DNA of 64,000 nt from Comamonas sp. JUb58 (GTDB lineage Bacteria; Pseudomonadota; Gammaproteobacteria; Burkholderiales; Burkholderiaceae_C), in NCBI RefSeq assembly GCF_004364775.1, contig NZ_SOAL01000009.1, forward strand, positions 62,001 through 126,000, given 5' to 3'. This document shows positions 1-64,000 of the stretch, one piece after another. Position 1 is the first letter of the stretch. Each line of letters begins with the position of its first letter. Position numbers and translations under genes: made by a program. The notes under the pieces were generated by a model, which saw only the letters and a list, made by a program, of their open reading frames with translations, ran no database searches and had not been told where the DNA came from.

Positions 1-861
1 CCGACCGCTGAGGACCTGGCCAGCGCCCGTGCGGTGCCAGCCGCGCCAGTGGCGGCCTATGCCACCTGCCCCGATTGCGGCGCGCTGTGCAAGGGCCAGG
101 CGCTGTTTTGCAAGCAATGCGGCTGCCGCTTCGAAGAGACACCCGGCTTTCAGGACACGGCCCCGGACTGGGATGTACCGCTGAGCGTGGCCGAGGAGAA
201 GGCCATCCTGGTCTTTGGCAATGTGCAGGACAGCTCCGGCCCCCCATCCAGCTTGCCCGGTGAGCGCATCCAGACCAGCGCTGCGATGGTGATTGGCGGC
301 GCGGCAGGCAGCTCGGCCGCAGCCGTGCCCGCCCCCGCGTTGCGCGAGCCCGAGGCGCCGCTGTGGGAGACCGATGCTGCTGCCAAGCGTGCCCCGCCAG
401 CCACCCCCGACCCCAGCCTGCGCCCACGTGCCAGCGCCCAAGCGCGCAACCCCATGCCCGAAGCCCCTGTGCCCCAAAGCGGCGGGGGCTTGCGCATTGT
501 GCTGGCGCTGCTGGGCGTGGTGGTCTTGGCCGGTGGCGGCGCCTGGTGGTGGAAGAGCCAGCAAGGCCGCGCGGCAACGGGCACGGTGGCGGCGCCCAGC
601 GTCTCCGCCCCCGCAGATGTTGCAGCTCCGGTAGAGGCAGACGCCGCAGCCGTGCCGCTGGAAGCCGCAGCACCTGCGATGGTCGCGACCGATGCCGCCC
701 TGGCCCCGAATGAAACGCTGGTCACCCCGGCCGCCGCTGAAGATGCCGTTGCCGCAGCTGTGGCTGTGGAAGAAGCGCCCGCCCCAGCAGCCGCACCCGC
801 CCGCCCGGCGGCGGTGCGCAAGCCGGTGCGTAAACAGACCTTGGATGATTTGCTGAATTGA
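1..861 (+). CDS. zinc-ribbon, single-pass membrane protein (5' end outside window)
   Basis: The frame is open to the first base, so the true start lies upstream; a GTG at 34 is only an internal candidate. The visible N-terminal part holds a zinc ribbon of two CxxC knuckles (CPDC then CKQC, about 17 residues apart). A long Ala/Pro-rich stretch follows, then one hydrophobic segment (starting GLRIVLALLGVVVLAGG) and an Ala/Pro/Val-rich tail ending in a basic patch. That layout suggests a cytoplasmic zinc ribbon anchored to the inner membrane with a periplasmic low-complexity tail. The stop is followed within 15 bases by the next gene, a lipoprotein, so the two are probably cotranscribed. The function is unknown. 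A related zinc ribbon ends the protein at 1609-3138, which suggests a common envelope role. Confidence 0.8.
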   Translation, partial: PTAEDLASARAVPAAPVAAYATCPDCGALCKGQALFCKQCGCRFEETPGFQDTAPDWDVPLSVAEEKAILVFGNVQDSSGPPSSLPGERIQTSAAMVIGGAAGSSAAAVPAPALREPEAPLWETDAAAKRAPPATPDPSLRPRASAQARNPMPEAPVPQSGGGLRIVLALLGVVVLAGGGAWWWKSQQGRAATGTVAAPSVSAPADVAAPVEADAAAVPLEAAAPAMVATDAALAPNETLVTPAAAEDAVAAAVAVEEAPAPAAAPARPAAVRKPVRKQTLDDLLN

Positions 862-872
862 AGGAGAGCATT

Positions 873-1520
873 GTGAAGCTGTTGATGAAAATGTCCGCCC
901 TGGTGTCGGTGCTCGCGCTGGCGGGCTGTGCTGCCCCACCTCCAGAACCCGCACCCGCTCCCGCGCCGGCCGTGCCGGTGCAGGTCGAATGCGGTATCGC
1001 ATCGCCCCCCGGCTGCCGTGAGCCGGCTGTGCCCCCAGCGCTGGTGACCTGGGAGCAGAAGATGAAGGGCGAGATCGATGAGGCCGAGGCCCTGCGCGTT
1101 CGCGCGGTCGAGGCCATGTCGGCGCTGCCGGTCAAGCAGCGCATCTCGGGCAGCAAGACCACCTCCACCGAGCAGGTCTTCAGCTCCAGCCAGTCGCCTG
1201 CCACGCGTGGCATGCCGGTGCTCGATTCGGTGTCGCTGGATCTGCCCTGGGCCGCCAAGTCGCGCCAGGAGCACAAGGATGCGATGGTTGCCATCAAGGA
1301 CATCGCCACGATGATGGCCGACAACCGTGGCGGCGCCACGATCTTTGTGACCGTCTCGCCGCGTGATCTGCGCGCCAAGAAGGTGAACACCAATTCCGGC
1401 ACCGCGCCCACCGAGGCCGGCAACCCGGTCGAGGTCAAGAAATCGGCCGACAAGAATGTGCCGCCCGGTATCGAGCACTTTGTGATCCAGGCCAAACCCT
1501 GGCCCAGCCGCATCGACTGA
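873..1520 (+). CDS. putative lipoprotein, unknown function
   Basis: 215 residues from GTG at 873. This start is chosen over TTG 858 because AAGGAG at 861-866 sits directly in front of it. The N-terminus MKLLMKMSALVSVLALAGC is a lipoprotein signal with lipobox L-A-G-C, so the mature protein would be acylated on Cys and held in the envelope. A Pro/Ala linker follows. The rest is hydrophilic with mixed alpha/beta character and no motif I recognise. It lies between two membrane-linked zinc-ribbon proteins on the same strand, 11 bases after the first. I infer a shared envelope assembly, but the sequence gives no catalytic clue. Confidence 0.8.
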   Translation: MKLLMKMSALVSVLALAGCAAPPPEPAPAPAPAVPVQVECGIASPPGCREPAVPPALVTWEQKMKGEIDEAEALRVRAVEAMSALPVKQRISGSKTTSTEQVFSSSQSPATRGMPVLDSVSLDLPWAAKSRQEHKDAMVAIKDIATMMADNRGGATIFVTVSPRDLRAKKVNTNSGTAPTEAGNPVEVKKSADKNVPPGIEHFVIQAKPWPSRID

Positions 1521-1608
1521 GCACGCGGCGCGCACCCCTTAGCTGCCATGCGCGCCCCTGCGGGGGCGGTGGCACATCTACACGGTAACCACGACGAAGG
1601 AATCGCAG

Positions 1609-3138
1609 ATGTCTTCTCCCAAATCGATGCTGAAGTCCATTGACTTTGGCCAACTGATGCGAGCGGCCGAGGGGCTGACCCAATGGCGCGTGCTCGGCCT
1701 GTCGTTTCTGACCTGGCTGGCCGGCGGCCTGGTGATGGTGGGCGGCCAGATGCTGGCCACCCGCGCGGGCAGCATGCTGCTGGCGCTGCTGTTCCTGATC
1801 ATTGCCTCGGTGGTGTTCTCTGCCGGCATGTCGGCCGTGGGCATCCTGCTGCAGGACAAGGCCAAGGATGTGGAGCAGCGCAGCATGTCGGCCGCCATCC
1901 GGGCCGGCCTGCTGTGTGTGCCGCGCTTCATCATGTTTGGGCTGCTGGTGCTTGCCGTGGTGCTGGGCCTGTGCCTGGTGGCGGCCATTGTCTACTTCGT
2001 CTGCAAGATCCCCTTCATCGGGCCGATCCTGCTGTTCTTTGCCCACCCGGTGATGGTGATCGCCGCCTCGGTGTTCTTCATTGCGCTGTACTGGGTGGCC
2101 GCGCCCCTGCTGGCGCCCGCCATCTGGGATGGCCGCTCGCTGCGCCGCGCGGTATCGCTGGTGCTGGCGGTGGTGCGTACGCGCCTGGTGCCGCTGGTGC
2201 TGATGCTGCTGGCGCTCTACATCGTCATCACCGTCATCACCTTGGTGGTGTTCACCGGCTTTATCCCCGGTTTTGCCTACATGACGGCCATTGCCAGCGG
2301 CGTGATTGGCCCGAGCATGATGGCCTCGATGGGTGGCATGGGCAACTCTGCCGCCTTTGGCGCGATGGCCAGCAGCGGCCACATGATGGCCGGCACGCTG
2401 TCGACCGTGATCCTGTTTGCCGTGCTGATGGCGCTGACCATGCAGGTGATGATCATGGGCGTGAACATCATCTACCTGATGGTCACCGATGGCCTCGATG
2501 AGCAAGGCACCGAAGAGAGCCTGCAGGCCGGCATTGACCTGGCCCGCGAAAAGGCCCGCCAGGCCCAGGGCATGGCCCGTGAAGCCGCCGACAAGGTGCG
2601 CCACGCCACCCATATGGACGGCCATGGCCACCAAGGGACTGCAGCGCGTGCCCCGGCAGCGCCTGTAGCCCCGGTGACGCCTGCAACGCCTGCCGCACCG
2701 GTAGCGCCGCTGAACGACATCTTTGCACCGGCGCCAGCGCCGGTCGCCCCCGTGGCTCCCGTGCCCCCAGTGGCGTCGGTGCCTGCACCGCCACCGGTGG
2801 TCGCTCCGGCACCTGCCCCTGTGCCGGTGCCGCCCCCAGCGCCCGTGGCTCCGGTCCCGCCTGCTCCCGTGCCGCCAGCCCCTGTGGCACCGGCACCTGT
2901 AGCCCCGGCTCCCGTGGTGCCTCCTGCGCCCGTACAGCCGCCGGTGGCGCCAGCGCCGGCAGCCGGCCTGGGCGCTGCAGCAGTCGTTGGCGCTGCAGCC
3001 GCATCGGCCTTGCCGCCCACGGCAGCGCCAGCGGCACCGGTGGCCTCCGAGCCCTTGCTGCGCTGCCGCAGCTGCTTTGAAGTGGTGGCGGCCGACGATG
3101 TCTTCTGCGGACACTGCGGTTTCCAGCTCAAGCCCTGA
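1609..3138 (+). CDS. polytopic membrane protein with Pro/Ala-rich linker and C-terminal zinc ribbon
   Basis: 509 residues; ATG 1609 is preceded by AAGGAA. Residues about 25-300 contain roughly six hydrophobic segments, two with Gly/Met-rich sequence, typical of a multi-pass inner-membrane protein. A short charged helix (about 300-340) leads into an extreme Pro/Ala/Val low-complexity tract (about 345-465) made of PAPV/APVA-type units. The last 27 residues form a zinc ribbon: CRSC, 12 residues, then CGHC. The protein therefore resembles a membrane domain carrying a cytosolic zinc ribbon on a long flexible arm. It is the last gene of the three-gene set at the left edge and is followed by a strong terminator. 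The function is unknown. Confidence 0.82.
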   Translation: MSSPKSMLKSIDFGQLMRAAEGLTQWRVLGLSFLTWLAGGLVMVGGQMLATRAGSMLLALLFLIIASVVFSAGMSAVGILLQDKAKDVEQRSMSAAIRAGLLCVPRFIMFGLLVLAVVLGLCLVAAIVYFVCKIPFIGPILLFFAHPVMVIAASVFFIALYWVAAPLLAPAIWDGRSLRRAVSLVLAVVRTRLVPLVLMLLALYIVITVITLVVFTGFIPGFAYMTAIASGVIGPSMMASMGGMGNSAAFGAMASSGHMMAGTLSTVILFAVLMALTMQVMIMGVNIIYLMVTDGLDEQGTEESLQAGIDLAREKARQAQGMAREAADKVRHATHMDGHGHQGTAARAPAAPVAPVTPATPAAPVAPLNDIFAPAPAPVAPVAPVPPVASVPAPPPVVAPAPAPVPVPPPAPVAPVPPAPVPPAPVAPAPVAPAPVVPPAPVQPPVAPAPAAGLGAAAVVGAAAASALPPTAAPAAPVASEPLLRCRSCFEVVAADDVFCGHCGFQLKP

Positions 3139-3158
3139 TGGGTTGTGGCATTCTTCCA

Positions 3159-3179
3159 GGGCGCGCAAGCGCCCTTTTT
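3159..3179 (+). terminator. rho-independent terminator
   Basis: GGGCGC and GCGCCC arms (3159-3164, 3169-3174) close a GCAA tetraloop and are followed by five T. It lies 21 bases after the zinc-ribbon membrane protein and separates that group from minC. Confidence 0.9.
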
Positions 3180-3328
3180 CATGGCACTCTGTATCCGCCC
3201 GTAAGCGCGGCTTCATTGGTAAAAGAGTGTTGTCAATCCGGGCAAAACGGCAGACCGGCCGCGGCGATTCACGTCAGGCAGGTTACACTTTGCCGATTCA
3301 TGTCCAGTAACTAGATCGGCTTATAACC

Positions 3329-4060
3329 ATGTCAGGTGAAACGACCCAGCGCAGCGGTTTCGATATGAAAAGCGCCCAGTTGCCGGTGGTTGCGTTCGCT
3401 CTGCGTTCGGCTGACCTGGAGCAGTTGGCGCTGGAGTTTGCCGAGCGTTTTGGCAGCGATTCCGCCTTTTTCGACCATGACCCGGTGCTGGTCGATCTGG
3501 CGCAGCTGCGCGAGGCCGACGAGGACATCGACTTTGCCGCCCTGGTGGCCTTGCTGCGCCAATACCGCACCACGCCGGTGGCGGTGCGCGGCGGCAGCGA
3601 GGCGCAGATGGCCAGCGCCTACGCGGCCGGCCTGATTGCTGCGCCTGAGGCACCGCCCGCGCGCAAGGCGGCCGAGCCGGAAGTGCGCGAGGTCGAAGTC
3701 GAGGTCATCAAGGAAGTGCAGCTGCCGGCCAAGGCGACCTTGCGGGTCGACAAACCCATGCGTTCGGGCCAGCAGGTCTATGCCTCGGGCAGCGATGTGA
3801 TCGTCAACGCCATCGTCAGCTTTGGCGCCGAGGTGATTGCCGATGGCAACGTCCATGTCTACGGGCCCCTGCGTGGCCGGGCCGTGGCTGGCGCCCGTGG
3901 GGACAAGAGCGCACGTATTTATTGCACCTGTTTTGAGCCGCAGCTCGTCTCGATCGCCGGCATCTACCGCACGGTCGAGTCGGATTGGCCCGCCGAGCTG
4001 TCGGGCAAGGCGGCGGTGGTGCGGCTTGAAGGTGAGAAACTGTTGATCGAGCCGCTGTGA
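3329..4060 (+). CDS. minC: septum site-determining protein MinC
   Basis: 243 residues. MinC inhibits FtsZ assembly away from mid-cell and is carried to the membrane by MinD. The N-terminal domain (about 1-110) is the divergent FtsZ-inhibitory part. A linker rich in Glu/Val (about 120-140) leads to the C-terminal beta-helical domain, which shows the family stretch RSGQQVYASGSDVIV, then GAEVIADGNVHVYGPLRGRA and the GARGDKSARIYC turn. Length is normal for the family. It is first in the minC-minD-minE order usual for Beta- and Gammaproteobacteria. A second in-frame Met at 3365 would shorten the N-terminus by 12 residues; I keep the first because the family region appears to begin near residue 10. 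Confidence 0.96.
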   Translation: MSGETTQRSGFDMKSAQLPVVAFALRSADLEQLALEFAERFGSDSAFFDHDPVLVDLAQLREADEDIDFAALVALLRQYRTTPVAVRGGSEAQMASAYAAGLIAAPEAPPARKAAEPEVREVEVEVIKEVQLPAKATLRVDKPMRSGQQVYASGSDVIVNAIVSFGAEVIADGNVHVYGPLRGRAVAGARGDKSARIYCTCFEPQLVSIAGIYRTVESDWPAELSGKAAVVRLEGEKLLIEPL

Positions 4061-4127
4061 CAGGCGCCAAGGGACGGCCCGCACAGGGCTTTGGACATTT
4101 GAGGACGTAAAGGGATCGGATCGAAAG

Positions 4128-4940
4128 ATGGCAAAAATCGTCGTTGTAACTTCCGGCAAGGGCGGAGTTGGAAAAACTACCACCAGTGCAAGCTTTGCGG
4201 CCGGACTGGCACTGAGCGGCCACAAAACTGCGGTGATCGACTTTGACGTCGGCCTGCGCAATCTGGACCTGATCATGGGCTGCGAGCGCCGTGTGGTCTA
4301 TGACCTGATCAATGTGATCCAGGGTGAGGCCAACCTCAACCAGGCGCTGATCAAGGACAAGCAACTGGAAAACCTCTACATCCTGGCCGCTTCGCAAACG
4401 CGCGACAAGGATGCGCTGACGCAGGACGGGGTCGAGAAGATCCTCAAGGACCTGGCGGCGATGGACTTTGACTACATCGTCTGCGACTCGCCCGCCGGTA
4501 TCGAGAGCGGCGCGCTGATGGCCATGCACTTTGCCGATGAGGCTTTGGTGGTCACCAACCCCGAGGTGTCGTCCGTGCGTGACTCGGACCGCATCCTGGG
4601 CATGCTCAGCTCCAAGACCAAGCGTGCCGTCGATGGTGGCGATCCCATCAAGGAACACCTGCTGATCACGCGCTACAACCCCAACCGGGTGCAGGACGGC
4701 CAGATGCTGTCGCTGGAAGACATCCAGGACATTCTGCGCATTCCGCTGATCGGCGTGATTCCCGAGTCGGAGTCAGTGCTGCAGGCCTCCAACCAGGGCA
4801 CCCCTGCGATCAACCTGAGCCAGACCGATGTGTCCGAAGCCTACAAGGATGTGGTGGCACGCTTTTTGGGTGAAGACAAGCCTATGCGCTTTACCGATGC
4901 GCAGAAGCCTGGTTTCTTCAAACGCATTTTTGGGAGGTAA
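4128..4940 (+). CDS. minD: septum site-determining ATPase MinD
   Basis: 270 residues, the same length as the Escherichia coli protein. MinD is a ParA-type ATPase that binds the membrane as an ATP dimer, recruits MinC and oscillates under MinE control. The deviant Walker A motif GKGGVGKTT starts at residue 10 and includes the signature Lys11 and Lys16. The switch region [10 protein letters not shown] is near residue 38 and the CDSPAGIE Walker B region is near residue 119. The last eleven residues, [11 protein letters not shown], are the amphipathic membrane-targeting helix. It lies 67 bases after minC and 5 bases before minE. A 20-base upstream GGATCGGATCGAAAG region provides a weak ribosome site. 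Confidence 0.97.
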
Positions 4941-4945
4941 GTTCA

Positions 4946-5203
4946 ATGTCCTTGCTGTCCCTGTTTTTGGGTGAAAAGAAGAAGACCGCGTCGGTCGCCA
5001 AGGAGCGGCTGCAGATTATTTTGGCGCGGGAGCGCACGGGGCGTAGCAACAACCAGCCAGACTACCTCCCTGCTCTGCAAAAAGAGCTGATGGCTGTCAT
5101 TGCCAAGTACGTCTCCATCAACCCAGATGACGTCCGTGTCAATCTGGAACGACAGGACAATCTTGAAGTTCTAGAAGTCAAGATTGAGCTGCCAGACAAG
5201 TAA
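4946..5203 (+). CDS. minE: cell division topological specificity factor MinE
   Basis: 85 residues, close to the usual 85-90. MinE stimulates MinD ATPase activity and restricts MinCD to the poles. The N-terminal [20 protein letters not shown] contains the membrane-binding helix; the following [10 protein letters not shown] is the anti-MinCD helix. The C-terminal half (about 35-85) is the dimerisation/topology domain with [26 protein letters not shown]. It lies 5 bases after minD in the same operon. AGGTAAG from the end of minD forms the ribosome site. Confidence 0.97.
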
Positions 5204-5293
5204 GTTTCTAGGTCTGGGGTGTTTGTCCGTCGTGCATGGGTGTTGCGGCGAATGCTGGTGATTTTGGGGCTTTGGCAGTTTTCGTTTTGGGGT

Positions 5294-5384
5294 GGCGATA
5301 TGGGCCCGCATGCGTTGTTGTGGCGCCTTGCCATACCGAAGTATTGTCTGCGGCGCCACGCCTAGCCTGCGGGCCCATCTCGCC
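5294..5384. repeat. nested inverted-repeat (cruciform-like) element
   Basis: Outer arms of 17 bases (5294-5310 GGCGATATGGGCCCGCA and 5368-5384) are complementary with one mismatch. Inside them, GTGGCGCC (5320-5327) pairs with GGCGCCAC (5352-5359). Inside that, ATAC (5333-5336) pairs with GTAT (5341-5344) around CGAA. Three nested stems on one axis are unlikely by chance. It resembles the mobile palindromic repeats of high-GC Betaproteobacteria, but no second copy was found in this window. Confidence 0.65.
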
Positions 5385-5484
5385 ATTGGGGTGGGTGGGT
5401 GGTTCGGGGCGCTCTGTGGGCTGCCGACATTGCTGTTGAATACCGTAATCGGAATCACCATCCTGGTTTCCGTTCTCCAAAAAC

Positions 5485-5509
5485 AAACGCGACCTTCGGG
5501 TCGCGTTTT
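5485..5509. terminator. bidirectional rho-independent terminator
   Basis: A perfect 10-base-pair stem AAACGCGACC/GGTCGCGTTT closes a TTCG tetraloop. T residues follow on the plus strand, and on the minus strand a TTTGTTTTT run follows. It would serve both minCDE (plus) and the converging CoA-ester operon (minus). Confidence 0.92.
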
Positions 5510-5560
5510 CGTTGGGGGTAAGTCGGTGGATTTCTGGAGGTTTGTGGGTAAGTGGGTGTC

Positions 5561-5569
5561 TTATCCACA
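5561..5569 (+). promoter_or_regulatory. perfect DnaA box
   Basis: TTATCCACA matches the strict DnaA-box consensus. A related TTATGCACT lies at 5603-5611, inside the 3' end of the thioesterase gene. Two further perfect boxes occur at 10568 and 10653. Confidence 0.5.
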
Positions 5570-5602
5570 AAACTATGCACATGCCGGTGCTTTTCCCCTC
5601 AG

Positions 5603-6061
5603 TTATGCACTGGGCTCGGCCGTGTTGTCGTAGGCGTGGGCTTTCCAGTATTTGAAGGTGCCCTGGGCGGTAGCCAGGATGCGGCGGTTGGCGTCGTAGA
5701 TGTTGGCCTGGCAGGTGCAGAGCGAGCGGCCCTGGTTGATGACCCAGCCTTCGGCAACCAGGGGACCACGGCCCGGGTAGATAAAGCGCGAGGACATCTC
5801 GACGGTGACGGCGGTGCTGGACGGCGCGCCGGGGGCGAGCACGGCGGCGCGGGACATGGCCACGTCGAGCAGGGTCATCAGAATGCCGCCATGCGCGGCG
5901 GGCAGCTGGTTGCACAGTTCCTCGCGCAGGTCGGGCAGGTGCACGCGCACGATGCCGTCTTCAAAGTTCGGATCCTGGCGGGCGCCGATGAGGCGCAGAA
6001 AGGGCACGCGGGTGTTGAGGTCCTCGATGCTCAGCTGCTGGCGCGGCGGGGTGGTGCTCAT
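5603..6061 (-). CDS. PaaI-family hotdog thioesterase
   Basis: 152 residues. The predicted role is hydrolysis of an acyl-CoA thioester to free acid and CoA in the cytoplasm. The hotdog-fold signature AAHGGILMTLLDVAM (residues 55-69) carries the HGG motif (His57-Gly58-Gly59) and Asp66, the usual catalytic acidic position on the hotdog helix. The strand TAVTVEMSSRFIYPGRG follows, as in PaaI proteins. Its ATG overlaps the stop of the acyl-CoA dehydrogenase gene by four bases (ATGA), so the two are translationally coupled. It is the last gene of a four-gene operon that reads 8816 to 5603. It may release stalled CoA intermediates from that pathway; the natural substrate cannot be told. Confidence 0.88.
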   Translation of the reverse strand: MSTTPPRQQLSIEDLNTRVPFLRLIGARQDPNFEDGIVRVHLPDLREELCNQLPAAHGGILMTLLDVAMSRAAVLAPGAPSSTAVTVEMSSRFIYPGRGPLVAEGWVINQGRSLCTCQANIYDANRRILATAQGTFKYWKAHAYDNTAEPSA

Positions 6062-7218
6062 GCGGCGGCCTTGGCTTCGCGCACCATGTTGCGCGCAATG
6101 ATGATCTGCTGGATCTGGGTCGTGCCCTCGTAGAGGCGGAACAGGCGCACATCGCGGTAGAAGCGCTCAATGCCGTACTCGGCCATATAGCCCGAGCCGC
6201 CCAGGATCTGCACCGCACGGTCGGCCACGCGGCCGCACATCTCGGTGGCAAACATCTTGGCGCTCGATGCCTCGGTCGAGACGTTCTGGCCTGCATCGCG
6301 GCGGCGTGCCGCGTCGATGGTCATGCACTCCGCGGCATAAAGCTCGGCCTGGCTGTCGGCCAGCATGGCCTGCACCAGCTGGAAGTCGCAGATCGCCTGG
6401 CCAAACTGCTTGCGCTCCAGCGAATACTGCAGCGCATCGCGCAGGATGCGCTTGGCGCAGCCCACCGCCACGGCGGCGATGTGGATGCGGCCTTTTTCCA
6501 GCACCTTCATCGCGGTCTTGAAGCCCCGGCCCTCTTGCAGGCCGATCAGGTTGGCCGCAGGCACCTTGACGTTGTCAAAGATCACGTCGCAGGTGTGGGC
6601 GCCGCGCTGGCCCATCTTCTTGTCGTACTTGCCAAAGCTGATGCCCGGGCTCTTGGCATCGACGATGAAGGAGGACACGCCACCGGCGCCCTTGTCGGCC
6701 GGGTTGGTGCGCGCCATCAGGGTGAACATGCCGGCATGGGGCGCATTGGTGATGAAGCGCTTGGTGCCGTTGACGATGTAGTGGTCGCCCTGCTTGACGG
6801 CGGTGGTGCGCAAGGAGGCCGCGTCCGAGCCGGCTTCTGGCTCGGTCAGCGCAAACGAGGCGATCACCTCGCCGGTGGCCAGGCGTGGCAGCCATTCGGC
6901 CTTCTGGGCATCGGTGCCATCCATCAGAATGCCTTGCGAGCCGATGCCCACCGTGGTGCCGATCACCGAGCGAAACGCGGGCGAGGTCTGGCACAGCTCC
7001 AGCAGCACATGCACTTCCTCTTCCATCGTCAGCTCCAGACCGCCGAATGCTTCAGGGATGGTCAGGCCGAACAGGCCCAGATCGCGCATCTCCTGCACGA
7101 TGGCTTCGGGGATCTCGTCGGTCTCGGCGACTTCGTTCTCGGCGGGCACCAGGCGCTCGCGCACAAAGCGGCGCACGCTGTCGAGCAGCGCGTCCAGGGT
7201 TTCTTGGTCTCGGATCAT
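6058..7218 (-). CDS. acyl-CoA dehydrogenase
   Basis: 386 residues, typical of the family. It would oxidise an acyl-CoA to the 2-enoyl-CoA with FAD, passing electrons to ETF. The FAD/substrate motif FALTEPEAGSDAASLRT is at about 122-138. The catalytic base is Glu364 in LYEGTTQIQ, the standard position for medium- and short-chain enzymes. The C-terminal helix IIIARNMVREAKA closes the fold. The start ATG is at 7218 with a GAGAAC stretch upstream. It sits 23 bases after the thiolase-like gene and overlaps the thioesterase. Together with the DUF35/thiolase-like pair upstream, this suggests side-chain shortening of a bulky CoA ester. Confidence 0.93.
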   Translation of the reverse strand: MIRDQETLDALLDSVRRFVRERLVPAENEVAETDEIPEAIVQEMRDLGLFGLTIPEAFGGLELTMEEEVHVLLELCQTSPAFRSVIGTTVGIGSQGILMDGTDAQKAEWLPRLATGEVIASFALTEPEAGSDAASLRTTAVKQGDHYIVNGTKRFITNAPHAGMFTLMARTNPADKGAGGVSSFIVDAKSPGISFGKYDKKMGQRGAHTCDVIFDNVKVPAANLIGLQEGRGFKTAMKVLEKGRIHIAAVAVGCAKRILRDALQYSLERKQFGQAICDFQLVQAMLADSQAELYAAECMTIDAARRRDAGQNVSTEASSAKMFATEMCGRVADRAVQILGGSGYMAEYGIERFYRDVRLFRLYEGTTQIQQIIIARNMVREAKAAA

Positions 7219-7241
7219 GGAATGTTCTCTGTTGCAGGGCT

Positions 7242-8435
7242 TTAGAGCGTTGCCGCCGTGCCCAAAATCGCCGTGGCCTGGCTGGACAAGGTGCCGCCAT
7301 TGCCATGGGCCAGTGCCAGCTGGGCGCCCGCCACTTGGCGCTCGCCGCAGTTGCCGCGCAGCTGGCGCACCGCCTCGATCAGCGCAAAGATGCCATACAT
7401 GCCCGGGTGCACGCAGGACAGGCCGCCACCATTGGTGTTGACCGGCAGGCTGCCGCCCGGTGCAATCGCACCGCTGGCGACAAAGGCACCGGCCTCACCC
7501 TTTTTGACAAAGCCCAGGTCTTCCAGGAAGAGCAGGGTGTTGATGGTGAAGGCATCGTAGAGTTCGACCACATCCATGTCTTGCGCCGTCAGGCCTGCCA
7601 TCGCAAAGGCCTGTGCACCCGACTGGCTGGCAGCGGTGACGGTGAGGTCGGGCATCGACGAGATCTGGCGGTTCCAGCAGGCCGTGGCATTGCCCAGCAC
7701 ATAGATGGGCGCGTTGGGGCCGCGCTGGGCGTCTTCGGCGCGGCTGAGCACAAAGGCGCCGCCGCCATCGGTCACCAGGCAGCAATCGCGCACGGTGAAG
7801 GGATCGGCCACCATGCGGGCGCCCAGCACCTGCTCGATGGTCAGCGGATCGCGCATGAAGGCCTCGGGGTTCTTCTGCGCCCACTGGCGGGCCGAGACGG
7901 CCACGGCCGCGAGCTGCTCGCGCGTGGTGCCGTACTGGTGCATGTGGCGCGCCGCAGCCATCGCATAGGCTGCCACCGGCATCGTGGGCTCGAAGGGGTG
8001 CTCAAAGGGCTGCGGGTCCATGAACTTGCGCGCAGCGGTGGACTCCTTGCGGCCAAAGGCGGCCGAGCGCTGGGCGCTGCCGTAGCAGACCAGCACATGC
8101 TTGCACTGGCCGGCCTCCAAAGCCATGATCGAGGGCAGCAGGTGGGCGATAAAGCTGGAGCCGCCCACCATGGTGCCGTTGATGTAGTTCGGGTTGATGC
8201 TCAGGTGCTCGATCACCGGCATGGGCCACATGGTGGCGTTGACGCTGCAGGTGGCCAGGCCGTCGATGTCCTGCATCGTCAGGCCGGCATCGGCCACGGC
8301 CGCATGGGCAGCGCGTGCGAGCAGCAGCATGTCGTCCGAGCCTGGGGCTTCGCCGCAGCCATAGGTGGCCACGCCGGTGATGGCGGCCTTGCCGCGCAGC
8401 GCGCGCAGGCCGCTGCTGGTATGTACTTGTGCCAT
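7242..8435 (-). CDS. thiolase-superfamily (lipid-transfer/SCP-x type) protein, possible retro-aldolase
   Basis: 397 residues with the overall thiolase repeat. The position that holds the nucleophilic Cys in true thiolases lies in MVGGSSFIAHL (about 89-99) and has no Cys, so thiolytic chemistry by the classical route is unlikely. Tyr293 in ELYDAF and Tyr347 in the C-terminal GGGLSCVHPGMYG loop are prominent. His343 is in the same loop. In Actinobacteria and Proteobacteria, thiolase-like proteins paired with a DUF35 partner act as retro-aldolases on steroid side chains, and the partner here is the adjacent gene (15 bases upstream). I infer C-C bond cleavage of a 3-hydroxyacyl-CoA, but acyl transfer remains possible. 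Confidence 0.85.
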   Translation of the reverse strand: MAQVHTSSGLRALRGKAAITGVATYGCGEAPGSDDMLLLARAAHAAVADAGLTMQDIDGLATCSVNATMWPMPVIEHLSINPNYINGTMVGGSSFIAHLLPSIMALEAGQCKHVLVCYGSAQRSAAFGRKESTAARKFMDPQPFEHPFEPTMPVAAYAMAAARHMHQYGTTREQLAAVAVSARQWAQKNPEAFMRDPLTIEQVLGARMVADPFTVRDCCLVTDGGGAFVLSRAEDAQRGPNAPIYVLGNATACWNRQISSMPDLTVTAASQSGAQAFAMAGLTAQDMDVVELYDAFTINTLLFLEDLGFVKKGEAGAFVASGAIAPGGSLPVNTNGGGLSCVHPGMYGIFALIEAVRQLRGNCGERQVAGAQLALAHGNGGTLSSQATAILGTAATL

Positions 8436-8450
8436 GTCTTATCCCTCTTG

Positions 8451-8816
8451 TTATGCGGCTTTGAACACCACCAGGCCCTTGCCGTTGTGCTCGATCACCT
8501 CGGCCTGCACGGCCATGCCGATCTTCACATCGGCGGGCGCCATGCCTTCGACGCGGCTCATCATGCGCGGGCCTTCTGCCAGGTCCACCAGCGCAACGTT
8601 GTAGTCGCCACCGGCCTCGGCCTTGCGGCGGATCACCGTGGTCGAGTAGACCGTGCCCTTGCCACTGGGTTGCTCCCAGGCCAGCGCATCGCTGCCGCAA
8701 TGCGGGCACAGCTCACGGGGGTAGAAGATGGCCTGGGCACAGGCCTTGCAGCGCTGAATCTGGAAGCTGCCCGTATCCAATGCAGCCTGGTACTGGCTTG
8801 ACATCGAGGGTGTCAT
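8451..8816 (-). CDS. DUF35 zinc-ribbon/OB-fold protein (thiolase partner)
   Basis: 121 residues from ATG 8816. The frame stays open upstream to 8879, so starts at 8855 or 8879 are possible; 8816 is chosen because the conserved part (YQAALDTGSFQIQRC) begins just after it. The N-terminal rubredoxin-like zinc ribbon has Cys23, Cys26, Cys37 and Cys40 (CKAC...CPHC). The C-terminal half (about 50-120) is an OB-fold that binds the CoA ester and shapes the active site of its thiolase-like partner. It is the first gene of the operon and is followed 15 bases later by that partner. No clear Shine-Dalgarno is seen. Confidence 0.85.
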   Translation of the reverse strand: MTPSMSSQYQAALDTGSFQIQRCKACAQAIFYPRELCPHCGSDALAWEQPSGKGTVYSTTVIRRKAEAGGDYNVALVDLAEGPRMMSRVEGMAPADVKIGMAVQAEVIEHNGKGLVVFKAA

Positions 8817-9012
8817 TGCGGAATCTTTCTGAGGAGATAGCGGATGCTGAAGCATGGCCCCATTGCCTGCTGCACGCAATTATTGGTTGCCGAAGAGGGG
8901 GTTTGGCCGCGCTTGACGAACCTGGGTGACAGCAGTTTTGGGTGGAATGGTGAGAGCGTGATGACGACCTCCTCGCGCCGCGACAGTGTCTTTGCGGGAT
9001 GGGATGCTAGGC

Positions 9013-9051
9013 GCAGCGCGCAGCCAATAGCCAGCTATTGGCAAGCGCTGC
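9013..9051. repeat. extended dyad / hairpin
   Basis: The core GCCAATAGCCAGCTATTGGC (9023-9042) has perfect nine-base arms and a two-base centre. Seven-base outer arms GCAGCGC (9013-9019) and GCGCTGC (9045-9051) extend it. It could be an operator for the divergent genes or part of a dispersed repeat. Confidence 0.55.
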
Positions 9052-9103
9052 AACGACGCAGACCGCCCCTGCCCGGGCGGCCGCAAAGGCACTGGCCCGA
9101 AGG

Positions 9104-9202
9104 GTTGGAGTGGAATCGGCCAGGTTCGGCGCGCCGGCTCTCGCTAAACCCCGACGAAAGCTGCTTTCCTGGCCTTTGAACTCACTCCGATTGCACTCCA
9201 AC
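9104..9202. repeat. spaced 16-base inverted repeat
   Basis: GTTGGAGTGGAATCGG at 9104-9119 is the reverse complement of 9187-9202 with one mismatch. GGCCAGG at 9118-9124 has a complement, CCTGGCC, at 9168-9174. The pattern looks like a decayed palindromic repeat unit and not a protein operator. Confidence 0.5.
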
Positions 9203-9350
9203 GCGGCTGCGCAGAGGTCGTCAACACGCTCTTAGGGTTTTCTAGGCTTTGGCACAGGCTAAGGCGGCGCTTGGCAAATGCAGAAACCGGCGGGCCAGAA
9301 ATCTCTAGCATCGTCTGTCAAACGCTTTCTATAAAACCGGAGACAAGACC

Positions 9351-10559
9351 ATGAAAATGACCGCGCTGGCTTTGGCGATGGCCGCAAGCTGCACCACGGG
9401 CGCGCAAGCGCAGGGCATCTCTGACGACGTCGTCAAGATTGCCGTGCTCAGCGATATGTCCGGCCCCTATGCCGATACCGCAGGGCGCGGCTCGCTGGAG
9501 GCCGCGCGCATGGCGGTGGAGGACTTTGGCGGCACGGTCGGGGGCAAGAAGATCGAGGTGGTGTTTGCCGACCACCAGGGCAAGGCCGATGTCGGCGCCA
9601 GCCGCGCACGCACCTGGTTCGATACCGATGGCGTGGATGTGGTGGTTGACCTCAACAACTCGGCCGTTGCGATGGCCGTCTACAACCTGGCCAAGGAGCG
9701 CAACAAGCTGGTGCTGACCTCGGGCGGCGCATCGGACGCGCTGACCAGCGAGGCCTGCATCCCCACCGGCATCCACTACACCTACGACACCTATGCGATG
9801 GCCAGCGGCGTGGCCCATGCGATGCTGGAAAAAGGCAAGAAGGACTGGTACATCATGGCGGTGGACTATGCCTTCGGCAAGGCTGGCGCCGAGACGGTGA
9901 CCAATATCGTCAGCAAGGGCGGCGGCAAGATCGTGGGCCGCACCAACTTCCCGCTCAATGCCAGCGATTTCTCCTCCTTCGTGCTGCAGGCGCAGGAGTC
10001 CAAGGCCTCGGTGGTCACCCTGGTGAGCGCGGGCAATGACACCATCAATGCGATCAAGTCGGCCAAGCAGTTTGGCCTGATGCAAAAGCAGACCGTGGCG
10101 CCGCAGTTCATGTTCATCCAGGACGTGCATTCGCTGGGCCTCAAGACCGCGCAAGGCCTGACCTTTGCGACCGCCTTCTACTGGGACCGCACCCCCGAGA
10201 CGCGCGCTTTCTCGCAGCGCTTTTTTGAGCGCATGGGCAAGAAGACCATGCCCTCGATGGTGCATGCCGGCACCTACTCGGCTGTCACCCAATACCTGAA
10301 GGCCGTGGCCGCGATCAAGACCGACGACGGCCCCGCCGTCACCAAGTACCTCAAGTCCAACAAGATCGAGGATTTCTTCAGCCAGAACGGCCATGTGCGT
10401 GAGGACGGCCGCATGGTGCACGACCTCTACCTGGTGCAGGTCAAGTCGCCCGAGGAATCCAAAGGCCCTTGGGACTATTACAAGGTGCTGGCCACCATCC
10501 CGGGTGACCAGGCGTTCCGGCCCATGGCCGACGGCAAGTGTGGTTTCGTGAAGAAGTAA
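9351..10559 (+). CDS. ABC transporter periplasmic substrate-binding protein (branched-chain amino-acid type)
   Basis: 402 residues; ATG 9351 follows CGGAGACAAGACC. A signal peptide (about 1-22, cleavage after GAQA) directs it to the periplasm. The mature part is a type I binding protein of the LivJ/Peripla_BP_6 class: VVKIAVLSDMSGPYADTAGRG near the N-terminus, then GVDVVVDLNNSAVAMAVYNLAKERN and SGGASDALTSEACIPTG. These proteins bind amino acids, amides or aromatic acids and deliver them to LivHMGF-type permeases. No permease or ATPase is adjacent, so it must use components encoded elsewhere. It is followed by an aldehyde dehydrogenase, but a hairpin between them may limit cotranscription. The ligand is unknown. 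Confidence 0.9.
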   Translation: MKMTALALAMAASCTTGAQAQGISDDVVKIAVLSDMSGPYADTAGRGSLEAARMAVEDFGGTVGGKKIEVVFADHQGKADVGASRARTWFDTDGVDVVVDLNNSAVAMAVYNLAKERNKLVLTSGGASDALTSEACIPTGIHYTYDTYAMASGVAHAMLEKGKKDWYIMAVDYAFGKAGAETVTNIVSKGGGKIVGRTNFPLNASDFSSFVLQAQESKASVVTLVSAGNDTINAIKSAKQFGLMQKQTVAPQFMFIQDVHSLGLKTAQGLTFATAFYWDRTPETRAFSQRFFERMGKKTMPSMVHAGTYSAVTQYLKAVAAIKTDDGPAVTKYLKSNKIEDFFSQNGHVREDGRMVHDLYLVQVKSPEESKGPWDYYKVLATIPGDQAFRPMADGKCGFVKK

Positions 10560-10567
10560 CCACATAC

Positions 10568-10576
10568 TTATCCACA
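10568..10576 (+). promoter_or_regulatory. perfect DnaA box
   Basis: TTATCCACA lies eight bases after the binding-protein stop, 85 bases before a second perfect box in the same orientation at 10653. Confidence 0.5.
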
Positions 10577-10579
10577 GGC

Positions 10580-10610
10580 AACGCGGTCTTCAGCGCTGAA
10601 AGACCGCGTT
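10580..10610 (+). terminator. terminator-like hairpin
   Basis: Perfect arms AACGCGGTCTT (10580-10590) and AAGACCGCGTT (10600-10610) enclose a CAGCGCTGA loop that can itself pair. No T run follows, so termination efficiency is uncertain. It lies just downstream of the binding-protein gene. Confidence 0.6.
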
Positions 10611-10641
10611 ATGCATTCCAAACCCCTTGCAGGAGCCCAGC

Positions 10642-12081
10642 ATGTCCCAAGCTTATCCACAGTTGCAACTGTTTATCAACGGCCAATGGCTGTCCGCCGA
10701 CGGTCGCAAGAGCGAGCCCGTCATCAACCCGCTGGACGAGTCCACGCTGGGCCAGCTGCCCCATGCCAGCCCGGCCGATCTGCAGGCTGCGCTGCAGGCC
10801 GCCAACGCCGCGTTCGAAGGCTGGAAGCGCACCTCGCCGCTGGCCCGCTCGGACATCTTGCGCAAGGCCGCCAGCCTGATCCGTGAGCGTGCCGACCACA
10901 TCGCCCGCTGCATGACCCTGGAGCAGGGCAAGCCCGTGCGCGAAGCCAAGCTCGAAGTGCTGGCCGCCGCTGACACCTACGACTGGTACGCCGAAGAAGG
11001 CCGCCGCAACTATGGCCGCCTGGTGCCGGGCAAGACCCCGACCCAGCGCATCGCCGTGCACCATGAGCCGGTCGGCGTCTGCGCTGCGTTTGCACCCTGG
11101 AACTTCCCCGCCATCACGCCCGCGCGCAAGATCGCCGGCGCCTTGGCTGCGGGTTGCACGCTGGTGCTCAAGCCCGCCGAGGAAACCCCCGCCACCGCCC
11201 AGGAGCTGGTGCGCGTGCTGCACGATGCCGGCCTGCCCGCCGGTGTGCTGAACATGGTGTTTGGCGTGCCGGCCGAGGTATCGGGCTACCTGCTCGACCA
11301 GCCCGAGGTGGCCAAGTTCTCGTTCACCGGCTCCACTGCCGTGGGCAAGATGCTGGCCTCGCATGCCGCCAAGAGCATGAAGCGCGCCACCCTGGAGCTG
11401 GGCGGCCATGCGCCGGTCATCGTCTGGAAGGATGCCGATATCAACAAGGCCGCTGACGCCCTGGTCGCCGGCAAGTTCCGCAACGCCGGCCAGGTCTGCA
11501 TCTCGCCCACGCGCTTTTATGTGCACCGCGATGTGTTCGACAGCTTCGTGACCGCCTTTGTCGAGCGCACCAAGAAGCTCAAGGTCGGCAATGGCCTGGA
11601 CGAGAGCAGCCAGATGGGCCCGCTGGCCAATCCGCGCCGCATCGAGGCGCTGACCCGCCTGATCGCCGATGCGCAAGAAAAGGGCGCCACCCTGCACACC
11701 GGCGGCAAGCGCATGCCCGGCAAGGGCTTCTTCTGGGAGCCCACTGTCATCAGCAACCTGCCCGAAGACGCCGGCCTGATGAACGAGGAGCCCTTTGGCC
11801 CCGTCGCGCTGATCAATCCCATCGCCGACATGGACGAAGCCTTGAAGCGCGCCAACCGCCTGCAATACGGCCTGGCCGCCTATGCCTTCACGCAGGACAG
11901 CGCCGTGCGCCAGCAGCTCTCCAACGGCGTGCAAACCGGCATGCTGGGCATCAACACCTTGAACATCTCCATGGCCGAGGCGCCCTTTGGCGGCGTCAAG
12001 GAAAGCGGCTGGGGCTCGGAATGCGGTATTGAAGGGCTGCAGGCTTACTGCAATATCAAGCTGGTGAGCGAGGACCAGTAA
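10642..12081 (+). CDS. NAD(P)-dependent aldehyde dehydrogenase, succinate-semialdehyde type
   Basis: 479 residues from ATG 10642, chosen because AGGAG at 10631-10635 precedes it; TTG 10627 would overlap that site. The enzyme oxidises an aldehyde to a carboxylic acid through a thioester. Catalytic residues are visible: Asn154 in PWNFP, Glu252 in LELGG and the nucleophile Cys286 in NAGQVC. The cofactor loop is TGSTAVGK (about 229-236). Overall sequence is closest to the succinate-semialdehyde dehydrogenase subgroup (EPVGVCAAFAPWNFP, LNTLNIS-type C-terminus), but glutarate or other semialdehydes are possible. No aminotransferase is nearby. A DnaA box overlaps codons 4-7. Confidence 0.92.
   Translation: MSQAYPQLQLFINGQWLSADGRKSEPVINPLDESTLGQLPHASPADLQAALQAANAAFEGWKRTSPLARSDILRKAASLIRERADHIARCMTLEQGKPVREAKLEVLAAADTYDWYAEEGRRNYGRLVPGKTPTQRIAVHHEPVGVCAAFAPWNFPAITPARKIAGALAAGCTLVLKPAEETPATAQELVRVLHDAGLPAGVLNMVFGVPAEVSGYLLDQPEVAKFSFTGSTAVGKMLASHAAKSMKRATLELGGHAPVIVWKDADINKAADALVAGKFRNAGQVCISPTRFYVHRDVFDSFVTAFVERTKKLKVGNGLDESSQMGPLANPRRIEALTRLIADAQEKGATLHTGGKRMPGKGFFWEPTVISNLPEDAGLMNEEPFGPVALINPIADMDEALKRANRLQYGLAAYAFTQDSAVRQQLSNGVQTGMLGINTLNISMAEAPFGGVKESGWGSECGIEGLQAYCNIKLVSEDQ
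10653..10661 (+). promoter_or_regulatory. perfect DnaA box inside the aldehyde dehydrogenase gene
   Basis: TTATCCACA covers codons 4-7 of the aldehyde dehydrogenase, in the same orientation as the box at 10568. Confidence 0.45.
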
Positions 12082-12092
12082 GACCCACCCGC

Positions 12093-12126
12093 CCATGGCT
12101 GGCCCCTGTTGCGAGGCCGGCCATGG
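12093..12126 (+). terminator. strong hairpin after the aldehyde dehydrogenase gene
   Basis: Twelve-base arms CCATGGCTGGCC (12093-12104) and GGCCGGCCATGG (12115-12126) pair with one G-T wobble around a ten-base loop. A second hairpin, CTGGTGTG/CACACCAG, follows at 12168-12187. Neither has a T run, so these may be mRNA-end stabilising structures or factor-dependent terminators. Confidence 0.45.
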
Positions 12127-12213
12127 AACCAAACGCCGCGTCAGGTATTCAGACAGCAGATTCGCCGCTGGTGTGCCTCCACACCAGTGCCTTCTGTGTT
12201 TAAAAATACAACG

Positions 12214-13044
12214 ATGAGCGCAAGTTTGCAGTTCGGGCCGTTTTCACTGCCCTGGGGTTTGGTCATTTTGATGCTGGCATGGCTGCTGGCCGATGTGCTG
12301 TTGGCGCGCTGGGCGCGGCAGCGGGGTCTGTCAACCACGCCGCATGCCTGGCTGCTGCCGCTGCTGGCGCTGGTCGCAGCGCGCCTGGGCTTTGTGGCGC
12401 GTTATGCCGATGAGTACCTGGCGCAGCCGCTGTCGCTGTTCAATGTGCGCGATGGGGGCTGGGAGCCCTGGGCGGCGCTGGCGGTGACGGTTGTTTACGT
12501 TTGGTGGCTGTGGCTGCGCAAAAAGGCGGTGGTTCAGCCGCTGGCAGGTGCGGCGGCGCTGTTTGCGGTGCTGTGGCTGGGTGGCAATGCCCTGGTCTAC
12601 CACTTCTCCTCCAGCGCCAAGGCTTTGCCGCAGCTGTCGCTGGTGGCGTTGGATGCCAAAACCCATGTGCTCGACCAGTTCAAGGGCAAGCCCGTGGTCA
12701 TCAACCTTTGGGCCAGCTGGTGCACCCCTTGCGTGCGCGAGATGCCGGCGCTGCTGGAGGCGCAAAAGCGCTACCCGCAGGCGCAGTTTCTGTGGGTGAA
12801 CCAGCAAGAGGCGCCCGAGGTGGTGCTCAAGGCCGCACGCGGCTTTGGCCTGCCCGATGGCCAGGTGCTGCTGGACCCGCGCAACAGCATGGGCGTAGTC
12901 GCTGGCAGCCGTGCGCTGCCCACCACCTTGTTCTATGACGCGAACGGCCAGCTGCAGGGCCAGCGCGTGGGCGAGCTCTCCCACGCCAGCCTGAACGACT
13001 TCATGCAGCAGATCGTGCCGGCCAGCGCTAGCGCATTGCGATGA
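12214..13044 (+). CDS. TlpA-like thiol:disulfide oxidoreductase with Lgt-like membrane N-terminus
   Basis: 276 residues from ATG 12214. Residues about 1-130 form four hydrophobic segments. The opening [21 protein letters not shown] resembles the N-terminus of prolipoprotein diacylglyceryl transferase (Lgt), but the catalytic body of that enzyme is absent. Residues about 138-265 are a thioredoxin fold of the TlpA/ResA type with active-site WASWCTPC (Cys170, Cys173) and the cis-Pro loop SRALPTT. The likely role is reducing or exchanging disulfides of exported proteins on the periplasmic face of the inner membrane. It appears to be transcribed alone. The upstream AAAAATACAACG has no strong ribosome site. 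The fusion is known in Betaproteobacteria, but its partner is not evident here. Confidence 0.87.
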
Positions 13045-13140
13045 CAGCGCGGGCGCGCACGGCGGCCGCGCGCTCGGGTATCGCCGCCTAGATGGTGTTG
13101 GCGCGCTATCCTTGGCGGCTGCCCACCTCCACCCCCCACC

Positions 13141-14067
13141 ATGACCGCCAACCGCCCGCCCGTCAGACGCCTGGACACCTATAGCCTGCGGCTGTTCATC
13201 GCCGTGGCGCGCTCGGGCTCGATCGCACGGGCTGCGGAGACCGAGCATATTGCCTCATCGGCGCTCAGCCGGCGCCTGTCGGACCTGGAGCATGCCTTTG
13301 GCACGGCCTTGCTGGTGCGTTCGCCGCGCGGCGTGGTGCTGACGGAAGCCGGTCGCCGGGTGTTTGAGCGGGGCATGCAGATTGATGAGGAGCTGCAAGG
13401 CCTCGTGCGCGAGGTGCAGGAGCAGGGCGACGAGGTGCGCGGCACCGTGCGGCTCTACGCCAATATGTCGGCGGTGGTGGGCTTTTTGCCCGAGAAGCTG
13501 TCGCAGTTCCGCGCGCGCTATCCGCATGTGCGCATCTCCTTGCACGAGGCCGATACCCGCGAGGTGCTGCGCGCCTGCCTGGATGACCGCGCCGATGTAG
13601 GCGTTGGTGTGGCCGTGCCGCCGGCCTCGGGGCTGGATGCCTGGTACTTTGCCAGCGATCCGCTGCAGGTGGTGATTCCGCCGGGCCATGCGCTGGCTGC
13701 GCATGGCACCGTTGATTTTGCGCAGCTGCTGGCCCATCCCTTGATCGGTGTGCACCAGGGCGGCGCGCTGGACCGCATGCTGCACGAACGCGCCGAGGCG
13801 CTGCAACAGCGCTTCAACCCCGAGGTCTCGCTCAGCAGCTTTGATGCCGTCTGCCGCATGGTCGAAGCCGGCCTGGGTATTGCCGTTGTGCCGCAAAGCG
13901 CCGTGGCGGCCTATGGCGGCTCGGCCGGCTTTGTGCTGCGGCCCTTGGCCGAGCCCTGGGCGCAGCGTGAGCTGCACCTGTATGCCTTGCGGCGCCAGCC
14001 GCAGCTGCGCACCACCCAGGCCCTGCTGCAGGTGCTGCAAGGCGGTGGGGAGCAGCTCCCCGGGTAA
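13141..14067 (+). CDS. LysR-family transcriptional regulator
   Basis: 308 residues. The N-terminal winged helix-turn-helix (about 10-70) has the LysR pattern LRLFIAVARSGSIARAAETEHIASSALSRRLSDLE. The C-terminal ligand-binding part (about 95-300) is the periplasmic-binding-protein-like effector domain. It is encoded 79 bases upstream of the aconitase-family gene on the same strand, with the Bug receptor and RraA-like gene beyond it. I infer that it controls that set in response to its substrate or a metabolite. LysR genes more often diverge from their targets, so this is not certain. Confidence 0.9.
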   Translation: MTANRPPVRRLDTYSLRLFIAVARSGSIARAAETEHIASSALSRRLSDLEHAFGTALLVRSPRGVVLTEAGRRVFERGMQIDEELQGLVREVQEQGDEVRGTVRLYANMSAVVGFLPEKLSQFRARYPHVRISLHEADTREVLRACLDDRADVGVGVAVPPASGLDAWYFASDPLQVVIPPGHALAAHGTVDFAQLLAHPLIGVHQGGALDRMLHERAEALQQRFNPEVSLSSFDAVCRMVEAGLGIAVVPQSAVAAYGGSAGFVLRPLAEPWAQRELHLYALRRQPQLRTTQALLQVLQGGGEQLPG

Positions 14068-14146
14068 TCCCGGTTATCGATTTTTGCGCTATCCCCTGTG
14101 CTGTCTTAGCGCTTCTGGCTGCGCGGCGACATCGCGATGATGGGGC

Positions 14147-16147
14147 ATGCAAAGCAACGGCCCCACGGCACTCCATTTTTCTCCGCGCATCCTGTACCTG
14201 AGCCAGAACCCCGCCTGCGTGCAGCAGGTGCTGGCTGGCGAACAGCTGTCCCTGGCGGCAGCGCAGCCGCTGCGCGACGATGTCTCCACCGACGAGATCA
14301 CGCCGATCGCGATCCTCACGCACTTTGACGATGCGCTGGGCCACTACCCCTACAGCGGCTTCCAGGCAGGCGGTGTGTTCCCGATTGCAGCCGGTGCGAT
14401 GCGGGGCAGCGGCATCGAGGTTGTGGTCGCTGGCAAGCGCTACGGCAAGGGCTCCTCGCGCGAGCACAGCCCCATGGCCGAAAAGCTGGCCGGCGTGCGG
14501 CTGGTGATTGCCGAGAGCTTTGAGCGCATCTACCGCCAGAACGCCGACAACATCGGCCTGATCACCTCGACCGACCTCAGCCTGGTCCCGCGCATTGCCG
14601 CGGGTGAGGCGATTGCCTGGCAAGAGCTGCTGGCCGGGCGCGATGCGCTGGCCGCCGCCATCCTGGTGCAAGGTGGCCTGCTGGCCTTTGGTCGCGCGCA
14701 TCTGGCGAATGTGGCAGACGTAGCCAGCGCAGCGCAGCCCGCACCAGCGCCGACCACCCAGCCGCGCACCCTGTTCGAGAAAATCGTCGCCCGGCATGCA
14801 CTGGCCACGGCCGTTACCCCGGCCCAGCCGGTTGCTGGCGATGGCGCCTTTGTGCGGGCCGATTGGCGCTTTATCCACGAGTACTACACGGGCATGGCCG
14901 CGCACATGCTGCATGCCAGCCTGGGCCGCCCGCTGGCGCTCAACGACCCGGCATCGATCCTGGTGTTTGAGGACCACACCTCCTATGTGCAGGAGAGCCC
15001 CGCCCATGTGCGCGGCGGCCTGGTGCCCAATGTGCAGCGCATGGTGCAGGCCCAGCGCAGCTTTGCCGCCGACTATGGCCTGCACAGCTACCGCACCCTG
15101 ACGGAAGACGAGGCCATGCGTGATGACGGCAGCAATGTGGCGGGCATCTCGCACGCGATGATGACCGAGCGCCATGCGCTGCCCGGCCAGCTGGTGGTGG
15201 GCACCGATTCGCACACCACGCACAGCGGTGCGTTGGGCTGCGTGGCCTTTGGCGTGGGCACCACCGACATGGCCAATGCCTTTGTCACCGGTGCCGTGCG
15301 CCTGACCCTGCCGCAAAGCCTGCGCATTGTGCTCGATGGTGCGCTGGCGCCCGGTGTGGCCGCCAAGGATGTGGTGCTGCACCTGCTGGCCCAGCCCTTG
15401 ATCCGCGCCGGTGGTGGCGTCGGCAAGGTGTTTGAGTTTTGCGGAACGGCCATCGCGCAGATGGGTACCGATGAGCGCGCCACCTTGACCAATATGACGG
15501 CCGAGCTGGGTGGCTTCACCGGCATCGTCGCGCCCGATGCCGAAACCGTTCGCTTTCTGCGCGAGCGGCGCGGCATCGAGGTGGTGCTGGAGGACTGGAT
15601 GCACAGCGACCCGGGCGCCGACTATGCGCAGACCATCCACATCGACTGCGCTGCGGTGCCCGCCATGGTGGCCAGTCCGGGCGATCCGGGCAATGGCCGG
15701 CCGCTGGCATCGATCACTGCGCCGCTGCGCATCGACATTGCCTACGGCGGCTCCTGCACTGCTGGCAAGCGCGAGGATTTTGTGCACTACCACCAGGTGC
15801 TGCACTGGGCTGCCGAGCGCGGCCTGAAGGTGGCACCCGGCGTGCAGCTGTTCCTGCAGTTTGGCACCACCGCCGTGCGCGACCACTGCGCCGCTGCCGG
15901 CTACCTCGACGCCTTTGAGCGCGTGGGCGCACGCCTGCTGCAGCCCTCCTGCGGGGCCTGCGGCAACTGCGGCCCAGGCGGCTCGGAGCGTGCCGACCAG
16001 GTGACGGTCAGCGCCATCAACCGCAATTTTCCCGGCCGTGGCGGGCCGGGCAGCGTCTGGCTGGCCAGCCCCGCCACCGTGGCGGCCAGTGCCATCGCCG
16101 GTGAGCTCATGTCGTTTGAGGAGTTGAGACGCCGCTTTTCCTACTGA
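14147..16147 (+). CDS. aconitase-family hydratase with swivel domain first
   Basis: 666 residues. The family isomerises or hydrates 2-/3-hydroxy di- and tricarboxylates with a [4Fe-4S] cluster. The domain order is reversed relative to aconitase: residues about 30-200 are the LeuD-like swivel domain (VSTDEITPIAI, GKRYGKGSSREHSPM with the catalytic Ser loop), and residues about 215-655 are the LeuC-like catalytic part. The latter has VVGTDSHTTHSGALG and the cluster ligands Cys537 (GGSCTAG), Cys602 and Cys605 (SCGACGNC), spaced as in LeuC. The Fe-S ligands and swivel Ser are present, so the enzyme should be active. It is followed 25 bases later by a Bug receptor and then an RraA-like aldolase. 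The substrate is probably a hydroxy- or methyl-branched dicarboxylate, not citrate. Confidence 0.9.
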   Translation: MQSNGPTALHFSPRILYLSQNPACVQQVLAGEQLSLAAAQPLRDDVSTDEITPIAILTHFDDALGHYPYSGFQAGGVFPIAAGAMRGSGIEVVVAGKRYGKGSSREHSPMAEKLAGVRLVIAESFERIYRQNADNIGLITSTDLSLVPRIAAGEAIAWQELLAGRDALAAAILVQGGLLAFGRAHLANVADVASAAQPAPAPTTQPRTLFEKIVARHALATAVTPAQPVAGDGAFVRADWRFIHEYYTGMAAHMLHASLGRPLALNDPASILVFEDHTSYVQESPAHVRGGLVPNVQRMVQAQRSFAADYGLHSYRTLTEDEAMRDDGSNVAGISHAMMTERHALPGQLVVGTDSHTTHSGALGCVAFGVGTTDMANAFVTGAVRLTLPQSLRIVLDGALAPGVAAKDVVLHLLAQPLIRAGGGVGKVFEFCGTAIAQMGTDERATLTNMTAELGGFTGIVAPDAETVRFLRERRGIEVVLEDWMHSDPGADYAQTIHIDCAAVPAMVASPGDPGNGRPLASITAPLRIDIAYGGSCTAGKREDFVHYHQVLHWAAERGLKVAPGVQLFLQFGTTAVRDHCAAAGYLDAFERVGARLLQPSCGACGNCGPGGSERADQVTVSAINRNFPGRGGPGSVWLASPATVAASAIAGELMSFEELRRRFSY

Positions 16148-16172
16148 GAAAAAAAGAGACCAGGAGACAACG

Positions 16173-17171
16173 ATGAAAAAAGCAAACCCACCCAGCAAGC
16201 GCCGCTTGCTCGCCATGCTGCCGCTGCTGGCCGCTGCGCTGTGGCTCCCCTCGGGCCCGGCCAGCGCGCAGCCCGCCGCATCGGACAAGCCCATCCGCAT
16301 GGTCGTCCCGCTGGCCGCAGGATCGACCGTAGATGCTGTGGCCCGCGCGCTGGCCCCCGGCCTGGGCCGCATCACCGGGCACCCGGTGGTGGTCGAGAAC
16401 ATTGCCGGGGCCGGCGGCATCCCCGGCACCGCCCAGGTGGTGCGGGCGCACAAGGATGGGCTGACCCTGGGCATGATCTCGTCCAACCATGTGATCAACC
16501 CCGGCATCTACCAGACCATTCCCTACGACAGCCTGCGCGACATCACGCCGATTGCGGTGCTGGCCACCGTGCCGCTAGTGCTGGTCGCCAACGCCAAGCT
16601 GCCGGTAACGGACCTGGCCCAGCTGCGTGCCTATGCCAAGGCGCACCCCGGCACGCTCAACTACGGCTCGGCCGGCAATGGCAGCACCTTGCACCTGGCC
16701 AGCGAACTGTTGATTGCCGAGACCGGCATCGACATCAAGCATGTGCCCTACCGGGGCACCGGGCCGCTGATTACCGACCTGATGGGCGGCCAGGTGCAGG
16801 TGGCCTTTGTGTCGGTGTCGCAGGCGCTGCCGCAGATCAAGGCCGGCACCCTGCGTGCCCTTGGGCTGTCCACCACGCAGCGCTCGGCCGCGCTGCCCGA
16901 TGTGCCCACCTTGGCCGAGGCGGGCGTGCCCGGCTACAGCTTTGATGCCTGGATTGCACTGGTGGGCCCGGCCGGCCTGCCCAAGCCCATCGTCGACCAG
17001 TACGCTGCGGCCATGAAGACCGCACTGGCCTCGCCCGAGGCGCAGACCGCCATCGCCGGCCAGGGCCTGATGGTGCTGGACAAGGGGCCGGCGCAGGCAC
17101 CAGCCTTTTTCCAGGAGGAGCTGGCCAAGCACCAGAAGCTGGTCAAGCTCTCGGGCGCGAGGATCGACTGA
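16173..17171 (+). CDS. Bug-type tripartite tricarboxylate transporter receptor
   Basis: 332 residues; ATG 16173 follows CAGGAGACAACG. The signal peptide (about 1-32, ending ASAQPAA) sends it to the periplasm. The mature protein has Bug/TctC signatures: DKPIRMVVPLAAGSTVDAVAR, VVVENIAGAGG, HVPYRGTGPLITDLMGGQVQVAF and the PDVPTLAEAGVPGY segment. Such receptors bind carboxylates, often di- or tricarboxylic acids, and hand them to TctAB-type permeases, none of which is in this window. The stop overlaps the ATG of the RraA-like gene (TGATG), so they are cotranscribed. The ligand is probably the substrate or precursor used by the aconitase-family enzyme upstream. Confidence 0.93.
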   Translation: MKKANPPSKRRLLAMLPLLAAALWLPSGPASAQPAASDKPIRMVVPLAAGSTVDAVARALAPGLGRITGHPVVVENIAGAGGIPGTAQVVRAHKDGLTLGMISSNHVINPGIYQTIPYDSLRDITPIAVLATVPLVLVANAKLPVTDLAQLRAYAKAHPGTLNYGSAGNGSTLHLASELLIAETGIDIKHVPYRGTGPLITDLMGGQVQVAFVSVSQALPQIKAGTLRALGLSTTQRSAALPDVPTLAEAGVPGYSFDAWIALVGPAGLPKPIVDQYAAAMKTALASPEAQTAIAGQGLMVLDKGPAQAPAFFQEELAKHQKLVKLSGARID

Positions 17172-17686
17172 TGGCGATGGCAACGGCTCCAGCAGCCGAC
17201 GTGCCGCCGTCGCTGCCCACCCGCAGCTCCGACCTTTGCGACCAACTGGGCAGCGCCGCCCAGCTGTGCGAGGCGGCTTGGCAGTCCTATGGCGGGCGCG
17301 CATCCGCCAGCGGCCGTATCCAGACCTTGCGCTGCCACGAAGATGCCGGCCTGCTGCGCCAGACCTTGGAGACCTCCGGTGGCGGGCGCTTGCTGGTGGT
17401 CGATGCCGGGGCCTCGCTGCGGGTCGCCGTGCTGGGCGACCGCATGGCGCGCATCGCGCTGGACCACGGCTGGGCGGGCCTGCTGGTCTATGGCGCGGTG
17501 CGCGATACGGAGGTGTTGGCCCGCATGGACCTGGCGGTGTTTGCACTGGGCCGCACGCCGCTGCGGGGGACCGGCAACGGCGGCGGGGCGCTGGGGCTGG
17601 CGCTGCAGCTGGGCGGTGCCCAACTACAGCCGGGGGACTACCTGGTGATGGACCCCGACGGCGTCGTCGTGGCCCCTCAGGCCTGA
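17171..17686 (+). CDS. RraA-family protein, probable 4-hydroxy-4-methyl-2-oxoglutarate-type aldolase
   Basis: 171 residues. The RraA/HMG-aldolase core is clear: GGRLLVVDAGASLRVAVLGDRMA, then GWAGLLVYGAVRDTEVLA with the conserved Arg-Asp pair used for pyruvate and metal binding, and a C-terminal PGDYLVMDPDGVVV strand. RraA itself inhibits RNase E in enterobacteria, but many homologues are divalent-metal aldolases that split 4-hydroxy-4-methyl-2-oxoglutarate or 4-carboxy-4-hydroxy-2-oxoadipate. The catabolic neighbours favour the aldolase role. Its ATG overlaps the Bug stop by one base. Its 3' end overlaps the convergent acyl-CoA ligase gene by ten bases. Confidence 0.85.
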   Translation: MAMATAPAADVPPSLPTRSSDLCDQLGSAAQLCEAAWQSYGGRASASGRIQTLRCHEDAGLLRQTLETSGGGRLLVVDAGASLRVAVLGDRMARIALDHGWAGLLVYGAVRDTEVLARMDLAVFALGRTPLRGTGNGGGALGLALQLGGAQLQPGDYLVMDPDGVVVAPQA

Positions 17687-19194
17687 GCCTGCTCGGCCTC
17701 CAGCCGGGCCTGCAGCTCGCGCTTCATCACCTTGCCATTGGCGTTCACCGGCAGCTCATCGATGGCGATGATGCGTGCCGGCCGCTTGTAGGGCGCCAGG
17801 TGCTCGCGCAAATGCGCTTGCAAGGCATCCAGGTCCGGTGGATGGCGGGCATCCTGCACCACAAAGGCGATCACGGCCTCGTTGCCATCGGCCTCCTTCT
17901 GGCCCACGACAGCGGCGCGCTGGATGCCGGGGAAGCTGCCCAGTGCATGCTCCACCTCGCTGGGGTAGACGTTGAAGCCCGAGCGGATGATCATCTCCTT
18001 GAGGCGGCCCACGACGAAGAGCGCGCCATCGGCATGCAGCTCGCCCAGGTCGCCAGTGGCATACCAGCCGCCGTCGCGCAAGGCTGCGGCCGTGGCCTCG
18101 GGGTCACGGAAGTAGCCGGGCATCAGGCCTGTACCACGCACCCAGATCTCGCCCCGCTCGCCGGTCGGCAGTGGCCGGCCGCTGTGCGGATCGACGATCT
18201 GCAATTCCGCGCCATCGATGCAGTAGCCAGCGCTGGTGTCGCTGCGCGCCTCGTCGATGCGCGTCAGGTGCAGCGAGCCAGCGTATTCGCTCATCGCATA
18301 GCCGTGGTGCAGGGTCTGGCCAAACAGCGCCTCGACCTTGGTTTTCAGCGCCAGATCCAGCGGGCCGGCGCCGGTGTAGAGGTAGCGCAGATGCGGTGCA
18401 GCGGGTTGGCGGATGCCATGCTGCTCGCAGTACTGCAGCAGGCGCGCAAACAAGGTGGGCGGGCCTTGCAGCTGGGTGATGCCATGCTGGGCCAGCGCGT
18501 CCAGCAGGTCGGCGGGCTCGAACTGGCTGCGCATCTCCAGCGCGGCCCCCGCCGACAGCGAGGCCAGCAGCACGGTGCCCAGGCCGAAGATATGGGTCAT
18601 CGGCACAAAGGCATAGACCTTGTCATCCGGCCCCAGCCGGCGCGACTGGGCCGAGACGCGGGCAAAGTGCGCCACACCGCGCTGGCTCATCAGCACGCCC
18701 TTGGGGGTGCCGGTGGTGCCGGAGGTGAAGATGATGGCGGCCACTGGATTGCCATCCGGCTCAGGCTCGGCGCGCGCATCGGCACGCACCGCCGTATGGG
18801 CCAGGCCTGGCACGCAGGAGGGGCTGGTGCCATAGCGCTCGCCATGGGCGGCTGCGGCCTTGGAGACGCGGTCGGTGAAGTAGACCACCCGCGCATCGGC
18901 CTTGTCGGCAAAGCCGCGCACCTCGCCGGGGGCCATGCGGGCATTGACGCCGCAGGCCCAGGCGCCCACGCGGCTGCAGGCCAGCAGCAGGGCGGCATGC
19001 TCGGGGCAGTTCTCGGCGACCACCAGCACGCGGTCGCCGCTGCGTACCTGCAGCGCGCGCAGCTCCGCCTCCAGCGCATCGACCAGGCGGCCCAGGTCGG
19101 CATAGCTCAGGGTGCGATCGGGCAGGTAGATGAAGGGCCGGTCCGGGGCCTCTTGCAGCCAGCGGTCCAGAAACTGGTGAATGCGAAATTCCAT
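17677..19194 (-). CDS. AMP-binding acyl-CoA ligase
   Basis: 505 residues from ATG 19194; the frame is open further upstream, but that part overlaps the preceding Bug gene. The enzyme activates a carboxylic acid to its CoA thioester through an acyl-adenylate. The ATP/AMP motif IIFTSGTTGTPKGVLMS is near residues 155-171. The YAMSEYAG adenylate motif is in the middle, ATGDLGELHADG is the hinge region, and PVNANGKVMKRELQ carries the C-terminal catalytic Lys. It is the last gene of the minus-strand set that begins with the MaoC hydratase at 23619, lying 11 bases after the Bug gene. It probably activates the acid imported by that receptor. Convergent overlap with the RraA-like gene leaves no room for a terminator. 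Confidence 0.92.
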   Translation of the reverse strand: MEFRIHQFLDRWLQEAPDRPFIYLPDRTLSYADLGRLVDALEAELRALQVRSGDRVLVVAENCPEHAALLLACSRVGAWACGVNARMAPGEVRGFADKADARVVYFTDRVSKAAAAHGERYGTSPSCVPGLAHTAVRADARAEPEPDGNPVAAIIFTSGTTGTPKGVLMSQRGVAHFARVSAQSRRLGPDDKVYAFVPMTHIFGLGTVLLASLSAGAALEMRSQFEPADLLDALAQHGITQLQGPPTLFARLLQYCEQHGIRQPAAPHLRYLYTGAGPLDLALKTKVEALFGQTLHHGYAMSEYAGSLHLTRIDEARSDTSAGYCIDGAELQIVDPHSGRPLPTGERGEIWVRGTGLMPGYFRDPEATAAALRDGGWYATGDLGELHADGALFVVGRLKEMIIRSGFNVYPSEVEHALGSFPGIQRAAVVGQKEADGNEAVIAFVVQDARHPPDLDALQAHLREHLAPYKRPARIIAIDELPVNANGKVMKRELQARLEAEQAQA

Positions 19195-19205
19195 CTTGGG
19201 TCCTA

Positions 19206-20195
19206 TCAGTCCACCACAATGCCCTGGGTCACGGTGGACCACATCTGGCGTTCCTTGGCGGCACGTTCGCTCAGGGTCTGGGGGCTGCCCGTCCATTCGT
19301 CATAGCCCAGCTCCTTGTACTTGGCCTTCAGCTCGGGCTGGGCCAGCGCGGCGTTGATGGCCTTGTTCAGGCGCATCTGCAGCTCGGGCGACATGCCCTT
19401 GGGCCCGTAGACGGCATACCAGCCACCCACATCAAAGCCCTTGAGGCCTTCGATGCCGCTTTCGGCAAAGGTCGGCACATCGGGCAGGGCCGGGTTGCGC
19501 TGGGGCGAGGTCACGGCAATCGGGGTCACCTTCTTGCCGTGGATGTAGGTGCCGGCGGTGCTGATGATGTCCATCATCATGTTGATCTGGCCGCCCATCA
19601 CATCGGTCATCGCCGGTGCGTTGCCCCGGTAGGGCACATGGTTCAACTCGATGCCGCTGCGCTTGGCAAACAGCAGGGTGCCCAGGTGGTTGGAGCCGCC
19701 CACGCCGGCCGAGGCATAGCTGAGCTTGCCGGGGTTGGCCTTGGCATAGTCCACCAGCGCCTGCGTGGTCTTGAAGGGCTCGTTGTTGTTGGCCACCAGC
19801 ACGTTGTAGTAGCTCAGCACCGGTGCGATCGGGGTCAGGTCCTTGACCGGGTCGAACTGCATCTTGCGCATCACATTGGGGCTGATGGTGATGGTGGGGC
19901 TGGCGGCAAACCACAGGGTCAGGCCATCGGGGTTGGCGCGCGAGGTTTCGTTGCCGGCCAAGGTGGCGTTGGCGCCCGTCTTGTTGTCGACCACGACGGT
20001 GCTGCCCAGCTCCTTGGACAGCGCGATGGACAGCAGGCGTGCGCCCTGGTCCACGGGGCCGCCGGCCGAGTAGCCAACGATGAGGCGCACCGGCGCGCCC
20101 GATCCCAGGCCACCTTGGGCTTGGGCAAGGGTACAGAGGCTGAGAGCGGCGGCGGCCGTGGCGGCCAGCAGGCCGCGGCGGTGGATGAGGGTCAT
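19206..20195 (-). CDS. Bug-type tripartite tricarboxylate transporter receptor
   Basis: 329 residues from ATG 20195, preceded by AGGAGACAAGAC. The signal peptide is about 1-25 (MTLIHRRGLLAATAAAALSL onward, cleaved near AQAQ). Bug hallmarks include APVRLIVGYSAGGPVDQGAR, VVVDNKTGAN, LNHVPYRGNAPAMTDVMGGQINMM and the LPDVPTFAESGIEG segment. It lies between a thiolase and an acyl-CoA ligase, which suggests that the imported carboxylate is activated by the ligase and finally cleaved by the thiolase. No membrane permease partner is nearby. Confidence 0.92.
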   Translation of the reverse strand: MTLIHRRGLLAATAAAALSLCTLAQAQGGLGSGAPVRLIVGYSAGGPVDQGARLLSIALSKELGSTVVVDNKTGANATLAGNETSRANPDGLTLWFAASPTITISPNVMRKMQFDPVKDLTPIAPVLSYYNVLVANNNEPFKTTQALVDYAKANPGKLSYASAGVGGSNHLGTLLFAKRSGIELNHVPYRGNAPAMTDVMGGQINMMMDIISTAGTYIHGKKVTPIAVTSPQRNPALPDVPTFAESGIEGLKGFDVGGWYAVYGPKGMSPELQMRLNKAINAALAQPELKAKYKELGYDEWTGSPQTLSERAAKERQMWSTVTQGIVVD

Positions 20196-20239
20196 GTCTT
20201 GTCTCCTGGTTTTTGTAAGCGGTGGGGGCGGGCGGGCGC

Positions 20240-21436
20240 TCAGTAGCGCTCGAACACGGCGGCAATGCCCTGGCCGCCGCCGATGCACATGGTCTCCAGG
20301 CCATAGCGGCCCTTGCGGCGGTCCAGCTCATGCAGCAAGGTGGCCAGGATGCGCACGCCGGTGGCACCAATCGGGTGGCCCAGCGAGATGCCCGAGCCGT
20401 TCACATTCAGGCGCTCGGCATCGTTCCATTCCAGGCCCTGCAGGACAGCAAGCACCTGGCAGGCAAAGGCCTCGTTGATTTCGACCAGGTCCATGTCGTT
20501 CATCGTCAGGCCCAGCTTGCCCAGCAGCTTCTTGACGGCGGGCACCGGGCCAATGCCCATGCGCGAGGGCTCGCAGCCGGCAGCAGCCCAGCCGACCAGG
20601 CTGGCCATCGGCGTCAGGCCCAGCTCCTGGAGCTTGTCTTCGGCAACGATCAGGCAGGCGGCCGAGGCATCGTTTTGCTGGCTGGCATTGCCGGCGCTGA
20701 CGGTGCCGCCCTTCATCAAGGCGCGCAGCTTGCCCAGCGAATCCATCGTGGCATCGGCGCGGAAGCCTTCGTCGCGGCTGAACAGGGTGGCCTCGCCTTT
20801 TTTCTGCGGCACGCTGACGGGCACCACCTCGGCATCAAAGCGGCCGGCCTGCCAGGCGGCGGCGGCGCGCTGGTGGCTGCGCAGCGCAAAGGCGTCGGCC
20901 TCTTCGCGGCTGATGCCGTAGTCGCGTGCCAGGTTCTCGGCGGTCTCGATCATGCCGGAGATGACGCCAAAGCGTTCCACCGGTTGCGAGCGCTCGCGGC
21001 CCCGGTCCAGGCGGTCATACATGGTGACGCTGCCAGCGCGCTTGCCCCAGCGCATATCGGTGGTGTAGTACTCGATATTGCTCATGCTCTCCACACCGCC
21101 AGCGATCACCACATCGGCGGCGCCGCTTTGCACCATCATGCAGGCGGTGACCACGGCTTGCAGGCCGCCACCGCAGCGGCGGTCAAGCTGCATGCCCGGC
21201 ACTTCCACCGGCAGGCCGGCCTGCAGCGCGGCCCAGCGGCCCACGCAAGGCGTTTCGCTGCTGGCATAGGACTGGGCAAACACCACATCGTCGATGCGGC
21301 TGGGGTCGATGCCACTGCGCTCGACCACGGCACGCACGGTGGTGGCTGCCAGGTCCTCGACCGAGACGGGGCGCAGGCTGCCCCCGTAGGTGCCCACCGG
21401 GGTTCGCAAAGGGGTGACGATGGCGGCTTTACGCAT
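20240..21436 (-). CDS. acetyl-CoA acyltransferase (thiolase)
   Basis: 398 residues. It cleaves a 3-oxoacyl-CoA with CoA to acetyl-CoA (or propionyl-CoA) and a shortened acyl-CoA. All thiolase catalytic elements are present: Cys88 in LDRRCGGGLQA, the NEAFACQVLA segment, the GISLGHPIGATG His loop and the C-terminal CIGGGQG with the second Cys. This contrasts with the thiolase-like protein at 7242-8435. The start ATG 21436 has AGAGAAAG upstream. It lies 24 bases after the CoA-transferase gene and 44 bases before the Bug gene. It probably performs the last beta-oxidation step for this gene set. Confidence 0.94.
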   Translation of the reverse strand: MRKAAIVTPLRTPVGTYGGSLRPVSVEDLAATTVRAVVERSGIDPSRIDDVVFAQSYASSETPCVGRWAALQAGLPVEVPGMQLDRRCGGGLQAVVTACMMVQSGAADVVIAGGVESMSNIEYYTTDMRWGKRAGSVTMYDRLDRGRERSQPVERFGVISGMIETAENLARDYGISREEADAFALRSHQRAAAAWQAGRFDAEVVPVSVPQKKGEATLFSRDEGFRADATMDSLGKLRALMKGGTVSAGNASQQNDASAACLIVAEDKLQELGLTPMASLVGWAAAGCEPSRMGIGPVPAVKKLLGKLGLTMNDMDLVEINEAFACQVLAVLQGLEWNDAERLNVNGSGISLGHPIGATGVRILATLLHELDRRKGRYGLETMCIGGGQGIAAVFERY

Positions 21437-21460
21437 GGCTTTCTCTCCAGAAAAAAGGGG

Positions 21461-22729
21461 TCAATTCAGCTGCTGGCGCGCTTGGGCCGCCAGCAGGTCT
21501 CGGTGTTCAGGTGCGGCAATGGCCAGCATGGCGCGCAGGCGCTGGCCCAGGCTCAGGCCGCGCAGGTCGGCGATGCCGTGTTCGGTGACGATCAGGCCGG
21601 CATCGGCACGCGGTGTGGAGACCGGGCCGGACAGCTGCGCGACGATGCGCGACTGGCCTCTGGCGGTGGAGGGCAGCGCCACAATCGGCAGACCGCCATC
21701 GCAGGCGGCAGCGGCACGCAAAAAGTCCATCGCGCCGCCGACCGCGCCCAGGTACTGGCCTGCCACCACCTCGGCATTGATCTGGCCCGTCAGATCGACC
21801 TCGATCGCCGAGTTGATGGCGGTGAGCTTCTGGGTCTGGCCCAGCACCCGGGCGTTGTGGGTGTAGTCGGTGCCGGCAATGCGCAGTGCAGGGTTGTTAT
21901 GCGCCCAGCGCCGGGTGCGGGCACTGCCCATCAACAGGCCGGTGACGCTGGTGCCCGCATCGATGCCCTTGCGCGCATTGGTGATGACGCCGGCGTCGAC
22001 CAGGTCGGCCACGCGGTCGCCGATGGTGCCGCTGTGTACGCCCAGATCGCGGTGGCCTTGCAGCGCCTGCAGCACGGCATCGGGCAGGTTGCCAATGCCC
22101 AGCTGCAAGGTGGCGCCGTCTTCCACGCGGCTGGCGATCAGCTGCGCAATCGCCTCTTCTGCGGGGCCAATCTTGCCGGCGGGCACATCGACCACGGCCT
22201 GGTCGCTCTGCACCCAGGCATTCACATTGGCCAGGCGCAGGCTGGCGCCCGCCACCCAGGGCACATCGGCGTTGACCTCGGCGATCACGCAGCGCGCATG
22301 GCGCATGGCGGTGACCAGGTAGTCATGGGCCAGGCCCAGGCTGCAGTCGCCATCGGCATTGGGCGGTGATACCTGGACGAACACCACATCGACGGGGATG
22401 CGGCGGCTGGCGATCAGCTGCGGAATCTGCGAGTAATGGCAGGGAATCGGATCGAGCACACCGGCCATGCCGAGCGTGCGGTGCGAGCCACCGGCGGCAT
22501 AGCCGCGCATATCGATGGCATCGGCATGCGCGGGTTGCAGGGTGTTGGCGCCGCCAATGCCCAGAAACACGCTGGTGCGCGCAAAGCGCTGGCGCTGGGC
22601 CACATAGGCCTGGATCAGCGACAGCGGCTCGGCGGCCGACTGGCCCCAGACGATGCTGTCGCCAGCACGGATGAACTGCGCCAGGTCCAGGTCTGCCAGC
22701 GCTATCTGCCGGCCTTGGGCCATGCTCAT
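21461..22729 (-). CDS. acetyl-CoA hydrolase/transferase-family protein with altered active-site motif
   Basis: 422 residues. ATG 22729 is chosen because it overlaps the stop of the MaoC gene by four bases (ATGA). The family moves CoA between acetyl/propionyl-CoA and an acceptor acid through a glutamyl thioester. Family elements are present: QLGIGNLPDAVLQAL near 209-223, GVITNARK, then YLGAVGGAMDFLRAA and the VTEHGIADLRGLSL C-terminal region. At the place where 4-hydroxybutyrate CoA-transferases carry HTE, this protein reads VHSGTIGD, with Gly234 at the expected Glu. The reaction is therefore uncertain; it may belong to a subclade with different chemistry. It lies between MaoC hydratase and thiolase genes. 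Confidence 0.85.
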   Translation of the reverse strand: MSMAQGRQIALADLDLAQFIRAGDSIVWGQSAAEPLSLIQAYVAQRQRFARTSVFLGIGGANTLQPAHADAIDMRGYAAGGSHRTLGMAGVLDPIPCHYSQIPQLIASRRIPVDVVFVQVSPPNADGDCSLGLAHDYLVTAMRHARCVIAEVNADVPWVAGASLRLANVNAWVQSDQAVVDVPAGKIGPAEEAIAQLIASRVEDGATLQLGIGNLPDAVLQALQGHRDLGVHSGTIGDRVADLVDAGVITNARKGIDAGTSVTGLLMGSARTRRWAHNNPALRIAGTDYTHNARVLGQTQKLTAINSAIEVDLTGQINAEVVAGQYLGAVGGAMDFLRAAAACDGGLPIVALPSTARGQSRIVAQLSGPVSTPRADAGLIVTEHGIADLRGLSLGQRLRAMLAIAAPEHRDLLAAQARQQLN

Positions 22730-23619
22730 GGCTGGGCGGCAGCCAAGCTGGCATTGCCATGGCTGAGCACGACAATGCCGCGCTCGACCACCAGCGCACG
22801 GAACTGCAGCGCATCGCCTTCCTGCCAGACCTCGGTGCGCAAGGTCTCGCCCGGAAACACCGGCGACGAGAAGCGCGCATGCATGCTGCGCAGCAGGCTG
22901 GCATCGCCATTGCAAGCAGTCATCACCAGCGCATGGCAGACCATGCCGTAGGTGGCCAGGCCGTGCAGGATGGGCTTGTCAAAGCCAGCGGCTTGCGCCA
23001 CCTGCGGGTCGGCATGCAGGGGGTTGTAGTCGCCCATCAGGCGGTAGAGCAGGGCGGCCTCGGGGCGGATAGTGTGGGTATAGGTCCAGCGCGGTGCCGT
23101 ATCGGGCGTGGGCGCCAGTGCCGGCAGCGAGGCATCGCTGGGCTGGCCGCCCAGCGCTTCGCTGTAGCCGCCATCGCCGCGGCAGAAGGTGACCTGCTCC
23201 AAGGTGGCATAGCGCGTGCCGTCTTCGCCTTCCAGGCTGCGCTCGCTGACCACAATCGCGCCCTTGCCCGCGCCCTTGTCGATGACGCGCGTAACCCGCG
23301 TCTTGCCCACCACCTTGGCCCCCACCGGCAGCGGCTGGTGGATGGTGGTGCGCTGCTCGCCATGCACCAGCTTGACCCAGTCAATCCCCGTATCCGCCTC
23401 CTTGGCCCAAAAGCCCGGATAGCCCAGCACCGAGCTCATCGTCGGCAGCGCCTGCAGCGGCTGCGCCATGCCCTCGTAGACCAGCGGCAGATTGCGGGTA
23501 TCGAGCGGATCATTGCCCACCCCCAGACTCAGCGCATACAGCATCGTGTCGCGCTGCGAATAATCCTGGTGCACCGGCGCAAACGGCCGGGCCTTGAGTT
23601 GCTGGTAGTTGATGGTCAT
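22726..23619 (-). CDS. MaoC-family (R)-specific enoyl-CoA hydratase
   Basis: 297 residues from ATG 23619. It has the double-hotdog layout of hydratase 2: an N-terminal MaoC-like domain (about 10-150) that supports substrate binding, and a C-terminal catalytic domain with the motif YRLMGDYNPLHADP, in which Asp197 and His202 act as the catalytic pair. It would hydrate a 2-enoyl-CoA to the (R)-3-hydroxyacyl-CoA, matching the SDR dehydrogenase gene upstream, which resembles the partner domain in peroxisomal multifunctional enzyme 2. Its stop overlaps the CoA-transferase start. The 290-base gap upstream holds a palindromic repeat, so it may have its own promoter. Confidence 0.92.
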   Translation of the reverse strand: MTINYQQLKARPFAPVHQDYSQRDTMLYALSLGVGNDPLDTRNLPLVYEGMAQPLQALPTMSSVLGYPGFWAKEADTGIDWVKLVHGEQRTTIHQPLPVGAKVVGKTRVTRVIDKGAGKGAIVVSERSLEGEDGTRYATLEQVTFCRGDGGYSEALGGQPSDASLPALAPTPDTAPRWTYTHTIRPEAALLYRLMGDYNPLHADPQVAQAAGFDKPILHGLATYGMVCHALVMTACNGDASLLRSMHARFSSPVFPGETLRTEVWQEGDALQFRALVVERGIVVLSHGNASLAAAQP

Positions 23620-23847
23620 GGTTGTTGTCTCTGGGGTTGTTGTTGTGCGGCGTAGTGCACTGTGTGTTGGATGTTTTGCGAGGCCACCGGGGGACCTCCT
23701 TGAAACGGTCAGAGCACACCCATCGAGCTTCGTTGTTCGAGCATCAACACGCCCACTGTGCACTGCGCGTAAAAACTGGCGCTACCGTACTAACAGGCAC
23801 CGACGAAGGGCCTAGCCGGCCGCGCCGCCCCGCCCGGAGGGTGCCGT

Positions 23848-23895
23848 CCCCCTTCCCACGCGAAGCGTGAGAGAAGGGGGAAGCCGCGCAGCGGC
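23848..23895. repeat. double-hairpin intergenic repeat
   Basis: First hairpin: CCCCCTTCCCACGC (23848-23861) against GCGTGAGAGAAGGGGG (23865-23880), with a GAA loop and a small internal bulge. Second hairpin: GCCGC-GCA-GCGGC (23883-23895). The form matches the short palindromic repeats common between genes in Comamonadaceae, an assignment made from memory and not searched. It sits 15 bases past the SDR stop and could act as its mRNA end. The rest of 23620-23847 shows no gene. Confidence 0.6.
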
Positions 23896-23910
23896 TCAGG
23901 GGGATGCCTC

Positions 23911-24825
23911 TTAAACCGGATCCCAGCTAAACACCTCGCCCGACCGCTCCATCGGCACAAACGAAGATTTCAGCGCCGGCATCGCATGCGAGGCGATGTC
24001 CTCAGGCGTCCAGCCTTCGCCCTGGTGCACCGAGCGCAGGGGACGCGGTTGGCTCATCAGGAAGATCTCGTTATTGCGCACCGCAAACACCTGGGCGTTG
24101 ACGTCCTTGGCCTGCTCGCTCAGCAGGTAGACGGCCAGCGGCGCGATCTTGTTGGGGGTCATCTGCTTGAGCTTGTCCACACGGGCCTGCTGCTCGGGCG
24201 TGTCGGTGGGGATGGAGCCGATCATGCGGCTCCAGGCAAAGGGCGAGATGCAGTTGCTGCGCACATTGAACTTGGCCATGTCCAGCGCAATGCTCTTGGA
24301 CAGCGCGACGATGCCCAGCTTGGCGGCCGAGTAGTTGGCCTGGCCAAAGTTGCCGATCAGGCCGGAGGTGCTGGTCATGTGCACCATGGCGCCGCTCTCC
24401 TGCTCCTTGAAGTGGTTGGCCGCAGCGCGCGCCACGTAGTAGCTGCCGTAGAGGTGGACCTTGATGACGGCGTCCCACTCGTCCACGCTCATCTTGTGGA
24501 AGAAGCGGTCCCGCAGGATGCCGGCGTTGTTGACGATGCCGTCGAGCTTGCCAAAGCTGTCGAGCGCGCACTGCACGATCTTGGCGGCGGCATTGGCATC
24601 CGAGACGCTGTCGGTATTGGCGACGGCTTCACCGCCGGCGGCCTTGATCTCGTTGACGACCTTTTGCGCGGGGCCGTCGTCATGGCCTTCACCGGTGGTG
24701 GAGGTGCCGATGTCGTTGACGACGACCTTGGCGCCTTCCTTGGCCATGGCCAGGGCCATATCACGGCCGATGCCACCGCCAGAACCGGTGACGATAACGA
24801 CTTTGCCTTCGAGCATGGTGGACAT
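23911..24825 (-). CDS. SDR-family 3-hydroxyacyl-CoA dehydrogenase
   Basis: 304 residues from ATG 24825, preceded by AAGGAAAAGCAG. It is a short-chain dehydrogenase: cofactor motif TGSGGGIG (13-20), NNAG near 99-102, catalytic Ser near 152-154, Tyr165 and Lys169 (YSAAK). The sequence is of the type fused to hydratase 2 in peroxisomal multifunctional enzyme 2 (KVVVNDIG after the first fold unit, ILRDRFFHKMS). It would oxidise an (R)-3-hydroxyacyl-CoA with NAD. The next gene in the same direction is a MaoC hydratase, giving the matching pair as separate proteins. An extended C-terminus (about 245-304) exceeds the minimal SDR length. It diverges from the FAS1-like hydratase gene. Confidence 0.92.
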   Translation of the reverse strand: MSTMLEGKVVIVTGSGGGIGRDMALAMAKEGAKVVVNDIGTSTTGEGHDDGPAQKVVNEIKAAGGEAVANTDSVSDANAAAKIVQCALDSFGKLDGIVNNAGILRDRFFHKMSVDEWDAVIKVHLYGSYYVARAAANHFKEQESGAMVHMTSTSGLIGNFGQANYSAAKLGIVALSKSIALDMAKFNVRSNCISPFAWSRMIGSIPTDTPEQQARVDKLKQMTPNKIAPLAVYLLSEQAKDVNAQVFAVRNNEIFLMSQPRPLRSVHQGEGWTPEDIASHAMPALKSSFVPMERSGEVFSWDPV

Positions 24826-24883
24826 GTCTGCTTTTCCTTGGAGCTGTGTGTAGATGAATACCACCAGCATGCCGTCCATGAAG

Positions 24884-24906
24884 CGCATTGCCAATTCGCA
24901 AATGCG
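24884..24906. promoter_or_regulatory. dyad in divergent promoter region (possible operator)
   Basis: CGCATT-N11-AATGCG gives perfect six-base arms, with extra TTGC/GCAA symmetry inside, in the 212-base gap between the divergent SDR and FAS1-like hydratase genes. It is placed to control both directions; the binding protein is unknown. Confidence 0.4.
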
Positions 24907-25037
24907 TAGGCAGGGCTTTGGCAAACTGAAACCGCAGGTTCAAAAACCAGGGCTAACCCTTTGTCTTCACCGCTGTAAAAGGAGAGGTTCCAATCTCTGC
25001 GATTGCGCTGGGGGGCCGAGCCTGCGACAGTGCCACC

Positions 25038-25934
25038 ATGTCGCAAACCCCTGAACCTTCTGCCGCCTCGCTCTCTGCCGAGCAGGTCGCCCATTTGCAA
25101 AGCTGGATCCACAAGACCGAGACCATGCAGGACCTGGTGGCCCGCACGGCCGTGACCGGTCTGTCAGCCACCCTGGACCGCGATGACCTCCCGGCCCAGG
25201 ACGGCGACAGCCTGCCGCCGCTGTGGCACTGGATGAACTTTCTGCCGATGGCGCGGCAAAGCCTGCTGGGGCCCGATGGCCACCCCGCGCGTGGCGGTTT
25301 TCTGCCCCCGGTGCCGCTGCCCCGCCGCATGTGGGCCGGCGGCCGCCTGCAGTGGCAGGCGGACAACCCGTTGCGCATTGGCGAGAGCCTGGAGCGCGTA
25401 TCGCGCATCGCCTCGGTGGACCACAAGGTGGGCCGCTCGGGTGAGCTGCTGTTTGTGCTGGTGCAGCACAGCTATAGCAATGCCCGGGGCCTGGCGCTGA
25501 CCGAAGAGCATGACATCGTCTACCGCGCCGCAGCGCAACCCAGCGACCCGGTGCCCCCGCCCACGGCCGCCGAGACGCAGGCCGCCTGGAAGCGCGAGAT
25601 CAATGCCGACCCGGTGATGCTGTTCCGCTACTCGGCGCTCACCTTCAACGGCCACCGCATCCACTACGACCGCAGCTATGTCACGCAGGAAGAGGGCTAC
25701 CCCGGCCTGATCGTGCATGGTCCGCTGATTGCGACCTTGCTGGTCGATCTGCTGCGCCGCAATGCGCCGGATGCGGTGCTGACCGACTTCTCGTTCAAGG
25801 CCATCCGCCCCACCTTTGATCTGCATCCTTTCACCGTGCTGGGCCAGCCCCAGGACGATGGCAAGACCATCAAGCTCTGGGCGCATGACCACGAGGGCTG
25901 GCTCACGATGCAGGCCACCGCCAAGATCCGCTGA
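25038..25934 (+). CDS. FAS1-like MaoC-type hydratase/dehydratase (mesaconyl/itaconyl-CoA hydratase-like)
   Basis: 298 residues. It is a double-hotdog protein with an N-terminal FAS1-like dehydratase domain (about 20-155) and a C-terminal domain containing FRYSALTFNGHRIHYDRSYV and the PGLIVHGPLIATLL helix. That arrangement is found in mesaconyl-C4-CoA hydratase, itaconyl-CoA hydratase and mitochondrial Htd2. It would add water to an unsaturated acyl- or dicarboxyl-CoA. ATG 25038 has no obvious ribosome site (GACAGTGCCACC). It is the first plus-strand gene after the divergent region and is followed by acyl-CoA dehydrogenase, CoA-transferase and PrpD-like genes, consistent with a dicarboxylate-CoA pathway. 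Confidence 0.87.
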   Translation: MSQTPEPSAASLSAEQVAHLQSWIHKTETMQDLVARTAVTGLSATLDRDDLPAQDGDSLPPLWHWMNFLPMARQSLLGPDGHPARGGFLPPVPLPRRMWAGGRLQWQADNPLRIGESLERVSRIASVDHKVGRSGELLFVLVQHSYSNARGLALTEEHDIVYRAAAQPSDPVPPPTAAETQAAWKREINADPVMLFRYSALTFNGHRIHYDRSYVTQEEGYPGLIVHGPLIATLLVDLLRRNAPDAVLTDFSFKAIRPTFDLHPFTVLGQPQDDGKTIKLWAHDHEGWLTMQATAKIR

Positions 25935-26021
25935 GCGCGCAGACCAACAACGCTTTCCCCAACACCGGCGGGTGGCGCAGACGCTGTCAGCGCCGCCACC
26001 CCCAACGCCAGACCCAGAACC

Positions 26022-27188
26022 ATGATCGAACACACCGGCTCCAACAACTTCCCCGAAATCCGCGATGCCATCCGCGCGCTCTGCGCCGAGTTTCCCGACG
26101 AGTATTTCCGCAAGGTCGATGAGGCCCGTGCCTACCCCGAGACCTTTGTCGAGGCGCTGACCAAGGCAGGCTGGCTGGCAGCGCTGATTCCGCAGGAATA
26201 CGGCGGCTCGGGCCTGGGCCTGACCGAGGCCTCGGTCATCATGGAAGAGATCAACCGCTGCGGCGGCAACTCCGGCGCCTGCCACGGCCAGATGTACAAC
26301 ATGGGCACCTTGCTGCGCCATGGCTCGACCGCGCAGAAGGAAAAGTACCTGCCCAAGATCGCCAGCGGCGAATGGCGTCTGCAATCGATGGGCGTGACCG
26401 AGCCCACCACCGGCACCGACACCACCAAGATCAAGACCACGGCCGTGAAGAAGGGCGACAAGTACGTCATCAACGGCCAGAAGGTCTGGATCAGCCGCAT
26501 CCAGCACAGCGATTTCATGATCCTGCTGGCGCGCACCACGCCGCTGGCCGAGGTCAAGAAGAAGAGCGAAGGCATGTCGATCTTCATGGTCGACCTGCGC
26601 GAGGCCGAGAAAAAAGGCCTGACCGTGCGCCCCATCCTGAACATGGTGAACCACGAGACCAATGAGCTGTTCTTCGAGAACCTGGAGATCCCCGAAGAGA
26701 ACCTGATCGGCGAAGAAGGCAAGGGCTTCAAGTACATCCTGGACGGCCTCAACGCCGAGCGTACCCTGATCGCCGCCGAGTGCATTGGCGACGGCTACTG
26801 GTTCCTCGACCGCGTGACCAACTATGTGCGCGACCGCGAAGTGTTTGGCCGCCCGATTGGCCAGAACCAGGGCGTGCAGTTCCCGATTGCCGATGCCTTC
26901 ATCGAGGTCGAAGCGGCCAACCTGATGCGCTGGAAAGCCTGCGAGCTGTTTGACAAGCACGAGCCCATGGGCGCCCAGGCCAATATGGCCAAGTACCTGG
27001 CCGCCAAGGCGAGCTGGGAGGCGGCCAATGCCTGCCTGCAGTTCCACGGTGGCTTTGGCTTTGCCTGCGAATACGACGTGGAGCGCAAGTTCCGCGAGAC
27101 GCGCCTGTACCAGGTGGCACCGATCTCGACCAACCTGATCTATTCCTACGTGGCCGAGCACATCCTGGGCCTGCCGCGCTCGTTCTGA
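26022..27188 (+). CDS. acyl-CoA dehydrogenase with non-standard catalytic base position
   Basis: 388 residues. It has the acyl-CoA dehydrogenase fold with the FAD motif MGVTEPTTGTDTTKIKT (about 123-139) and the substrate helix. The usual C-terminal base Glu (YEGT in most members) is absent: the segment reads LYQVAPISTNLI, with Pro367 at the aligned place. Instead, LNAERTLIAAE carries Glu246, where isovaleryl- and long-chain enzymes keep their base. It should therefore still be catalytic, perhaps favouring branched or bulky acyl-CoAs. It lies between the FAS1-like hydratase and the family III CoA-transferase on the same strand. Confidence 0.92.
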   Translation: MIEHTGSNNFPEIRDAIRALCAEFPDEYFRKVDEARAYPETFVEALTKAGWLAALIPQEYGGSGLGLTEASVIMEEINRCGGNSGACHGQMYNMGTLLRHGSTAQKEKYLPKIASGEWRLQSMGVTEPTTGTDTTKIKTTAVKKGDKYVINGQKVWISRIQHSDFMILLARTTPLAEVKKKSEGMSIFMVDLREAEKKGLTVRPILNMVNHETNELFFENLEIPEENLIGEEGKGFKYILDGLNAERTLIAAECIGDGYWFLDRVTNYVRDREVFGRPIGQNQGVQFPIADAFIEVEAANLMRWKACELFDKHEPMGAQANMAKYLAAKASWEAANACLQFHGGFGFACEYDVERKFRETRLYQVAPISTNLIYSYVAEHILGLPRSF

Positions 27189-27228
27189 TGGCGCCGCGCA
27201 GCGATAAAAACAGAGAACCGGAGACTTC

Positions 27229-28410
27229 ATGACCAGACCATTGGATGGCATCACCGTCGTATCGCTGGAGCACGCCGTGGCCGCGCCTTTTTGTGCGCGC
27301 CAGCTGGCCGATCTGGGCGCGCGCGTCATCAAGGTGGAGCGGCCGGGCAGCGGCGATTTTGCGCGCGGCTATGACAGCCGGGTGCGCGGCCAGTCCTCGC
27401 ATTTCACCTGGCTCAACCGCAACAAGGAAAGCCTGGCGCTGGACCTGAAGGACCCCGCATCCCTGGAGGCGCTCAAGCAGCTGCTGGGCACGGCCGATGT
27501 GCTGCTGCAGAACCTGGCACCGGGCGCTGCGGCGCGCATGGGGCTGTCGTATGAGGCCTTGCATGCCGCCTTTCCGCGCCTCATCGTCTGCGACATCAGC
27601 GGCTATGGCGACAACGGCCCTTACCGCGACAAGAAAGCCTATGACCTGCTGATCCAGAGCGAGGCGGGTTTTCTGTCGGTGACCGGCACGCCCGAGACGC
27701 CGAGCAAATCGGGCATTTCGGTGGCTGATATTGCGGCGGGCATGTATGCCTATACCAATATCCTCTCGGCCCTGCTGCTGCGCGGCAAGACGGGCGAGGG
27801 CAGCCATATCGATGTGTCCATGCTCGAAGCGCTGGGCGAGTGGATGGGCTACCCGATGTACTACGCGTTTGAAGGCGCCGCGCCGCCACCGCGCACCGGC
27901 GCATCGCATGCCAGCATCTACCCCTATGGCCCCTTTGTGGCCGGCGATGGCGGCACGGTGATGCTGGGCCTGCAAAACGAGCGCGAGTGGAAGATCTTCT
28001 GCGACCAGGTGCTGCTGGCACCGGCGCTGGCGACCGATGCGCGCTTTGACAGCAATGCCAAGCGCAATGCCAACCGCGCCGAGCTGCAGGCCGAGATCCT
28101 GCGCATCTTTGGCTCGCTCAATGCCAGCGATGTGGTGCAGCGCCTGGACGAAGCCGGCATTGCCAACGCCCATGTCAACGACATGGCGGGCCTGTGGGCG
28201 CACCCGCAGCTGCTGGCACGCCAGCGCTTTGCGCAGGTGGACACGCCCGTGGGCACAGTGCCGGCGCTGCTGCCGCCTGGCCGCAACAACCAGTACGACT
28301 ACCGCATGGATGCGGTGCCTGCGGTGGGCGAGCACACGGCCGCCATCCTCGATGCGCTGCAGCTGCCGGCCGATGCGCTGGCAGCAGTGCGCAAGGCCTC
28401 CGGCCTTTGA
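27229..28410 (+). CDS. CaiB/BaiF (family III) CoA-transferase
   Basis: 393 residues; ATG 27229 follows ACCGGAGACTTC. Family III enzymes transfer CoA between acids, for example succinyl-CoA to mesaconate, itaconate, citramalate or aromatic acids. Visible signatures are DLGARVIKVERPGSGDFAR near residue 28, WLNRNKESLALDLK near 61, and the catalytic region GISVADIAAGMY with Asp167 as the expected nucleophile. The following KTGEGSHIDVSMLEAL is typical. It lies 40 bases after the acyl-CoA dehydrogenase and 25 bases before the PrpD-like gene. In this context it probably activates an imported dicarboxylate. Confidence 0.93.
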   Translation: MTRPLDGITVVSLEHAVAAPFCARQLADLGARVIKVERPGSGDFARGYDSRVRGQSSHFTWLNRNKESLALDLKDPASLEALKQLLGTADVLLQNLAPGAAARMGLSYEALHAAFPRLIVCDISGYGDNGPYRDKKAYDLLIQSEAGFLSVTGTPETPSKSGISVADIAAGMYAYTNILSALLLRGKTGEGSHIDVSMLEALGEWMGYPMYYAFEGAAPPPRTGASHASIYPYGPFVAGDGGTVMLGLQNEREWKIFCDQVLLAPALATDARFDSNAKRNANRAELQAEILRIFGSLNASDVVQRLDEAGIANAHVNDMAGLWAHPQLLARQRFAQVDTPVGTVPALLPPGRNNQYDYRMDAVPAVGEHTAAILDALQLPADALAAVRKASGL

Positions 28411-28435
28411 TGCTTTCTGTTGGAGAAAAAAGAAC

Positions 28436-29815
28436 ATGACCACCGCAACCCCATCCCCCACGCCAGCGGCCAAACTGGCCCGCTTTGCAGCCGAGCTGCA
28501 GTACAGCGACATTCCCGAATCCGTGCTGCAGAAAACCGAAGACCTCTGGGTCGACTGGTTTGGCTCGGTGGTGGCCGGCCACAATGCCCGCCCCGTGGCC
28601 AGCATCACCCGCTTTGCGCTGGGCCAGGGCCCGGCCCAAGGCCCTGCCGAGGTGATTGGCCCCGAGGGCAGCAGCAGCAGCCCCTACCTGGCGGCCATGG
28701 CCAATGCCGCCGCCTCGCATGTCGCCGAGCAGGACGATGTGCACAACGGCTCGGTGTTCCACCCGGCGGCCGTCGTCTTTCCCCCGGCTGTGGCCGTGGC
28801 GCAGGCGCTGGGCAAGTCCGGCAAGGAGCTGCTGACCGCCTGCATCGCCGGCTATGAAGTCGGCATCCGTGTGGGCGAATTCCTGGGCCGCTCGCACTAC
28901 AAGATCTTCCACACCACCGGCACCGCCGGCACCTTGGCAGCGGCTGCGGCCGTGGGCCATCTGCTGGGCCTCAATGCGCAGCAAATGCTGCATGCCTTTG
29001 GCTCGGCCGGCACGCAGTCTGCAGGCCTGTGGGAGTTTTTGCGCACCGCTGCCGACAGCAAGCAGCTGCACACCGCGCATGCCGCCGGTGCCGGCCTGAT
29101 GGCTGCCTACCTGGCCAAGGATGGTTTCACCGGCGCGGCCGACATCTTCTGCGGCGCGCAGGGCATGGCCGCTGGCATGTCCAGCGACAGCGATCCGGCC
29201 CGCCTGGTCGATGGCCTGGGCACGCGCTGGGCCACGCCCGAGACCTCGTTCAAATGGCATGCCTCCTGCCGCCACACCCACCCGGCGGCCGATGCGCTGC
29301 TGCAGGTGCTGCGCGCGCACCAGCTCAAGGTCTCGGACATTGCCGAAGTGGTGACCCATGTGCACCAGGCCGCGATCGATGTGCTGGGCCCCGTGGTGGA
29401 CCCGAGCACAGTGCACCAGAGCAAGTTCTCGATGGGCACGGTGCTGGCGCTGGCCGCGCGCTTTGGCTTTGCCGGCCTCAACGAGTTCGACAACGAATTC
29501 CGCGCCGAAGACACGATGGCACTGCGCGACAAGGTGCGCATGGTGCTGGACCCCGAGGTGGACGGCGCCTACCCGCAGCGCTGGATTGGCAAGGTCACCG
29601 TGACCACCACCGATGGCCGCGTGCTGGAAGGCCGGGTGGACGAGCCCAAGGGCGATCCGGGCAACACCTTGAGCCGCGAGGAGCTGACCGACAAGGCGCT
29701 GCGCCTGGGCGAATTCAGCCGCGCTGTGCCTGCCGCGCAGATGCAGCAATCGGTGCAGAAACTGTGGCAAGTACGGGAATGGACCAGGGTCGAAAAGCTA
29801 TTGGTGGCCGTATAA
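28436..29815 (+). CDS. MmgE/PrpD-family protein
   Basis: 459 residues from ATG 28436, preceded by TTGGAG. The family includes 2-methylcitrate dehydratase (PrpD) and cis-aconitate decarboxylase, which forms itaconate. The all-helical N-terminal domain (about 10-270) contains the family stretches VDWFGSVVAGHNARPVAS, HVAEQDDVHNGSVFHPAAV with a conserved Asp-Asp-x-His, and the glycine-rich FHTTGTAGTLAAAAAVG. The smaller C-terminal domain starts after FKWHASCRHTHPAADAL. It could dehydrate or decarboxylate a methyl-branched tricarboxylate. Its place between a CoA-transferase and a Bug receptor supports a role in dicarboxylate use, but the substrate cannot be read from sequence. Confidence 0.92.
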   Translation: MTTATPSPTPAAKLARFAAELQYSDIPESVLQKTEDLWVDWFGSVVAGHNARPVASITRFALGQGPAQGPAEVIGPEGSSSSPYLAAMANAAASHVAEQDDVHNGSVFHPAAVVFPPAVAVAQALGKSGKELLTACIAGYEVGIRVGEFLGRSHYKIFHTTGTAGTLAAAAAVGHLLGLNAQQMLHAFGSAGTQSAGLWEFLRTAADSKQLHTAHAAGAGLMAAYLAKDGFTGAADIFCGAQGMAAGMSSDSDPARLVDGLGTRWATPETSFKWHASCRHTHPAADALLQVLRAHQLKVSDIAEVVTHVHQAAIDVLGPVVDPSTVHQSKFSMGTVLALAARFGFAGLNEFDNEFRAEDTMALRDKVRMVLDPEVDGAYPQRWIGKVTVTTTDGRVLEGRVDEPKGDPGNTLSREELTDKALRLGEFSRAVPAAQMQQSVQKLWQVREWTRVEKLLVAV

Positions 29816-29852
29816 AGAAAGCAGCAGCGCCGAAGCTGGGTGGCTGCGACGC

Positions 29853-29890
29853 GGGGGCCCGACCAGGCCCCCATCCCCTACCGGGATGGG
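29853..29890 (+). promoter_or_regulatory. two mutually exclusive hairpins upstream of a Bug gene
   Basis: GGGGGCC (29853-29859) pairs with GGCCCCC (29866-29872). CCCATCCC (29870-29877) pairs with GGGATGGG (29883-29890). The two structures share bases 29870-29872, so only one can fully form. They lie 33 bases before the Bug start and could tune transcription or message processing. Confidence 0.4.
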
Positions 29891-29922
29891 CGATGTACCC
29901 CTCCCAAGATCAGGAGACAAAA

Positions 29923-30918
29923 ATGCGCTTTCGCTTGTTGACCCCGGCAGCCGCTGCCGCCGTGATGGCCTGTACCGGCCTGGGCCTGCACCTCAACGCC
30001 CAGGCGGAGGACTGGCCCACCAAACCGGTGGTGATGGTGGTGCCTTACTCGGCCGGTGGACCTACCGATGTGGTGGCACGCATGCTGGCCATTCCGATGG
30101 GCAAATCGCTGGGCCAGACCGTGGTGGTGGAAAACACCGTGGGCGCAGGCGGCACGATTGCGCCCGCACGCGTGGCCCGCGCCAAGAACGATGGCTACAC
30201 CATCCTGATCCACCACATGGGCATGGCCACGGCACCATCGCTGTACAAGAAGCTGCCCTATGACCCGTTGAAGGATTTCGAGTACATCGGCCAGGTGCTG
30301 GATGTGCCGATGACCCTGCTGTCGCGCAAGGACTTTCCGGCCAACAACTTCCAGGAGCTGATGGCCTATGTGAAGACCAACCAGGAGAAGGTGTCGCTGG
30401 CCAATGCCGGCATTGGCGCGGTCTCGCAGCTCTGCGGCATGCTGTTTGCGTACCAGGCGGGGGTCAAGCTCACCACCGTGCCCTACAAGGGTGCGGGCCC
30501 GGCCATGAATGACCTGATGGGCGGCCAGGTCGATCTGCTCTGCGACCAGACCACGCAGACCGCGCCGGTCATCAAGGACGGCAACCGTGTCAAGGTGTTC
30601 GGCGTGACCACGCCCCAGCGCCTGACCGCCATGCCGCAGATCCCCACGCTCGACGAGCAGGGCCTGAAGGGTTTTGACGTCAAGGTCTGGCATGGCATGT
30701 ATGCCCCCAAGGGCACGCCGGCCGAGGTGATCAACAAGATCAACGTCGCCCTGAACGTGGCCTTGAAGGACCCCGTGGTGGTGCAGCGCATTGCCGACCT
30801 GAGCAGCGAGCTGGTGACCCCGGACCGCGCCACGCCGCAGAGCTTGAAGGCCTTGCTGGAATCGGAAGTGAAGCGCTGGAATACGGTGATCAAGGCAGCC
30901 GGCGTGACCGCCGAATAA
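29923..30918 (+). CDS. Bug-type tripartite tricarboxylate transporter receptor
   Basis: 331 residues from ATG 29923, preceded by CAGGAGACAAAA. The signal peptide is about 1-29 (cleaved near LNAQA-ED). Mature signatures are KPVVMVVPYSAGGPTDVVAR, VVVENTVGAGGTIAPARVARAK, LTTVPYKGAGPAMNDLMGGQVDLL and the MPQIPTLDEQGLKG segment. A periplasmic carboxylate receptor is predicted. It follows the PrpD-like gene by 107 bases and is closed by a strong terminator. Its ligand is probably the substrate of the plus-strand CoA-transferase/hydratase set. No TctA/TctB homologue is present. Confidence 0.93.
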   Translation: MRFRLLTPAAAAAVMACTGLGLHLNAQAEDWPTKPVVMVVPYSAGGPTDVVARMLAIPMGKSLGQTVVVENTVGAGGTIAPARVARAKNDGYTILIHHMGMATAPSLYKKLPYDPLKDFEYIGQVLDVPMTLLSRKDFPANNFQELMAYVKTNQEKVSLANAGIGAVSQLCGMLFAYQAGVKLTTVPYKGAGPAMNDLMGGQVDLLCDQTTQTAPVIKDGNRVKVFGVTTPQRLTAMPQIPTLDEQGLKGFDVKVWHGMYAPKGTPAEVINKINVALNVALKDPVVVQRIADLSSELVTPDRATPQSLKALLESEVKRWNTVIKAAGVTAE

Positions 30919-30945
30919 GCCTGGCGCTTGACCCGCGCAGGAGCA

Positions 30946-30966
30946 GGGGCCATGGGCCCCTTTTTT
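30946..30966 (+). terminator. rho-independent terminator just before the CitE-like gene
   Basis: GGGGCC (30946-30951), an ATG loop, GGCCCC (30955-30960), then six T. It ends 16 bases before the CitE-like start codon, which leaves almost no leader for that gene unless transcription reads through. Confidence 0.85.
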
Positions 30967-30982
30967 GATAGACGAAAGACTG

Positions 30983-31870
30983 ATGGACATGACTCTCAAC
31001 ACGCATCCGCTGGCCAGTGCTACCTCCTGGCTGTTTGTACCGGCCAGCCGCCCCGAGCGCATCGCCAAGGCACTGGCCAGTGGGGCCGATGCGGTGATCG
31101 TGGACCTGGAAGATGCGGTGGCGCCGCAGGACAAGGAAGGTGCCCGTGCCGCCTTGCTGGGCGCCTTTGGCCAGCTGCAGGCGGCCGAGCGCGCCCGGGT
31201 GCTGGTGCGCATCAATGCCCATGGCACGCCCTGGTTTGACGGCGATCTGCAGGCGCTGGCCCAGCTGGTGGCGCAGGGCGCAGCTGGCGTGGTGCTGCCC
31301 AAGGCCGAGACCGCCGAAGCGATGGCGCTGCTGCTGCCAGCGTTGGGTACGCAGGGGCTGCTGGTGCCCATCATCGAATCGGTCGCGGGCCTGCATGCCA
31401 TCGATGCGATTGCGCACGCGCCGCGCGTGCTGCGCCTGGCCTTTGGCCATCTGGATTTTCAGGTCGATGCCGGCATGGCCTGTGCGGAGGACGAGAGCGA
31501 GCTGCTGCCGGTGCGCCTGGCCGTGGTGCTGGCTGCGCGCCGCGCCCAGCTGCCCGCGCCCATCGATGGCGTCACTGTCAACACCCAGGATGCGGCCGTG
31601 GTGCAGGCTGATGCGGCGCGTGCGCTGCGCGGCGGCTTTGGCGGCAAGCTCAGCATCCACCCGATGCAGGTGGCTCCTATCAATGCCGCCTTTGCGCCGA
31701 CGGATGCGCAATTGCAGCGCGCCCAGCAGGTGCTGGCGGCCGCCGAGGCGGCGCAAGGCGGGGTCTGCGTGGTCGATGGCCGCATGGTCGATGCCCCGGT
31801 GATTGCACTGGCCCACAAGACCTTGCAGCGCCACCAGCAGGCCCAACGGCGCTTGCAAAGCGCGTCCTGA
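30983..31870 (+). CDS. CitE-like CoA-ester lyase (HpcH/HpaI family)
   Basis: 295 residues from ATG 30983 (MDMTLNTH); ATG 30989 is an alternative. The TIM-barrel CitE family includes citryl-, malyl-, citramalyl- and 3-hydroxy-3-methylglutaryl-like CoA lyases. Visible motifs are WLFVPASRPERIAKAL, VIVDLEDAVAPQDKE with metal-binding acidic residues, VRINAHGTPWFDGDL, VVLPKAE, IIESVAGLHAI and LAFGHLDFQVDAG. The reaction splits a hydroxy-dicarboxyl-CoA to acetyl- or propionyl-CoA and pyruvate or glyoxylate. With the CoA-transferase and FAS1-like hydratase upstream it would complete a route like that for itaconate or mesaconate. A terminator separates it from the Bug gene. Confidence 0.9.
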   Translation: MDMTLNTHPLASATSWLFVPASRPERIAKALASGADAVIVDLEDAVAPQDKEGARAALLGAFGQLQAAERARVLVRINAHGTPWFDGDLQALAQLVAQGAAGVVLPKAETAEAMALLLPALGTQGLLVPIIESVAGLHAIDAIAHAPRVLRLAFGHLDFQVDAGMACAEDESELLPVRLAVVLAARRAQLPAPIDGVTVNTQDAAVVQADAARALRGGFGGKLSIHPMQVAPINAAFAPTDAQLQRAQQVLAAAEAAQGGVCVVDGRMVDAPVIALAHKTLQRHQQAQRRLQSAS

Positions 31871-31999
31871 GCCTGTGCCAAAAGCGGTCCGCTCGGGTAG
31901 CCGAGCAGGACACTTTCTGACACAGCTCTCCGCAATCTCGTCGATATACTCGCTCGACCACCGCGCCGCAAAAGCGGTACACCGAAAGAGGAGAGCGAG

Positions 32000-32869
32000 A
32001 TGTTCAAACACGCGATTGCCTGGGCCGCCGTGGCCCTTACCGGGATGGCCCATGCCTACGTGCCGCAGGGCGGTACCTGGATCATTTCCGAGGAAGCCAA
32101 TGGCCGCCCCGGCCGTGGTTTTGCCGTGGATGTGCAAAACGATGTGCTGGTGATGCAGGTCTATGCCTATGAAAGCAGCGGCCAGCCGACCTTCTACATG
32201 GCCACCGGCCGCCTGGATGACAACAGCGAGCTGACGGCCACCTTGGGCCGCTATGAAGGTGGTCGTTTCCTGGGCAGTGACGCCCGCAGTGGTGTCGAGC
32301 GCGGCAGCCCTGGCAATGTGCGCATCCGCTTTGTCAGCGGCACCTTGGGCTATATCACCCTGCCGGGCGAAGGCGAGAAGGAAATCAAGCGTTTCCGGTT
32401 TGGCTATGACGACTCGCCCGCCTCGCTGCTGGGCCTGTGGAGCCTGGTCTATGGAGACAGCATTGGCAACATCGAAACCGAGACCATGCAGCTGACCCGT
32501 ATCACCGGCGGCTCGTCCTTCGGCAGCGGCATGACCGTGTCCTACGACGGCCTGTTTGCCTGCGAGCAGATCATCCGTGGCGTTGATACCGGCAAGACCC
32601 AGTGCGTGAAGATGCGCAGCGGCTCATCAAGCGAAACGGTGCGCGGCTTCTGGTTTAACTTCAGCGTTAACCAGGCAGAGGGCAACTGGAACAATACCCG
32701 TGGCTCGGGCGACGGTGCCCTCTATGCCAACCGCCTGATGCAGAACTCGGGCCGCATCACCGGCCTGCTGCGCAAGGTAACGCCGGATGCCGGCAGCGAG
32801 CAGAACAGCAATGACGATGCGCTGCGCTCCGCACTGGAAGCCCAGGCCAGCGCGCGCCAAAGCCGCTGA
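32000..32869 (+). CDS. secreted protein of unknown function
   Basis: 289 residues; ATG 32000 follows GAGGAGAGCGAG. A signal peptide (about 1-19, MFKHAIAWAAVALTGMAHA) indicates export. The mature protein opens with GTWIISEEANGRPGRGFAVD and has alternating strands, reminiscent of small beta-barrel or lipocalin-like secreted domains in which a GxWxxxxESGRG-type start recurs. Two Cys (about 194 and 206) could form a disulfide. The C-terminus (about 265-289) is hydrophilic and Ser/Ala/Gln-rich. It is monocistronic: its own leader is upstream and a two-way terminator follows. I do not recognise the family with confidence. Confidence 0.78.
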   Translation: MFKHAIAWAAVALTGMAHAYVPQGGTWIISEEANGRPGRGFAVDVQNDVLVMQVYAYESSGQPTFYMATGRLDDNSELTATLGRYEGGRFLGSDARSGVERGSPGNVRIRFVSGTLGYITLPGEGEKEIKRFRFGYDDSPASLLGLWSLVYGDSIGNIETETMQLTRITGGSSFGSGMTVSYDGLFACEQIIRGVDTGKTQCVKMRSGSSSETVRGFWFNFSVNQAEGNWNNTRGSGDGALYANRLMQNSGRITGLLRKVTPDAGSEQNSNDDALRSALEAQASARQSR

Positions 32870-32892
32870 TCTGCGTTCACTGCCCCATGAAA

Positions 32893-32916
32893 AATGCCCT
32901 GGCTTGCCAGGGCATT
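32893..32916. terminator. bidirectional terminator
   Basis: AATGCCCTGGC (32893-32903) and GCCAGGGCATT (32906-32916) pair perfectly over 11 bases around TT. T-rich sequence follows on the plus strand, and TTTT precedes the stem on the minus strand. It separates the convergent secreted-protein and Bug genes. Confidence 0.88.
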
Positions 32917-32936
32917 GTTGTTGGGGCCTTGGGCTC

Positions 32937-33941
32937 TTATTCAATGCGGGCGCCGGTCGCTTTGACCACTGCAGCCCAGCGCTCCATCTCGCGGTCGATA
33001 TGGGCACCCAGCGCCTCAGGGGTGGAGCCCACCGGCTCATAGCCGCTGGCGGCCAGCTGCGATTGCAACGAGGGGTTTTGCAGCGCGGTGGCAATCTCGC
33101 GGCTGAGCTTGCCGGTGATGTCGGCAGGGGTGCCTGCCGGCGCAATCACTGCATACCAGCCATTGATGTCAAAGCCCGGAAAGCCTTGCTCCTGCACGGT
33201 GGGGATCTCGGGCGCCAGGGCGGAGCGCTTGGCGCTGGTGACGGCCAGCGCATGGAGCTTGCCGCTGCGCACATGCGGGATCGAGGTGGAGATGCTGTCA
33301 AAGGTCAGGTCGATATCGCTGGCCAGCATGGCGTTGACGACACCGGCACTGCCCTTGTAGGGCACATGCGTCATCTTGACGCCAGCGGTGCTGGCAAACA
33401 GCGCGCCGGCCAGGTGGCCGGTATTGCCATTGCCGGCCGAGCCATAGGTGAGCTTTTCCGGCGCGGCCTGCGCGGCCTTGACCAGCTCGCCAATGTTCTT
33501 GGCCTGCAGCTTGCTGCTGCCCACCACAATCATCGGCAGGTTGGCCACCAGCGAGACTGGCGCAAAGTCCTTGCGGGTGTCGTAGGGCAGCTTGGGGTAG
33601 AGGCTGTCGTTGATCGCATGCGCGGCCAGCACCATCAGCACGGTGTAGCCATCGGGCTTGGCGCGCGCCACATACTGCGAGGCCAGGGTGCCGCCCGCGC
33701 CGGGCTTGTACTCCAGCACCACCGGCTGGCCCAGCTGCTGCTGCAGCTGCAAGGCCAGTGGGCGACCCAGCAGATCGGCACTGCCCCCGGGTGGGTAGGG
33801 GATGACCAGCTGGATCGGCTTGCTGGGCCAGGTCGCTGCATGGGCCATGCCGGCCAGCAGGCTGCTGCCCGCAACCGCCATGCCAGCGAGCAGGCCGGCC
33901 AGCTGCCTGCGCCGGTGGGAGGTAGGGTGGCGATGGGTCAT
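32937..33941 (-). CDS. Bug-type tripartite tricarboxylate transporter receptor
   Basis: 334 residues from ATG 33941. AGGAGACATGAC precedes it; the ATG at 33946 is out of frame. The signal region is long and Arg-rich (RHPTSHRRRQLAG), ending near GMAHA at about residue 35, and could be exported by Sec or Tat. Bug signatures are KPIQLVIPYPPGGSADLLGR, VVLEYKPGAGGTLAS, MTHVPYKGSAGVVNAMLASDIDLTF and the APEIPTVQEQGFPGF segment. It lies downstream of an acyl-CoA ligase and a second Bug gene on the minus strand, giving two receptors around one ligase. The ligand is unknown. Confidence 0.92.
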   Translation of the reverse strand: MTHRHPTSHRRRQLAGLLAGMAVAGSSLLAGMAHAATWPSKPIQLVIPYPPGGSADLLGRPLALQLQQQLGQPVVLEYKPGAGGTLASQYVARAKPDGYTVLMVLAAHAINDSLYPKLPYDTRKDFAPVSLVANLPMIVVGSSKLQAKNIGELVKAAQAAPEKLTYGSAGNGNTGHLAGALFASTAGVKMTHVPYKGSAGVVNAMLASDIDLTFDSISTSIPHVRSGKLHALAVTSAKRSALAPEIPTVQEQGFPGFDINGWYAVIAPAGTPADITGKLSREIATALQNPSLQSQLAASGYEPVGSTPEALGAHIDREMERWAAVVKATGARIE

Positions 33942-33985
33942 GTCATGTCTCCTGGTCTTGTTGTTGGATGGGCGTCGCCGGGCGA

Positions 33986-35563
33986 TCAGGCCGCTGAGGC
34001 GCTGGTCTGGCTGGCGTATAGCGTGCGCAGCTCGCGCTTGAGCACCTTGCCAATCTCGCTGCGCGGCAACTGGCCGTGGATGACCAGGTCGGCCACGCGC
34101 TGGGTCTTGCCGACGCGGCTGTTGAGCCACTGCTGCAAGTCAGACGCCTGGGGGCTGCTGCCGGGCTGGGGCACCACATAGGCCACAGGGCTCTCGCCCC
34201 AGGCGTCCGAGGGCACGCCGATCACCGCGCATTCACGCACCTCGGGGTGCTGCAGCATGACGGCCTCGATATCGCTGGGGTAGACGTTGAAGCCACCGGT
34301 GATGATCATGTCCTTCTTGCGGTCGCCCAGCACGATGAAGCCGTCGGCATCCATCTGGCCCACATCGCCGCTGCGGATAAAGCGCTCGCCGCTGGGGCTG
34401 ATCCACTCGGCCTCGCGGGTCTTGTCGGGCTGGCGGTGGTAGCCGGTCATCATGCCGGCCGAGCGGCCAACGATCTCGCCCTGCGCGCCCTTGGGCAGCT
34501 CCTTGCCTTCTTCGTCGATAAAGCGCAGATCGGCGTCGGGGCCGGCGCGGCCGACGGTGTGCAGCTTGTCGGGGAACTGGTGGCAGTGCAGCTCGCAGCG
34601 CACGCCGCCCTCGGTCATGCCGTAGTACTCGATCAGGCGGCCGGGCCAGCGGCGCAGCACCTCGGACTTGAGCGCGGTCTTGAAGGGCGCACTGGTGCAG
34701 AATTTGTTCTGCAGCAGCGTCAGGTCGGCCTGGTCAAACGCCGGGCAGTCGAGCAGGCGCTGGTACTGCACGGGCACCAGCATGGTGTGGGTGGCGCGCT
34801 CCGCTTGGGCCAGCTGCAGGTACTGGGCCGCGTCGAACTTGCGCATCATCACCAGGGTGCCGCCCAGGGCCAAGGTGGGCAGAACCGCCACCAAGGTGGT
34901 GTTGGAGTACAGCGGCGTTGCGCACAGCGATACCGCATCGGTGCCGTAGCCATTGGTGACGGCGCGGTTCACATGCGACCAGCGCATGCCCCAGCTTTGC
35001 ACAATGCCCTTGGGCACACCGGTGGTGCCCGAGGAATAGATCAGGTTGAAAGGCCACTGCGGCGTGGGCTGCACCGGCTGGGGCGCCTGGCCGGCGGGCA
35101 CCTGGGCCAGCCAAGTGCTCCAGGGCGTGCCGGCCTGCGCGGCATCGTCCAGCGCGATGCAGGGCCGCTCTGCGGTGCTGGCCAACGGCCACTGCGCAGC
35201 GACCTCGGCATCGCGCAGCAGCAGCTTGGCCTCGGAGTTGTCCAGCATGGCGCTCAGGTGCTCGGCCGTGGCCGATGGCGCCAGCGGTGCCACGACGACA
35301 CCGGCCTGCAGCGCGCCCAGGTAGGCCAGCACATAGGGCACCGAGGTGCTGGCGCAGATGGCCACCACATCACCGGCTTGCAGGCCTTGCTGCTGCAGCG
35401 CGCAGGCCACCTGGCGCATGCCCTGGGCCAGCTGGGTGTAGTTCAGGCGGGTGTCGCCCAGCACCAGCGCGGTGTGGTTGGGGCGTTCCTGGGCCTGGGC
35501 CAGAACCAGGGCGGGGATGGAGCCAAAGGGCTGGGCGAGTTGGAAGGAGGAAGTGTCAGACAT
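33986..35563 (-). CDS. AMP-binding acyl-CoA synthetase
   Basis: 525 residues. It would activate a carboxylic acid to its CoA ester. Motifs: ATP-binding LIYSSGTTGVPKGIVQS (about 174-190), the mid-protein IEYYGMTEGG adenylate motif, the hinge region IRSGDVGQMDADGFIVLGDRKKD and the C-terminal PRSEIGKVLKREL with the catalytic Lys. The start ATG 35563 is followed closely by hydrophilic sequence, and TTGGTATG provides a weak ribosome site. The gene lies 23 bases after one Bug gene and 44 bases before another. The acid imported by one or both receptors is the probable substrate. Confidence 0.92.
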   Translation of the reverse strand: MSDTSSFQLAQPFGSIPALVLAQAQERPNHTALVLGDTRLNYTQLAQGMRQVACALQQQGLQAGDVVAICASTSVPYVLAYLGALQAGVVVAPLAPSATAEHLSAMLDNSEAKLLLRDAEVAAQWPLASTAERPCIALDDAAQAGTPWSTWLAQVPAGQAPQPVQPTPQWPFNLIYSSGTTGVPKGIVQSWGMRWSHVNRAVTNGYGTDAVSLCATPLYSNTTLVAVLPTLALGGTLVMMRKFDAAQYLQLAQAERATHTMLVPVQYQRLLDCPAFDQADLTLLQNKFCTSAPFKTALKSEVLRRWPGRLIEYYGMTEGGVRCELHCHQFPDKLHTVGRAGPDADLRFIDEEGKELPKGAQGEIVGRSAGMMTGYHRQPDKTREAEWISPSGERFIRSGDVGQMDADGFIVLGDRKKDMIITGGFNVYPSDIEAVMLQHPEVRECAVIGVPSDAWGESPVAYVVPQPGSSPQASDLQQWLNSRVGKTQRVADLVIHGQLPRSEIGKVLKRELRTLYASQTSASAA

Positions 35564-35586
35564 ACCAAGAATGCAAACGAAAGAAA

Positions 35587-36540
35587 TCAGTCCAGGGACA
35601 GGTTGGCGGCGCGGACGATCTCGGCCCAGCGCTTGCGCTCCTGCGCGATGAAGGCGTCGTGCTCGGCCGCCGTTTCGCCGCCGGGCACACCACCCAGCTC
35701 GGCAAAGGTGCGGCGGATGTCGGCGCTTTGCAGTGCCTCATGGGCCACCTGCTGCAGGCGGTTGACGATGGCATCAGGCGTGCCAGCCGGGGCCAGCAGG
35801 TCAAACCAGGCGGTCACATCCATCGGTACACCGGCCTCGCGCATCGTCGGCACATTGGGCAACTGGTCGGAGCGCTCGCGGCTGGTGATGGCCAAGGCCC
35901 GGAACTTGCCTGACTGGATATGCGGCATCGAGCTGGGCAGGTTGTCGATCATGAAATCGACCTGCTGGCCCAGCAAGGCAGTGACGGCGGGCGCTGCGCC
36001 GCTGTGGGGCACCAGGGTCACATCCAGCCCGCTCTGCTGGCGGAACAGCTCGGTGGACATGTGCGGCGATTGGCCCACGCCCGAGGTCGCGGCGGTCAGC
36101 GGCTTCTGCTTGCCCAGCGCCACGAGCTGCAGCACGTTCTGGATGGGCGAGCTGGCGTGCACGACCAGGATGTTGGGCACCGAGATCACATTGGTGATGC
36201 CGCGCAGGTCATTGGGGCCGTAGGCCAGCTTTTTGTTGAGGCTGAAATTGATGGCCACCGGGCCGATGTTGCCCATCAGCAAGGTGTAGCCATCGGGCTT
36301 GGCGCGCGCTACATAGGCAGTGCCGATGCCACCGCCGCCGCCGGCCTTGTTCTCGACGATGACGCTGGTCTTGAGCGACTGGCCCATCTTCTGCGCCAGC
36401 AGGCGCGCTGCGATATCGGTGGTGCCGCCGGCCGCTGCGGGCACGACGATGGTGATGGGGCGGGCCGGCCAGTCGGCCGCGAAGGCCAGCAGGGGGGAAA
36501 GCAGCAGGGCCGCAAGGGCGCGGCGGCGCGCAAAGCGCAT
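35587..36540 (-). CDS. Bug-type tripartite tricarboxylate transporter receptor
   Basis: 317 residues from ATG 36540, with GGAGACAACACC upstream. The signal peptide is short (MRFARRRALAALLLSPLLAF, cleaved near AFA-AD). Bug signatures are RPITIVVPAAAGGTTDIAAR, VIVENKAGGGGGIGTAYVARAK, VTLVPHSGAAPAVTALLGQQVDFM and the LPNVPTMREAGVPM segment. It is first in a three-gene minus group with an acyl-CoA synthetase and another Bug gene. A TATCGT/ACGATA dyad lies just upstream of its start. Confidence 0.92.
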   Translation of the reverse strand: MRFARRRALAALLLSPLLAFAADWPARPITIVVPAAAGGTTDIAARLLAQKMGQSLKTSVIVENKAGGGGGIGTAYVARAKPDGYTLLMGNIGPVAINFSLNKKLAYGPNDLRGITNVISVPNILVVHASSPIQNVLQLVALGKQKPLTAATSGVGQSPHMSTELFRQQSGLDVTLVPHSGAAPAVTALLGQQVDFMIDNLPSSMPHIQSGKFRALAITSRERSDQLPNVPTMREAGVPMDVTAWFDLLAPAGTPDAIVNRLQQVAHEALQSADIRRTFAELGGVPGGETAAEHDAFIAQERKRWAEIVRAANLSLD

Positions 36541-36557
36541 GGTGTTGTCTCCGTATT

Positions 36558-36578
36558 TATCGTTAAGGGTTCACGATA
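36558..36578. promoter_or_regulatory. dyad upstream of a Bug gene (possible operator)
   Basis: TATCGT (36558-36563) and ACGATA (36573-36578) are inverted around nine bases, 18-38 bases before the start codon of the minus-strand Bug gene. The location suits a repressor site or leader element. Confidence 0.35.
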
Positions 36579-36677
36579 GGGAGTTCCACCCAGCGGCGTG
36601 AGGGGGTTTGCCTGCACCAGGGCATATTGCGCCTTCGCCGTTGCGAAAGCCATGCTTTGCGTGCGCAGAAGCAGGCC

Positions 36678-36702
36678 AAAAAAAAGCGGCCCGAAGGCCG
36701 CT
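36678..36702 (-). terminator. rho-independent terminator of the glutamate dehydrogenase gene
   Basis: Read on the minus strand: AGCGGCC, a TTCG tetraloop, GGCCGCT, then eight T. It lies 26 bases after the glutamate dehydrogenase stop. Confidence 0.93.
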
Positions 36703-36727
36703 GATGAAGCGTGGAGTAGCGCTGACT

Positions 36728-38041
36728 TTATGGGTACAGACCGCGTGCTTCGCGTGCGTGCAGAATGCGGCGGCAGGCGATGATGAAGGTGGCGGTACGC
36801 AGGGAGACCTTGTTCTCCTGCGCCACTTGCCACACGGCAGCAAAGGCGTCCTGCATGATGCGCACCAGGCGGGCGTTGATCTCGTCCTCGCTCCAGAAGA
36901 AGCTGGAGAAATCCTGCACCCATTCGAAGTAGCTCACCGTCACGCCGCCGGCGTTGGCGATCACGTCGGGCAATACCAGCACACCCTTGTCATGCAGGAT
37001 GTCATCGGCTTCGGTGGTGGTCGGGCCGTTGGCGCCCTCGATCACCATCTTGGCCTTGATCTTGCCAGCGTTCTTGCCATTGATCTGGCCTTCCAGCGCA
37101 GCGGGGATCAGGATGTCGCAGTCGACGGACCAGAAGTCCTCGTTGGCCATCTTGTCGGCGCCCTTGAAGCCGCCCACACCGCCGGTGTTGGCCACATGGT
37201 CGAGCACGGCGGGCACATCCAGGCCCTTGGCGTTGAAGATGGTGCCGGTGTGGTCCTGCACGGCCACGACGATGGCGCCGGCTTCAGCAAACAGCTTGCC
37301 AGCCGTGCCGCCCACGTTACCAAAACCTTGCACCGCCACCTTGGCGCCTTGCAGGGCCAGGCCGGACAGCTTGGCGGCTTCGACGCCCACGGTGAACACG
37401 CCGCGGCCGGTGGCCTCGACACGGCCCAGCGAGCCGCCCAGATCGATGGGCTTGCCGGTGACCACACCCGTGGAGGTGGCGCCGGTGTTCATCGAGTAGG
37501 TGTCCATCATCCAGGCCATGATCTGGCCGTTGGTGTTCACGTCGGGTGCAGGGATGTCCTTGGACGGGCCAATGAACAGACCGATTTCGCTGGTGTAGCG
37601 GCGGGTCAGGCGCTCGAGCTCACCCTTGGACAGGGTCTTGGGATCGACGCGGATACCACCCTTGGCGCCACCGTAGGGCACGTTCACGGCGGCATTCTTG
37701 ATCGACATCCAGGCCGACAGAGCCATCACTTCGGACAGGGTCACATCCTGGTGGAAGCGCACGCCGCCCTTGCCGGGGCCACGGCTCAGGTTGTGCTGCA
37801 CACGGTAGCCTTCAAAGTGGGCGATCGTGCCGTTGTCCATCTCGATGGGCACATCCACAATCAGCGCACGCTTGGGGCGCTTGAGCGTCTCGACCCAGCG
37901 GGCCAGCGAGCCGAGGTAGGGCGTGACGCGGTCGACCTGCTGCAGGTAGTTGCCCCAGGGGCCCAGGTGCTTGGCGTCGAGGTAGGAAGGCAGCGCGTGT
38001 TGTGCTGCGGCGGGAGTGCTGTTGGACGGCATACGATCCAT
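36728..38041 (-). CDS. Glu/Leu/Phe/Val-family dehydrogenase, probably glutamate dehydrogenase
   Basis: 437 residues from ATG 38041; ATG 38032 is an alternative and the open frame begins at 38092. It catalyses reversible oxidative deamination, most likely of glutamate to 2-oxoglutarate with NAD(P). The substrate region [23 protein letters not shown] is followed by the catalytic Lys in [15 protein letters not shown]. The Rossmann motif [12 protein letters not shown] marks the second domain. [15 protein letters not shown] and [20 protein letters not shown] are typical of glutamate enzymes. It is monocistronic with its own terminator, and diverges from a hydratase gene across about 200 bases. Confidence 0.93.
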
Positions 38042-38240
38042 GCGGTTGAAAAGGTCTGTACAGCTTAAATCCGCTCTATATCCTTTGTCCAAGGCCGGAT
38101 GATAGGGATGGAATGCTTTTTTTGCATAACCTGGCCTTGCCGCTGCTTACATGTGGCGTATTGCTGCGGCGACAGGGGCTGGCGCCGCTGTCCGTTACGC
38201 TATGCCAATTGGATTTTTTACACTTTCGGACACCATCGCC

Positions 38241-39023
38241 ATGCCCTCTGCCGACACCGCCCCGACCTTCCAACCCGCAGCACTAGCCCAGGCGCTGCAG
38301 ACGGCCACCTCGGCCGGCAGCGCCATCGATGCGGCCGCCTGGCCCGCCAGCCTGGCGCCTGCCGACATCATCGCCGTGCACTGCGAGCGGGCTCAGCGCT
38401 GGGGCGACAGCGCCCAAGCACCCCAGTACTGGAAATCCGGCGGCCCCAGCCGCAGCCAGCCGCTGGGCCATGCACCGCTGCCGCCCCAAGGGGTGCATGC
38501 TGGCGGCGCCGATCTAGGAGGGACGCCGTTCTTTCTGCGCGGGGTGGAGGCCGAGATTGCATTGCGCCTGGGCCAGGCGGTCGATGCGGCCCAGGCCGCT
38601 GCGCTCGATGAGGCCAGCGCTGCCGAGCTGATCGATGCGATAGCGGTAAGCATTGAGATTGTCGATTCGCGCTGGCAACAGCAACTGCAGGCACCCGCCG
38701 CCCTCAAGGCTGCCGATCTGCTCTGCCATGGCGCGCTGGTGCTGGGCCCCTGGCAGCCCTACCGCCCCGTGGATGGCCGCACGCAGCGCTGCACGGTGCA
38801 GATCGGCACGCAGCCGGCCCAGGCTTTTGAGAACAGCTACGGCCTGCAGGACCCGGCCTGGCTGCTGCCGCAGTGGCTGCGCCATGCCACCGCGCACTTT
38901 GGCAGCCTGCGCGCCGGCACCGTGGTGACGACCGGCAGCTGGTGCGGCCTGTTGCAGGCCGCGCCTGGCGATGCAGTGCGGGTACAGTTTGACGGCATTG
39001 GCGAGCTGCGGGTGCAGCTGTAA
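38241..39023 (+). CDS. 2-keto-4-pentenoate hydratase-like protein (FAH superfamily)
   Basis: 260 residues from ATG 38241; upstream in-frame starts exist but have no ribosome site. The protein resembles the MhpD/2-oxopent-4-enoate hydratase group: ADIIAVHCERAQRWGDSA near the N-terminus, GGTPFFLRGVEAEIALRLG with an acidic metal-binding pair, IDAIAVSIEIVDSRW, and the C-terminal LRAGTVVTTGSWCGLLQAAPGDAVRVQFDGIGELRV. Such enzymes hydrate 2-hydroxymuconate-derived products in meta-cleavage pathways. No other meta-cleavage gene is here. The family also contains decarboxylases and fumarylpyruvate hydrolases, so the exact reaction is open. Confidence 0.82.
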   Translation: MPSADTAPTFQPAALAQALQTATSAGSAIDAAAWPASLAPADIIAVHCERAQRWGDSAQAPQYWKSGGPSRSQPLGHAPLPPQGVHAGGADLGGTPFFLRGVEAEIALRLGQAVDAAQAAALDEASAAELIDAIAVSIEIVDSRWQQQLQAPAALKAADLLCHGALVLGPWQPYRPVDGRTQRCTVQIGTQPAQAFENSYGLQDPAWLLPQWLRHATAHFGSLRAGTVVTTGSWCGLLQAAPGDAVRVQFDGIGELRVQL

Positions 39024-39120
39024 TCCGCAGACCCCGCCAGAAAGCAAAAACGCACACCGTTCGCCATGGGCGAGGGTGTGCGTTGCACAGCGGGTGGCCG
39101 GCCCAGGCCGGCGCGCGCTA

Positions 39121-39405
39121 TCAGTTCTGGGCGATGGCCGAAGGGTGCTGGGCCAGCGGCGTGACCGAGATCTTCATGTAGGGGAACAGCGGCAGCGCCT
39201 GCAGCAGGCCGTGGAGTTCGTCGTTGGATTCCACATCGAACACGCTGTAGTTCGCATACTCGCCCGCCACGCGCCAGATGTGCTTCCAGCGGCCATCGCG
39301 CTGCAGATCTTGCGAATAGGCCTTCTCGCGGGCCTTGATCTCTTGGGCCTGCTCTTGGGGCAGGTCATGGGGAATGTTCACATCCATGCGAACCAGGTAC
39401 AGCAT
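39121..39405 (-). CDS. catC: muconolactone delta-isomerase
   Basis: 94 residues from ATG 39405, with AAGGAGAAAACA upstream. The protein is close in length to the family norm of about 96. MLYLVRMDVNIPHDLPQEQAQEIKAREK and the C-terminal LPLFPYMKISVTPLAQHPS are characteristic. It converts muconolactone to 3-oxoadipate enol-lactone in the ortho-cleavage (beta-ketoadipate) route for catechol. It usually sits with catA and catB; here it is alone, next to an unrelated hydratase and the exopolysaccharide operon. Catalytic His/Glu pattern details cannot be fully checked by eye. Confidence 0.9.
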   Translation of the reverse strand: MLYLVRMDVNIPHDLPQEQAQEIKAREKAYSQDLQRDGRWKHIWRVAGEYANYSVFDVESNDELHGLLQALPLFPYMKISVTPLAQHPSAIAQN

Positions 39406-39482
39406 TGTTTTCTCCTTGGCGGCGCTGGGTGGGCCTGCCGCTGGGCGGGCCACCATGCGCTATGTGTCGATCGGTTGGTGCC

Positions 39483-39500
39483 GGCCCTGCGGGCAGGGCC
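39483..39500. repeat. short GC hairpin
   Basis: GGCCCTGC and GCAGGGCC arms around GG, in the 206-base gap between catC and the exopolysaccharide operon. There is no T run; its role is unknown. The rest of the gap shows no gene. Confidence 0.4.
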
Positions 39501-39611
39501 AGCGCGCATTGTCCGCCCAGGAGGAAGCCAACAGGGTCTCGTCGGCTAATCGTTGCTTGGGTAACCGTTTTAAAGGCTCTGAACCAGCCGCCCGTAGCTA
39601 GGTGCGGCCGG

Positions 39612-40376
39612 CTAGGCGCCCCCATGCTCAGGCGCCGGTGCAAAGCTCATGAACAGGCCGTAGATGCCCAGCTGTGCTGCAATCTGCGGCAGAAAGCTGA
39701 ACAGCATGTACAGCGGCAAGGTGACGAGCAGGCTGAACTGCTGGGACAGCCAGGCGAGCGAGGCGGCTTGCAGCGGGATGCTGATGACGAGCATCAGCAT
39801 GCCGGTCAAGGTGGCGGCCACCTTGTGCAGCACCGGAATCGGGAAGATATACAGCACCAGTGCATGCACGGCAGGCAGCAGCCAGAGCATGGCCAGGCCC
39901 ATGTCCAGGATGTTGTCGGCCAGCAGGCGGTTGACGTCGCTGACCGCCAGCGTGGGCAGGAACTCATAGGAGAGCAGGCCCACGATGCCCAGCAGCGCGA
40001 CGATGCGCAGCCCATAGATCAGAGGCAGGCGTTCGCGCGAGAGCACAAAGGACAGTGCCATCAGCCCCAGCGACAGCAGCGCGCCGCCCCACCATTGCCA
40101 GAGGTTGGGGGCCGGCACATAGAAATGCGTGCGCACCACATCGATGGGCATGCCCAGCAGCGAGGTGGTCTTGACCTCCACCCCGTCACTGCTGCCCAGG
40201 CCCAGATGCGGCCAGGCCCAGCCCAGCACATCGGCCCAGCGGTGCATCAGCAGCGGCGCGCCCCACCACAGCACCAGCCAGAAGGCCAGCAGCAGCACCA
40301 GCAGCTGCGCGCTGTGCTGCCAGGTCCAGATATAGCTTCTGAGCCCTCGGTGCTGGCGGGTCATGCGCAAAGACAT
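39612..40376 (-). CDS. polytopic membrane protein, last gene of the exopolysaccharide operon
   Basis: 254 residues with about six hydrophobic segments: near 22-42, 92-110, 118-140, 158-178, 182-205 and 208-248. Between the first and second segments is a soluble loop (about 45-90) rich in Trp and containing the GVEVKTTSLLGMPIDVVRTHFYVP stretch. It has no recognisable catalytic motif. It lies nine bases after the outer-membrane barrel gene and ends the seven-gene minus operon. It may be an accessory subunit of the polysaccharide synthase or of export. I do not recognise the family. Confidence 0.82.
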   Translation of the reverse strand: MSLRMTRQHRGLRSYIWTWQHSAQLLVLLLAFWLVLWWGAPLLMHRWADVLGWAWPHLGLGSSDGVEVKTTSLLGMPIDVVRTHFYVPAPNLWQWWGGALLSLGLMALSFVLSRERLPLIYGLRIVALLGIVGLLSYEFLPTLAVSDVNRLLADNILDMGLAMLWLLPAVHALVLYIFPIPVLHKVAATLTGMLMLVISIPLQAASLAWLSQQFSLLVTLPLYMLFSFLPQIAAQLGIYGLFMSFAPAPEHGGA

Positions 40377-40385
40377 GGCGGGGCC

Positions 40386-41255
40386 TTAGAAGTCGAAGAA
40401 CACCGCAGCGCTCAGGCCCTTGCGGTTGTAGTAGGGGTTGCGGTAGAACTGGCCGCCGACCAGGTAGCCCCAGTCCTTGCCCAGCCACTGGCGCCATTGC
40501 AGGCTCAGCTCGGTCGACTGGAAGCCGACCTGGTCACCGGCGCCATTGGCGATGGCGCCGCTGGGCAGATAGCCTTCCTTGCCGTGGTCGATGCGGGCGG
40601 TGAAGTAGTGCTGCTTTTCGCGGCCCATGGTCAGCGCGGCAAAGCCCCGGTAGCCTTCCACCGAGCCGGGGTTGGATTTGTTGTAGACCACGCCGCCTTC
40701 GCCGACCCAGTCATTGGCCGAGTAGTAGGCCACCGAGGCGGTGATGCCGGTGTCGCGGTGGATGCCGTCGCGGCTGGCCGACTTCATCAGGGCCAGGCCG
40801 GTCACCCACTGCTGGCTCTCAGTCCACTTGCGGTAGATGGCGATGTCGCCACGGTATTTGTTTTGGAAGTCCGCCGAGCCGGAGCTGGCGCCCACCGACA
40901 TGTACCACCAGGGCGACAGGGTCTGCGTCAGCGACAGCGCACCGACGGTGCCGCGCTGGTCGAAGTGGCGCTGGCTGGACAGTTCCCAGTTCAAGGTGGT
41001 GCCGGGCTTGAGGCCGACATTGCCGCGCACGAATTCGTCGTTCCAGTTGCTGTTGCCGCCGGTCAGGCTGGAGAAGCCCGCGCCGATATCGACCTGGCCG
41101 CGCTTGCCGGGTTCAAAGTCGGCGGCGGGTGCAGCAGCGGGCTCGGCGGCGGTGACGGGGGCAGCAGCGCTGGCGGCCGTGGTCTGGGCCATCGCGGGGG
41201 CCAGCAGGGCGGCGGCGCTCAGGGCCAGGGAGCTGCGGAGGAGGAAGGTGTTCAT
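40386..41255 (-). CDS. YaiO-like outer-membrane beta-barrel protein
   Basis: 289 residues from ATG 41255; a TTG 24 bases upstream is less likely. The signal peptide is about 1-23 (LRSSLALSAAALLAPAMAQ). An Ala/Pro-rich spacer is followed from about residue 50 by repeated amphipathic strands with alternating aromatic residues, ending in AAVFFDF, a C-terminal Phe signature recognised by the Bam machinery. The sequence belongs to the YaiO type of outer-membrane barrel. In this operon it is the only outer-membrane protein and is the likely polysaccharide exit or anchoring pore. It lies 20 bases after the epimerase gene. Confidence 0.85.
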   Translation of the reverse strand: MNTFLLRSSLALSAAALLAPAMAQTTAASAAAPVTAAEPAAAPAADFEPGKRGQVDIGAGFSSLTGGNSNWNDEFVRGNVGLKPGTTLNWELSSQRHFDQRGTVGALSLTQTLSPWWYMSVGASSGSADFQNKYRGDIAIYRKWTESQQWVTGLALMKSASRDGIHRDTGITASVAYYSANDWVGEGGVVYNKSNPGSVEGYRGFAALTMGREKQHYFTARIDHGKEGYLPSGAIANGAGDQVGFQSTELSLQWRQWLGKDWGYLVGGQFYRNPYYNRKGLSAAVFFDF

Positions 41256-41275
41256 GGTGTTCTTGTGTGGGTTTT

Positions 41276-42460
41276 TCAAAGGGAGGATGGCGGCAGATGG
41301 CGGGCAATCGCGGCGGCAATCTGCACACCGCTGCTGCCATCGCCAAAGGGGTTGTCCACCGTGGCGGGCGGTTGGCCAGGCAACTGGCCGGTGGCCAGCA
41401 CATGGCTGGCGGCCGAGAGGATGCGTTCGGCCTGGGTGCCCACCAGCAAGCCGGCGCCGCAGGTGATGACTTCCGGGCGTTCGGTCACATCGCGCATCAC
41501 CAGCAGCGGCTTGTGCAGCGAAAGGCCTTCTTCCTGGATGCCGCCCGAATCGGTCAGCAGCAGCTGGGCAGCGTCCATGATCTCGACCATGGGCGCGTAA
41601 TCGAGCGGCGCGGTCAGGCGCCAGCGGTTCTGCACCTCGGCCGTGGTGGCGGCATGCACGCTGCGCACCACGTCCTGCACCAGCGGGTTCAGGTGCACCG
41701 GCCAGATCACGGCGGCATCGGGGTGCTGCTCCAGCAGGCGGGCCACCGATTGGGCGATCTCCACCATGGGCCCGCCCCAGTTCTCGCGCCGGTGTGCGGT
41801 CACCAGCACCAGCTGGCGCAGGCCGCTGTCAACAAACCACTGGTAGTCCGGGTTGGCCACCGGCTGGCCGGCAGCGCGCTGCTTGCGCACATGGCGGGCA
41901 GCCAGCAGCACGGCATCGACGACGGTGTTGCCGACCACCGAGACCTCGCCCGGGACGTTTTCCTTTTCCAGGTTGTCACGGGCCTGGCCGGTGGGCGCAA
42001 AGTGCCATTGGCTGACGCGGCCGATCAGGCTGCGGTTGATCTCTTCGGGGAAGGGCTCGGAGATGCGGCCCGAGCGCAGACCCGCCTCGACATGGCCAAC
42101 GGGAATCTGCAGGTAGGAGGCAGCCAGCGCGCCCATGGCGGCACTGCTGGTGTCGCCATGCACCAGTGCCACGGCAGGCTTGAGGCTGGCCAGGGTGCTG
42201 CCGATGGCGGACATCAGCTCGCTCGACAGCGCCGGCAGGGTGGCGACTTCGCGCTTGAGACGGATCACCTCCTGGGGTGCAATGCCAAAGAATTCATACA
42301 GCGGCCAGGCCATCTCTTCGTGCTGGCCAGTGTGCAGCACATGGGTGGTGATGCCGCGCGCGCGCAGCGCCAGCACCACCGGGGCCATCTTGATGATCTC
42401 GGGCCGGGTGCCCATGATGGCGGCCACGGAGAAGGAGGAGGAAGGGTTGGAGGTGCTCAT
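41276..42460 (-). CDS. wecB: UDP-N-acetylglucosamine 2-epimerase (non-hydrolysing)
   Basis: 394 residues. It interconverts UDP-GlcNAc and UDP-ManNAc. Signature segments are AAIMGTRPEIIKMAPVV near the N-terminus, VHGDTSSAAMGALAASYL, VGHVEAGLRSG, VTAHRRENWG and LTDSGGIQEEGLSL, which carry the UDP and substrate contacts. Length is normal. Its ATG overlaps the stop of the deacetylase gene by four bases, so it is coupled to the polysaccharide operon. It therefore supplies UDP-ManNAc for the polymer, or balances the UDP-GlcNAc pool. No UDP-ManNAc dehydrogenase follows, which argues against a ManNAcA-type product. Confidence 0.94.
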   Translation of the reverse strand: MSTSNPSSSFSVAAIMGTRPEIIKMAPVVLALRARGITTHVLHTGQHEEMAWPLYEFFGIAPQEVIRLKREVATLPALSSELMSAIGSTLASLKPAVALVHGDTSSAAMGALAASYLQIPVGHVEAGLRSGRISEPFPEEINRSLIGRVSQWHFAPTGQARDNLEKENVPGEVSVVGNTVVDAVLLAARHVRKQRAAGQPVANPDYQWFVDSGLRQLVLVTAHRRENWGGPMVEIAQSVARLLEQHPDAAVIWPVHLNPLVQDVVRSVHAATTAEVQNRWRLTAPLDYAPMVEIMDAAQLLLTDSGGIQEEGLSLHKPLLVMRDVTERPEVITCGAGLLVGTQAERILSAASHVLATGQLPGQPPATVDNPFGDGSSGVQIAAAIARHLPPSSL

Positions 42461-44349
42461 GGTAGGCGATGCAGTTCAAGGCTGAGTTCTTTGCCGTCCT
42501 GTACGCGGACCAGCCAGGCATCGTCGGTGCCTTGCACCTGGGCCTGACCAGTGCGCACGCGCACGGCATCGTATTTGGTCTTGGGAACGGTCCAGGTCAT
42601 CGACTCCAGGGACCGGTTGTGGCTGGCGCTGAGCAGGTCGTTGTCACCGTCGGCGGTGATGGTCCACTGCACCTGTTCGCGACGGCTGAGGAAGTCGGCC
42701 GCCTCGGTCATCGAGATGAACTGGCACTGCTTGCGGTCCGCGCAGGCCTGCACGCTGTCGATATAGGCCTTCACTGCGGGCAGGTAGTCCACTGCGCCAA
42801 TCGGGTGGAAGTAGCTCAGGCGAACGCTGCGGGTGTGCTCGATAAAGCGCGCCACCTGCTGCAGCCACTGGCCGAACTCGTCAATGGGCATCTTCTGGAA
42901 CGAGGCCTCTTCGGCCGAGGCCACCTGGCCATAGGTCAGCACCGGGAAGGCCCAGGACTGGTTGACCTGGCGCGTGCCCAGCCACAGCCGCGTGGGCGGC
43001 ATGCCGACATTGGCCACCGTGTAGAAGGCCTGCACGCCGTGCTCGGCCATCCAGTCGTAGGTCCAGAGCGGGGTGTTGCCATTGGGGGCCGAGTATTCCT
43101 TGGGCTGCAGGCCATGGTTGGCCTTGGTGACCGAGGCGTTGTTCAGGTCCAGCAAGGGCATGAAATCATCGGCATTGTCGTCCGATGCGTTGTTGCCGAA
43201 ATAGTTGTGGATCCAGCCGCCATGGTTGCCGATACTGTGGCCCTGGCTCAGCAGCTTCTGGATCATCTGCTGGGCGTCTTCGTTGTAGTCCAGGTCCATG
43301 CCCAGGCCATCGCCCTGTTTGTTCACATCCGGGCCGGCGGTGAAGTGCAGGGACTGGTGGCCGTGCTCAAAAATGCCGGCTTCCTGCAGCTCGTGCAGAA
43401 AACCGATCGCCTTGCCGTCGTCGTTGTGCCAGTTCAGTACCAGCGCGCCAATGCCGTCGGGCGAGGCGAGCAGCGCAGGGCGCTCCACCACCTGCTGGGA
43501 AAAGTAGGACAGAAAACCGTGCAGGAAAATGCCGTCGGTGCGTTCGAGCAGGTAGGTCAGCGGCAGGTTGACAAACAGCGCCTGGCCCTTGCCCCAGCGG
43601 TTGAGGCTGGCCACCACATCGCCATTGCTCGATTGCAGCAGGATGCGTGCACTGCCCTTGGGACGGTCGGTCTTCAGCACGGTAAAGCGCTGCGAATCCT
43701 TGGTGTAGCCGGCGATGAAGCTGGGGAAGGCGGGTACATCCACTTCCAGCTCTTCGGGATCGATGGCGGTGAGCTTGGCAGCAGCCTTGGCATCCAGATA
43801 GCGCCCGGGGGGAATGCCCAGCAGCTCCATCGTGGCGGGTGCGCCCCGGATCTCTTCATAGTCGGAGAGCCGGTCCTTGTAGGTGTCGTAGTCGCCGTAG
43901 CGCACGCCCAGCATCTCGGACAGGCGCGAGGTGCCCTTGCTGTAGTAGCCGCGCTCGTCGAGCATGCCGCCGTCCTGCACCACCATGGCCTGGCCGCCAG
44001 CCTGCACCACCTGGATCAGGGTCTGCACGGCCGCATCCGAGATATTGCGGTGGAAGGTGTCGGGCAGGATCACGGCCTGCTGCGCGGCTGGGGCGCCGTA
44101 GTTGATGCCGCGCATCCATTCACTGATGCGCAGCGGCGTGAGCAGCACGCCGCGCTCATGTGCTGCCTGGCGCCAGATCTGGACCTCGGGGGCGTTGGGG
44201 GCCATGCTGTCCGGAATCAGCAGGCTGATGGTGGCGTAGTGCTGGCTGGCCTTGACGCTGCGCGCCTGGTGCCAGGCGATGGCGGCCAGCGCGCACAGCA
44301 CGACCACGGTGGCGGCCAGCCATTTTTTCCAGCGCAAGAGCTTGTTCAT
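42457..44349 (-). CDS. membrane-anchored polysaccharide deacetylase with amidotransferase-like N-terminal domain
   Basis: 630 residues from ATG 44349. The N-terminal anchor is about 11-27. Residues about 38-270 resemble a class I glutamine-amidotransferase-like fold (LLIPDS, ILPDTFHRNISDAAVQTLIQVVQAGGQAMVV) without an evident catalytic triad. Residues about 300-545 are a NodB-type deacetylase: Asp310-Asp311 in NWHNDD and His376/His381 in GNHGGWIHNY give the metal triad, and SAPNGNTP (about 420-427) is the third motif. A beta-rich tail follows. The protein would remove N-acetyl groups from the exported polymer in the periplasm. It overlaps the epimerase gene and lies ten bases after the toroid-like gene. 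Confidence 0.87.
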   Translation of the reverse strand: MNKLLRWKKWLAATVVVLCALAAIAWHQARSVKASQHYATISLLIPDSMAPNAPEVQIWRQAAHERGVLLTPLRISEWMRGINYGAPAAQQAVILPDTFHRNISDAAVQTLIQVVQAGGQAMVVQDGGMLDERGYYSKGTSRLSEMLGVRYGDYDTYKDRLSDYEEIRGAPATMELLGIPPGRYLDAKAAAKLTAIDPEELEVDVPAFPSFIAGYTKDSQRFTVLKTDRPKGSARILLQSSNGDVVASLNRWGKGQALFVNLPLTYLLERTDGIFLHGFLSYFSQQVVERPALLASPDGIGALVLNWHNDDGKAIGFLHELQEAGIFEHGHQSLHFTAGPDVNKQGDGLGMDLDYNEDAQQMIQKLLSQGHSIGNHGGWIHNYFGNNASDDNADDFMPLLDLNNASVTKANHGLQPKEYSAPNGNTPLWTYDWMAEHGVQAFYTVANVGMPPTRLWLGTRQVNQSWAFPVLTYGQVASAEEASFQKMPIDEFGQWLQQVARFIEHTRSVRLSYFHPIGAVDYLPAVKAYIDSVQACADRKQCQFISMTEAADFLSRREQVQWTITADGDNDLLSASHNRSLESMTWTVPKTKYDAVRVRTGQAQVQGTDDAWLVRVQDGKELSLELHRLP

Positions 44350-44359
44350 GGTGTCAGCC

Positions 44360-45361
44360 TCAAGGGTTGGCAGCAGGGGCGGTTGCGGGCGCTGTGGTTT
44401 TCGCAAAAGGGCACTGGGTGCCAATGCCCTTTTGCGCCAGCGCCTGGTCGATCATCGCATCCAGCACGGTCCAGCCTATCGTGGCCTGGAAGGGCCGCAG
44501 CGACGCGCGCCAGCAGGCCGCCTGGATCGGGGCGGTCTGGCGCATTTTCCACGCAACCAGGCCCCATGCATAGTCATCTTCGCTGCGCGACAGCCAGGCC
44601 TTGCCATGCAAGGCCAGCCACTGGGCAGTGGCGCGGTCCGATTCGGCGCTGGAAATCACGCCGGTTTGCCACAGGTAGGCGCTGGCCAGGGTGTGGGGGT
44701 AGAAGCGCGGCTGGTCGTATTCGGGCAAGGCCGGCTTCCAGTCGCTGCCGCTGCGAAAGTTGCGGGTGATGGCGGTCGCGAGCTGCTTGGAGGCGGGGCC
44801 GGCCTGTGCACCTTCGGTCACGCGCAGCGCTTCGTAGACCTCGACGTTGTCCATCAGGTAGTACAGCTCGGTGTTCAGCAGCGCCTTGTAGAGCTGGTTC
44901 TTGGGGTTGCGCAGGCGCGTAAGCAGCTGTTGGCTGCGCACAATGGCCAGATCGGCAGCCACCAGCTGGCTGGTGGTCAGCCATTTTTTCTCGCGTGCCT
45001 GGTGCAGCATCTCGATCGTGGTGGCGGCCATGGAGTCGTCGGCATCGGCACCCATGCAGCTGCGCCAGCCCATGTCACCGGTGGGGCAATAGCGGTCAAA
45101 GCCCCCGTCCAGGCGCTGGCGCGGCAGCAGCCAGGCCAGCCAGCGGCGCAGCTCGGCCTTGAGCGGCACATCGGCCTGCAGCGCGATGGTGAAGCCCTTG
45201 TTGACGAAGTAAGGATCCACTACCTGGCCGCCCAAGGTCGTGTAGTAGGCGCCATCGCCTGTGGCAAATTCGGCCAGCGCCGGGGGCTCGGCCGCCTGCG
45301 CGCTGCCCGCCAGCTGCCAGGCCATGGCGGCCGAGGCCATCCAGAGATTGCGTGTTTTCAT
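44360..45361 (-). CDS. secreted helical protein, possible (alpha/alpha)-barrel glycoside hydrolase
   Basis: 333 residues. The signal peptide is about 1-23 (ends GSAQA-AE). The mature part is mainly helical with repeated Trp/Leu-rich helices and a central GGFDRYCPTGDMGWRSCMGADADDS loop. Acidic Asp clusters on such loops recall the catalytic face of (alpha/alpha)6-barrel glycoside hydrolases, such as those that trim bacterial exopolysaccharides. No family motif was recognised, so the role is inferred. ATG 45361 overlaps the stop of the bactofilin-like gene (ATGA). It may cleave polymer during synthesis or export, as lyases and hydrolases do in alginate and Pel loci. Confidence 0.72.
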   Translation of the reverse strand: MKTRNLWMASAAMAWQLAGSAQAAEPPALAEFATGDGAYYTTLGGQVVDPYFVNKGFTIALQADVPLKAELRRWLAWLLPRQRLDGGFDRYCPTGDMGWRSCMGADADDSMAATTIEMLHQAREKKWLTTSQLVAADLAIVRSQQLLTRLRNPKNQLYKALLNTELYYLMDNVEVYEALRVTEGAQAGPASKQLATAITRNFRSGSDWKPALPEYDQPRFYPHTLASAYLWQTGVISSAESDRATAQWLALHGKAWLSRSEDDYAWGLVAWKMRQTAPIQAACWRASLRPFQATIGWTVLDAMIDQALAQKGIGTQCPFAKTTAPATAPAANP

Positions 45362-46311
45362 AGCACCACCTGTCCGGAACGTACGGCAGCAATACTGCCA
45401 TAGACCCGCACACTGGCGTGCAAGGCGATGGTCCAGGCCGAGACACTGCTGGGGCATTCCTTGTCGCCCACCTGGCTGTCCGGGCCCAGATGCAGGCGCT
45501 TGCCGGCGCACAGAGGGCCTTCGACATAGTTGTTGCCCTTGGTCTGCAGGTCGCCCTGCACAAAGACGGCGCCCTGCACACAGGCGCTCTGCGCCAGGAT
45601 GGCATTGCCATGCACCTTGATATGGCCCACGACCACGGACATCTCTTCCATCAGCAGGTTGCCGGTGACCACCAGGCCGCCCCGCACGATGGTGCCGGCC
45701 GGAATGCGCAGGTCCCCTTCATGGCGGCGTTGCAGGGTCGTCAGCGGCATACCGGTGCCCAGCTCGGGCAGCGGAAAGCTCAGCGAGCGCTTGAGCGGCC
45801 AGGTGAAGATGCAGGCGGCCGAGAGGCGCAGAAAGCGCGCACCGGGCGACAGCACGATATGGCGCTCGGCGCTGGTCAGGCGGGCCAACTGGGCAGGGCC
45901 CAGGCAGTGGATGCTCTTGGCATGCAGCACGCGCTGCACCACGCTGTTGGCCTGCAACTCGACCACATCGCTGGAGATCAGGGTGCGCAGCTGGGAGCGA
46001 AAGCCGATCACCACCGGCACCTGGGTCTTGGCCATCAGGCGGTTCTGGCCCCGGGGCACCATCAGGCGGCCCTGGTCATCGTGGCGCCATTGGGCGACAC
46101 GGGGCATGGCTTCCAACAGGTCGAGCTGGTCGGCCATGCGCTGGGCCGTGTAGTCGGTGCGGCCGTTGTCCAGCGGGTCAATGGCCAGCGCATCGGCATC
46201 ACTGCGCGAATACAGCTCGCGCAGCGCTGGCAACAGGGGCAGAAGGAAGACCAGGGCGGTCGCGATCAGCCACATGCTGCCAAACAGCAAGGGGTTGGCG
46301 GGGGCGGTCAT
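45358..46311 (-). CDS. membrane-anchored polymer-forming (bactofilin-like) protein
   Basis: 317 residues. An N-terminal transmembrane segment (about 10-30) is followed by an all-beta region. From about residue 195, short repeats such as GDLRIPAGTIVRGGLVVTGNLLMEEMSVVVGHIKVHGNAILAQ give the regular turn pattern of a right-handed beta-helix, as in bactofilins. It may form a scaffold at the membrane for the synthase, or bind the polymer. Its ATG overlaps the glycosyltransferase stop by four bases, so the two are produced together. The middle part (about 60-190) shows no known motif. Confidence 0.82.
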   Translation of the reverse strand: MTAPANPLLFGSMWLIATALVFLLPLLPALRELYSRSDADALAIDPLDNGRTDYTAQRMADQLDLLEAMPRVAQWRHDDQGRLMVPRGQNRLMAKTQVPVVIGFRSQLRTLISSDVVELQANSVVQRVLHAKSIHCLGPAQLARLTSAERHIVLSPGARFLRLSAACIFTWPLKRSLSFPLPELGTGMPLTTLQRRHEGDLRIPAGTIVRGGLVVTGNLLMEEMSVVVGHIKVHGNAILAQSACVQGAVFVQGDLQTKGNNYVEGPLCAGKRLHLGPDSQVGDKECPSSVSAWTIALHASVRVYGSIAAVRSGQVVL

Positions 46312-47774
46312 ACACGTGCTTCAGGCAGGGCGACGGTGGCGACAGCAGCGGCCTGCGCAGCGGCGGGGGCTGCAGCGGGCGCCTGGCGGTAGCGCACGGT
46401 CTTGTCCCATTTGAACTGGCGCTTGAACAGCTTGTCGAGCAGCAGCCCATCGATCGTGGCCTTGGAGACCGCGACCATGCTGACCACAAAACCCGTCAGC
46501 AACAGTGGCAGCAGACGCAGGCGGCGTTGGTGGCCATCCAGGTGCACGGCAGCGGCCACTTCAAAGAAGGCGGCGAAGTTACCCACGCAGGCAAAACCGG
46601 TGGCAATCAGCAGCATCAGCAAGGCAATGTTCACATTGGCGCCGATGCCGTAGCCGGTCACTGTCAGCACCAGGGCCAGCAGCCAGCCCACCAGCAGGAT
46701 GGGTGACATCAGGAACACGCCCAGCAGCGCCACGCCGTCGACCCGTTCCATCCAGCGCAGGCCCTTGCGGGTCAGCATCTCGGTGCCCAGCTTGGTCATC
46801 ACCTGGTTGTGGCCCTTGGCCCAGCGGCTGATCTGGCGAAAACGCACGGCCCAGCTCTCAGGCACTTCTTCGTAGCATTCGGCGTAACCCAGGTAGGCGG
46901 TTTGCCAGCCCTTGAGCAGCAGACGGTAGGTCAGGTCGGTGTCTTCGGCCAGCACTTCAGGTGTCCAGCCGCCGACATCCTGCAGCGCGCTCAGGCGAAT
47001 GCCGCCGACGGTGCCGCCATATTGGGCCACGGCGCCCATGTTGAAGCGGGCTTGCTGGTCGACCTGGTAGCCGCCGGAGCGCTCCAGATCCAGCAGGCGG
47101 GTGAGCAGGTTCACACCAGCGTTCTGTGGCACCACGCGGCCCATCACGGCGCCCACTTCGGGGTCGAGGAAGGGGGCCACCAGTTGCTTGATGATTTTCT
47201 TGCCAGGCAGGTAGTCGGCGTCGAACACCACGATCAGCTCGGACTCACCCCGGGCCTGCACGATGGCGGTGGCATCGGCCAGCGCCGCAGCCTTACCTGG
47301 GGGGCCTTCCTGGCGGTGGAACAGCTGCAGGCGGCCGGGGTGGCGGTCGGCATAGCTGTCGATGATCTGGCGTGTGCCATCGGTCGAGCGGTCATTGACC
47401 GGCATGATCGTCAGGCGGTCACGTGGGTAGTCCACGTCCAGCAGCGCCTCGATGCAGCCGGAGATCACGGCCTCTTCGTTGTGCGCGGCAATAAAGACGG
47501 TGATATGGGGCCAGTGCGCCTGCTCGATGCCGGCATACAGCGGGCGCTGGCGGGCAAACAGGCGGTTGAGCGTGAAGGCGTAGTGGCGGAAGGTGTAAAG
47601 CGCCTCCAGCAGCACCACCAGCATCAAGGCCGCCAGGCACAAGCCCAGTGCCCAGGTCGCCCAGCTGGCTTGGTAGAGCGTTGAGGGCTGTGCATGGGCA
47701 AGCACAGGCGAAAAGCCCAGGAACGCTGCGCAGAGTGCAGGTGCCTGAAGAAAAGGGGCGGAGTGCTTGGCCAT
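46308..47774 (-). CDS. processive family 2 glycosyltransferase (polysaccharide synthase)
   Basis: 488 residues. It is the synthase of the operon, of the PgaC/hyaluronan-synthase/BcsA type. The first transmembrane segment is about 40-62. The GT-A domain has Asp128 (NDRSTDGT), the metal motif Asp185-Ala-Asp187 (VVFDADYLPG), the acceptor base Asp278 (LAEDTD) and the processivity motif Gln314-x-x-Arg317-Trp318 (QISRW). Three or four C-terminal transmembrane segments (about 345-445) form the translocation path. No PilZ domain is visible. The substrate is probably UDP-GlcNAc or UDP-ManNAc, given the epimerase in the operon. ATG 47774 has only a weak ribosome site. Confidence 0.92.
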   Translation of the reverse strand: MAKHSAPFLQAPALCAAFLGFSPVLAHAQPSTLYQASWATWALGLCLAALMLVVLLEALYTFRHYAFTLNRLFARQRPLYAGIEQAHWPHITVFIAAHNEEAVISGCIEALLDVDYPRDRLTIMPVNDRSTDGTRQIIDSYADRHPGRLQLFHRQEGPPGKAAALADATAIVQARGESELIVVFDADYLPGKKIIKQLVAPFLDPEVGAVMGRVVPQNAGVNLLTRLLDLERSGGYQVDQQARFNMGAVAQYGGTVGGIRLSALQDVGGWTPEVLAEDTDLTYRLLLKGWQTAYLGYAECYEEVPESWAVRFRQISRWAKGHNQVMTKLGTEMLTRKGLRWMERVDGVALLGVFLMSPILLVGWLLALVLTVTGYGIGANVNIALLMLLIATGFACVGNFAAFFEVAAAVHLDGHQRRLRLLPLLLTGFVVSMVAVSKATIDGLLLDKLFKRQFKWDKTVRYRQAPAAAPAAAQAAAVATVALPEARV

Positions 47775-48291
47775 GATGATTGATAGAAAAAAATTCTTAC
47801 GACTTGTGATTCGATTATATCAATCACTACAAATGCATGAATAGTGTTTCAACAAGTATCCGAGTAAAAAGTAAGCATTTATTAACGTTAAAGCGAATAA
47901 CTATCAACACTTTGTGAAATGGCTGCGCCGAAGGCGTTACAAATTGATGCTTGATTTGGAAGCCTTTTTTGGAGATTGTGCGGCGCAAATGCTGCAGTGC
48001 ATCAGAATTTTTTGTAGCTGGATGATGCGTTTGATAGTTGGTGTAAGCGCAACGCGATAGAAAAAATGCTTGGATAGTGATGGGCCAAAGAGACACGCTG
48101 CGCGTACATCCGGCGCGTAGCGGCTGCATCCGTGCGCAAAGAGGCATCGCCCAGGCGCAGACTGCGGGGCGGTCAAGATGAGGGGGGGGTGCTGGGTTGC
48201 GCGGCACAGCGCTGCACGCCAGCTAGAAGCGCTGCCGGCTGTTATGGAGCGAGAAAGTCAGGCCGGGCAGTGCGAGTGCCCGGGCCAGGGG
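47775..48291. other. AT-rich intergenic region upstream of the exopolysaccharide operon
   Basis: About 515 bases. The part from 47775 to about 48070 is strikingly AT-rich against the surrounding GC-rich DNA, with runs such as GATTATATCAATCACTAC and AAAAAGTAAGCATTTATTAACG. A 126-codon minus frame (47827-48207) is not credible. No RNA gene was recognised. The stretch suits binding of a nucleoid silencer or activator. Confidence 0.65.
47814..47822 (-). promoter_or_regulatory. extended -10 promoter of the exopolysaccharide operon
   Basis: On the minus strand TGATATAAT is a perfect TGn-TATAAT extended -10 element. It would start transcription near 47807, about 33 bases before the glycosyltransferase start. 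No good -35 hexamer lies 16-18 bases upstream, which is usual for this promoter class or for activator-dependent promoters. Confidence 0.6.
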
Positions 48292-49059
48292 TCAGTGCTG
48301 GCCAAACCGGGCCATATAGGCCTGGGGCTCCCCGGTCTTGAAGGCATGGGCAAATTCCTGCACGCTGTCGTCGATCGCCTGGTCGATGGATTGCGTCTCC
48401 CAGGCGCGCAGCATGCGCTTTTGCTGGCGCAGGGCCTGCGGGCCGTAGCTGGCCAGCTTGTTGGCCAGGTGCTCCACCTCGCCATCCAGCCGCTGGGGCG
48501 GCACCACCTGGTCGAGCAGACCCCATTGCAGCGCCTGCGCGGCATCGATGTTGTCACCCGTCAGCATCAGCCACTGCGTGCGTGCTGCGCCAATCAGCCG
48601 GGGCAGCAGCGCGGCATGGATCACCGAGGGGATGCCGACCTGGACCTCGGGCATACCGCATTGCACACGGTTGCTGGCAATGCGGATATCGCAGGCGCAG
48701 GCCAGCTCCAGCCCGCCGCCCAGGGTCCAGCCCGGCAGGCGTGCAATCACTGGCGTGGGGAACTGGCGCGCGCCTTCGCAGACGCGGCGCAAGCGGCTGA
48801 TGAAGGCGGCGGCATTGTCGGGCGTGAGGGCACGCATTTCCTTGATGTCAGCGCCTGCGACAAAGGCCTTGTCGCCGGTGCCGCGCATCACCAGCACGCG
48901 GATGCGGCTGTCCTGCGCCAAGGTATCGAGCGCCTGGGCCAGGTCTTCCAGCACGGGCGACGACAGGATGTTCAGGCTGCCGGCGTTGCGAAAAGTCAGG
49001 GTGGCCACGCCCTTGTCTTGCAGGCTGGCATGGGCATGGTGCAGGTCGATCAAAAGCAT
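48292..49059 (-). CDS. enoyl-CoA hydratase/isomerase-family protein
   Basis: 255 residues from ATG 49059; in-frame starts extend to 49137 without a good ribosome site. Crotonase-fold features: VLVMRGTGDKAFVAGADIKEM supplies the first oxyanion-hole segment, and ARLPGWTLGGGLELACACDIRIAS supplies the second. VGIPSVIHAALLPRLIGAARTQWLMLTG follows as in true hydratases. It would hydrate a 2-enoyl-CoA to the (S)-3-hydroxyacyl-CoA. It stands alone, between the exopolysaccharide operon and the divergent stress cluster, so its pathway is not shown. Confidence 0.9.
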   Translation of the reverse strand: MLLIDLHHAHASLQDKGVATLTFRNAGSLNILSSPVLEDLAQALDTLAQDSRIRVLVMRGTGDKAFVAGADIKEMRALTPDNAAAFISRLRRVCEGARQFPTPVIARLPGWTLGGGLELACACDIRIASNRVQCGMPEVQVGIPSVIHAALLPRLIGAARTQWLMLTGDNIDAAQALQWGLLDQVVPPQRLDGEVEHLANKLASYGPQALRQQKRMLRAWETQSIDQAIDDSVQEFAHAFKTGEPQAYMARFGQH

Positions 49060-49141
49060 GCATCCATTGTGGAGATGCATCGCAAACTGGCCGGTCCCCA
49101 TCGGGACAAAACGCCATGCAGCCCATGAAATAGCCATGCAG

Positions 49142-49150
49142 TGCTATGAT
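49142..49150 (+). promoter_or_regulatory. extended -10 promoter of the PspA/flotillin cluster
   Basis: TGCTATGAT fits TGn-TATnAT and would start transcription near 49157, leaving a leader of about 65 bases that contains the 49179-49203 dyad. No good -35 hexamer and no sigma-54 -24/-12 element were seen. Confidence 0.5.
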
Positions 49151-49178
49151 TTTAAAGGAGAATTTACATATTGAAACT

Positions 49179-49203
49179 ATTACATGTACACATCACATGT
49201 AAT
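49179..49203 (+). promoter_or_regulatory. perfect nine-base dyad in the leader of the PspA/flotillin cluster
   Basis: ATTACATGT (49179-49187) and ACATGTAAT (49195-49203) form a perfect inverted repeat around ACACATC. It lies just downstream of the predicted start of transcription and 19 bases before the ATG, a standard place for a repressor operator. Confidence 0.6.
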
Positions 49204-49221
49204 GACTGTTATGGTGGCCGC

Positions 49222-49860
49222 ATGGACCAAAAAACATCTGCCCACTACCAGCGCTTGCACCGCCAACGGTTGCGCGAGCAGGGGCTGGTGAAGAAAGAGG
49301 TCTGGGTACTTCCAGAGTACAGCGCGGTCCTGCATCTGCTCGAGAAGCAGATGCGCCAGCCGCAGGCGCAACCGGGTTCATTGACCATCCACCAACAGGA
49401 GGGGAGCATGGAAAACAGCAAGCACCACTACCGCAGCATTCAGGCGCTGGCCGAAGAGCTGGGCGCATCGGCGCTGGCCCGTGAGGGCAAGTTGCAGATA
49501 GAGCTACTGGAAGGGACCGAGACCAGCGTGCTGGTCACCTTGTCCGATTTTGGCGATCTACCCGTGCATGTGGCCCTGTCGGGCGAGCAGCTGGTGGTCG
49601 AGGCCTTTTTGTGGCCTGCCAACCAGGTGCGTGACGGCGCTGGCCTCAATGCGCAAATCCTGCGCCTGCAAAAGCTGTTCCCGTTCACGACGATGGCGCT
49701 GGAGCCGCTGGCCCGGGGTGGCGAGGGCTATGTGATGTTTGCTGCGATGCGCGCCAACAGCAGCACGGACGACATCCTCGCCGAGATCCTGATCCTGGCC
49801 GACAGCGTGATCCAGGCCACCGAGGCGCTGGCACCCTATCTGACCTTGGCGCAGGTCTGA
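49222..49860 (+). CDS. YjfI-like (DUF2170) protein
   Basis: 212 residues from ATG 49222. A TTG at 49171, with AAAGGAG ten bases before it, would add 17 residues but would begin almost at the predicted transcription start. The N-terminal 45 residues are basic (AHYQRLHRQRLREQGLVKKEVWVLP). From about residue 60 an alpha/beta domain follows that I assign to the YjfI/DUF2170 family (LALAEELGASAL, FPFTTMALEPL, DDILAEILILADSVI). In enterobacteria yjfI precedes yjfJ, a PspA homologue, and here too the next gene encodes PspA, 40 bases downstream. Its molecular role is unknown; a PspA-accessory function in membrane maintenance is inferred. Confidence 0.82.
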   Translation: MDQKTSAHYQRLHRQRLREQGLVKKEVWVLPEYSAVLHLLEKQMRQPQAQPGSLTIHQQEGSMENSKHHYRSIQALAEELGASALAREGKLQIELLEGTETSVLVTLSDFGDLPVHVALSGEQLVVEAFLWPANQVRDGAGLNAQILRLQKLFPFTTMALEPLARGGEGYVMFAAMRANSSTDDILAEILILADSVIQATEALAPYLTLAQV

Positions 49861-49900
49861 GCGCAGCCCGTCCCCGACCCCACAGTACAAGGAGAGCATC

Positions 49901-50605
49901 ATGACCGTATGGAACAAGCTGGTGACTGCGCTGCGCGGCGCGGCGCACGAGGCGGGTGAAGCCGTCACCGACAGCCAGGCGCTGCGCATCTTGGACCAGG
50001 AAATCCGCGATGCCGACAACGACCTGAACAGCTCCAAGGAAGCGCTGGCCGAGATCATGGCCAAGCAAAAGCTGTCCGCCGGCAAGCTGCAGACCACGCA
50101 AGCCAAGATTGCCGAATACGAGGGCTATGCGCTCAAGGCGCTGGAAACCCAGGACGAGGCCCTGGCGCTGGAAGTGGCCGGCAAGGTGGCCCTGCTCGAA
50201 ACCCAGCGCGACGAAGAAGAAGCCCAGCTGGGGGCCTTTACCCAGAGCGTGGAGCAGCTGCGCACGGCGATCCAGACGGCGCAGTCGAACATCAAGCGCC
50301 TCAAGCAGCAGGCGGACACCGTCAAGGCCACCGAGAGCGTGCAGCGCGCCCAGGCCACGGTGGCCGGTCGCTACACCGGCTCGCAGTCGCGGGTGCAGAC
50401 GGCGCTCGATTCGCTCGAGCGCATCAAGCAAAAGCAGGCCGAGCGCGGCGCCCGCATGGAGAGCGCGGCCGAGCTGGCACAAAGCAGCAGCGAAGACGCA
50501 CTCGATGCCAAGCTGCGCGCCGCTGGCATCACCGCCAGCGCCGGCAATGCGCAGTCGGTGCTGGAGCGCCTCAAGGCGCAACGCGCCGGCAACAAGGAGG
50601 CCTGA
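49901..50605 (+). CDS. PspA/IM30-family membrane-stress protein
   Basis: 234 residues; ATG 49901 follows CAAGGAGAGCATC. The protein is almost entirely coiled coil, as in the ESCRT-III-like PspA/Vipp1 family, with a short amphipathic N-terminal helix (MTVWNKLVTALRGAAHEAGE) that would bind stressed membranes. SQALRILDQEIRDADNDLNSSKEAL and the Gln/Lys/Glu heptads (about 60-190) make up the hairpin. Such proteins assemble into rods or rings that shield or repair damaged inner membrane. It is the YjfJ type, not the sigma-54/PspF-linked pspABC type, because no pspB, pspC or pspF is present. Confidence 0.9.
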   Translation: MTVWNKLVTALRGAAHEAGEAVTDSQALRILDQEIRDADNDLNSSKEALAEIMAKQKLSAGKLQTTQAKIAEYEGYALKALETQDEALALEVAGKVALLETQRDEEEAQLGAFTQSVEQLRTAIQTAQSNIKRLKQQADTVKATESVQRAQATVAGRYTGSQSRVQTALDSLERIKQKQAERGARMESAAELAQSSSEDALDAKLRAAGITASAGNAQSVLERLKAQRAGNKEA

Positions 50606-50698
50606 TACCGCCCGGGGCCATGGCTGGCCCGACCAGACACACAACAAGTGAGGAGCCGGCACTGCGCCCGCTACCCCACACCTAGAAGAGGGACTGCC

Positions 50699-51385
50699 AT
50701 GTCGACATTTCTGCACTATGCGCTGGGCTTTCCGACCTTCATCTTCGGCGCATTGCTGCTGTGCATGCTGCTGTACTGGCTGATCGCCCTGCTCGGCCTG
50801 GTGGAGACCGATTCGCTCGACCAGTGGCTGCTGTTTGATGGCAGCGACCATGCCCATGGCGTGGAGCATTCGGTCAGCGCGCTGGCCGGCCTGCTGCTCA
50901 AGGTGGGGCTGGGCGGTATTCCGGCCACCGTCATCCTGACGGTGTTGCTGCTGCTGTCCTGGCTGGCGTCGTATGTGCTGTGCCACCTGGTGCCCATGCC
51001 CGAGGGCTGGGCGCTGCTCAACTGGCTCATCGGCAGCGCGCTGGCGGTGGCCGCCCTGGTGCTGGGCTTTGCCGCCACCGTGGTCGTGCTGCGGCCGCTG
51101 CGCGGCCTGGTGGCACGCATTGCACCGCCCGAGACCCCGCAGGTGCTGCTGGGCCGCAGTGGCCTGGTGCGCAGCGGGGTGGTCAACGCCACGCAGGGTT
51201 ATGGCAGCGTCGATGACGGCGGCGGCGGGCTCAATGTGCAGATGCGCTCGCCTGAGCGCGAACTGCCACGCGGCACCGAGATCGTGCTGATCGAGCACCT
51301 GCCCGAGCACAACGCCTGGCGTGTGGTCAGCAAGGCCGAGTTCGATGGCAGCGAAATACCGGGCCTGCGCCCACCTGTTGTATAG
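50699..51385 (+). CDS. YqiJ-like membrane protein with C-terminal OB-fold (NfeD-related)
   Basis: 228 residues from ATG 50699. There are three hydrophobic parts: about 8-38, 62-100 and 105-135. Residues about 150-220 form an OB-fold-like beta domain (LLGRSGLVRSGVVNATQGYGSV..., ending LIEHLPEHNAWRVVSK). NfeD/YqiJ proteins are encoded next to flotillins and are thought to act with them in membrane organisation. Here the flotillin gene follows after 74 bases, the same order as yqiJ-yqiK in Escherichia coli. Confidence 0.88.
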   Translation: MSTFLHYALGFPTFIFGALLLCMLLYWLIALLGLVETDSLDQWLLFDGSDHAHGVEHSVSALAGLLLKVGLGGIPATVILTVLLLLSWLASYVLCHLVPMPEGWALLNWLIGSALAVAALVLGFAATVVVLRPLRGLVARIAPPETPQVLLGRSGLVRSGVVNATQGYGSVDDGGGGLNVQMRSPERELPRGTEIVLIEHLPEHNAWRVVSKAEFDGSEIPGLRPPVV

Positions 51386-51459
51386 GAGCGGGCCGCCTGC
51401 GCCAGCGCGGCGGCCGGCAATTGCACTTTTCAAAAATTGATACTGATAGGGAGCTACGC

Positions 51460-53550
51460 ATGAATTGGGGAAATCTGGAGTGGTACATCGTCGCCGGGGT
51501 GGTGATCGGCTCGATCTTCATCGTCATCCTGGGCCTGTTTGCGCTGGTCAAGGCCTTCTACATCAAGGTGCCGCAGGGCACGGCCTTGATCATCAATGAC
51601 ACGACCTCGCAGCCCAAGGTGAAGTTCACCGGCGGCATGGTGCTGCCGGTGATCCACAAGAAGGAGTTCATGCGCATCTCGCTGATCACCTTGGAGATTG
51701 ACCGCCGTGGCAAGGAAGGCCTGATCTGCCGCGACAACATGCGTGCCGACATCACCGTGGCCTTCTACCTGCGCGTCAACGAAACCGCTGCCGACGTGCT
51801 CAAGGTGGCCAAGGCCATCGGCGTGGACCGCGCCTCGGAAAAGGGCGCCGTCAACGAGCTGTTCAATGCCAAGTTCTCCGAGGCCTTGAAGACCGTGGGC
51901 AAGCAGATCGACTTTGTGAAGCTGTTCGAGAACCGCCAGGATTTCCGCGACCAGATCATCCATGTGATCGGCAACGACCTCAACGGCTATGTGCTCGAAG
52001 ACGTGGCCATCGACTACCTGGAGCAGACCTCCAAGGCCTCGCTGGACCCGAACAACATCCTGGACGCAGAAGGTATCCGCAAGATCACCGAGCTGACGGC
52101 CAACCAGAACATCGTCACCAACGAACTCGAGCGCAATGCCGAGCTGGCCGTGACCAAGAAGAACGTCGAGACCAAGGAAGCGATGCTGGCGCTGGAACGC
52201 CAGCAGGCCGATGCCGAAGCGCGCCAGAAGCGCGAGATCGCCACCATCCAGGCGCGCGAGCAGGCCGAGACCCAGAAGGTGCAGGAAGAAGAGCGCCTCA
52301 AGGCCGAGCAGGCCCGCATCCAGACGCAGGAGCAGCTCGACATCCGAGAAGAAAACCGCCAGCGCGAAGTCGCCGTGGCGCAGCAGAACCGCGAGCGCGC
52401 CGTGGTGATCGAGATTGAAAAGGTCACCCGCGCCAAGGACCTGGAAGTGGTCTCGCGCCAGCGCGAAGTGGAGCTGCAGCGCATCGAGAAAGAGAAGGCC
52501 ATCGAAGTCGAGAAGGCCAATATCGCCAACGTCATCCGCGAGCGCGTGGTGGTCGAAAAGGGCGTGGCCCAGGAAGAGGAACGCATCAAGGAAGTGCGCG
52601 TGGTGTCCGAAGCCGAGCGCATGAAGCAGGTCACCGTGCTGACCGCCCAGGCGCAAGCCGAAGAGGACCTGGTGCGCCAGGTCAAGAAGGCCGAGGCCGA
52701 CGAATCGGCATCGCGCCACAAGGCCGTCGAAGTGACCACCCTGGCCCAGGCCGAGTTGGAAGCCGCCGGCAAGACCGCAGAAGCCAAGAAGAAGATGGCC
52801 GAGGCCATCGAGGTCGAGCGCGCAGCGCCGGGCCTGGCCGATGCCAAGGTGCGTGAAGTGACGGCCGCCGCGATTGAGCGCGAAGGCCTGGTGCAGGCCA
52901 AAATCATTGCCGAGAAGCTGATGGCCGAGGCCCGAGGCGAAGAGGAAAAGGGTCTGGCCGAAGTGCGCGTGATCGAGGCGCAGGCCGATGCCAACGAAAA
53001 GCTGGGCCTGGCCGATGCCAAGGTGCTGGAAGAGCGCCTGATGGCGCAGGCCCGTGGTGAAGCCCAGGTGGGCAACACCAAGGCCGTGGTGACCCGCGAT
53101 GTGGGCCAGTCCGAAGCCGATGTGCTGCGCGACAAGCTGTTCGCCGAGGCCAAGGGTTTGACCGAGAAGTTCAGCGCGCTGGCCTCGCTGTCCGACCAGG
53201 CCCGCTCGCACGAAGAGTTCCGCATGCAGCTGGAGAAGAACTTCGAGCAAGCGCTGGCCGCCATCGAGGCGAACAAGACCGTGGCGCAGGAGCAGGCCGA
53301 GGTGCTGTCGGCCGCACTGTCCAAGGCCAATATCGACATCGTCGGCGGCGGTGGCGACTTCTTCAACAACTTTGCCAAGGCGCTGTCGGTGGGCAAGGCG
53401 GTCGAGGGTGTCTCGGCCAAGAGCCCCATCGTGCAGGAGCTGCTGCAGAAGTTCATCGGCGGCAAGGGCCTGCCCAGTGATGTGCTGAGCAACCTGCTGG
53501 GCGGTGGCCAGGACAAGAAGAGCCTGCCTCCGTCGGCGACCGAGTCCTGA
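51460..53550 (+). CDS. flotillin-family protein (YqiK type)
   Basis: 696 residues from ATG 51460, preceded by ATAGGGAGC. A single N-terminal transmembrane segment (about 8-32) is followed by the SPFH/Band 7 domain (about 35-200: VPQGTALIINDTTSQPKV, RADITVAFYLRVNETAADVL). Then comes a very long Ala/Glu/Lys/Arg coiled coil (about 230-620) with repeated EKLMAEARGEEEKGLAEV-like units. The C-terminus has a Gly-rich patch (IVGGGGDFF). Flotillins build oligomeric rafts or cages at the inner membrane. It is centrally placed between the NfeD-like gene and the giant ATPase gene, so the two probably cooperate. Confidence 0.94.
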   Translation: MNWGNLEWYIVAGVVIGSIFIVILGLFALVKAFYIKVPQGTALIINDTTSQPKVKFTGGMVLPVIHKKEFMRISLITLEIDRRGKEGLICRDNMRADITVAFYLRVNETAADVLKVAKAIGVDRASEKGAVNELFNAKFSEALKTVGKQIDFVKLFENRQDFRDQIIHVIGNDLNGYVLEDVAIDYLEQTSKASLDPNNILDAEGIRKITELTANQNIVTNELERNAELAVTKKNVETKEAMLALERQQADAEARQKREIATIQAREQAETQKVQEEERLKAEQARIQTQEQLDIREENRQREVAVAQQNRERAVVIEIEKVTRAKDLEVVSRQREVELQRIEKEKAIEVEKANIANVIRERVVVEKGVAQEEERIKEVRVVSEAERMKQVTVLTAQAQAEEDLVRQVKKAEADESASRHKAVEVTTLAQAELEAAGKTAEAKKKMAEAIEVERAAPGLADAKVREVTAAAIEREGLVQAKIIAEKLMAEARGEEEKGLAEVRVIEAQADANEKLGLADAKVLEERLMAQARGEAQVGNTKAVVTRDVGQSEADVLRDKLFAEAKGLTEKFSALASLSDQARSHEEFRMQLEKNFEQALAAIEANKTVAQEQAEVLSAALSKANIDIVGGGGDFFNNFAKALSVGKAVEGVSAKSPIVQELLQKFIGGKGLPSDVLSNLLGGGQDKKSLPPSATES

Positions 53551-53699
53551 GCCCGGGCCATGCCAGGCCGGGCGCCATGCCTGGTCTGGCCTGACCTTGG
53601 GCCGACTCGTTCCTTCTGGGCATCTAGCCCTCTTGCAAGGCAGGCTCCAGCCGCTGTGCTGGCCTGCCATGCCCCACCGCATTCTCTGCCGCTCTAGCC

Positions 53700-56600
53700 A
53701 TGTCCACTACCCCATCCAACGACCCACCGGACCGCTCTGCCGTTGACGACGCCGTCGCCAGCGGTGGCTCCTATGAAGTGCTGGCCAAGCGGCTCGATGC
53801 CCAGGGCCAGGCGCTGGAGACCCTGGCGCGTGAGCTGAACGAAGCACGGCTGGAAGAATTTGGCCGCAGCCAGATGGAGGTCATCGCCCGCATGCGGGTG
53901 CGCACCGAAAACAACTGCCTGGGCCGCGACATCGCCCAGGTCGGTGGTTATCTGCTGTTTGGCTACAACGTGTTCATGGGCCTCAAGCAGGAGACGCGCA
54001 TCGAGGATGTGTTCGCGCTCTACCGCTTGCACGAGGGCGAGCAGGGCTACGAAGTCACGCCGGTGGACACCAAGGACAGCTTTCTGGGTATCCAGAGCTT
54101 TGTGCAGGATTTCCAGGAGCTCTACGCCTACTACAAGCACACCAAGCTGATGCAGCTGGCGGTGCGCGATGGCAAGCTGCTGGCCAGCTTCCAGATCGGC
54201 GAGCGCCTGGGCGATGTGCGGGTGTTCCGCTGGTCGGTCTCGCCCGATGGCCAGCAGATCCGCTATATCGACAACCGGGGCGAGCGCGATATCGAGCTGC
54301 CCGCGCCCCATGATTTTGAATGGCAGCGCGCCGGCCGCGAGCACCTGGTGCAGGGCCGCCATCCGCACATCAACATCCTCGACAAGGTGTTTGTCGAGAC
54401 GCTCGATGGTGACCTGACCATCAAGGTCGAGAACAACACCAACGACGGCCTGGGCATCTACCGCGAGCCGGTGCAGGAGAAGAACCAGTCGCTCGACGAC
54501 GCCGTGTTTGAATACGCGGCCGTGGGCAGCCTGATCCTGCTCAAGATCCTGCCCTACCGCGAGGACCAGTGGCGCTACCTGGTCTACAACACCTTGTCGC
54601 GCCAGGTGCTGCGCATGGATGCGATTGGCGCGGCCTGCATCCAGCTGCCGCAGGACCACGGCATCATCTTCCCCGGCGGCTACTACCTGCAAAACGGCGA
54701 GCACCGCGCCTTTGAGCAGAACATGCAGGGCATGCGCTACCGCCGCAGCATCCGCTCGCCCAATGGCGAGGATGTGCTCTATGTGTTCTACGAGCCCGAG
54801 AGCGGGCGCATGGCGCTGTTCAAGTACAACCTGATCGAGCGGGCGCTGCAGCCGCCCATCATCGGCCACGGCTATGCGCGCATGGATGATGGCCGCATCG
54901 TCATTTTTGCCGCCGAGAGCAATGAGGCCTCGCGCGTGCACCCGATGCAGCTGTGGCGCACGCCTTTCGCGTCGGACGACTATGCGGCGCGCCAGCCGCA
55001 GAAAGACAGCGCGCTGGGCCGCATCGGCAATGCCGAGCTGGTCAGCGGCATCTCCGATCTGTACAGCGTGCGCAAGGAGATCGCGACCACCGAGGTATCG
55101 CTGCCGCGCTACGAGCGCCTGATCGACACCGCGCGCCGCCTGTTTGAGCGCTACCACTGGCTCAGCGGGCCGGGCATGCAGGCGCTGCATGAGAACCTGC
55201 TGGGCATCGTCGCCACCGGCGATGCGGTGCTGGACGAGTACGAAAAGGTCGAGAGCATCCGCCAGGCCTCGGCCAAGGCGATGAGCGAGGTCAGCAGCCG
55301 CCATGGGCAGCTGCTCAAGCAGATTCGCCTGTCCGATGGCGACAGCATCGATGCCTATGTGGGCGCGCTCACCGACCTGGCCGCACTGCGCGGCCAGTTG
55401 CTGGCCACGCGCGAGCTGCGCTATGTGGATGCCGCTGCCATCGATGCCATGGTGCAGACGGCCGACGAGGCCCAGGCCGAGGTATCGCAGCGCACGGCGG
55501 GCTTTATCGCCACCGATGCCGCGATGCAGCCCTATGTGGAGCAGCTGCAAACGCTGGACCAGCAGGCCCAGGCAGCGACCACGGTGGTGCAGCTGGCCGA
55601 GCCGCTGGCGCAGATGGCACAGATGTCGGCCGCGCTCGATCTGCTGTCCGAGTTGATGGGCAGCCTCAAGATCGACGATGCCACCCAGCGCACGGCGGTG
55701 GTGGACCGCATCTCGTCCATCTATGCCCGCCTCAACCAGGTGCGGGCGCGGGCCGAGCAGCGCAAATCCGGCCTGGGCAGCGCCGAGAACCTGGCGCAGT
55801 TTGCCGCGCAGCTGGCGCTGTTCTCGCAAAGCATCGTCAGCGGGCTGAACCTGGCCCAGACACCCGAGAAATGCGATGAGCAACTGGCGCGCCTGCTGGT
55901 ACAGCTCGAAGACATCGAGGGCCAGTTTGGCGAGCATGCGCAGTTTCTCTCCGACATCATCGCCAAGCGCGAAGAGGTGCTGGAGACCTTCGAGGCGCGC
56001 AAGCAGTCCCTGCAGGACGAGCGCCAGCGCCGCGCGCAAGGCGTGCTCGATGCCGCGCTGCGCATTGTGCAAGGCCTGCCCAAGCGCACTGAAAAGATCG
56101 CCAGCCCCGAGGCCTTGCACGCCTTTTTTGCCGGCGATCCGCTCATCGCCAAGCTCAAGGAACTGGCCGGGCGCCTGCGCGGCGAGCTGCAGGACCCCGT
56201 CAAGGCCGATGACATCGATGGCCGCATCAAGTCGCTGCGCGACCAGGCCTTCCGCGCGCTGCAGGACCGCAATGAGCTGTACGAGGGCGATGGCAAGCTG
56301 ATCCGCCTGGGCCGCCACCGCTTCTCGGTCGGCAACCAGGACCTGGACCTGACCTTGCTGCCCCGCGATGGCCAGCTCTACCTGCACCTGGTGGGCACCG
56401 AGTATTTCGAGCCGGTGGACAACCCAGAACTTGCCGGGCTGCAGGCCTACTGGGATGCCTCGTCGCCGGCCGAATCGGCCGAGATGTACCGGGGCGAGTA
56501 CCTGGCGCTGGAAGTGGTGCAAGCCGTGCGTGCCGGCCGCGAGGGCTGGAGCCAGGACCGCCTGCGCCAGCTTTTGCCCGATGGCGAGGCACTGACCCAG

Positions 56601-59198
56601 GCGATCCGCGAGTTTTCTGCGCCGCGCTACCGCGATGGCTATGAGCGCGGCATCCACGACCATGATGCGGCGCTGATCCTGCAGGCGCTGGTGCCGCTGG
56701 CCGATGGCGCGGGTGTGCTGCGCCATGCACCGCAGGCGCGCAGCCTGGCGCTGCTGTTCTGGAGCCAGCAGGCCCATATCCAGCAGCCGCAGCTGGCCAG
56801 CAGCATTGCGCGCTGGCCTGAGCGCGCGCAGCAGGCCCTGGCCATGCAACAACTGCTGGGCAGCGAGACCGAGCGCCTGGCGCTGCAGACCGACATCATG
56901 GCCCAGCTGCGCGCCTTTGCGCAGGACCAGGGCCTGCTCGATGCGCTGCTGCGCTCCGACCCGGCCAGCCCTTTGCTGGCAGCTGCCGCAATCGATGAAG
57001 GTGAATGGGACAGCGAGGCCGACAACCTGCTGCGCGCCGCCGCCGATTACCTGCAGGCCGAGCTGGCGCACAAGGCGCTGCGCTTCCACTTCTCGGGCGC
57101 CAGCCAGGCGGTGATGGCCGCCTTGCAGCAGGCGCTCAAGGCCGGTCCCAAGGAAGGGCTGCACTGGGCCGACCTGCAGCGCTACTGGGCGGGCGGCGAG
57201 GCCGGCCAGGCCAGCCGCGAGCGCGGCGCCGCACCGCTGGCCCAGCGCTGGCGCAGCGCGCTGCACTGGCTGCAGACGGTGGCCCAGGCCGCGCCGCCGG
57301 CCGAGCGCGCCGCCTGGCTGCCCTACTGCAGCGAGGCGGCAGCCTGGCTGGTGTGCCAGGCCGAACTGACCCACCAGCTGAGCACCGCCGATTTGCGCTG
57401 CGAGGTGCAGGGCCTGCTGGGCCAGCATGGCCGGGTGGATAGCGGCCGCATGCACATCCAGCTCGATGAGCTGACCACGCGTGCGGCGCGCCACTACCGC
57501 CGCTATCTGCCGCAGTGGGAGCGCTACCAGGCGCTGCGCCAGCAGCTGCTGGGCGACTACCGCGCGCGCTTCCGGCTGGAAGAGTTCAAGGCCCGGCCGC
57601 TGTCGTCCTTTGTGCGCAACCGGCTGATCAACGAGATCTACCTGCCTGTGATTGGCGACAACCTGGCCAAGCAGATCGGCGTGGTGGGCGAGAACAAGCG
57701 CACCGACCAGATGGGCCTGCTGATGATGATCTCGCCGCCCGGCTACGGCAAGACCACCTTGATGGAATACGTGGCCAACCGCTTGGGGCTGATCTTCATG
57801 AAGATCAACGGCCCGGCGCTTGGCCATTCGGTGCGCTCGCTCGACCCGGCGCAGGCGCCCGATGCGACGGCGGCCAAGGAGCTGGAAAAGCTCAACCTGG
57901 CGCTGGAGATGGCCAACAACGTGATGCTGTACATCGACGATATCCAGCACACGCATCCCGAGTTTCTGCAGAAGTTCATCTCGCTGTCCGATGGCACGCG
58001 CCGCATCGAAGGCGTGTGGCGCGGCCAGACCAAGACCCATGACATGCGCGGCAAGCGCTTTTGCGTGGTCATGTCGGGCAACCCCTATACCGAGTCGGGG
58101 GAGGTCTTCAAGATCCCCGACATGCTGGCCAACCGCGCCGACATCTACAACCTGGGCGATGTGCTGGGCGGCATGGACGAGGTCTTCAAGCTCAGCTACA
58201 TCGAGAACAGCATGACCTCGAACGCGGTGCTGGCGCCGATGGCCACACGCAGCCTGCAGGACCTGTACCTGCTGCTCGACCGGGTGCAGGGCAAGGAGGT
58301 CTCGGCCAATGCGCTGTCGCACGACTATGCCGCCGCCGAGCTGCGCGAGATGGAGGCTGTGCTGCAGCGCATGCTGCAGGTGCGCGAGCTGGTGTTCAAA
58401 GTGAACCAGCAGTACATCCACAGCGCCGCGCAGGACGACAACTACCGCACCGAGCCGCCGTTCAAGCTGCAGGGCAGCTACCGCAACATGAACAAGCTGG
58501 CCGAGAAGATCACCCCGGTGATGAACGATGCCGAGATGGCGCAGATGCTGAGCGACCATTACCAGGGCGAGGCGCAGATGCTGACCGGCGGCGCCGAGGA
58601 AAACCTGCTCAAGCTCGCCGAGCTGCGCGGCAGCACTGATGCCCAGGGCCAGGCGCGCTGGGCAGAGATCAAGGCCCAGTTCCAGCGCCAGCAGGCTGCT
58701 GGCGGCGCCAATGCCGATGCCGCCACGCGCGTGACCACCCAGCTGGTCGACCTGGTCGCCGCCACCCGGGCGATGGCCGAGGCCCAGCAGGCCCGCCACT
58801 TGGGCGATAGCGCTGCGCAAGAAGGCCTGCAGCGCATGCTGGCGCGATGGGGCCAGGCGCAAACCGCCGTGGGCCAGTCGCTCGATGGTATCCGCCAGGC
58901 AGTGCTGGACAGCGCGCCGGCGCCGCAGTCCGCAGAACCTGCCGATCCGCCGCTGGACCTGGCCATACAGCAGCTGGGCCAGCTGGTGCTGCAGTCGCTG
59001 CAACCGGTGGTGGAGCACCTGGACCAGAGCCGGCGCCAGCAGCTCGGTCTGCACCGGGTGCTGATGCAGGTTGCCACCCGCATGCAAGAGCAGATCGACC
59101 AGCAGCGCGCTGGCCGCCAGCCGCTGCAGCCCACCTTGCAGGCCGATGACATTGACAAGGCCTTTGACCGGATGCAGGACCCACGGCCAACGCGCTGA
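53700..59198 (+). CDS. giant AAA ATPase with beta-rich N-terminal half and coiled coil
   Basis: 1832 residues; homologues are often labelled 'DNA repair ATPase', but nothing here shows a DNA-repair role. Residues about 60-470 are beta-rich with Trp/Tyr repeats (WRYLVYNTLSRQVLRMD, RSPNGEDVLYVFYEPESG) reminiscent of a propeller. About 470-870 is predominantly coiled coil. The ATPase core is about 1290-1540: Walker A GYGKTT at 1348-1353, Walker B VMLYIDD with Asp1413-Asp1414, and a sensor-like MSGNPYTESG near 1460. A further helical tail follows. It lies 149 bases after the flotillin gene. It may remodel membrane-associated substrates in the PspA/flotillin system. The exact start could be slightly different. 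Confidence 0.92.
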   Translation: MSTTPSNDPPDRSAVDDAVASGGSYEVLAKRLDAQGQALETLARELNEARLEEFGRSQMEVIARMRVRTENNCLGRDIAQVGGYLLFGYNVFMGLKQETRIEDVFALYRLHEGEQGYEVTPVDTKDSFLGIQSFVQDFQELYAYYKHTKLMQLAVRDGKLLASFQIGERLGDVRVFRWSVSPDGQQIRYIDNRGERDIELPAPHDFEWQRAGREHLVQGRHPHINILDKVFVETLDGDLTIKVENNTNDGLGIYREPVQEKNQSLDDAVFEYAAVGSLILLKILPYREDQWRYLVYNTLSRQVLRMDAIGAACIQLPQDHGIIFPGGYYLQNGEHRAFEQNMQGMRYRRSIRSPNGEDVLYVFYEPESGRMALFKYNLIERALQPPIIGHGYARMDDGRIVIFAAESNEASRVHPMQLWRTPFASDDYAARQPQKDSALGRIGNAELVSGISDLYSVRKEIATTEVSLPRYERLIDTARRLFERYHWLSGPGMQALHENLLGIVATGDAVLDEYEKVESIRQASAKAMSEVSSRHGQLLKQIRLSDGDSIDAYVGALTDLAALRGQLLATRELRYVDAAAIDAMVQTADEAQAEVSQRTAGFIATDAAMQPYVEQLQTLDQQAQAATTVVQLAEPLAQMAQMSAALDLLSELMGSLKIDDATQRTAVVDRISSIYARLNQVRARAEQRKSGLGSAENLAQFAAQLALFSQSIVSGLNLAQTPEKCDEQLARLLVQLEDIEGQFGEHAQFLSDIIAKREEVLETFEARKQSLQDERQRRAQGVLDAALRIVQGLPKRTEKIASPEALHAFFAGDPLIAKLKELAGRLRGELQDPVKADDIDGRIKSLRDQAFRALQDRNELYEGDGKLIRLGRHRFSVGNQDLDLTLLPRDGQLYLHLVGTEYFEPVDNPELAGLQAYWDASSPAESAEMYRGEYLALEVVQAVRAGREGWSQDRLRQLLPDGEALTQAIREFSAPRYRDGYERGIHDHDAALILQALVPLADGAGVLRHAPQARSLALLFWSQQAHIQQPQLASSIARWPERAQQALAMQQLLGSETERLALQTDIMAQLRAFAQDQGLLDALLRSDPASPLLAAAAIDEGEWDSEADNLLRAAADYLQAELAHKALRFHFSGASQAVMAALQQALKAGPKEGLHWADLQRYWAGGEAGQASRERGAAPLAQRWRSALHWLQTVAQAAPPAERAAWLPYCSEAAAWLVCQAELTHQLSTADLRCEVQGLLGQHGRVDSGRMHIQLDELTTRAARHYRRYLPQWERYQALRQQLLGDYRARFRLEEFKARPLSSFVRNRLINEIYLPVIGDNLAKQIGVVGENKRTDQMGLLMMISPPGYGKTTLMEYVANRLGLIFMKINGPALGHSVRSLDPAQAPDATAAKELEKLNLALEMANNVMLYIDDIQHTHPEFLQKFISLSDGTRRIEGVWRGQTKTHDMRGKRFCVVMSGNPYTESGEVFKIPDMLANRADIYNLGDVLGGMDEVFKLSYIENSMTSNAVLAPMATRSLQDLYLLLDRVQGKEVSANALSHDYAAAELREMEAVLQRMLQVRELVFKVNQQYIHSAAQDDNYRTEPPFKLQGSYRNMNKLAEKITPVMNDAEMAQMLSDHYQGEAQMLTGGAEENLLKLAELRGSTDAQGQARWAEIKAQFQRQQAAGGANADAATRVTTQLVDLVAATRAMAEAQQARHLGDSAAQEGLQRMLARWGQAQTAVGQSLDGIRQAVLDSAPAPQSAEPADPPLDLAIQQLGQLVLQSLQPVVEHLDQSRRQQLGLHRVLMQVATRMQEQIDQQRAGRQPLQPTLQADDIDKAFDRMQDPRPTR

Positions 59199-59207
59199 GC
59201 ATCCCGG

Positions 59208-59243
59208 CGTCCCTGGCAACCGCAGCGACCACTGCCAGGGACG
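59208..59243 (+). terminator. hairpin after the giant ATPase gene
   Basis: Perfect arms CGTCCCTGGCA (59208-59218) and TGCCAGGGACG (59233-59243) around a 14-base loop, nine bases after the stop. No T run follows. It could terminate or stabilise the upstream message. Confidence 0.5.
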
Positions 59244-59321
59244 TTGAAAGCATTGTTATCAGGTGCAAGCAGCGCCCTTGTCCTAGGTCCGGGGCATGTC
59301 GCCTGCCGATACACTGTGCCG

Positions 59322-62300
59322 ATGCGCGCTTCCCCCCTCTTTTCCTCTGCCCGCCAGGGTCTGCCACGCTGGTGGCTGCCGGCCCTGTGGCTGCTGCTCT
59401 GCGCCTGTCTGCTGCCCCCGGCAGCGACGGCACAGTCACTGACCTCGCTGGCCGGCTTGGGGAGCAGTTCATCGAGCAGCAGTAGTAGCGATGAGGAGCG
59501 CGCCATCCAGGCCCAGCGCGAGGCCACTGCCACCGCTGAGCAAGAGGCCGATGCGCTGGCGCAGTCGCTCGAGCGCCTGCGCAGCCGGGTGCAGACACCC
59601 GCAGGCACGGCGCCCGCGCCGCTCAGCGACCAGGAACTGGGGCAGATACAGGCGCGCTGGGAAGAGCGCGTGCCCGCCAATGCCAGCCAGGAAGTGCTGG
59701 AAAAGCTGCTCACCGATGAGCGCGAGGCGATTGCCGCGCTCAAGTCCGGCATCGAGAAATCGGCGGCCGAACAGGCCAACCTGGTGGCCCAGCCCGGCAA
59801 TGGCCGCAGCGACCTGGCCAGCCTGCAGCAGCGCGTGCAGGAAACGGCTGCGCCGGTGACGGCCGAGCCGGGAGAGTCAAAAGCGCTGACCCAGGCGCGC
59901 CAGCAGCGCCGCAGCGCCGAACACCGCCGTGCCACGCAGGAGCTGGCGCTGCGCCAGGAAGAGCAATCCACCATCGAAACCCGCCAGCGCCTGCTGGATG
60001 TGCAGCTGCAAACCCAGCGCCGCGAGCTGCTGGAGCGCACGCCGCGCGTGGCCTGGCTCAACCAGCGCATTGCCGACCGCGCCCGCCAGCAGCTGGAGCA
60101 GCAGGTGCAGCAAACCCAGGCCGCCGAGAACGATACCGCCGAGGCCTCGGCTGCCGTGCGCGAGCTGGCGCAGCAAAACAGCGCGCTGGCCGCGCAGATC
60201 CTGGCCCACAACGACCGCCTGGTGCAAGAGCGCCAGGACCTCGCCAGCGACGAATACCGCCAAAGCCAGCTGGCCTCGGCGCTGCGCGACACACAGGCGC
60301 GCCTGCGCCTGGGCGGCAGTGCATCGGTGGGCCAGTGGCTGTGGAAGCAGCGGGTGGCGCTGCCCACGGTCAACACCATCCAGTCGCGCCGCAAGGCCAC
60401 CTTGCGGCAGCTCGCGGAGCTGCGGCTGGCGCTGTTCAATGCCAGCGAGCGGCGCTTCAGCCTCAACGGCACGGCCACGGGTGGCGGCAACTCGGGCATG
60501 ACCACGCGCGGCAGTGCCCAGAGCACGGCCTTGTGGACCAAGCAGGCGGCGCTGATCGACCAGCTCCAGCCCTTGCTGCTGCGTCGCATTGCCGTGCTGG
60601 AGCAGACCGATGCGGCGCTGCAATCGACCTTGACCAGTGGCAACGCGCTGCGCCAGGTGATGGACAAGGAGCTGCTGTGGTTCCCCAGCCATTTGGCGAT
60701 GGGCGGCGCCTGGCTGGACGAGTGGCGCTCGGTGCTGCGCAGCTCGGACGGCGCCGGCCTGGAGCAGGGCGCCAGTGCCTCGCCATGGAACACCGCAAGA
60801 GCGCTGGGCGCCAGCATTTTGCGCAATCTCTGGATCTATGCCGGCATCGTTGCGGGTGTGGCACTGTTGCTGGGCCTGCGCCGCTATGCCTTGCAAAAGC
60901 TGCAGGCGATTGCCACGCAGGTCGACAACTTCTCGCAGGACCACTTTGGCCTGACCTTGCTGGCGCTGGGCTGGAGCCTGCTCTATGCACTGCCCTGGAG
61001 CTTTGCCACTGCCGCGCTGGGCACCTTGCTGCAATCGACGGCCGCGCCAGTGGCGCTGGAGCCGCTGGGCCAGGCGCTGGAGCAGCTGAGCGCCTTTGTC
61101 TTTGTCGTGACCCTGCTGAACGTGCTGTTCCGCCCCTGCGGGCTGGCCGTGGCGCACTTTGGCTGGCCGCGCGAGCGGGTGCAGGTGCTGCGCCAGATGG
61201 TGCTGCGCGCCACCTGGCTGATCGTGCCCATTGATCTGCTGGGCGGCCTGGCCTTCTTCAGCCACGATGATTCGGCCATCAGCACCTGGGGCCGCATGTG
61301 CCTGCTGGTGCTGACCCTGGGCCTGGCCTGGATGGCCTTCCGCTACCTGCGCCAAAGCCTGGGCAAGCAGCGCCCCGGCCTGCGCTGGAGCCAGGTGGTG
61401 AGCGTGGCCGTGCTGCTGGTGCTGGCCGTGACCCTGGTCGGCATTGGGCTGGGCTATGTCTATACCGCGACCGAGGTGATCCAGGCGCTGCTGAGCAGCT
61501 TTGTGTTCCTGGCGGCGGCCGAGGTGCTGGTCAGCCTGCTGCGGCGCTGGCTGCTGCTGGGCGAGCGCCGCCTGGCGCTGAACCGCCTGCGCGCTGCCGC
61601 CTTGCAGCGCCAGGCGGCCAATGCCGCAGCGGCTGCCGATGCCGCCGCTGGCGGCGGAACCGCCCCCACGGCCAACAACAATGCCACCGATGAGCAAAGC
61701 CAGATGGCCTTGGTGACGGTGAGCACCCAGGCGCACCGCCTGCTGGGCCTGCTGCAGCGGGTGCTGGTGGCGCTCAGCCTGGTCTATGCCTGGTCGCCGG
61801 TGCTGCCGGCGCTGCTGCGCTTTGAAGGTGTGGTGCTCTGGTACACCACCAATACCGAGGCCAGCGGCATTGCCCGCCCCGCGCCGGTGAGCCTGATGGA
61901 TCTGCTGGTTGGCGCGCTGATCCTGCTGATGACCTTCAGCCTGACGCGCAACCTGCCGGGCCTGGTCGAGGTGGTGTTCTCCAGCACGCGCCGGGTCAGC
62001 AGCTCTGACCGCTACACGATGGCCACCTTGGCGCGCTACGGCATCACCATTGCCGGCACGGTGAGTGCGCTGTCCCTGCTGGGGCTGCGCTGGAGCCAGC
62101 TGCAGTGGATGGCCGCCGCGCTGACCGTGGGTCTGGGTTTTGGTCTGCAGGAGATTTTTGCCAACTTCGTCTCGGGGCTGATCCTGCTGGTGGAGCGGCC
62201 CTTCCGGGTCGGCGATGTGATCACCATCAACCAGCACACCGGCACGGTCACCCGCATCCGCACCCGCGCCACCACCGTGCTGGATTTTGACAACCAGGAA

Positions 62301-62702
62301 ATCGTCATCCCGAACAAGACCTTCATCACCGGCCAGGTGACGAACTGGACCTTGAGCGACGATGTGACCCGCCTGATCATCGATGTCTCAGTCGCGCACG
62401 GCAGCGACCCGGCCGAGGTGCAGCGCATGCTGCTGGCGATTGCGGCCGAGCACCCTAAAGTGCTGCGCGAGCCCGAGGCCAACTGCTGGTTCATGGCGCT
62501 CGAAGGCCAGGGCCAGAAGTTCGAGCTGCGCGTCTATGTGGGTGCGGTGGACGACCGCCTGCCGGTGCGCAACGACCTCAACCGCAGCATCAATGCGCGC
62601 CTCAAGGCGGCCGGCATTGCGGTGGCCTTCCCGCAGATGGACATCCATGTGCGCGACCTGCCGCCAGCCCCGGCTGCAGCGCAGGAGGCGCAGGGCGCTT
62701 AA
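59322..62702 (+). CDS. MscK-like mechanosensitive channel
   Basis: 1126 residues from ATG 59322; a TTG at 59244 would add 26 residues without a signal-like start. A signal peptide is about 10-37 (LPRWWLPALWLLLCACLLPPAATA). The periplasmic part (about 45-450) is Gln/Arg/Glu coiled coil with a Ser-rich patch (SSSSSSSSS). Multiple transmembrane segments lie at about 490-850. The MscS core follows at about 870-1110, with the pore-lining GLGFGLQEIFANFVSGLILLVERPFRVGDVI and the beta domain RIRTRATTVLDFDNQEIVIPNK. It protects against osmotic lysis. It lies after the giant ATPase gene on the same strand; its 3' end overlaps a convergent LysR gene by four bases. Confidence 0.93.
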   Translation: MRASPLFSSARQGLPRWWLPALWLLLCACLLPPAATAQSLTSLAGLGSSSSSSSSSDEERAIQAQREATATAEQEADALAQSLERLRSRVQTPAGTAPAPLSDQELGQIQARWEERVPANASQEVLEKLLTDEREAIAALKSGIEKSAAEQANLVAQPGNGRSDLASLQQRVQETAAPVTAEPGESKALTQARQQRRSAEHRRATQELALRQEEQSTIETRQRLLDVQLQTQRRELLERTPRVAWLNQRIADRARQQLEQQVQQTQAAENDTAEASAAVRELAQQNSALAAQILAHNDRLVQERQDLASDEYRQSQLASALRDTQARLRLGGSASVGQWLWKQRVALPTVNTIQSRRKATLRQLAELRLALFNASERRFSLNGTATGGGNSGMTTRGSAQSTALWTKQAALIDQLQPLLLRRIAVLEQTDAALQSTLTSGNALRQVMDKELLWFPSHLAMGGAWLDEWRSVLRSSDGAGLEQGASASPWNTARALGASILRNLWIYAGIVAGVALLLGLRRYALQKLQAIATQVDNFSQDHFGLTLLALGWSLLYALPWSFATAALGTLLQSTAAPVALEPLGQALEQLSAFVFVVTLLNVLFRPCGLAVAHFGWPRERVQVLRQMVLRATWLIVPIDLLGGLAFFSHDDSAISTWGRMCLLVLTLGLAWMAFRYLRQSLGKQRPGLRWSQVVSVAVLLVLAVTLVGIGLGYVYTATEVIQALLSSFVFLAAAEVLVSLLRRWLLLGERRLALNRLRAAALQRQAANAAAAADAAAGGGTAPTANNNATDEQSQMALVTVSTQAHRLLGLLQRVLVALSLVYAWSPVLPALLRFEGVVLWYTTNTEASGIARPAPVSLMDLLVGALILLMTFSLTRNLPGLVEVVFSSTRRVSSSDRYTMATLARYGITIAGTVSALSLLGLRWSQLQWMAAALTVGLGFGLQEIFANFVSGLILLVERPFRVGDVITINQHTGTVTRIRTRATTVLDFDNQEIVIPNKTFITGQVTNWTLSDDVTRLIIDVSVAHGSDPAEVQRMLLAIAAEHPKVLREPEANCWFMALEGQGQKFELRVYVGAVDDRLPVRNDLNRSINARLKAAGIAVAFPQMDIHVRDLPPAPAAAQEAQGA

Positions 62703-63637
62703 GGGGTTTGGGACGCTGCCTGCACCAGCGCCACAAAGCGCTTGGCGGCCAGGCCCATCGGGTGCTCCTTGGACCAGACCACATCCACATAGAGCTGGGC
62801 GCCATTGCTGAGGTTGGCAAACTCCATCGCTACCAGCGCGCCCGACTGCAGCAGCGGCGCCACCAGCGGCTGGGGCAGCCAGCCCCAGCCAATGCCGGCG
62901 CTGACCATCTGCAAGGCGGCCACATGGTTGTCGGTGCGCCAGACATCGCGGGCATAGACCAGCCGCTCATGGTCCAGCGACCAGTCACGGCTGGCAACGA
63001 TGATCTGCCGGGTGTTGGTCAGGTGGTGCTCGCGCAGCTGGGGCCTGGCCGGCTCGCCCGGTAGCGGCGCCTGGTGCAGCGACAGCATCAGCGGGTGGCT
63101 GGGGGCGATCACCGCCAGCAGGGTCTCGGTCGCCACTTCCTGAAAACCTTCGCGGCCATCGAGGCTGGGCCGCTCAAACACCAGCGCCAGCTGCGCGCGG
63201 CCACTGTGCAGCATGGTCAGCGCATCGGCCTGCGGGGCGGTGAGCACCTCAACCGCCAGCTGTGGGTATTCCTGCGCCAAGGCGGCCAGCGGTGCGGCCC
63301 AGGGGGCCGAGAGCAGCTCGGGCGCGATGGCCAAGGTCAGCCGCGATTCCAGCCCTTGCTCCAGCGCCAGCGCATGGGCATTGAGCTGCTGCAGTTGCGC
63401 GGCCAGCAAGCGTGCCTGCGGCTCCAGTGCCAGCGCGGCGGGCAGCGGCCGGGGCTCGCGGCCTTCGCGGGCAAACAGTGGCATCTGCAGCTCGGCCTCC
63501 AGCTGGGCGATCTGCATGCTGACGGCCGAGGGCACCTTGCCCAGCGCCCGGGCGGCGGCCGAGAAGCTGCCATGGTCGAGCACGGCCAGCAAGGTCTGGA
63601 TGGTGTCGGAGTCGAAGGGGGCAAAGGCGCTGCGCAT
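62699..63637 (-). CDS. LysR-family transcriptional regulator
   Basis: 312 residues from ATG 63637. The N-terminal helix-turn-helix (about 8-66) reads TIQTLLAVLDHGSFSAAARALGKVPSAVSMQIAQLEAEL. The effector domain (about 90-295) follows. It diverges from the PACE efflux gene across 68 bases, the usual place for a LysR regulator controlling its neighbour. Its stop overlaps the convergent mechanosensitive-channel stop. Confidence 0.92.
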   Translation of the reverse strand: MRSAFAPFDSDTIQTLLAVLDHGSFSAAARALGKVPSAVSMQIAQLEAELQMPLFAREGREPRPLPAALALEPQARLLAAQLQQLNAHALALEQGLESRLTLAIAPELLSAPWAAPLAALAQEYPQLAVEVLTAPQADALTMLHSGRAQLALVFERPSLDGREGFQEVATETLLAVIAPSHPLMLSLHQAPLPGEPARPQLREHHLTNTRQIIVASRDWSLDHERLVYARDVWRTDNHVAALQMVSAGIGWGWLPQPLVAPLLQSGALVAMEFANLSNGAQLYVDVVWSKEHPMGLAAKRFVALVQAASQTP

Positions 63638-63667
63638 TGATGTGTCAGTTTTTCTGAAAGATTCTGA

Positions 63668-63695
63668 CTTATGTTATCAGTTCATGACACATAAG
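63668..63695. promoter_or_regulatory. LysR-type operator between divergent genes
   Basis: CTTATGT (63668-63674) and ACATAAG (63689-63695) are inverted around 14 bases in the 68-base gap between the LysR and PACE genes. The length and form agree with LysR binding sites. Confidence 0.6.
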
Positions 63696-63705
63696 ATAGC
63701 GCCCC

Positions 63706-64000
63706 ATGTCAGTTCAAAAAATACAAAACAGCCCTTGGTCCCTGCAGGGGCCCATGCGGCGCGTGGTCTATGTGGCCTTGTACGAAGCGATTGCGATTGT
63801 GGCCGCCACGGCAGGCCTGTCGGCCTTGTCCGGCCAGGGTGCTGCGCACTCCGGTGTCGTGGCTGCTGCCTCGTCGGCCATCGCGATCATGTGGAATGTG
63901 GTCTGGAACCATCTGTTCGAGCGCTGGGAAGCCACCCAGCCCACCCGTGGGCGCGGCCTGGGCCGCCGCATTGCGCATGCACTGGGCATGGAAGGCGGCC
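63706..64000 (+). CDS. PACE-family multidrug/biocide efflux pump (3' end outside window)
   Basis: 98 residues visible from ATG 63706; the frame runs through the end of the window. The transmembrane-pair repeat of PACE (AceI-like) proteins is clear: RRVVYVALYEAIAI has the conserved acidic residue Glu27 in helix 1, and SSAIAIMWNVVWNHLFERWE gives helix 2 with its WNxxxN pattern and basic/acidic end. Proton-coupled export of chlorhexidine, acriflavine or short diamines is known for the family. About half of a typical pump is present. The divergent LysR gene and the dyad between them probably regulate it. Confidence 0.9.
   Translation, partial: MSVQKIQNSPWSLQGPMRRVVYVALYEAIAIVAATAGLSALSGQGAAHSGVVAAASSAIAIMWNVVWNHLFERWEATQPTRGRGLGRRIAHALGMEGG

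Follow-up and report, generated by a model that had tools for sequence, protein, structure and literature searches.

Polysaccharide systems that resemble the locus studied here in part of their gene content are pga, bcs and yai. The E. coli pga locus encodes a PgaC-type GT2, a periplasmic protein with a NodB fold and an outer-membrane barrel, the latter two being the folds of PgaB and PgaA, and bcs combines a GT2 carrying the QxxRW motif with a distinct glycosidase in the periplasm, BcsZ, whose annotation is endo-1,4-D-glucanase. In the E. coli locus yaiO-yaiX-yaiP-yaiS, a YaiO barrel is encoded close to a GT2 and to two putative enzymes, an acyltransferase and a deacetylase; yaiX of E. coli K-12 is interrupted by IS2. 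A comparable arrangement of domains within one protein is found in PelA (CE21) and Agd3 (CE18), in which, according to extracts of two papers, an alpha/beta domain, a CE domain and a C-terminal beta domain follow each other (PMC12022489; PMC7229062).

The locus (g1 to g7) is located at positions 39612-47774 of the 64,000-nucleotide stretch of Comamonas sp. JUb58 DNA that was analysed (the window). All seven ORFs of a preliminary description were confirmed in place and on the minus strand, as were the overlapping junctions (4 bases each at g1/g2, g2/g3 and g4/g5). The remaining genes are separated by 10 (g3/g4), 20 (g5/g6) and 9 (g6/g7) bases, and scans for promoters and terminators at its two ends gave no hit. 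The cluster very probably encodes a machine that assembles and exports an exopolysaccharide in a synthase-dependent manner; among the literature matches listed we found no description of such a class.

The preliminary description had read the genes as an exopolysaccharide operon and proposed a gene-neighbourhood search as its check. This search was performed with two anchors. Through g4, 80 loci were found in Beta- and Gammaproteobacteria and Acidobacteriota, among them one of the environmental species Comamonas koreensis (L012); g1, g2, g4, g5, g6 and g7 occur together in 66 of them and all seven genes in 50, and half of the 14 loci without the full six-gene set (7/14) are cut or very short contigs. 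Single-sequence searches, without an iterated profile, matched g1 in 71, g2 in 70, g3 in 45, g5 in 70, g6 in 72 and g7 in 53 of the 80 loci. As second anchor a g7 profile was searched against 200 genomes of the same family. YaiO was present in all 14 g7-positive genomes, which thus fall entirely within the 25 YaiO-positive ones (hypergeometric 4e-15), and the genes g1, g2, g3, g5, g6 and g7 were found together in 12/12 g7-anchored clusters examined. In G109, g7 and YaiO are on separate contigs, so that linkage was not seen there. The g7 profile was derived from the g4-anchored loci, which makes the two anchors partly dependent on each other. The counts indicate that the linkage of the seven genes exceeds chance, and the operon reading passed its check as a conserved putative exopolysaccharide operon.

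The variable parts of the cluster are g3, which was not found in 14/19 Acidobacteriota clusters in the g4-anchored set, and g4, which is absent from the examined stretch in 2/13 clusters (G006 and G032; the 12 clusters plus the window). Four loci contain a g4 relative without any of the other families (L077, L085, L087 and, on a 9.3-kb contig, L064), and the g4 family is therefore not confined to the cluster. A g4 profile matched 11 of 369 genomes of the class, two of them (G000 and G586) along the greater part of the profile and the others as short NodB-motif matches. No further neighbour family was common to most of the 80 loci, the top unassigned group reaching 11/80; an example of this group is a PAS-GGDEF-EAL protein (L018).

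The assignments of g2, g3 and g4 are based on sub-threshold or relative-based matches. The second gene (g2, 45358-46311, minus strand) encodes a predicted membrane-tethered, bactofilin-like beta-helix protein of 317 aa with one N-terminal hydrophobic segment. The window protein itself scored 20.6 bits against PF04519, under the gathering score of 27.9, but 20 of the 22 aligned members matched the family at E<=0.01, and kinship to bactofilins is therefore likely; the bactofilin likeness proposed earlier is thus backed by the relatives. The adjacent gene (g3, 44360-45361, minus strand) encodes a secreted protein of 333 aa, predicted to be a periplasmic alpha/alpha-toroid and a putative glycosidase. 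It has no Pfam match of its own and no curated GH family was matched above cut-off. Among its relatives, an MGH1-like GH domain was matched weakly by 4/26 members, squalene-cyclase-type matches were weak too, and one relative is fused to CBM25 and fn3. DADD, MDNxE and two Cys are invariant in the alignment. In the PDB, nothing informative was matched by g3, g4 or g7: there were at most weak toroid matches and a few weak hits that were taken as chance, and the folds given here for these three proteins are read from sequence profiles. Natural g2-g3 fusions occur in three protein clusters and have basic residues directly before the inner hydrophobic segment, which suggests that they tie a cytoplasmic bactofilin-like domain to a periplasmic toroid; from this topology g2 is probably cytoplasmic. 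The fusions and their likely topology were missed in the earlier description.

The presence of a g2 relative in 72/80 loci, with a toroid fusion in some, also fits a product that is deposited locally at a bactofilin-like assembly site, as an adhesin or sheath-like (holdfast-like) material and not as a diffuse matrix, and the cluster is indeed present in sheath-forming Sphaerotilus (L046, L048). We nevertheless regard local deposition as rather doubtful: a sheath is not known for most carriers of the cluster, polymerisation of g2 is putative, and its beta-helix could be of a type other than bactofilin, as an LpxD structure ranked above bactofilin in the structure-database comparison.

The first gene (g1, 46308-47774, minus strand) encodes a PgaC-like GT2 of 488 aa (PF13641, 1.4e-32). 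DxD, ED and QISRW are kept in 70-72 of the 72 aligned rows, that of the window included, and hydropathy analysis placed two hydrophobic segments at the N-terminus and three at the C-terminus, in agreement with the processive QxxRW synthase described before. PgaC_IcaA was the best NCBIfam model (124 bits) and E. coli PgaC is 31% identical over 257 aa, which would be expected if the polymer were ordinary PNAG or another GlcNAc homopolymer and the locus a remodelled pga-like system, with the role of WecB confined to balancing nucleotide-sugar pools. This explanation is unlikely, since 124 bits is far short of the equivalog cut-off of 422, PgaA, PgaB and PgaD families are unmatched by the seven genes and WecB, superfluous for pool balancing, is found in 70/80 loci. 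No significant similarity between g4 and PgaB was found, in line with the absence of a PgaB fusion noted previously. The CelA model scored 77.7 bits on g1 against a cut-off of 699. The cluster GT2 sequences over 380 aa (n=69) were monophyletic among 79 sequences (FastTree support 0.951); identity of g1 is 43-99% with the remaining GT2s of the clusters, against 20-24% with PgaC, BcsA, YaiP and seven GT2s from other YaiO loci.

The fifth gene (g5, 41276-42460, minus strand) encodes a non-hydrolysing UDP-GlcNAc 2-epimerase of 394 aa. The WecB assignment proved sound: g5 scored 363 bits against TIGR00236 (cut-off 210), matched PDB epimerases with E down to 7e-83, and the signatures GDT, H[VI]EAGLR, PEExNR and HRRE, which we take to carry the catalytic Asp, Glu, Glu and His, are kept in 70/71 rows, the remaining row being a gap. 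With the signatures intact, supply of UDP-ManNAc is likely, and the synthase might use it.

The fourth gene (g4, 42457-44349, minus strand) encodes a membrane-anchored, divergent NodB-like protein of 630 aa. A transmembrane segment is followed by an amidotransferase/GH42M-like alpha/beta domain, the divergent NodB-like domain and, by our reading, a C-terminal beta region. Against PF01522 the window protein scored 15.5 bits (cut-off 23.1), and it is not among the 24 of 28 aligned members that matched at E<=0.01; the amidotransferase-like domain was detected as PF08532 in 9/28. Comparison with a canonical NodB profile, built from a thin set (7/30 loci passed the motif filter, with one strand of each scanned), gave 86% probability over the motif 2 and motif 3 region. 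In the alignment of 28 sequences the histidines of motif 2 (H376 and H381, spacing HxxxxH) are invariant, motif 1 reads N-[WI]-H-x-D and motif 3 E-Y-S-A-P; the placement of motif 1 is our own, because the NodB profile match does not cover it. An Asp/His/His set is thus retained in the protein without the canonical motifs TFDDG (Asp-Asp) and Arg, and neither a catalytic-base Asp beside the metal Asp in motif 1 nor an activating Arg in motif 3 was found in g4. At E<=10, Agd3_CE (PF25115, CE18) was not matched anywhere in the host genome, nor by any of the 28 members at E<=0.01. Kinship to PelA was considered and rejected: a PelA-type profile of six sequences, chosen by their GH114 hit and with H-x-D-x-D at the expected place in four, gave a probability of 0.1%, compared to 45% for canonical NodB as control. 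With neither PelA nor Agd3_CE matched, only the likeness in domain order was retained. Of the anchored NodB deacetylase with an amidotransferase-like domain proposed before, the fold and the second domain are supported by the profile matches, while the canonical deacetylase motifs are lacking. As these motifs and a CE18 or PelA match are lacking and g4 was not seen in two clusters, the claim that the polymer is partly de-N-acetylated is not established; it is plausible.

The sixth gene (g6, 40386-41255, minus strand) encodes an outer-membrane beta barrel of 289 aa. As described earlier it is YaiO-like, with 140 bits against TIGR04390 (cut-off 32) and 71 bits against PF19413, and no other protein of the host genome matches TIGR04390 at E<=0.001. 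E. coli YaiO gave no significant BLASTP match to g6, the link running through the family model. The genes in its company suggest that this small barrel may serve as export channel. In all seven YaiO loci over cut-off outside the cluster, YaiO and a GT2 are at most about 1.4 kb apart, and in 6/7 a HEAT protein separates them; the preliminary description had missed YaiO as a recurrent GT2 neighbour, the E. coli yai genes included. The last gene (g7, 39612-40376, minus strand) encodes, as had been reported, a polytopic membrane protein, which is 254 aa long and has five hydrophobic segments over the cut. None of 23 members has a Pfam match, and H9, R10, W47, P118, P201 and Y239 are invariant. That the genes instead alter a glycan already present in the envelope (peptidoglycan or lipopolysaccharide) without making a new polymer is highly improbable: peptidoglycan is a frequent target of NodB-fold proteins and of bactofilins, but a QxxRW synthase is present in 71/80 loci and a YaiO barrel in 72/80, and peptidoglycan hydrolase and lipid-carrier families are unmatched by the seven proteins (Pfam).

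In the assembly and export machine that we favour, WecB would make UDP-ManNAc, and g1, possibly together with g7, would polymerise one or two HexNAc sugars and transfer the chain over the inner membrane. The bactofilin-like g2, on the cytoplasmic side, would gather the machine at one site and, through g3, position the periplasmic glycosidase; g4 would bind and edit the chain (by de-N-acetylation or a related hydrolysis) and YaiO would pass it through the outer membrane. We tentatively propose a separate secretion class in which a bactofilin-like scaffold, cytoplasmic and tethered to the membrane, is physically coupled across it to the periplasmic glycosidase that trims the chain. The site at which a ManNAc-containing polymer is made, and cut prior to its exit through YaiO, would then be set by a cytoskeletal element, and the YaiO family would be a general outer-membrane partner of processive GT2 synthases. 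If the machine that we favour is right, the few synthase-dependent polysaccharide systems would be joined by a further class, patchy in Proteobacteria and Acidobacteriota, with a bactofilin-like scaffold encoded with, and sometimes fused to, the polysaccharide machinery, and roles for the barrel and for a polytopic protein without Pfam family would be open to test.

No described locus with the same gene content was present among the literature matches listed, and a match that would identify the operon with a known one was thus not obtained. Rubrivivax psc1 and a Janthinobacterium locus share keywords (WecB and NodB), but are located among wza/wzx/wzy or epsH genes. Other loci are named in passages of papers on Variovorax paradoxus, Cupriavidus metallidurans and Leptothrix/Sphaerotilus, judged by the descriptions given there. 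On the features compared, the earlier distinction from known loci holds for pga, bcs and pel, while for alg and psl it is presumptive. The GH114-type hydrolase of pel (PF03537) is unmatched across the host genome. PilZ, BcsB and BcsC of bcs are unmatched among the seven genes; neither a PilZ nor a TPR family was found in the seven proteins (Pfam, E<=0.1), as the preliminary description had stated. PelA and Agd3 share the domain order of g4 and PelA also lacks the motif-3 Arg, as far as the extracts show (PMC12022489; PMC7229062), but g4 has N-x-H-x-D in motif 1 instead of H-x-D-x-D or DD, and HxxxxH instead of HxxxH. In the YaiO-HEAT-GT2 modules of the same bacterial family (L157-L162), YaiO and a GT2 are also close together, whereas a HEAT protein lies between them, the GT2 is 20-23% identical to g1, and g2, g3, g4, g5 and g7 are unmatched in these loci of 16-17 kb each (Pfam on two loci only). 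In the E. coli yai locus, YaiP shares 25% identity with g1, and WecB, g3 and g7 are not annotated. Compared to E. coli pga, the locus is without PgaA-, PgaB- and PgaD-type matches and adds WecB, the bactofilin-like protein, the toroid and g7.

We identified a GT2 synthase (g1, 46308-47774), a bactofilin-like protein (g2, 45358-46311), a toroid protein (g3, 44360-45361), a NodB-like protein (g4, 42457-44349), WecB (g5, 41276-42460), a YaiO barrel (g6, 40386-41255) and a polytopic protein (g7, 39612-40376) as the seven genes of one minus-strand operon spanning 47774 to 39612. The host genome comprises 5.46 Mb in 60 contigs; its named close relatives include Comamonas piscis (g3 91% identical) and C. 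koreensis (g4 90% identical). The flanking genes belong to other functions: Pfam identifies glutamate dehydrogenase, a fumarylacetoacetase-type hydrolase and muconolactone isomerase on one flank, and the other carries enoyl-CoA hydratase and, adjoining each other upstream of the operon (49171-50605), a DUF2170 and a PspA/IM30 protein. GC content, taken in 4-kb steps, is 0.64-0.66 in the operon and does not depart from its surroundings.

Relatives of g4 were collected by scanning genome contigs for two short motifs, and the best 80 of the 151 obtained were kept as loci. Single-sequence searches gave matches among these 80 loci for g1 (71), g2 (70), g3 (45), g5 (70), g6 (72) and g7 (53); iterated profiles, built on the same 80 loci that were counted, gave 71, 72, 55, 70, 72 and 71, respectively. 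Conserved co-occurrence was borne out: g1, g2, g4, g5, g6 and g7 were all present in 66/80 loci and all seven genes in 50/80. Of the 14 exceptions to the six-gene set, seven come from contigs that are truncated or very short (L029, L036, L049, L052, L058, L061, L086). A g4 relative without any other family occurs at L064 (a 9.3-kb contig), L077, L085 and L087, g5 alone is missing from L020 and L032 (no tblastn match), and the Bradyrhizobium locus L081 misses g3, g6 and g7. The order g5-g1-g2-g3-g4-g6-g7 is commonest (13 loci), followed by g5-g1-g2-g4-g6-g7 without g3 (12 loci, all Acidobacteriota according to their record titles) and by the order of the window (8 loci). In 14 of the 19 Acidobacteriota loci with the cluster, leaving out the cut contig L036, g3 was not found. 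The sheath-forming Sphaerotilus (L046, L048, L018, L028) has g3 on the downstream side of g7 and, besides g4, a larger g4-like gene; the cluster may be linked to sheath formation there. At L018 a divergent gene for a PAS-GGDEF-EAL protein (4079-6862) lies upstream of the cluster, a possible c-di-GMP link; the seven proteins of the window gave no PilZ match. At L068, g5 and g4 are separated by a 199-codon reading frame without Pfam match (9167-9763), which has homologues at seven loci, all Cupriavidus according to their titles (L056, L061, L065, L068, L071, L073, L074).

So that loci were not picked through g4, 200 genomes of the family were searched with g7 as anchor, using a profile derived from g4-anchored loci, so that the two anchors are not fully independent. 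Fourteen genomes were g7-positive and 25 YaiO-positive (21 above the cut-off), the latter including all 14; YaiO adjoins g7 in 13 of them and lies on a separate contig in G109. A single-sequence search found g3 in 7/200 genomes, all among the 14. Twelve g7 loci were fetched, leaving out G109, where the contig ends, and the window itself. In 12/12, g1, g2, g3, g5, g6 and g7 occur together; g4 is present in 10, with none within the stretch fetched for G006 and G032. The cluster genes are patchily distributed, since g4 was found in 8/53 genomes of the genus and, counting matches that cover most of the protein, in 2/369 of the class.

The synthase g1 carries DxD, ED and QxxRW motifs and five hydrophobic segments; its top equivalog model is PgaC/IcaA, at 124 bits versus a cut-off of 422. 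WecB signatures are intact in 70 of 71 aligned g5 rows, the remaining row being a gap, and a second 2-epimerase gene lies on a different host contig. A host genome search found no UDP-sugar dehydrogenase in the operon: matches above the cut-off lie on contigs 13, 7 and 6, and one weak sub-cut-off match on contig 9 lies outside the window. This location fits, rather than proves, UDP-ManNAc itself as precursor instead of its uronic acid.

The bactofilin-like beta-helix of g2, which follows a single N-terminal hydrophobic segment, is weak in the window protein alone and backed by 20 of 22 members. The helix may be of another type, because an LpxD structure (6e-4) ranks over bactofilin (0.098) in a PDB profile search. 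Acyltransferases of the LpxD type need a His, and no invariant His is listed in the g2 alignment, which argues against such a role. The 26-row alignment of g3 shows invariant DADD, MDNxE, two Cys and six Trp. Four of the 26 members match an MGH1-like glycoside hydrolase model and three the squalene-hopene cyclase N-terminal model; in the PDB, the best match of the profile is to complement C4, in its thioester region (0.003), with a diterpene cyclase (0.14) lower in the list. These are alpha/alpha-toroid proteins. We read g3 as a putative polymer-trimming glycosidase. A Methylobacter g3 (L055, 7475-9403) has CBM25 and fn3 domains in a C-terminal extension. Three protein clusters join g2 and g3 (P0020, P0022, P0024; 574-579 aa). 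A hydrophobic stretch lies between the halves; in P0020 and P0024 it exceeds the hydropathy cut, and in P0022 it can be seen only by eye. The N-terminal segment exceeds the cut in P0022 and P0024, not in P0020. Several Arg/Lys just precede the inner stretch and, by the positive-inside rule, would place the bactofilin-like half in the cytoplasm and the toroid in the periplasm. Read by eye, free-standing g3 carries an apparent signal peptide; no segment exceeds the hydropathy cut.

No Pfam match was obtained for g7 in 23 members, nor in 41 relatives among the matches listed. The YaiO barrel g6 is the sole TIGR04390 match in the host genome. Seven YaiO loci above the cut-off lack g7 (L157-L163), and all have a GT2 at most about 1.4 kb from YaiO. 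These GT2s are distant from g1 (49-70 bits versus 638-752 for the cluster type), and the stretches fetched gave no g2, g3, g4, g5 or g7 match. A HEAT-type protein, Pfam-confirmed in two, lies between YaiO and GT2 in 6/7; L157-L162 form a compact module of these three genes in the same family of bacteria. In E. coli K-12, yaiO is grouped with yaiX, yaiP and yaiS, annotated respectively as a putative acyltransferase, glucosyltransferase and deacetylase; yaiX, between yaiO and yaiP, is a pseudogene interrupted by IS2 (L098, 4845-6873). The nearby GT2s in L157-L163 and E. coli K-12 make YaiO as a general outer-membrane partner of processive GT2s a good hypothesis.

The preliminary description took g4 for a deacetylase with an amidotransferase-like domain. 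The protein consists of a membrane anchor, an alpha/beta domain (GH42M match in 9/28 relatives), a NodB-like domain (PF01522 match in 24/28) and, read by eye, a C-terminal beta region. A profile of seven canonical NodB proteins matched with 86% probability, spanning motifs 2 and 3. Motif 2 is HxxxxH and motif 1, as placed, is N306-x-H308-x-D310, with all three residues invariant in the alignment; the Arg of motif 3 is replaced (EYSAP). PelA is reported to have H526-x-D528-x-D530, to lack the motif 3 Arg and to be active (PMC12022489), and Agd3, with homologues in uncharacterised bacterial operons, is built of alpha/beta/alpha, CE and beta-sandwich domains (PMC7229062). The domain order of g4 is like theirs, but PelA profile comparison and Agd3_CE Pfam searches found no sequence kinship. 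We therefore regard g4 as a divergent NodB-fold protein that could be assigned to neither CE4, CE18 nor CE21, and for which deacetylation has about an even chance.

No description of the gene set was found among the papers listed by searches of the open-access literature, judged by their titles, abstract openings and selected passages. The partly de-N-acetylated polymer once implied is plausible. The locus itself is genuine and conserved, and it represents a subtype among synthase-dependent exopolysaccharide loci that, it appears, has not been described before. Its new elements would be a scaffold of bactofilin type that is coupled to a toroid protein in the periplasm, a near-constant WecB, and YaiO, which probably serves as the export barrel.
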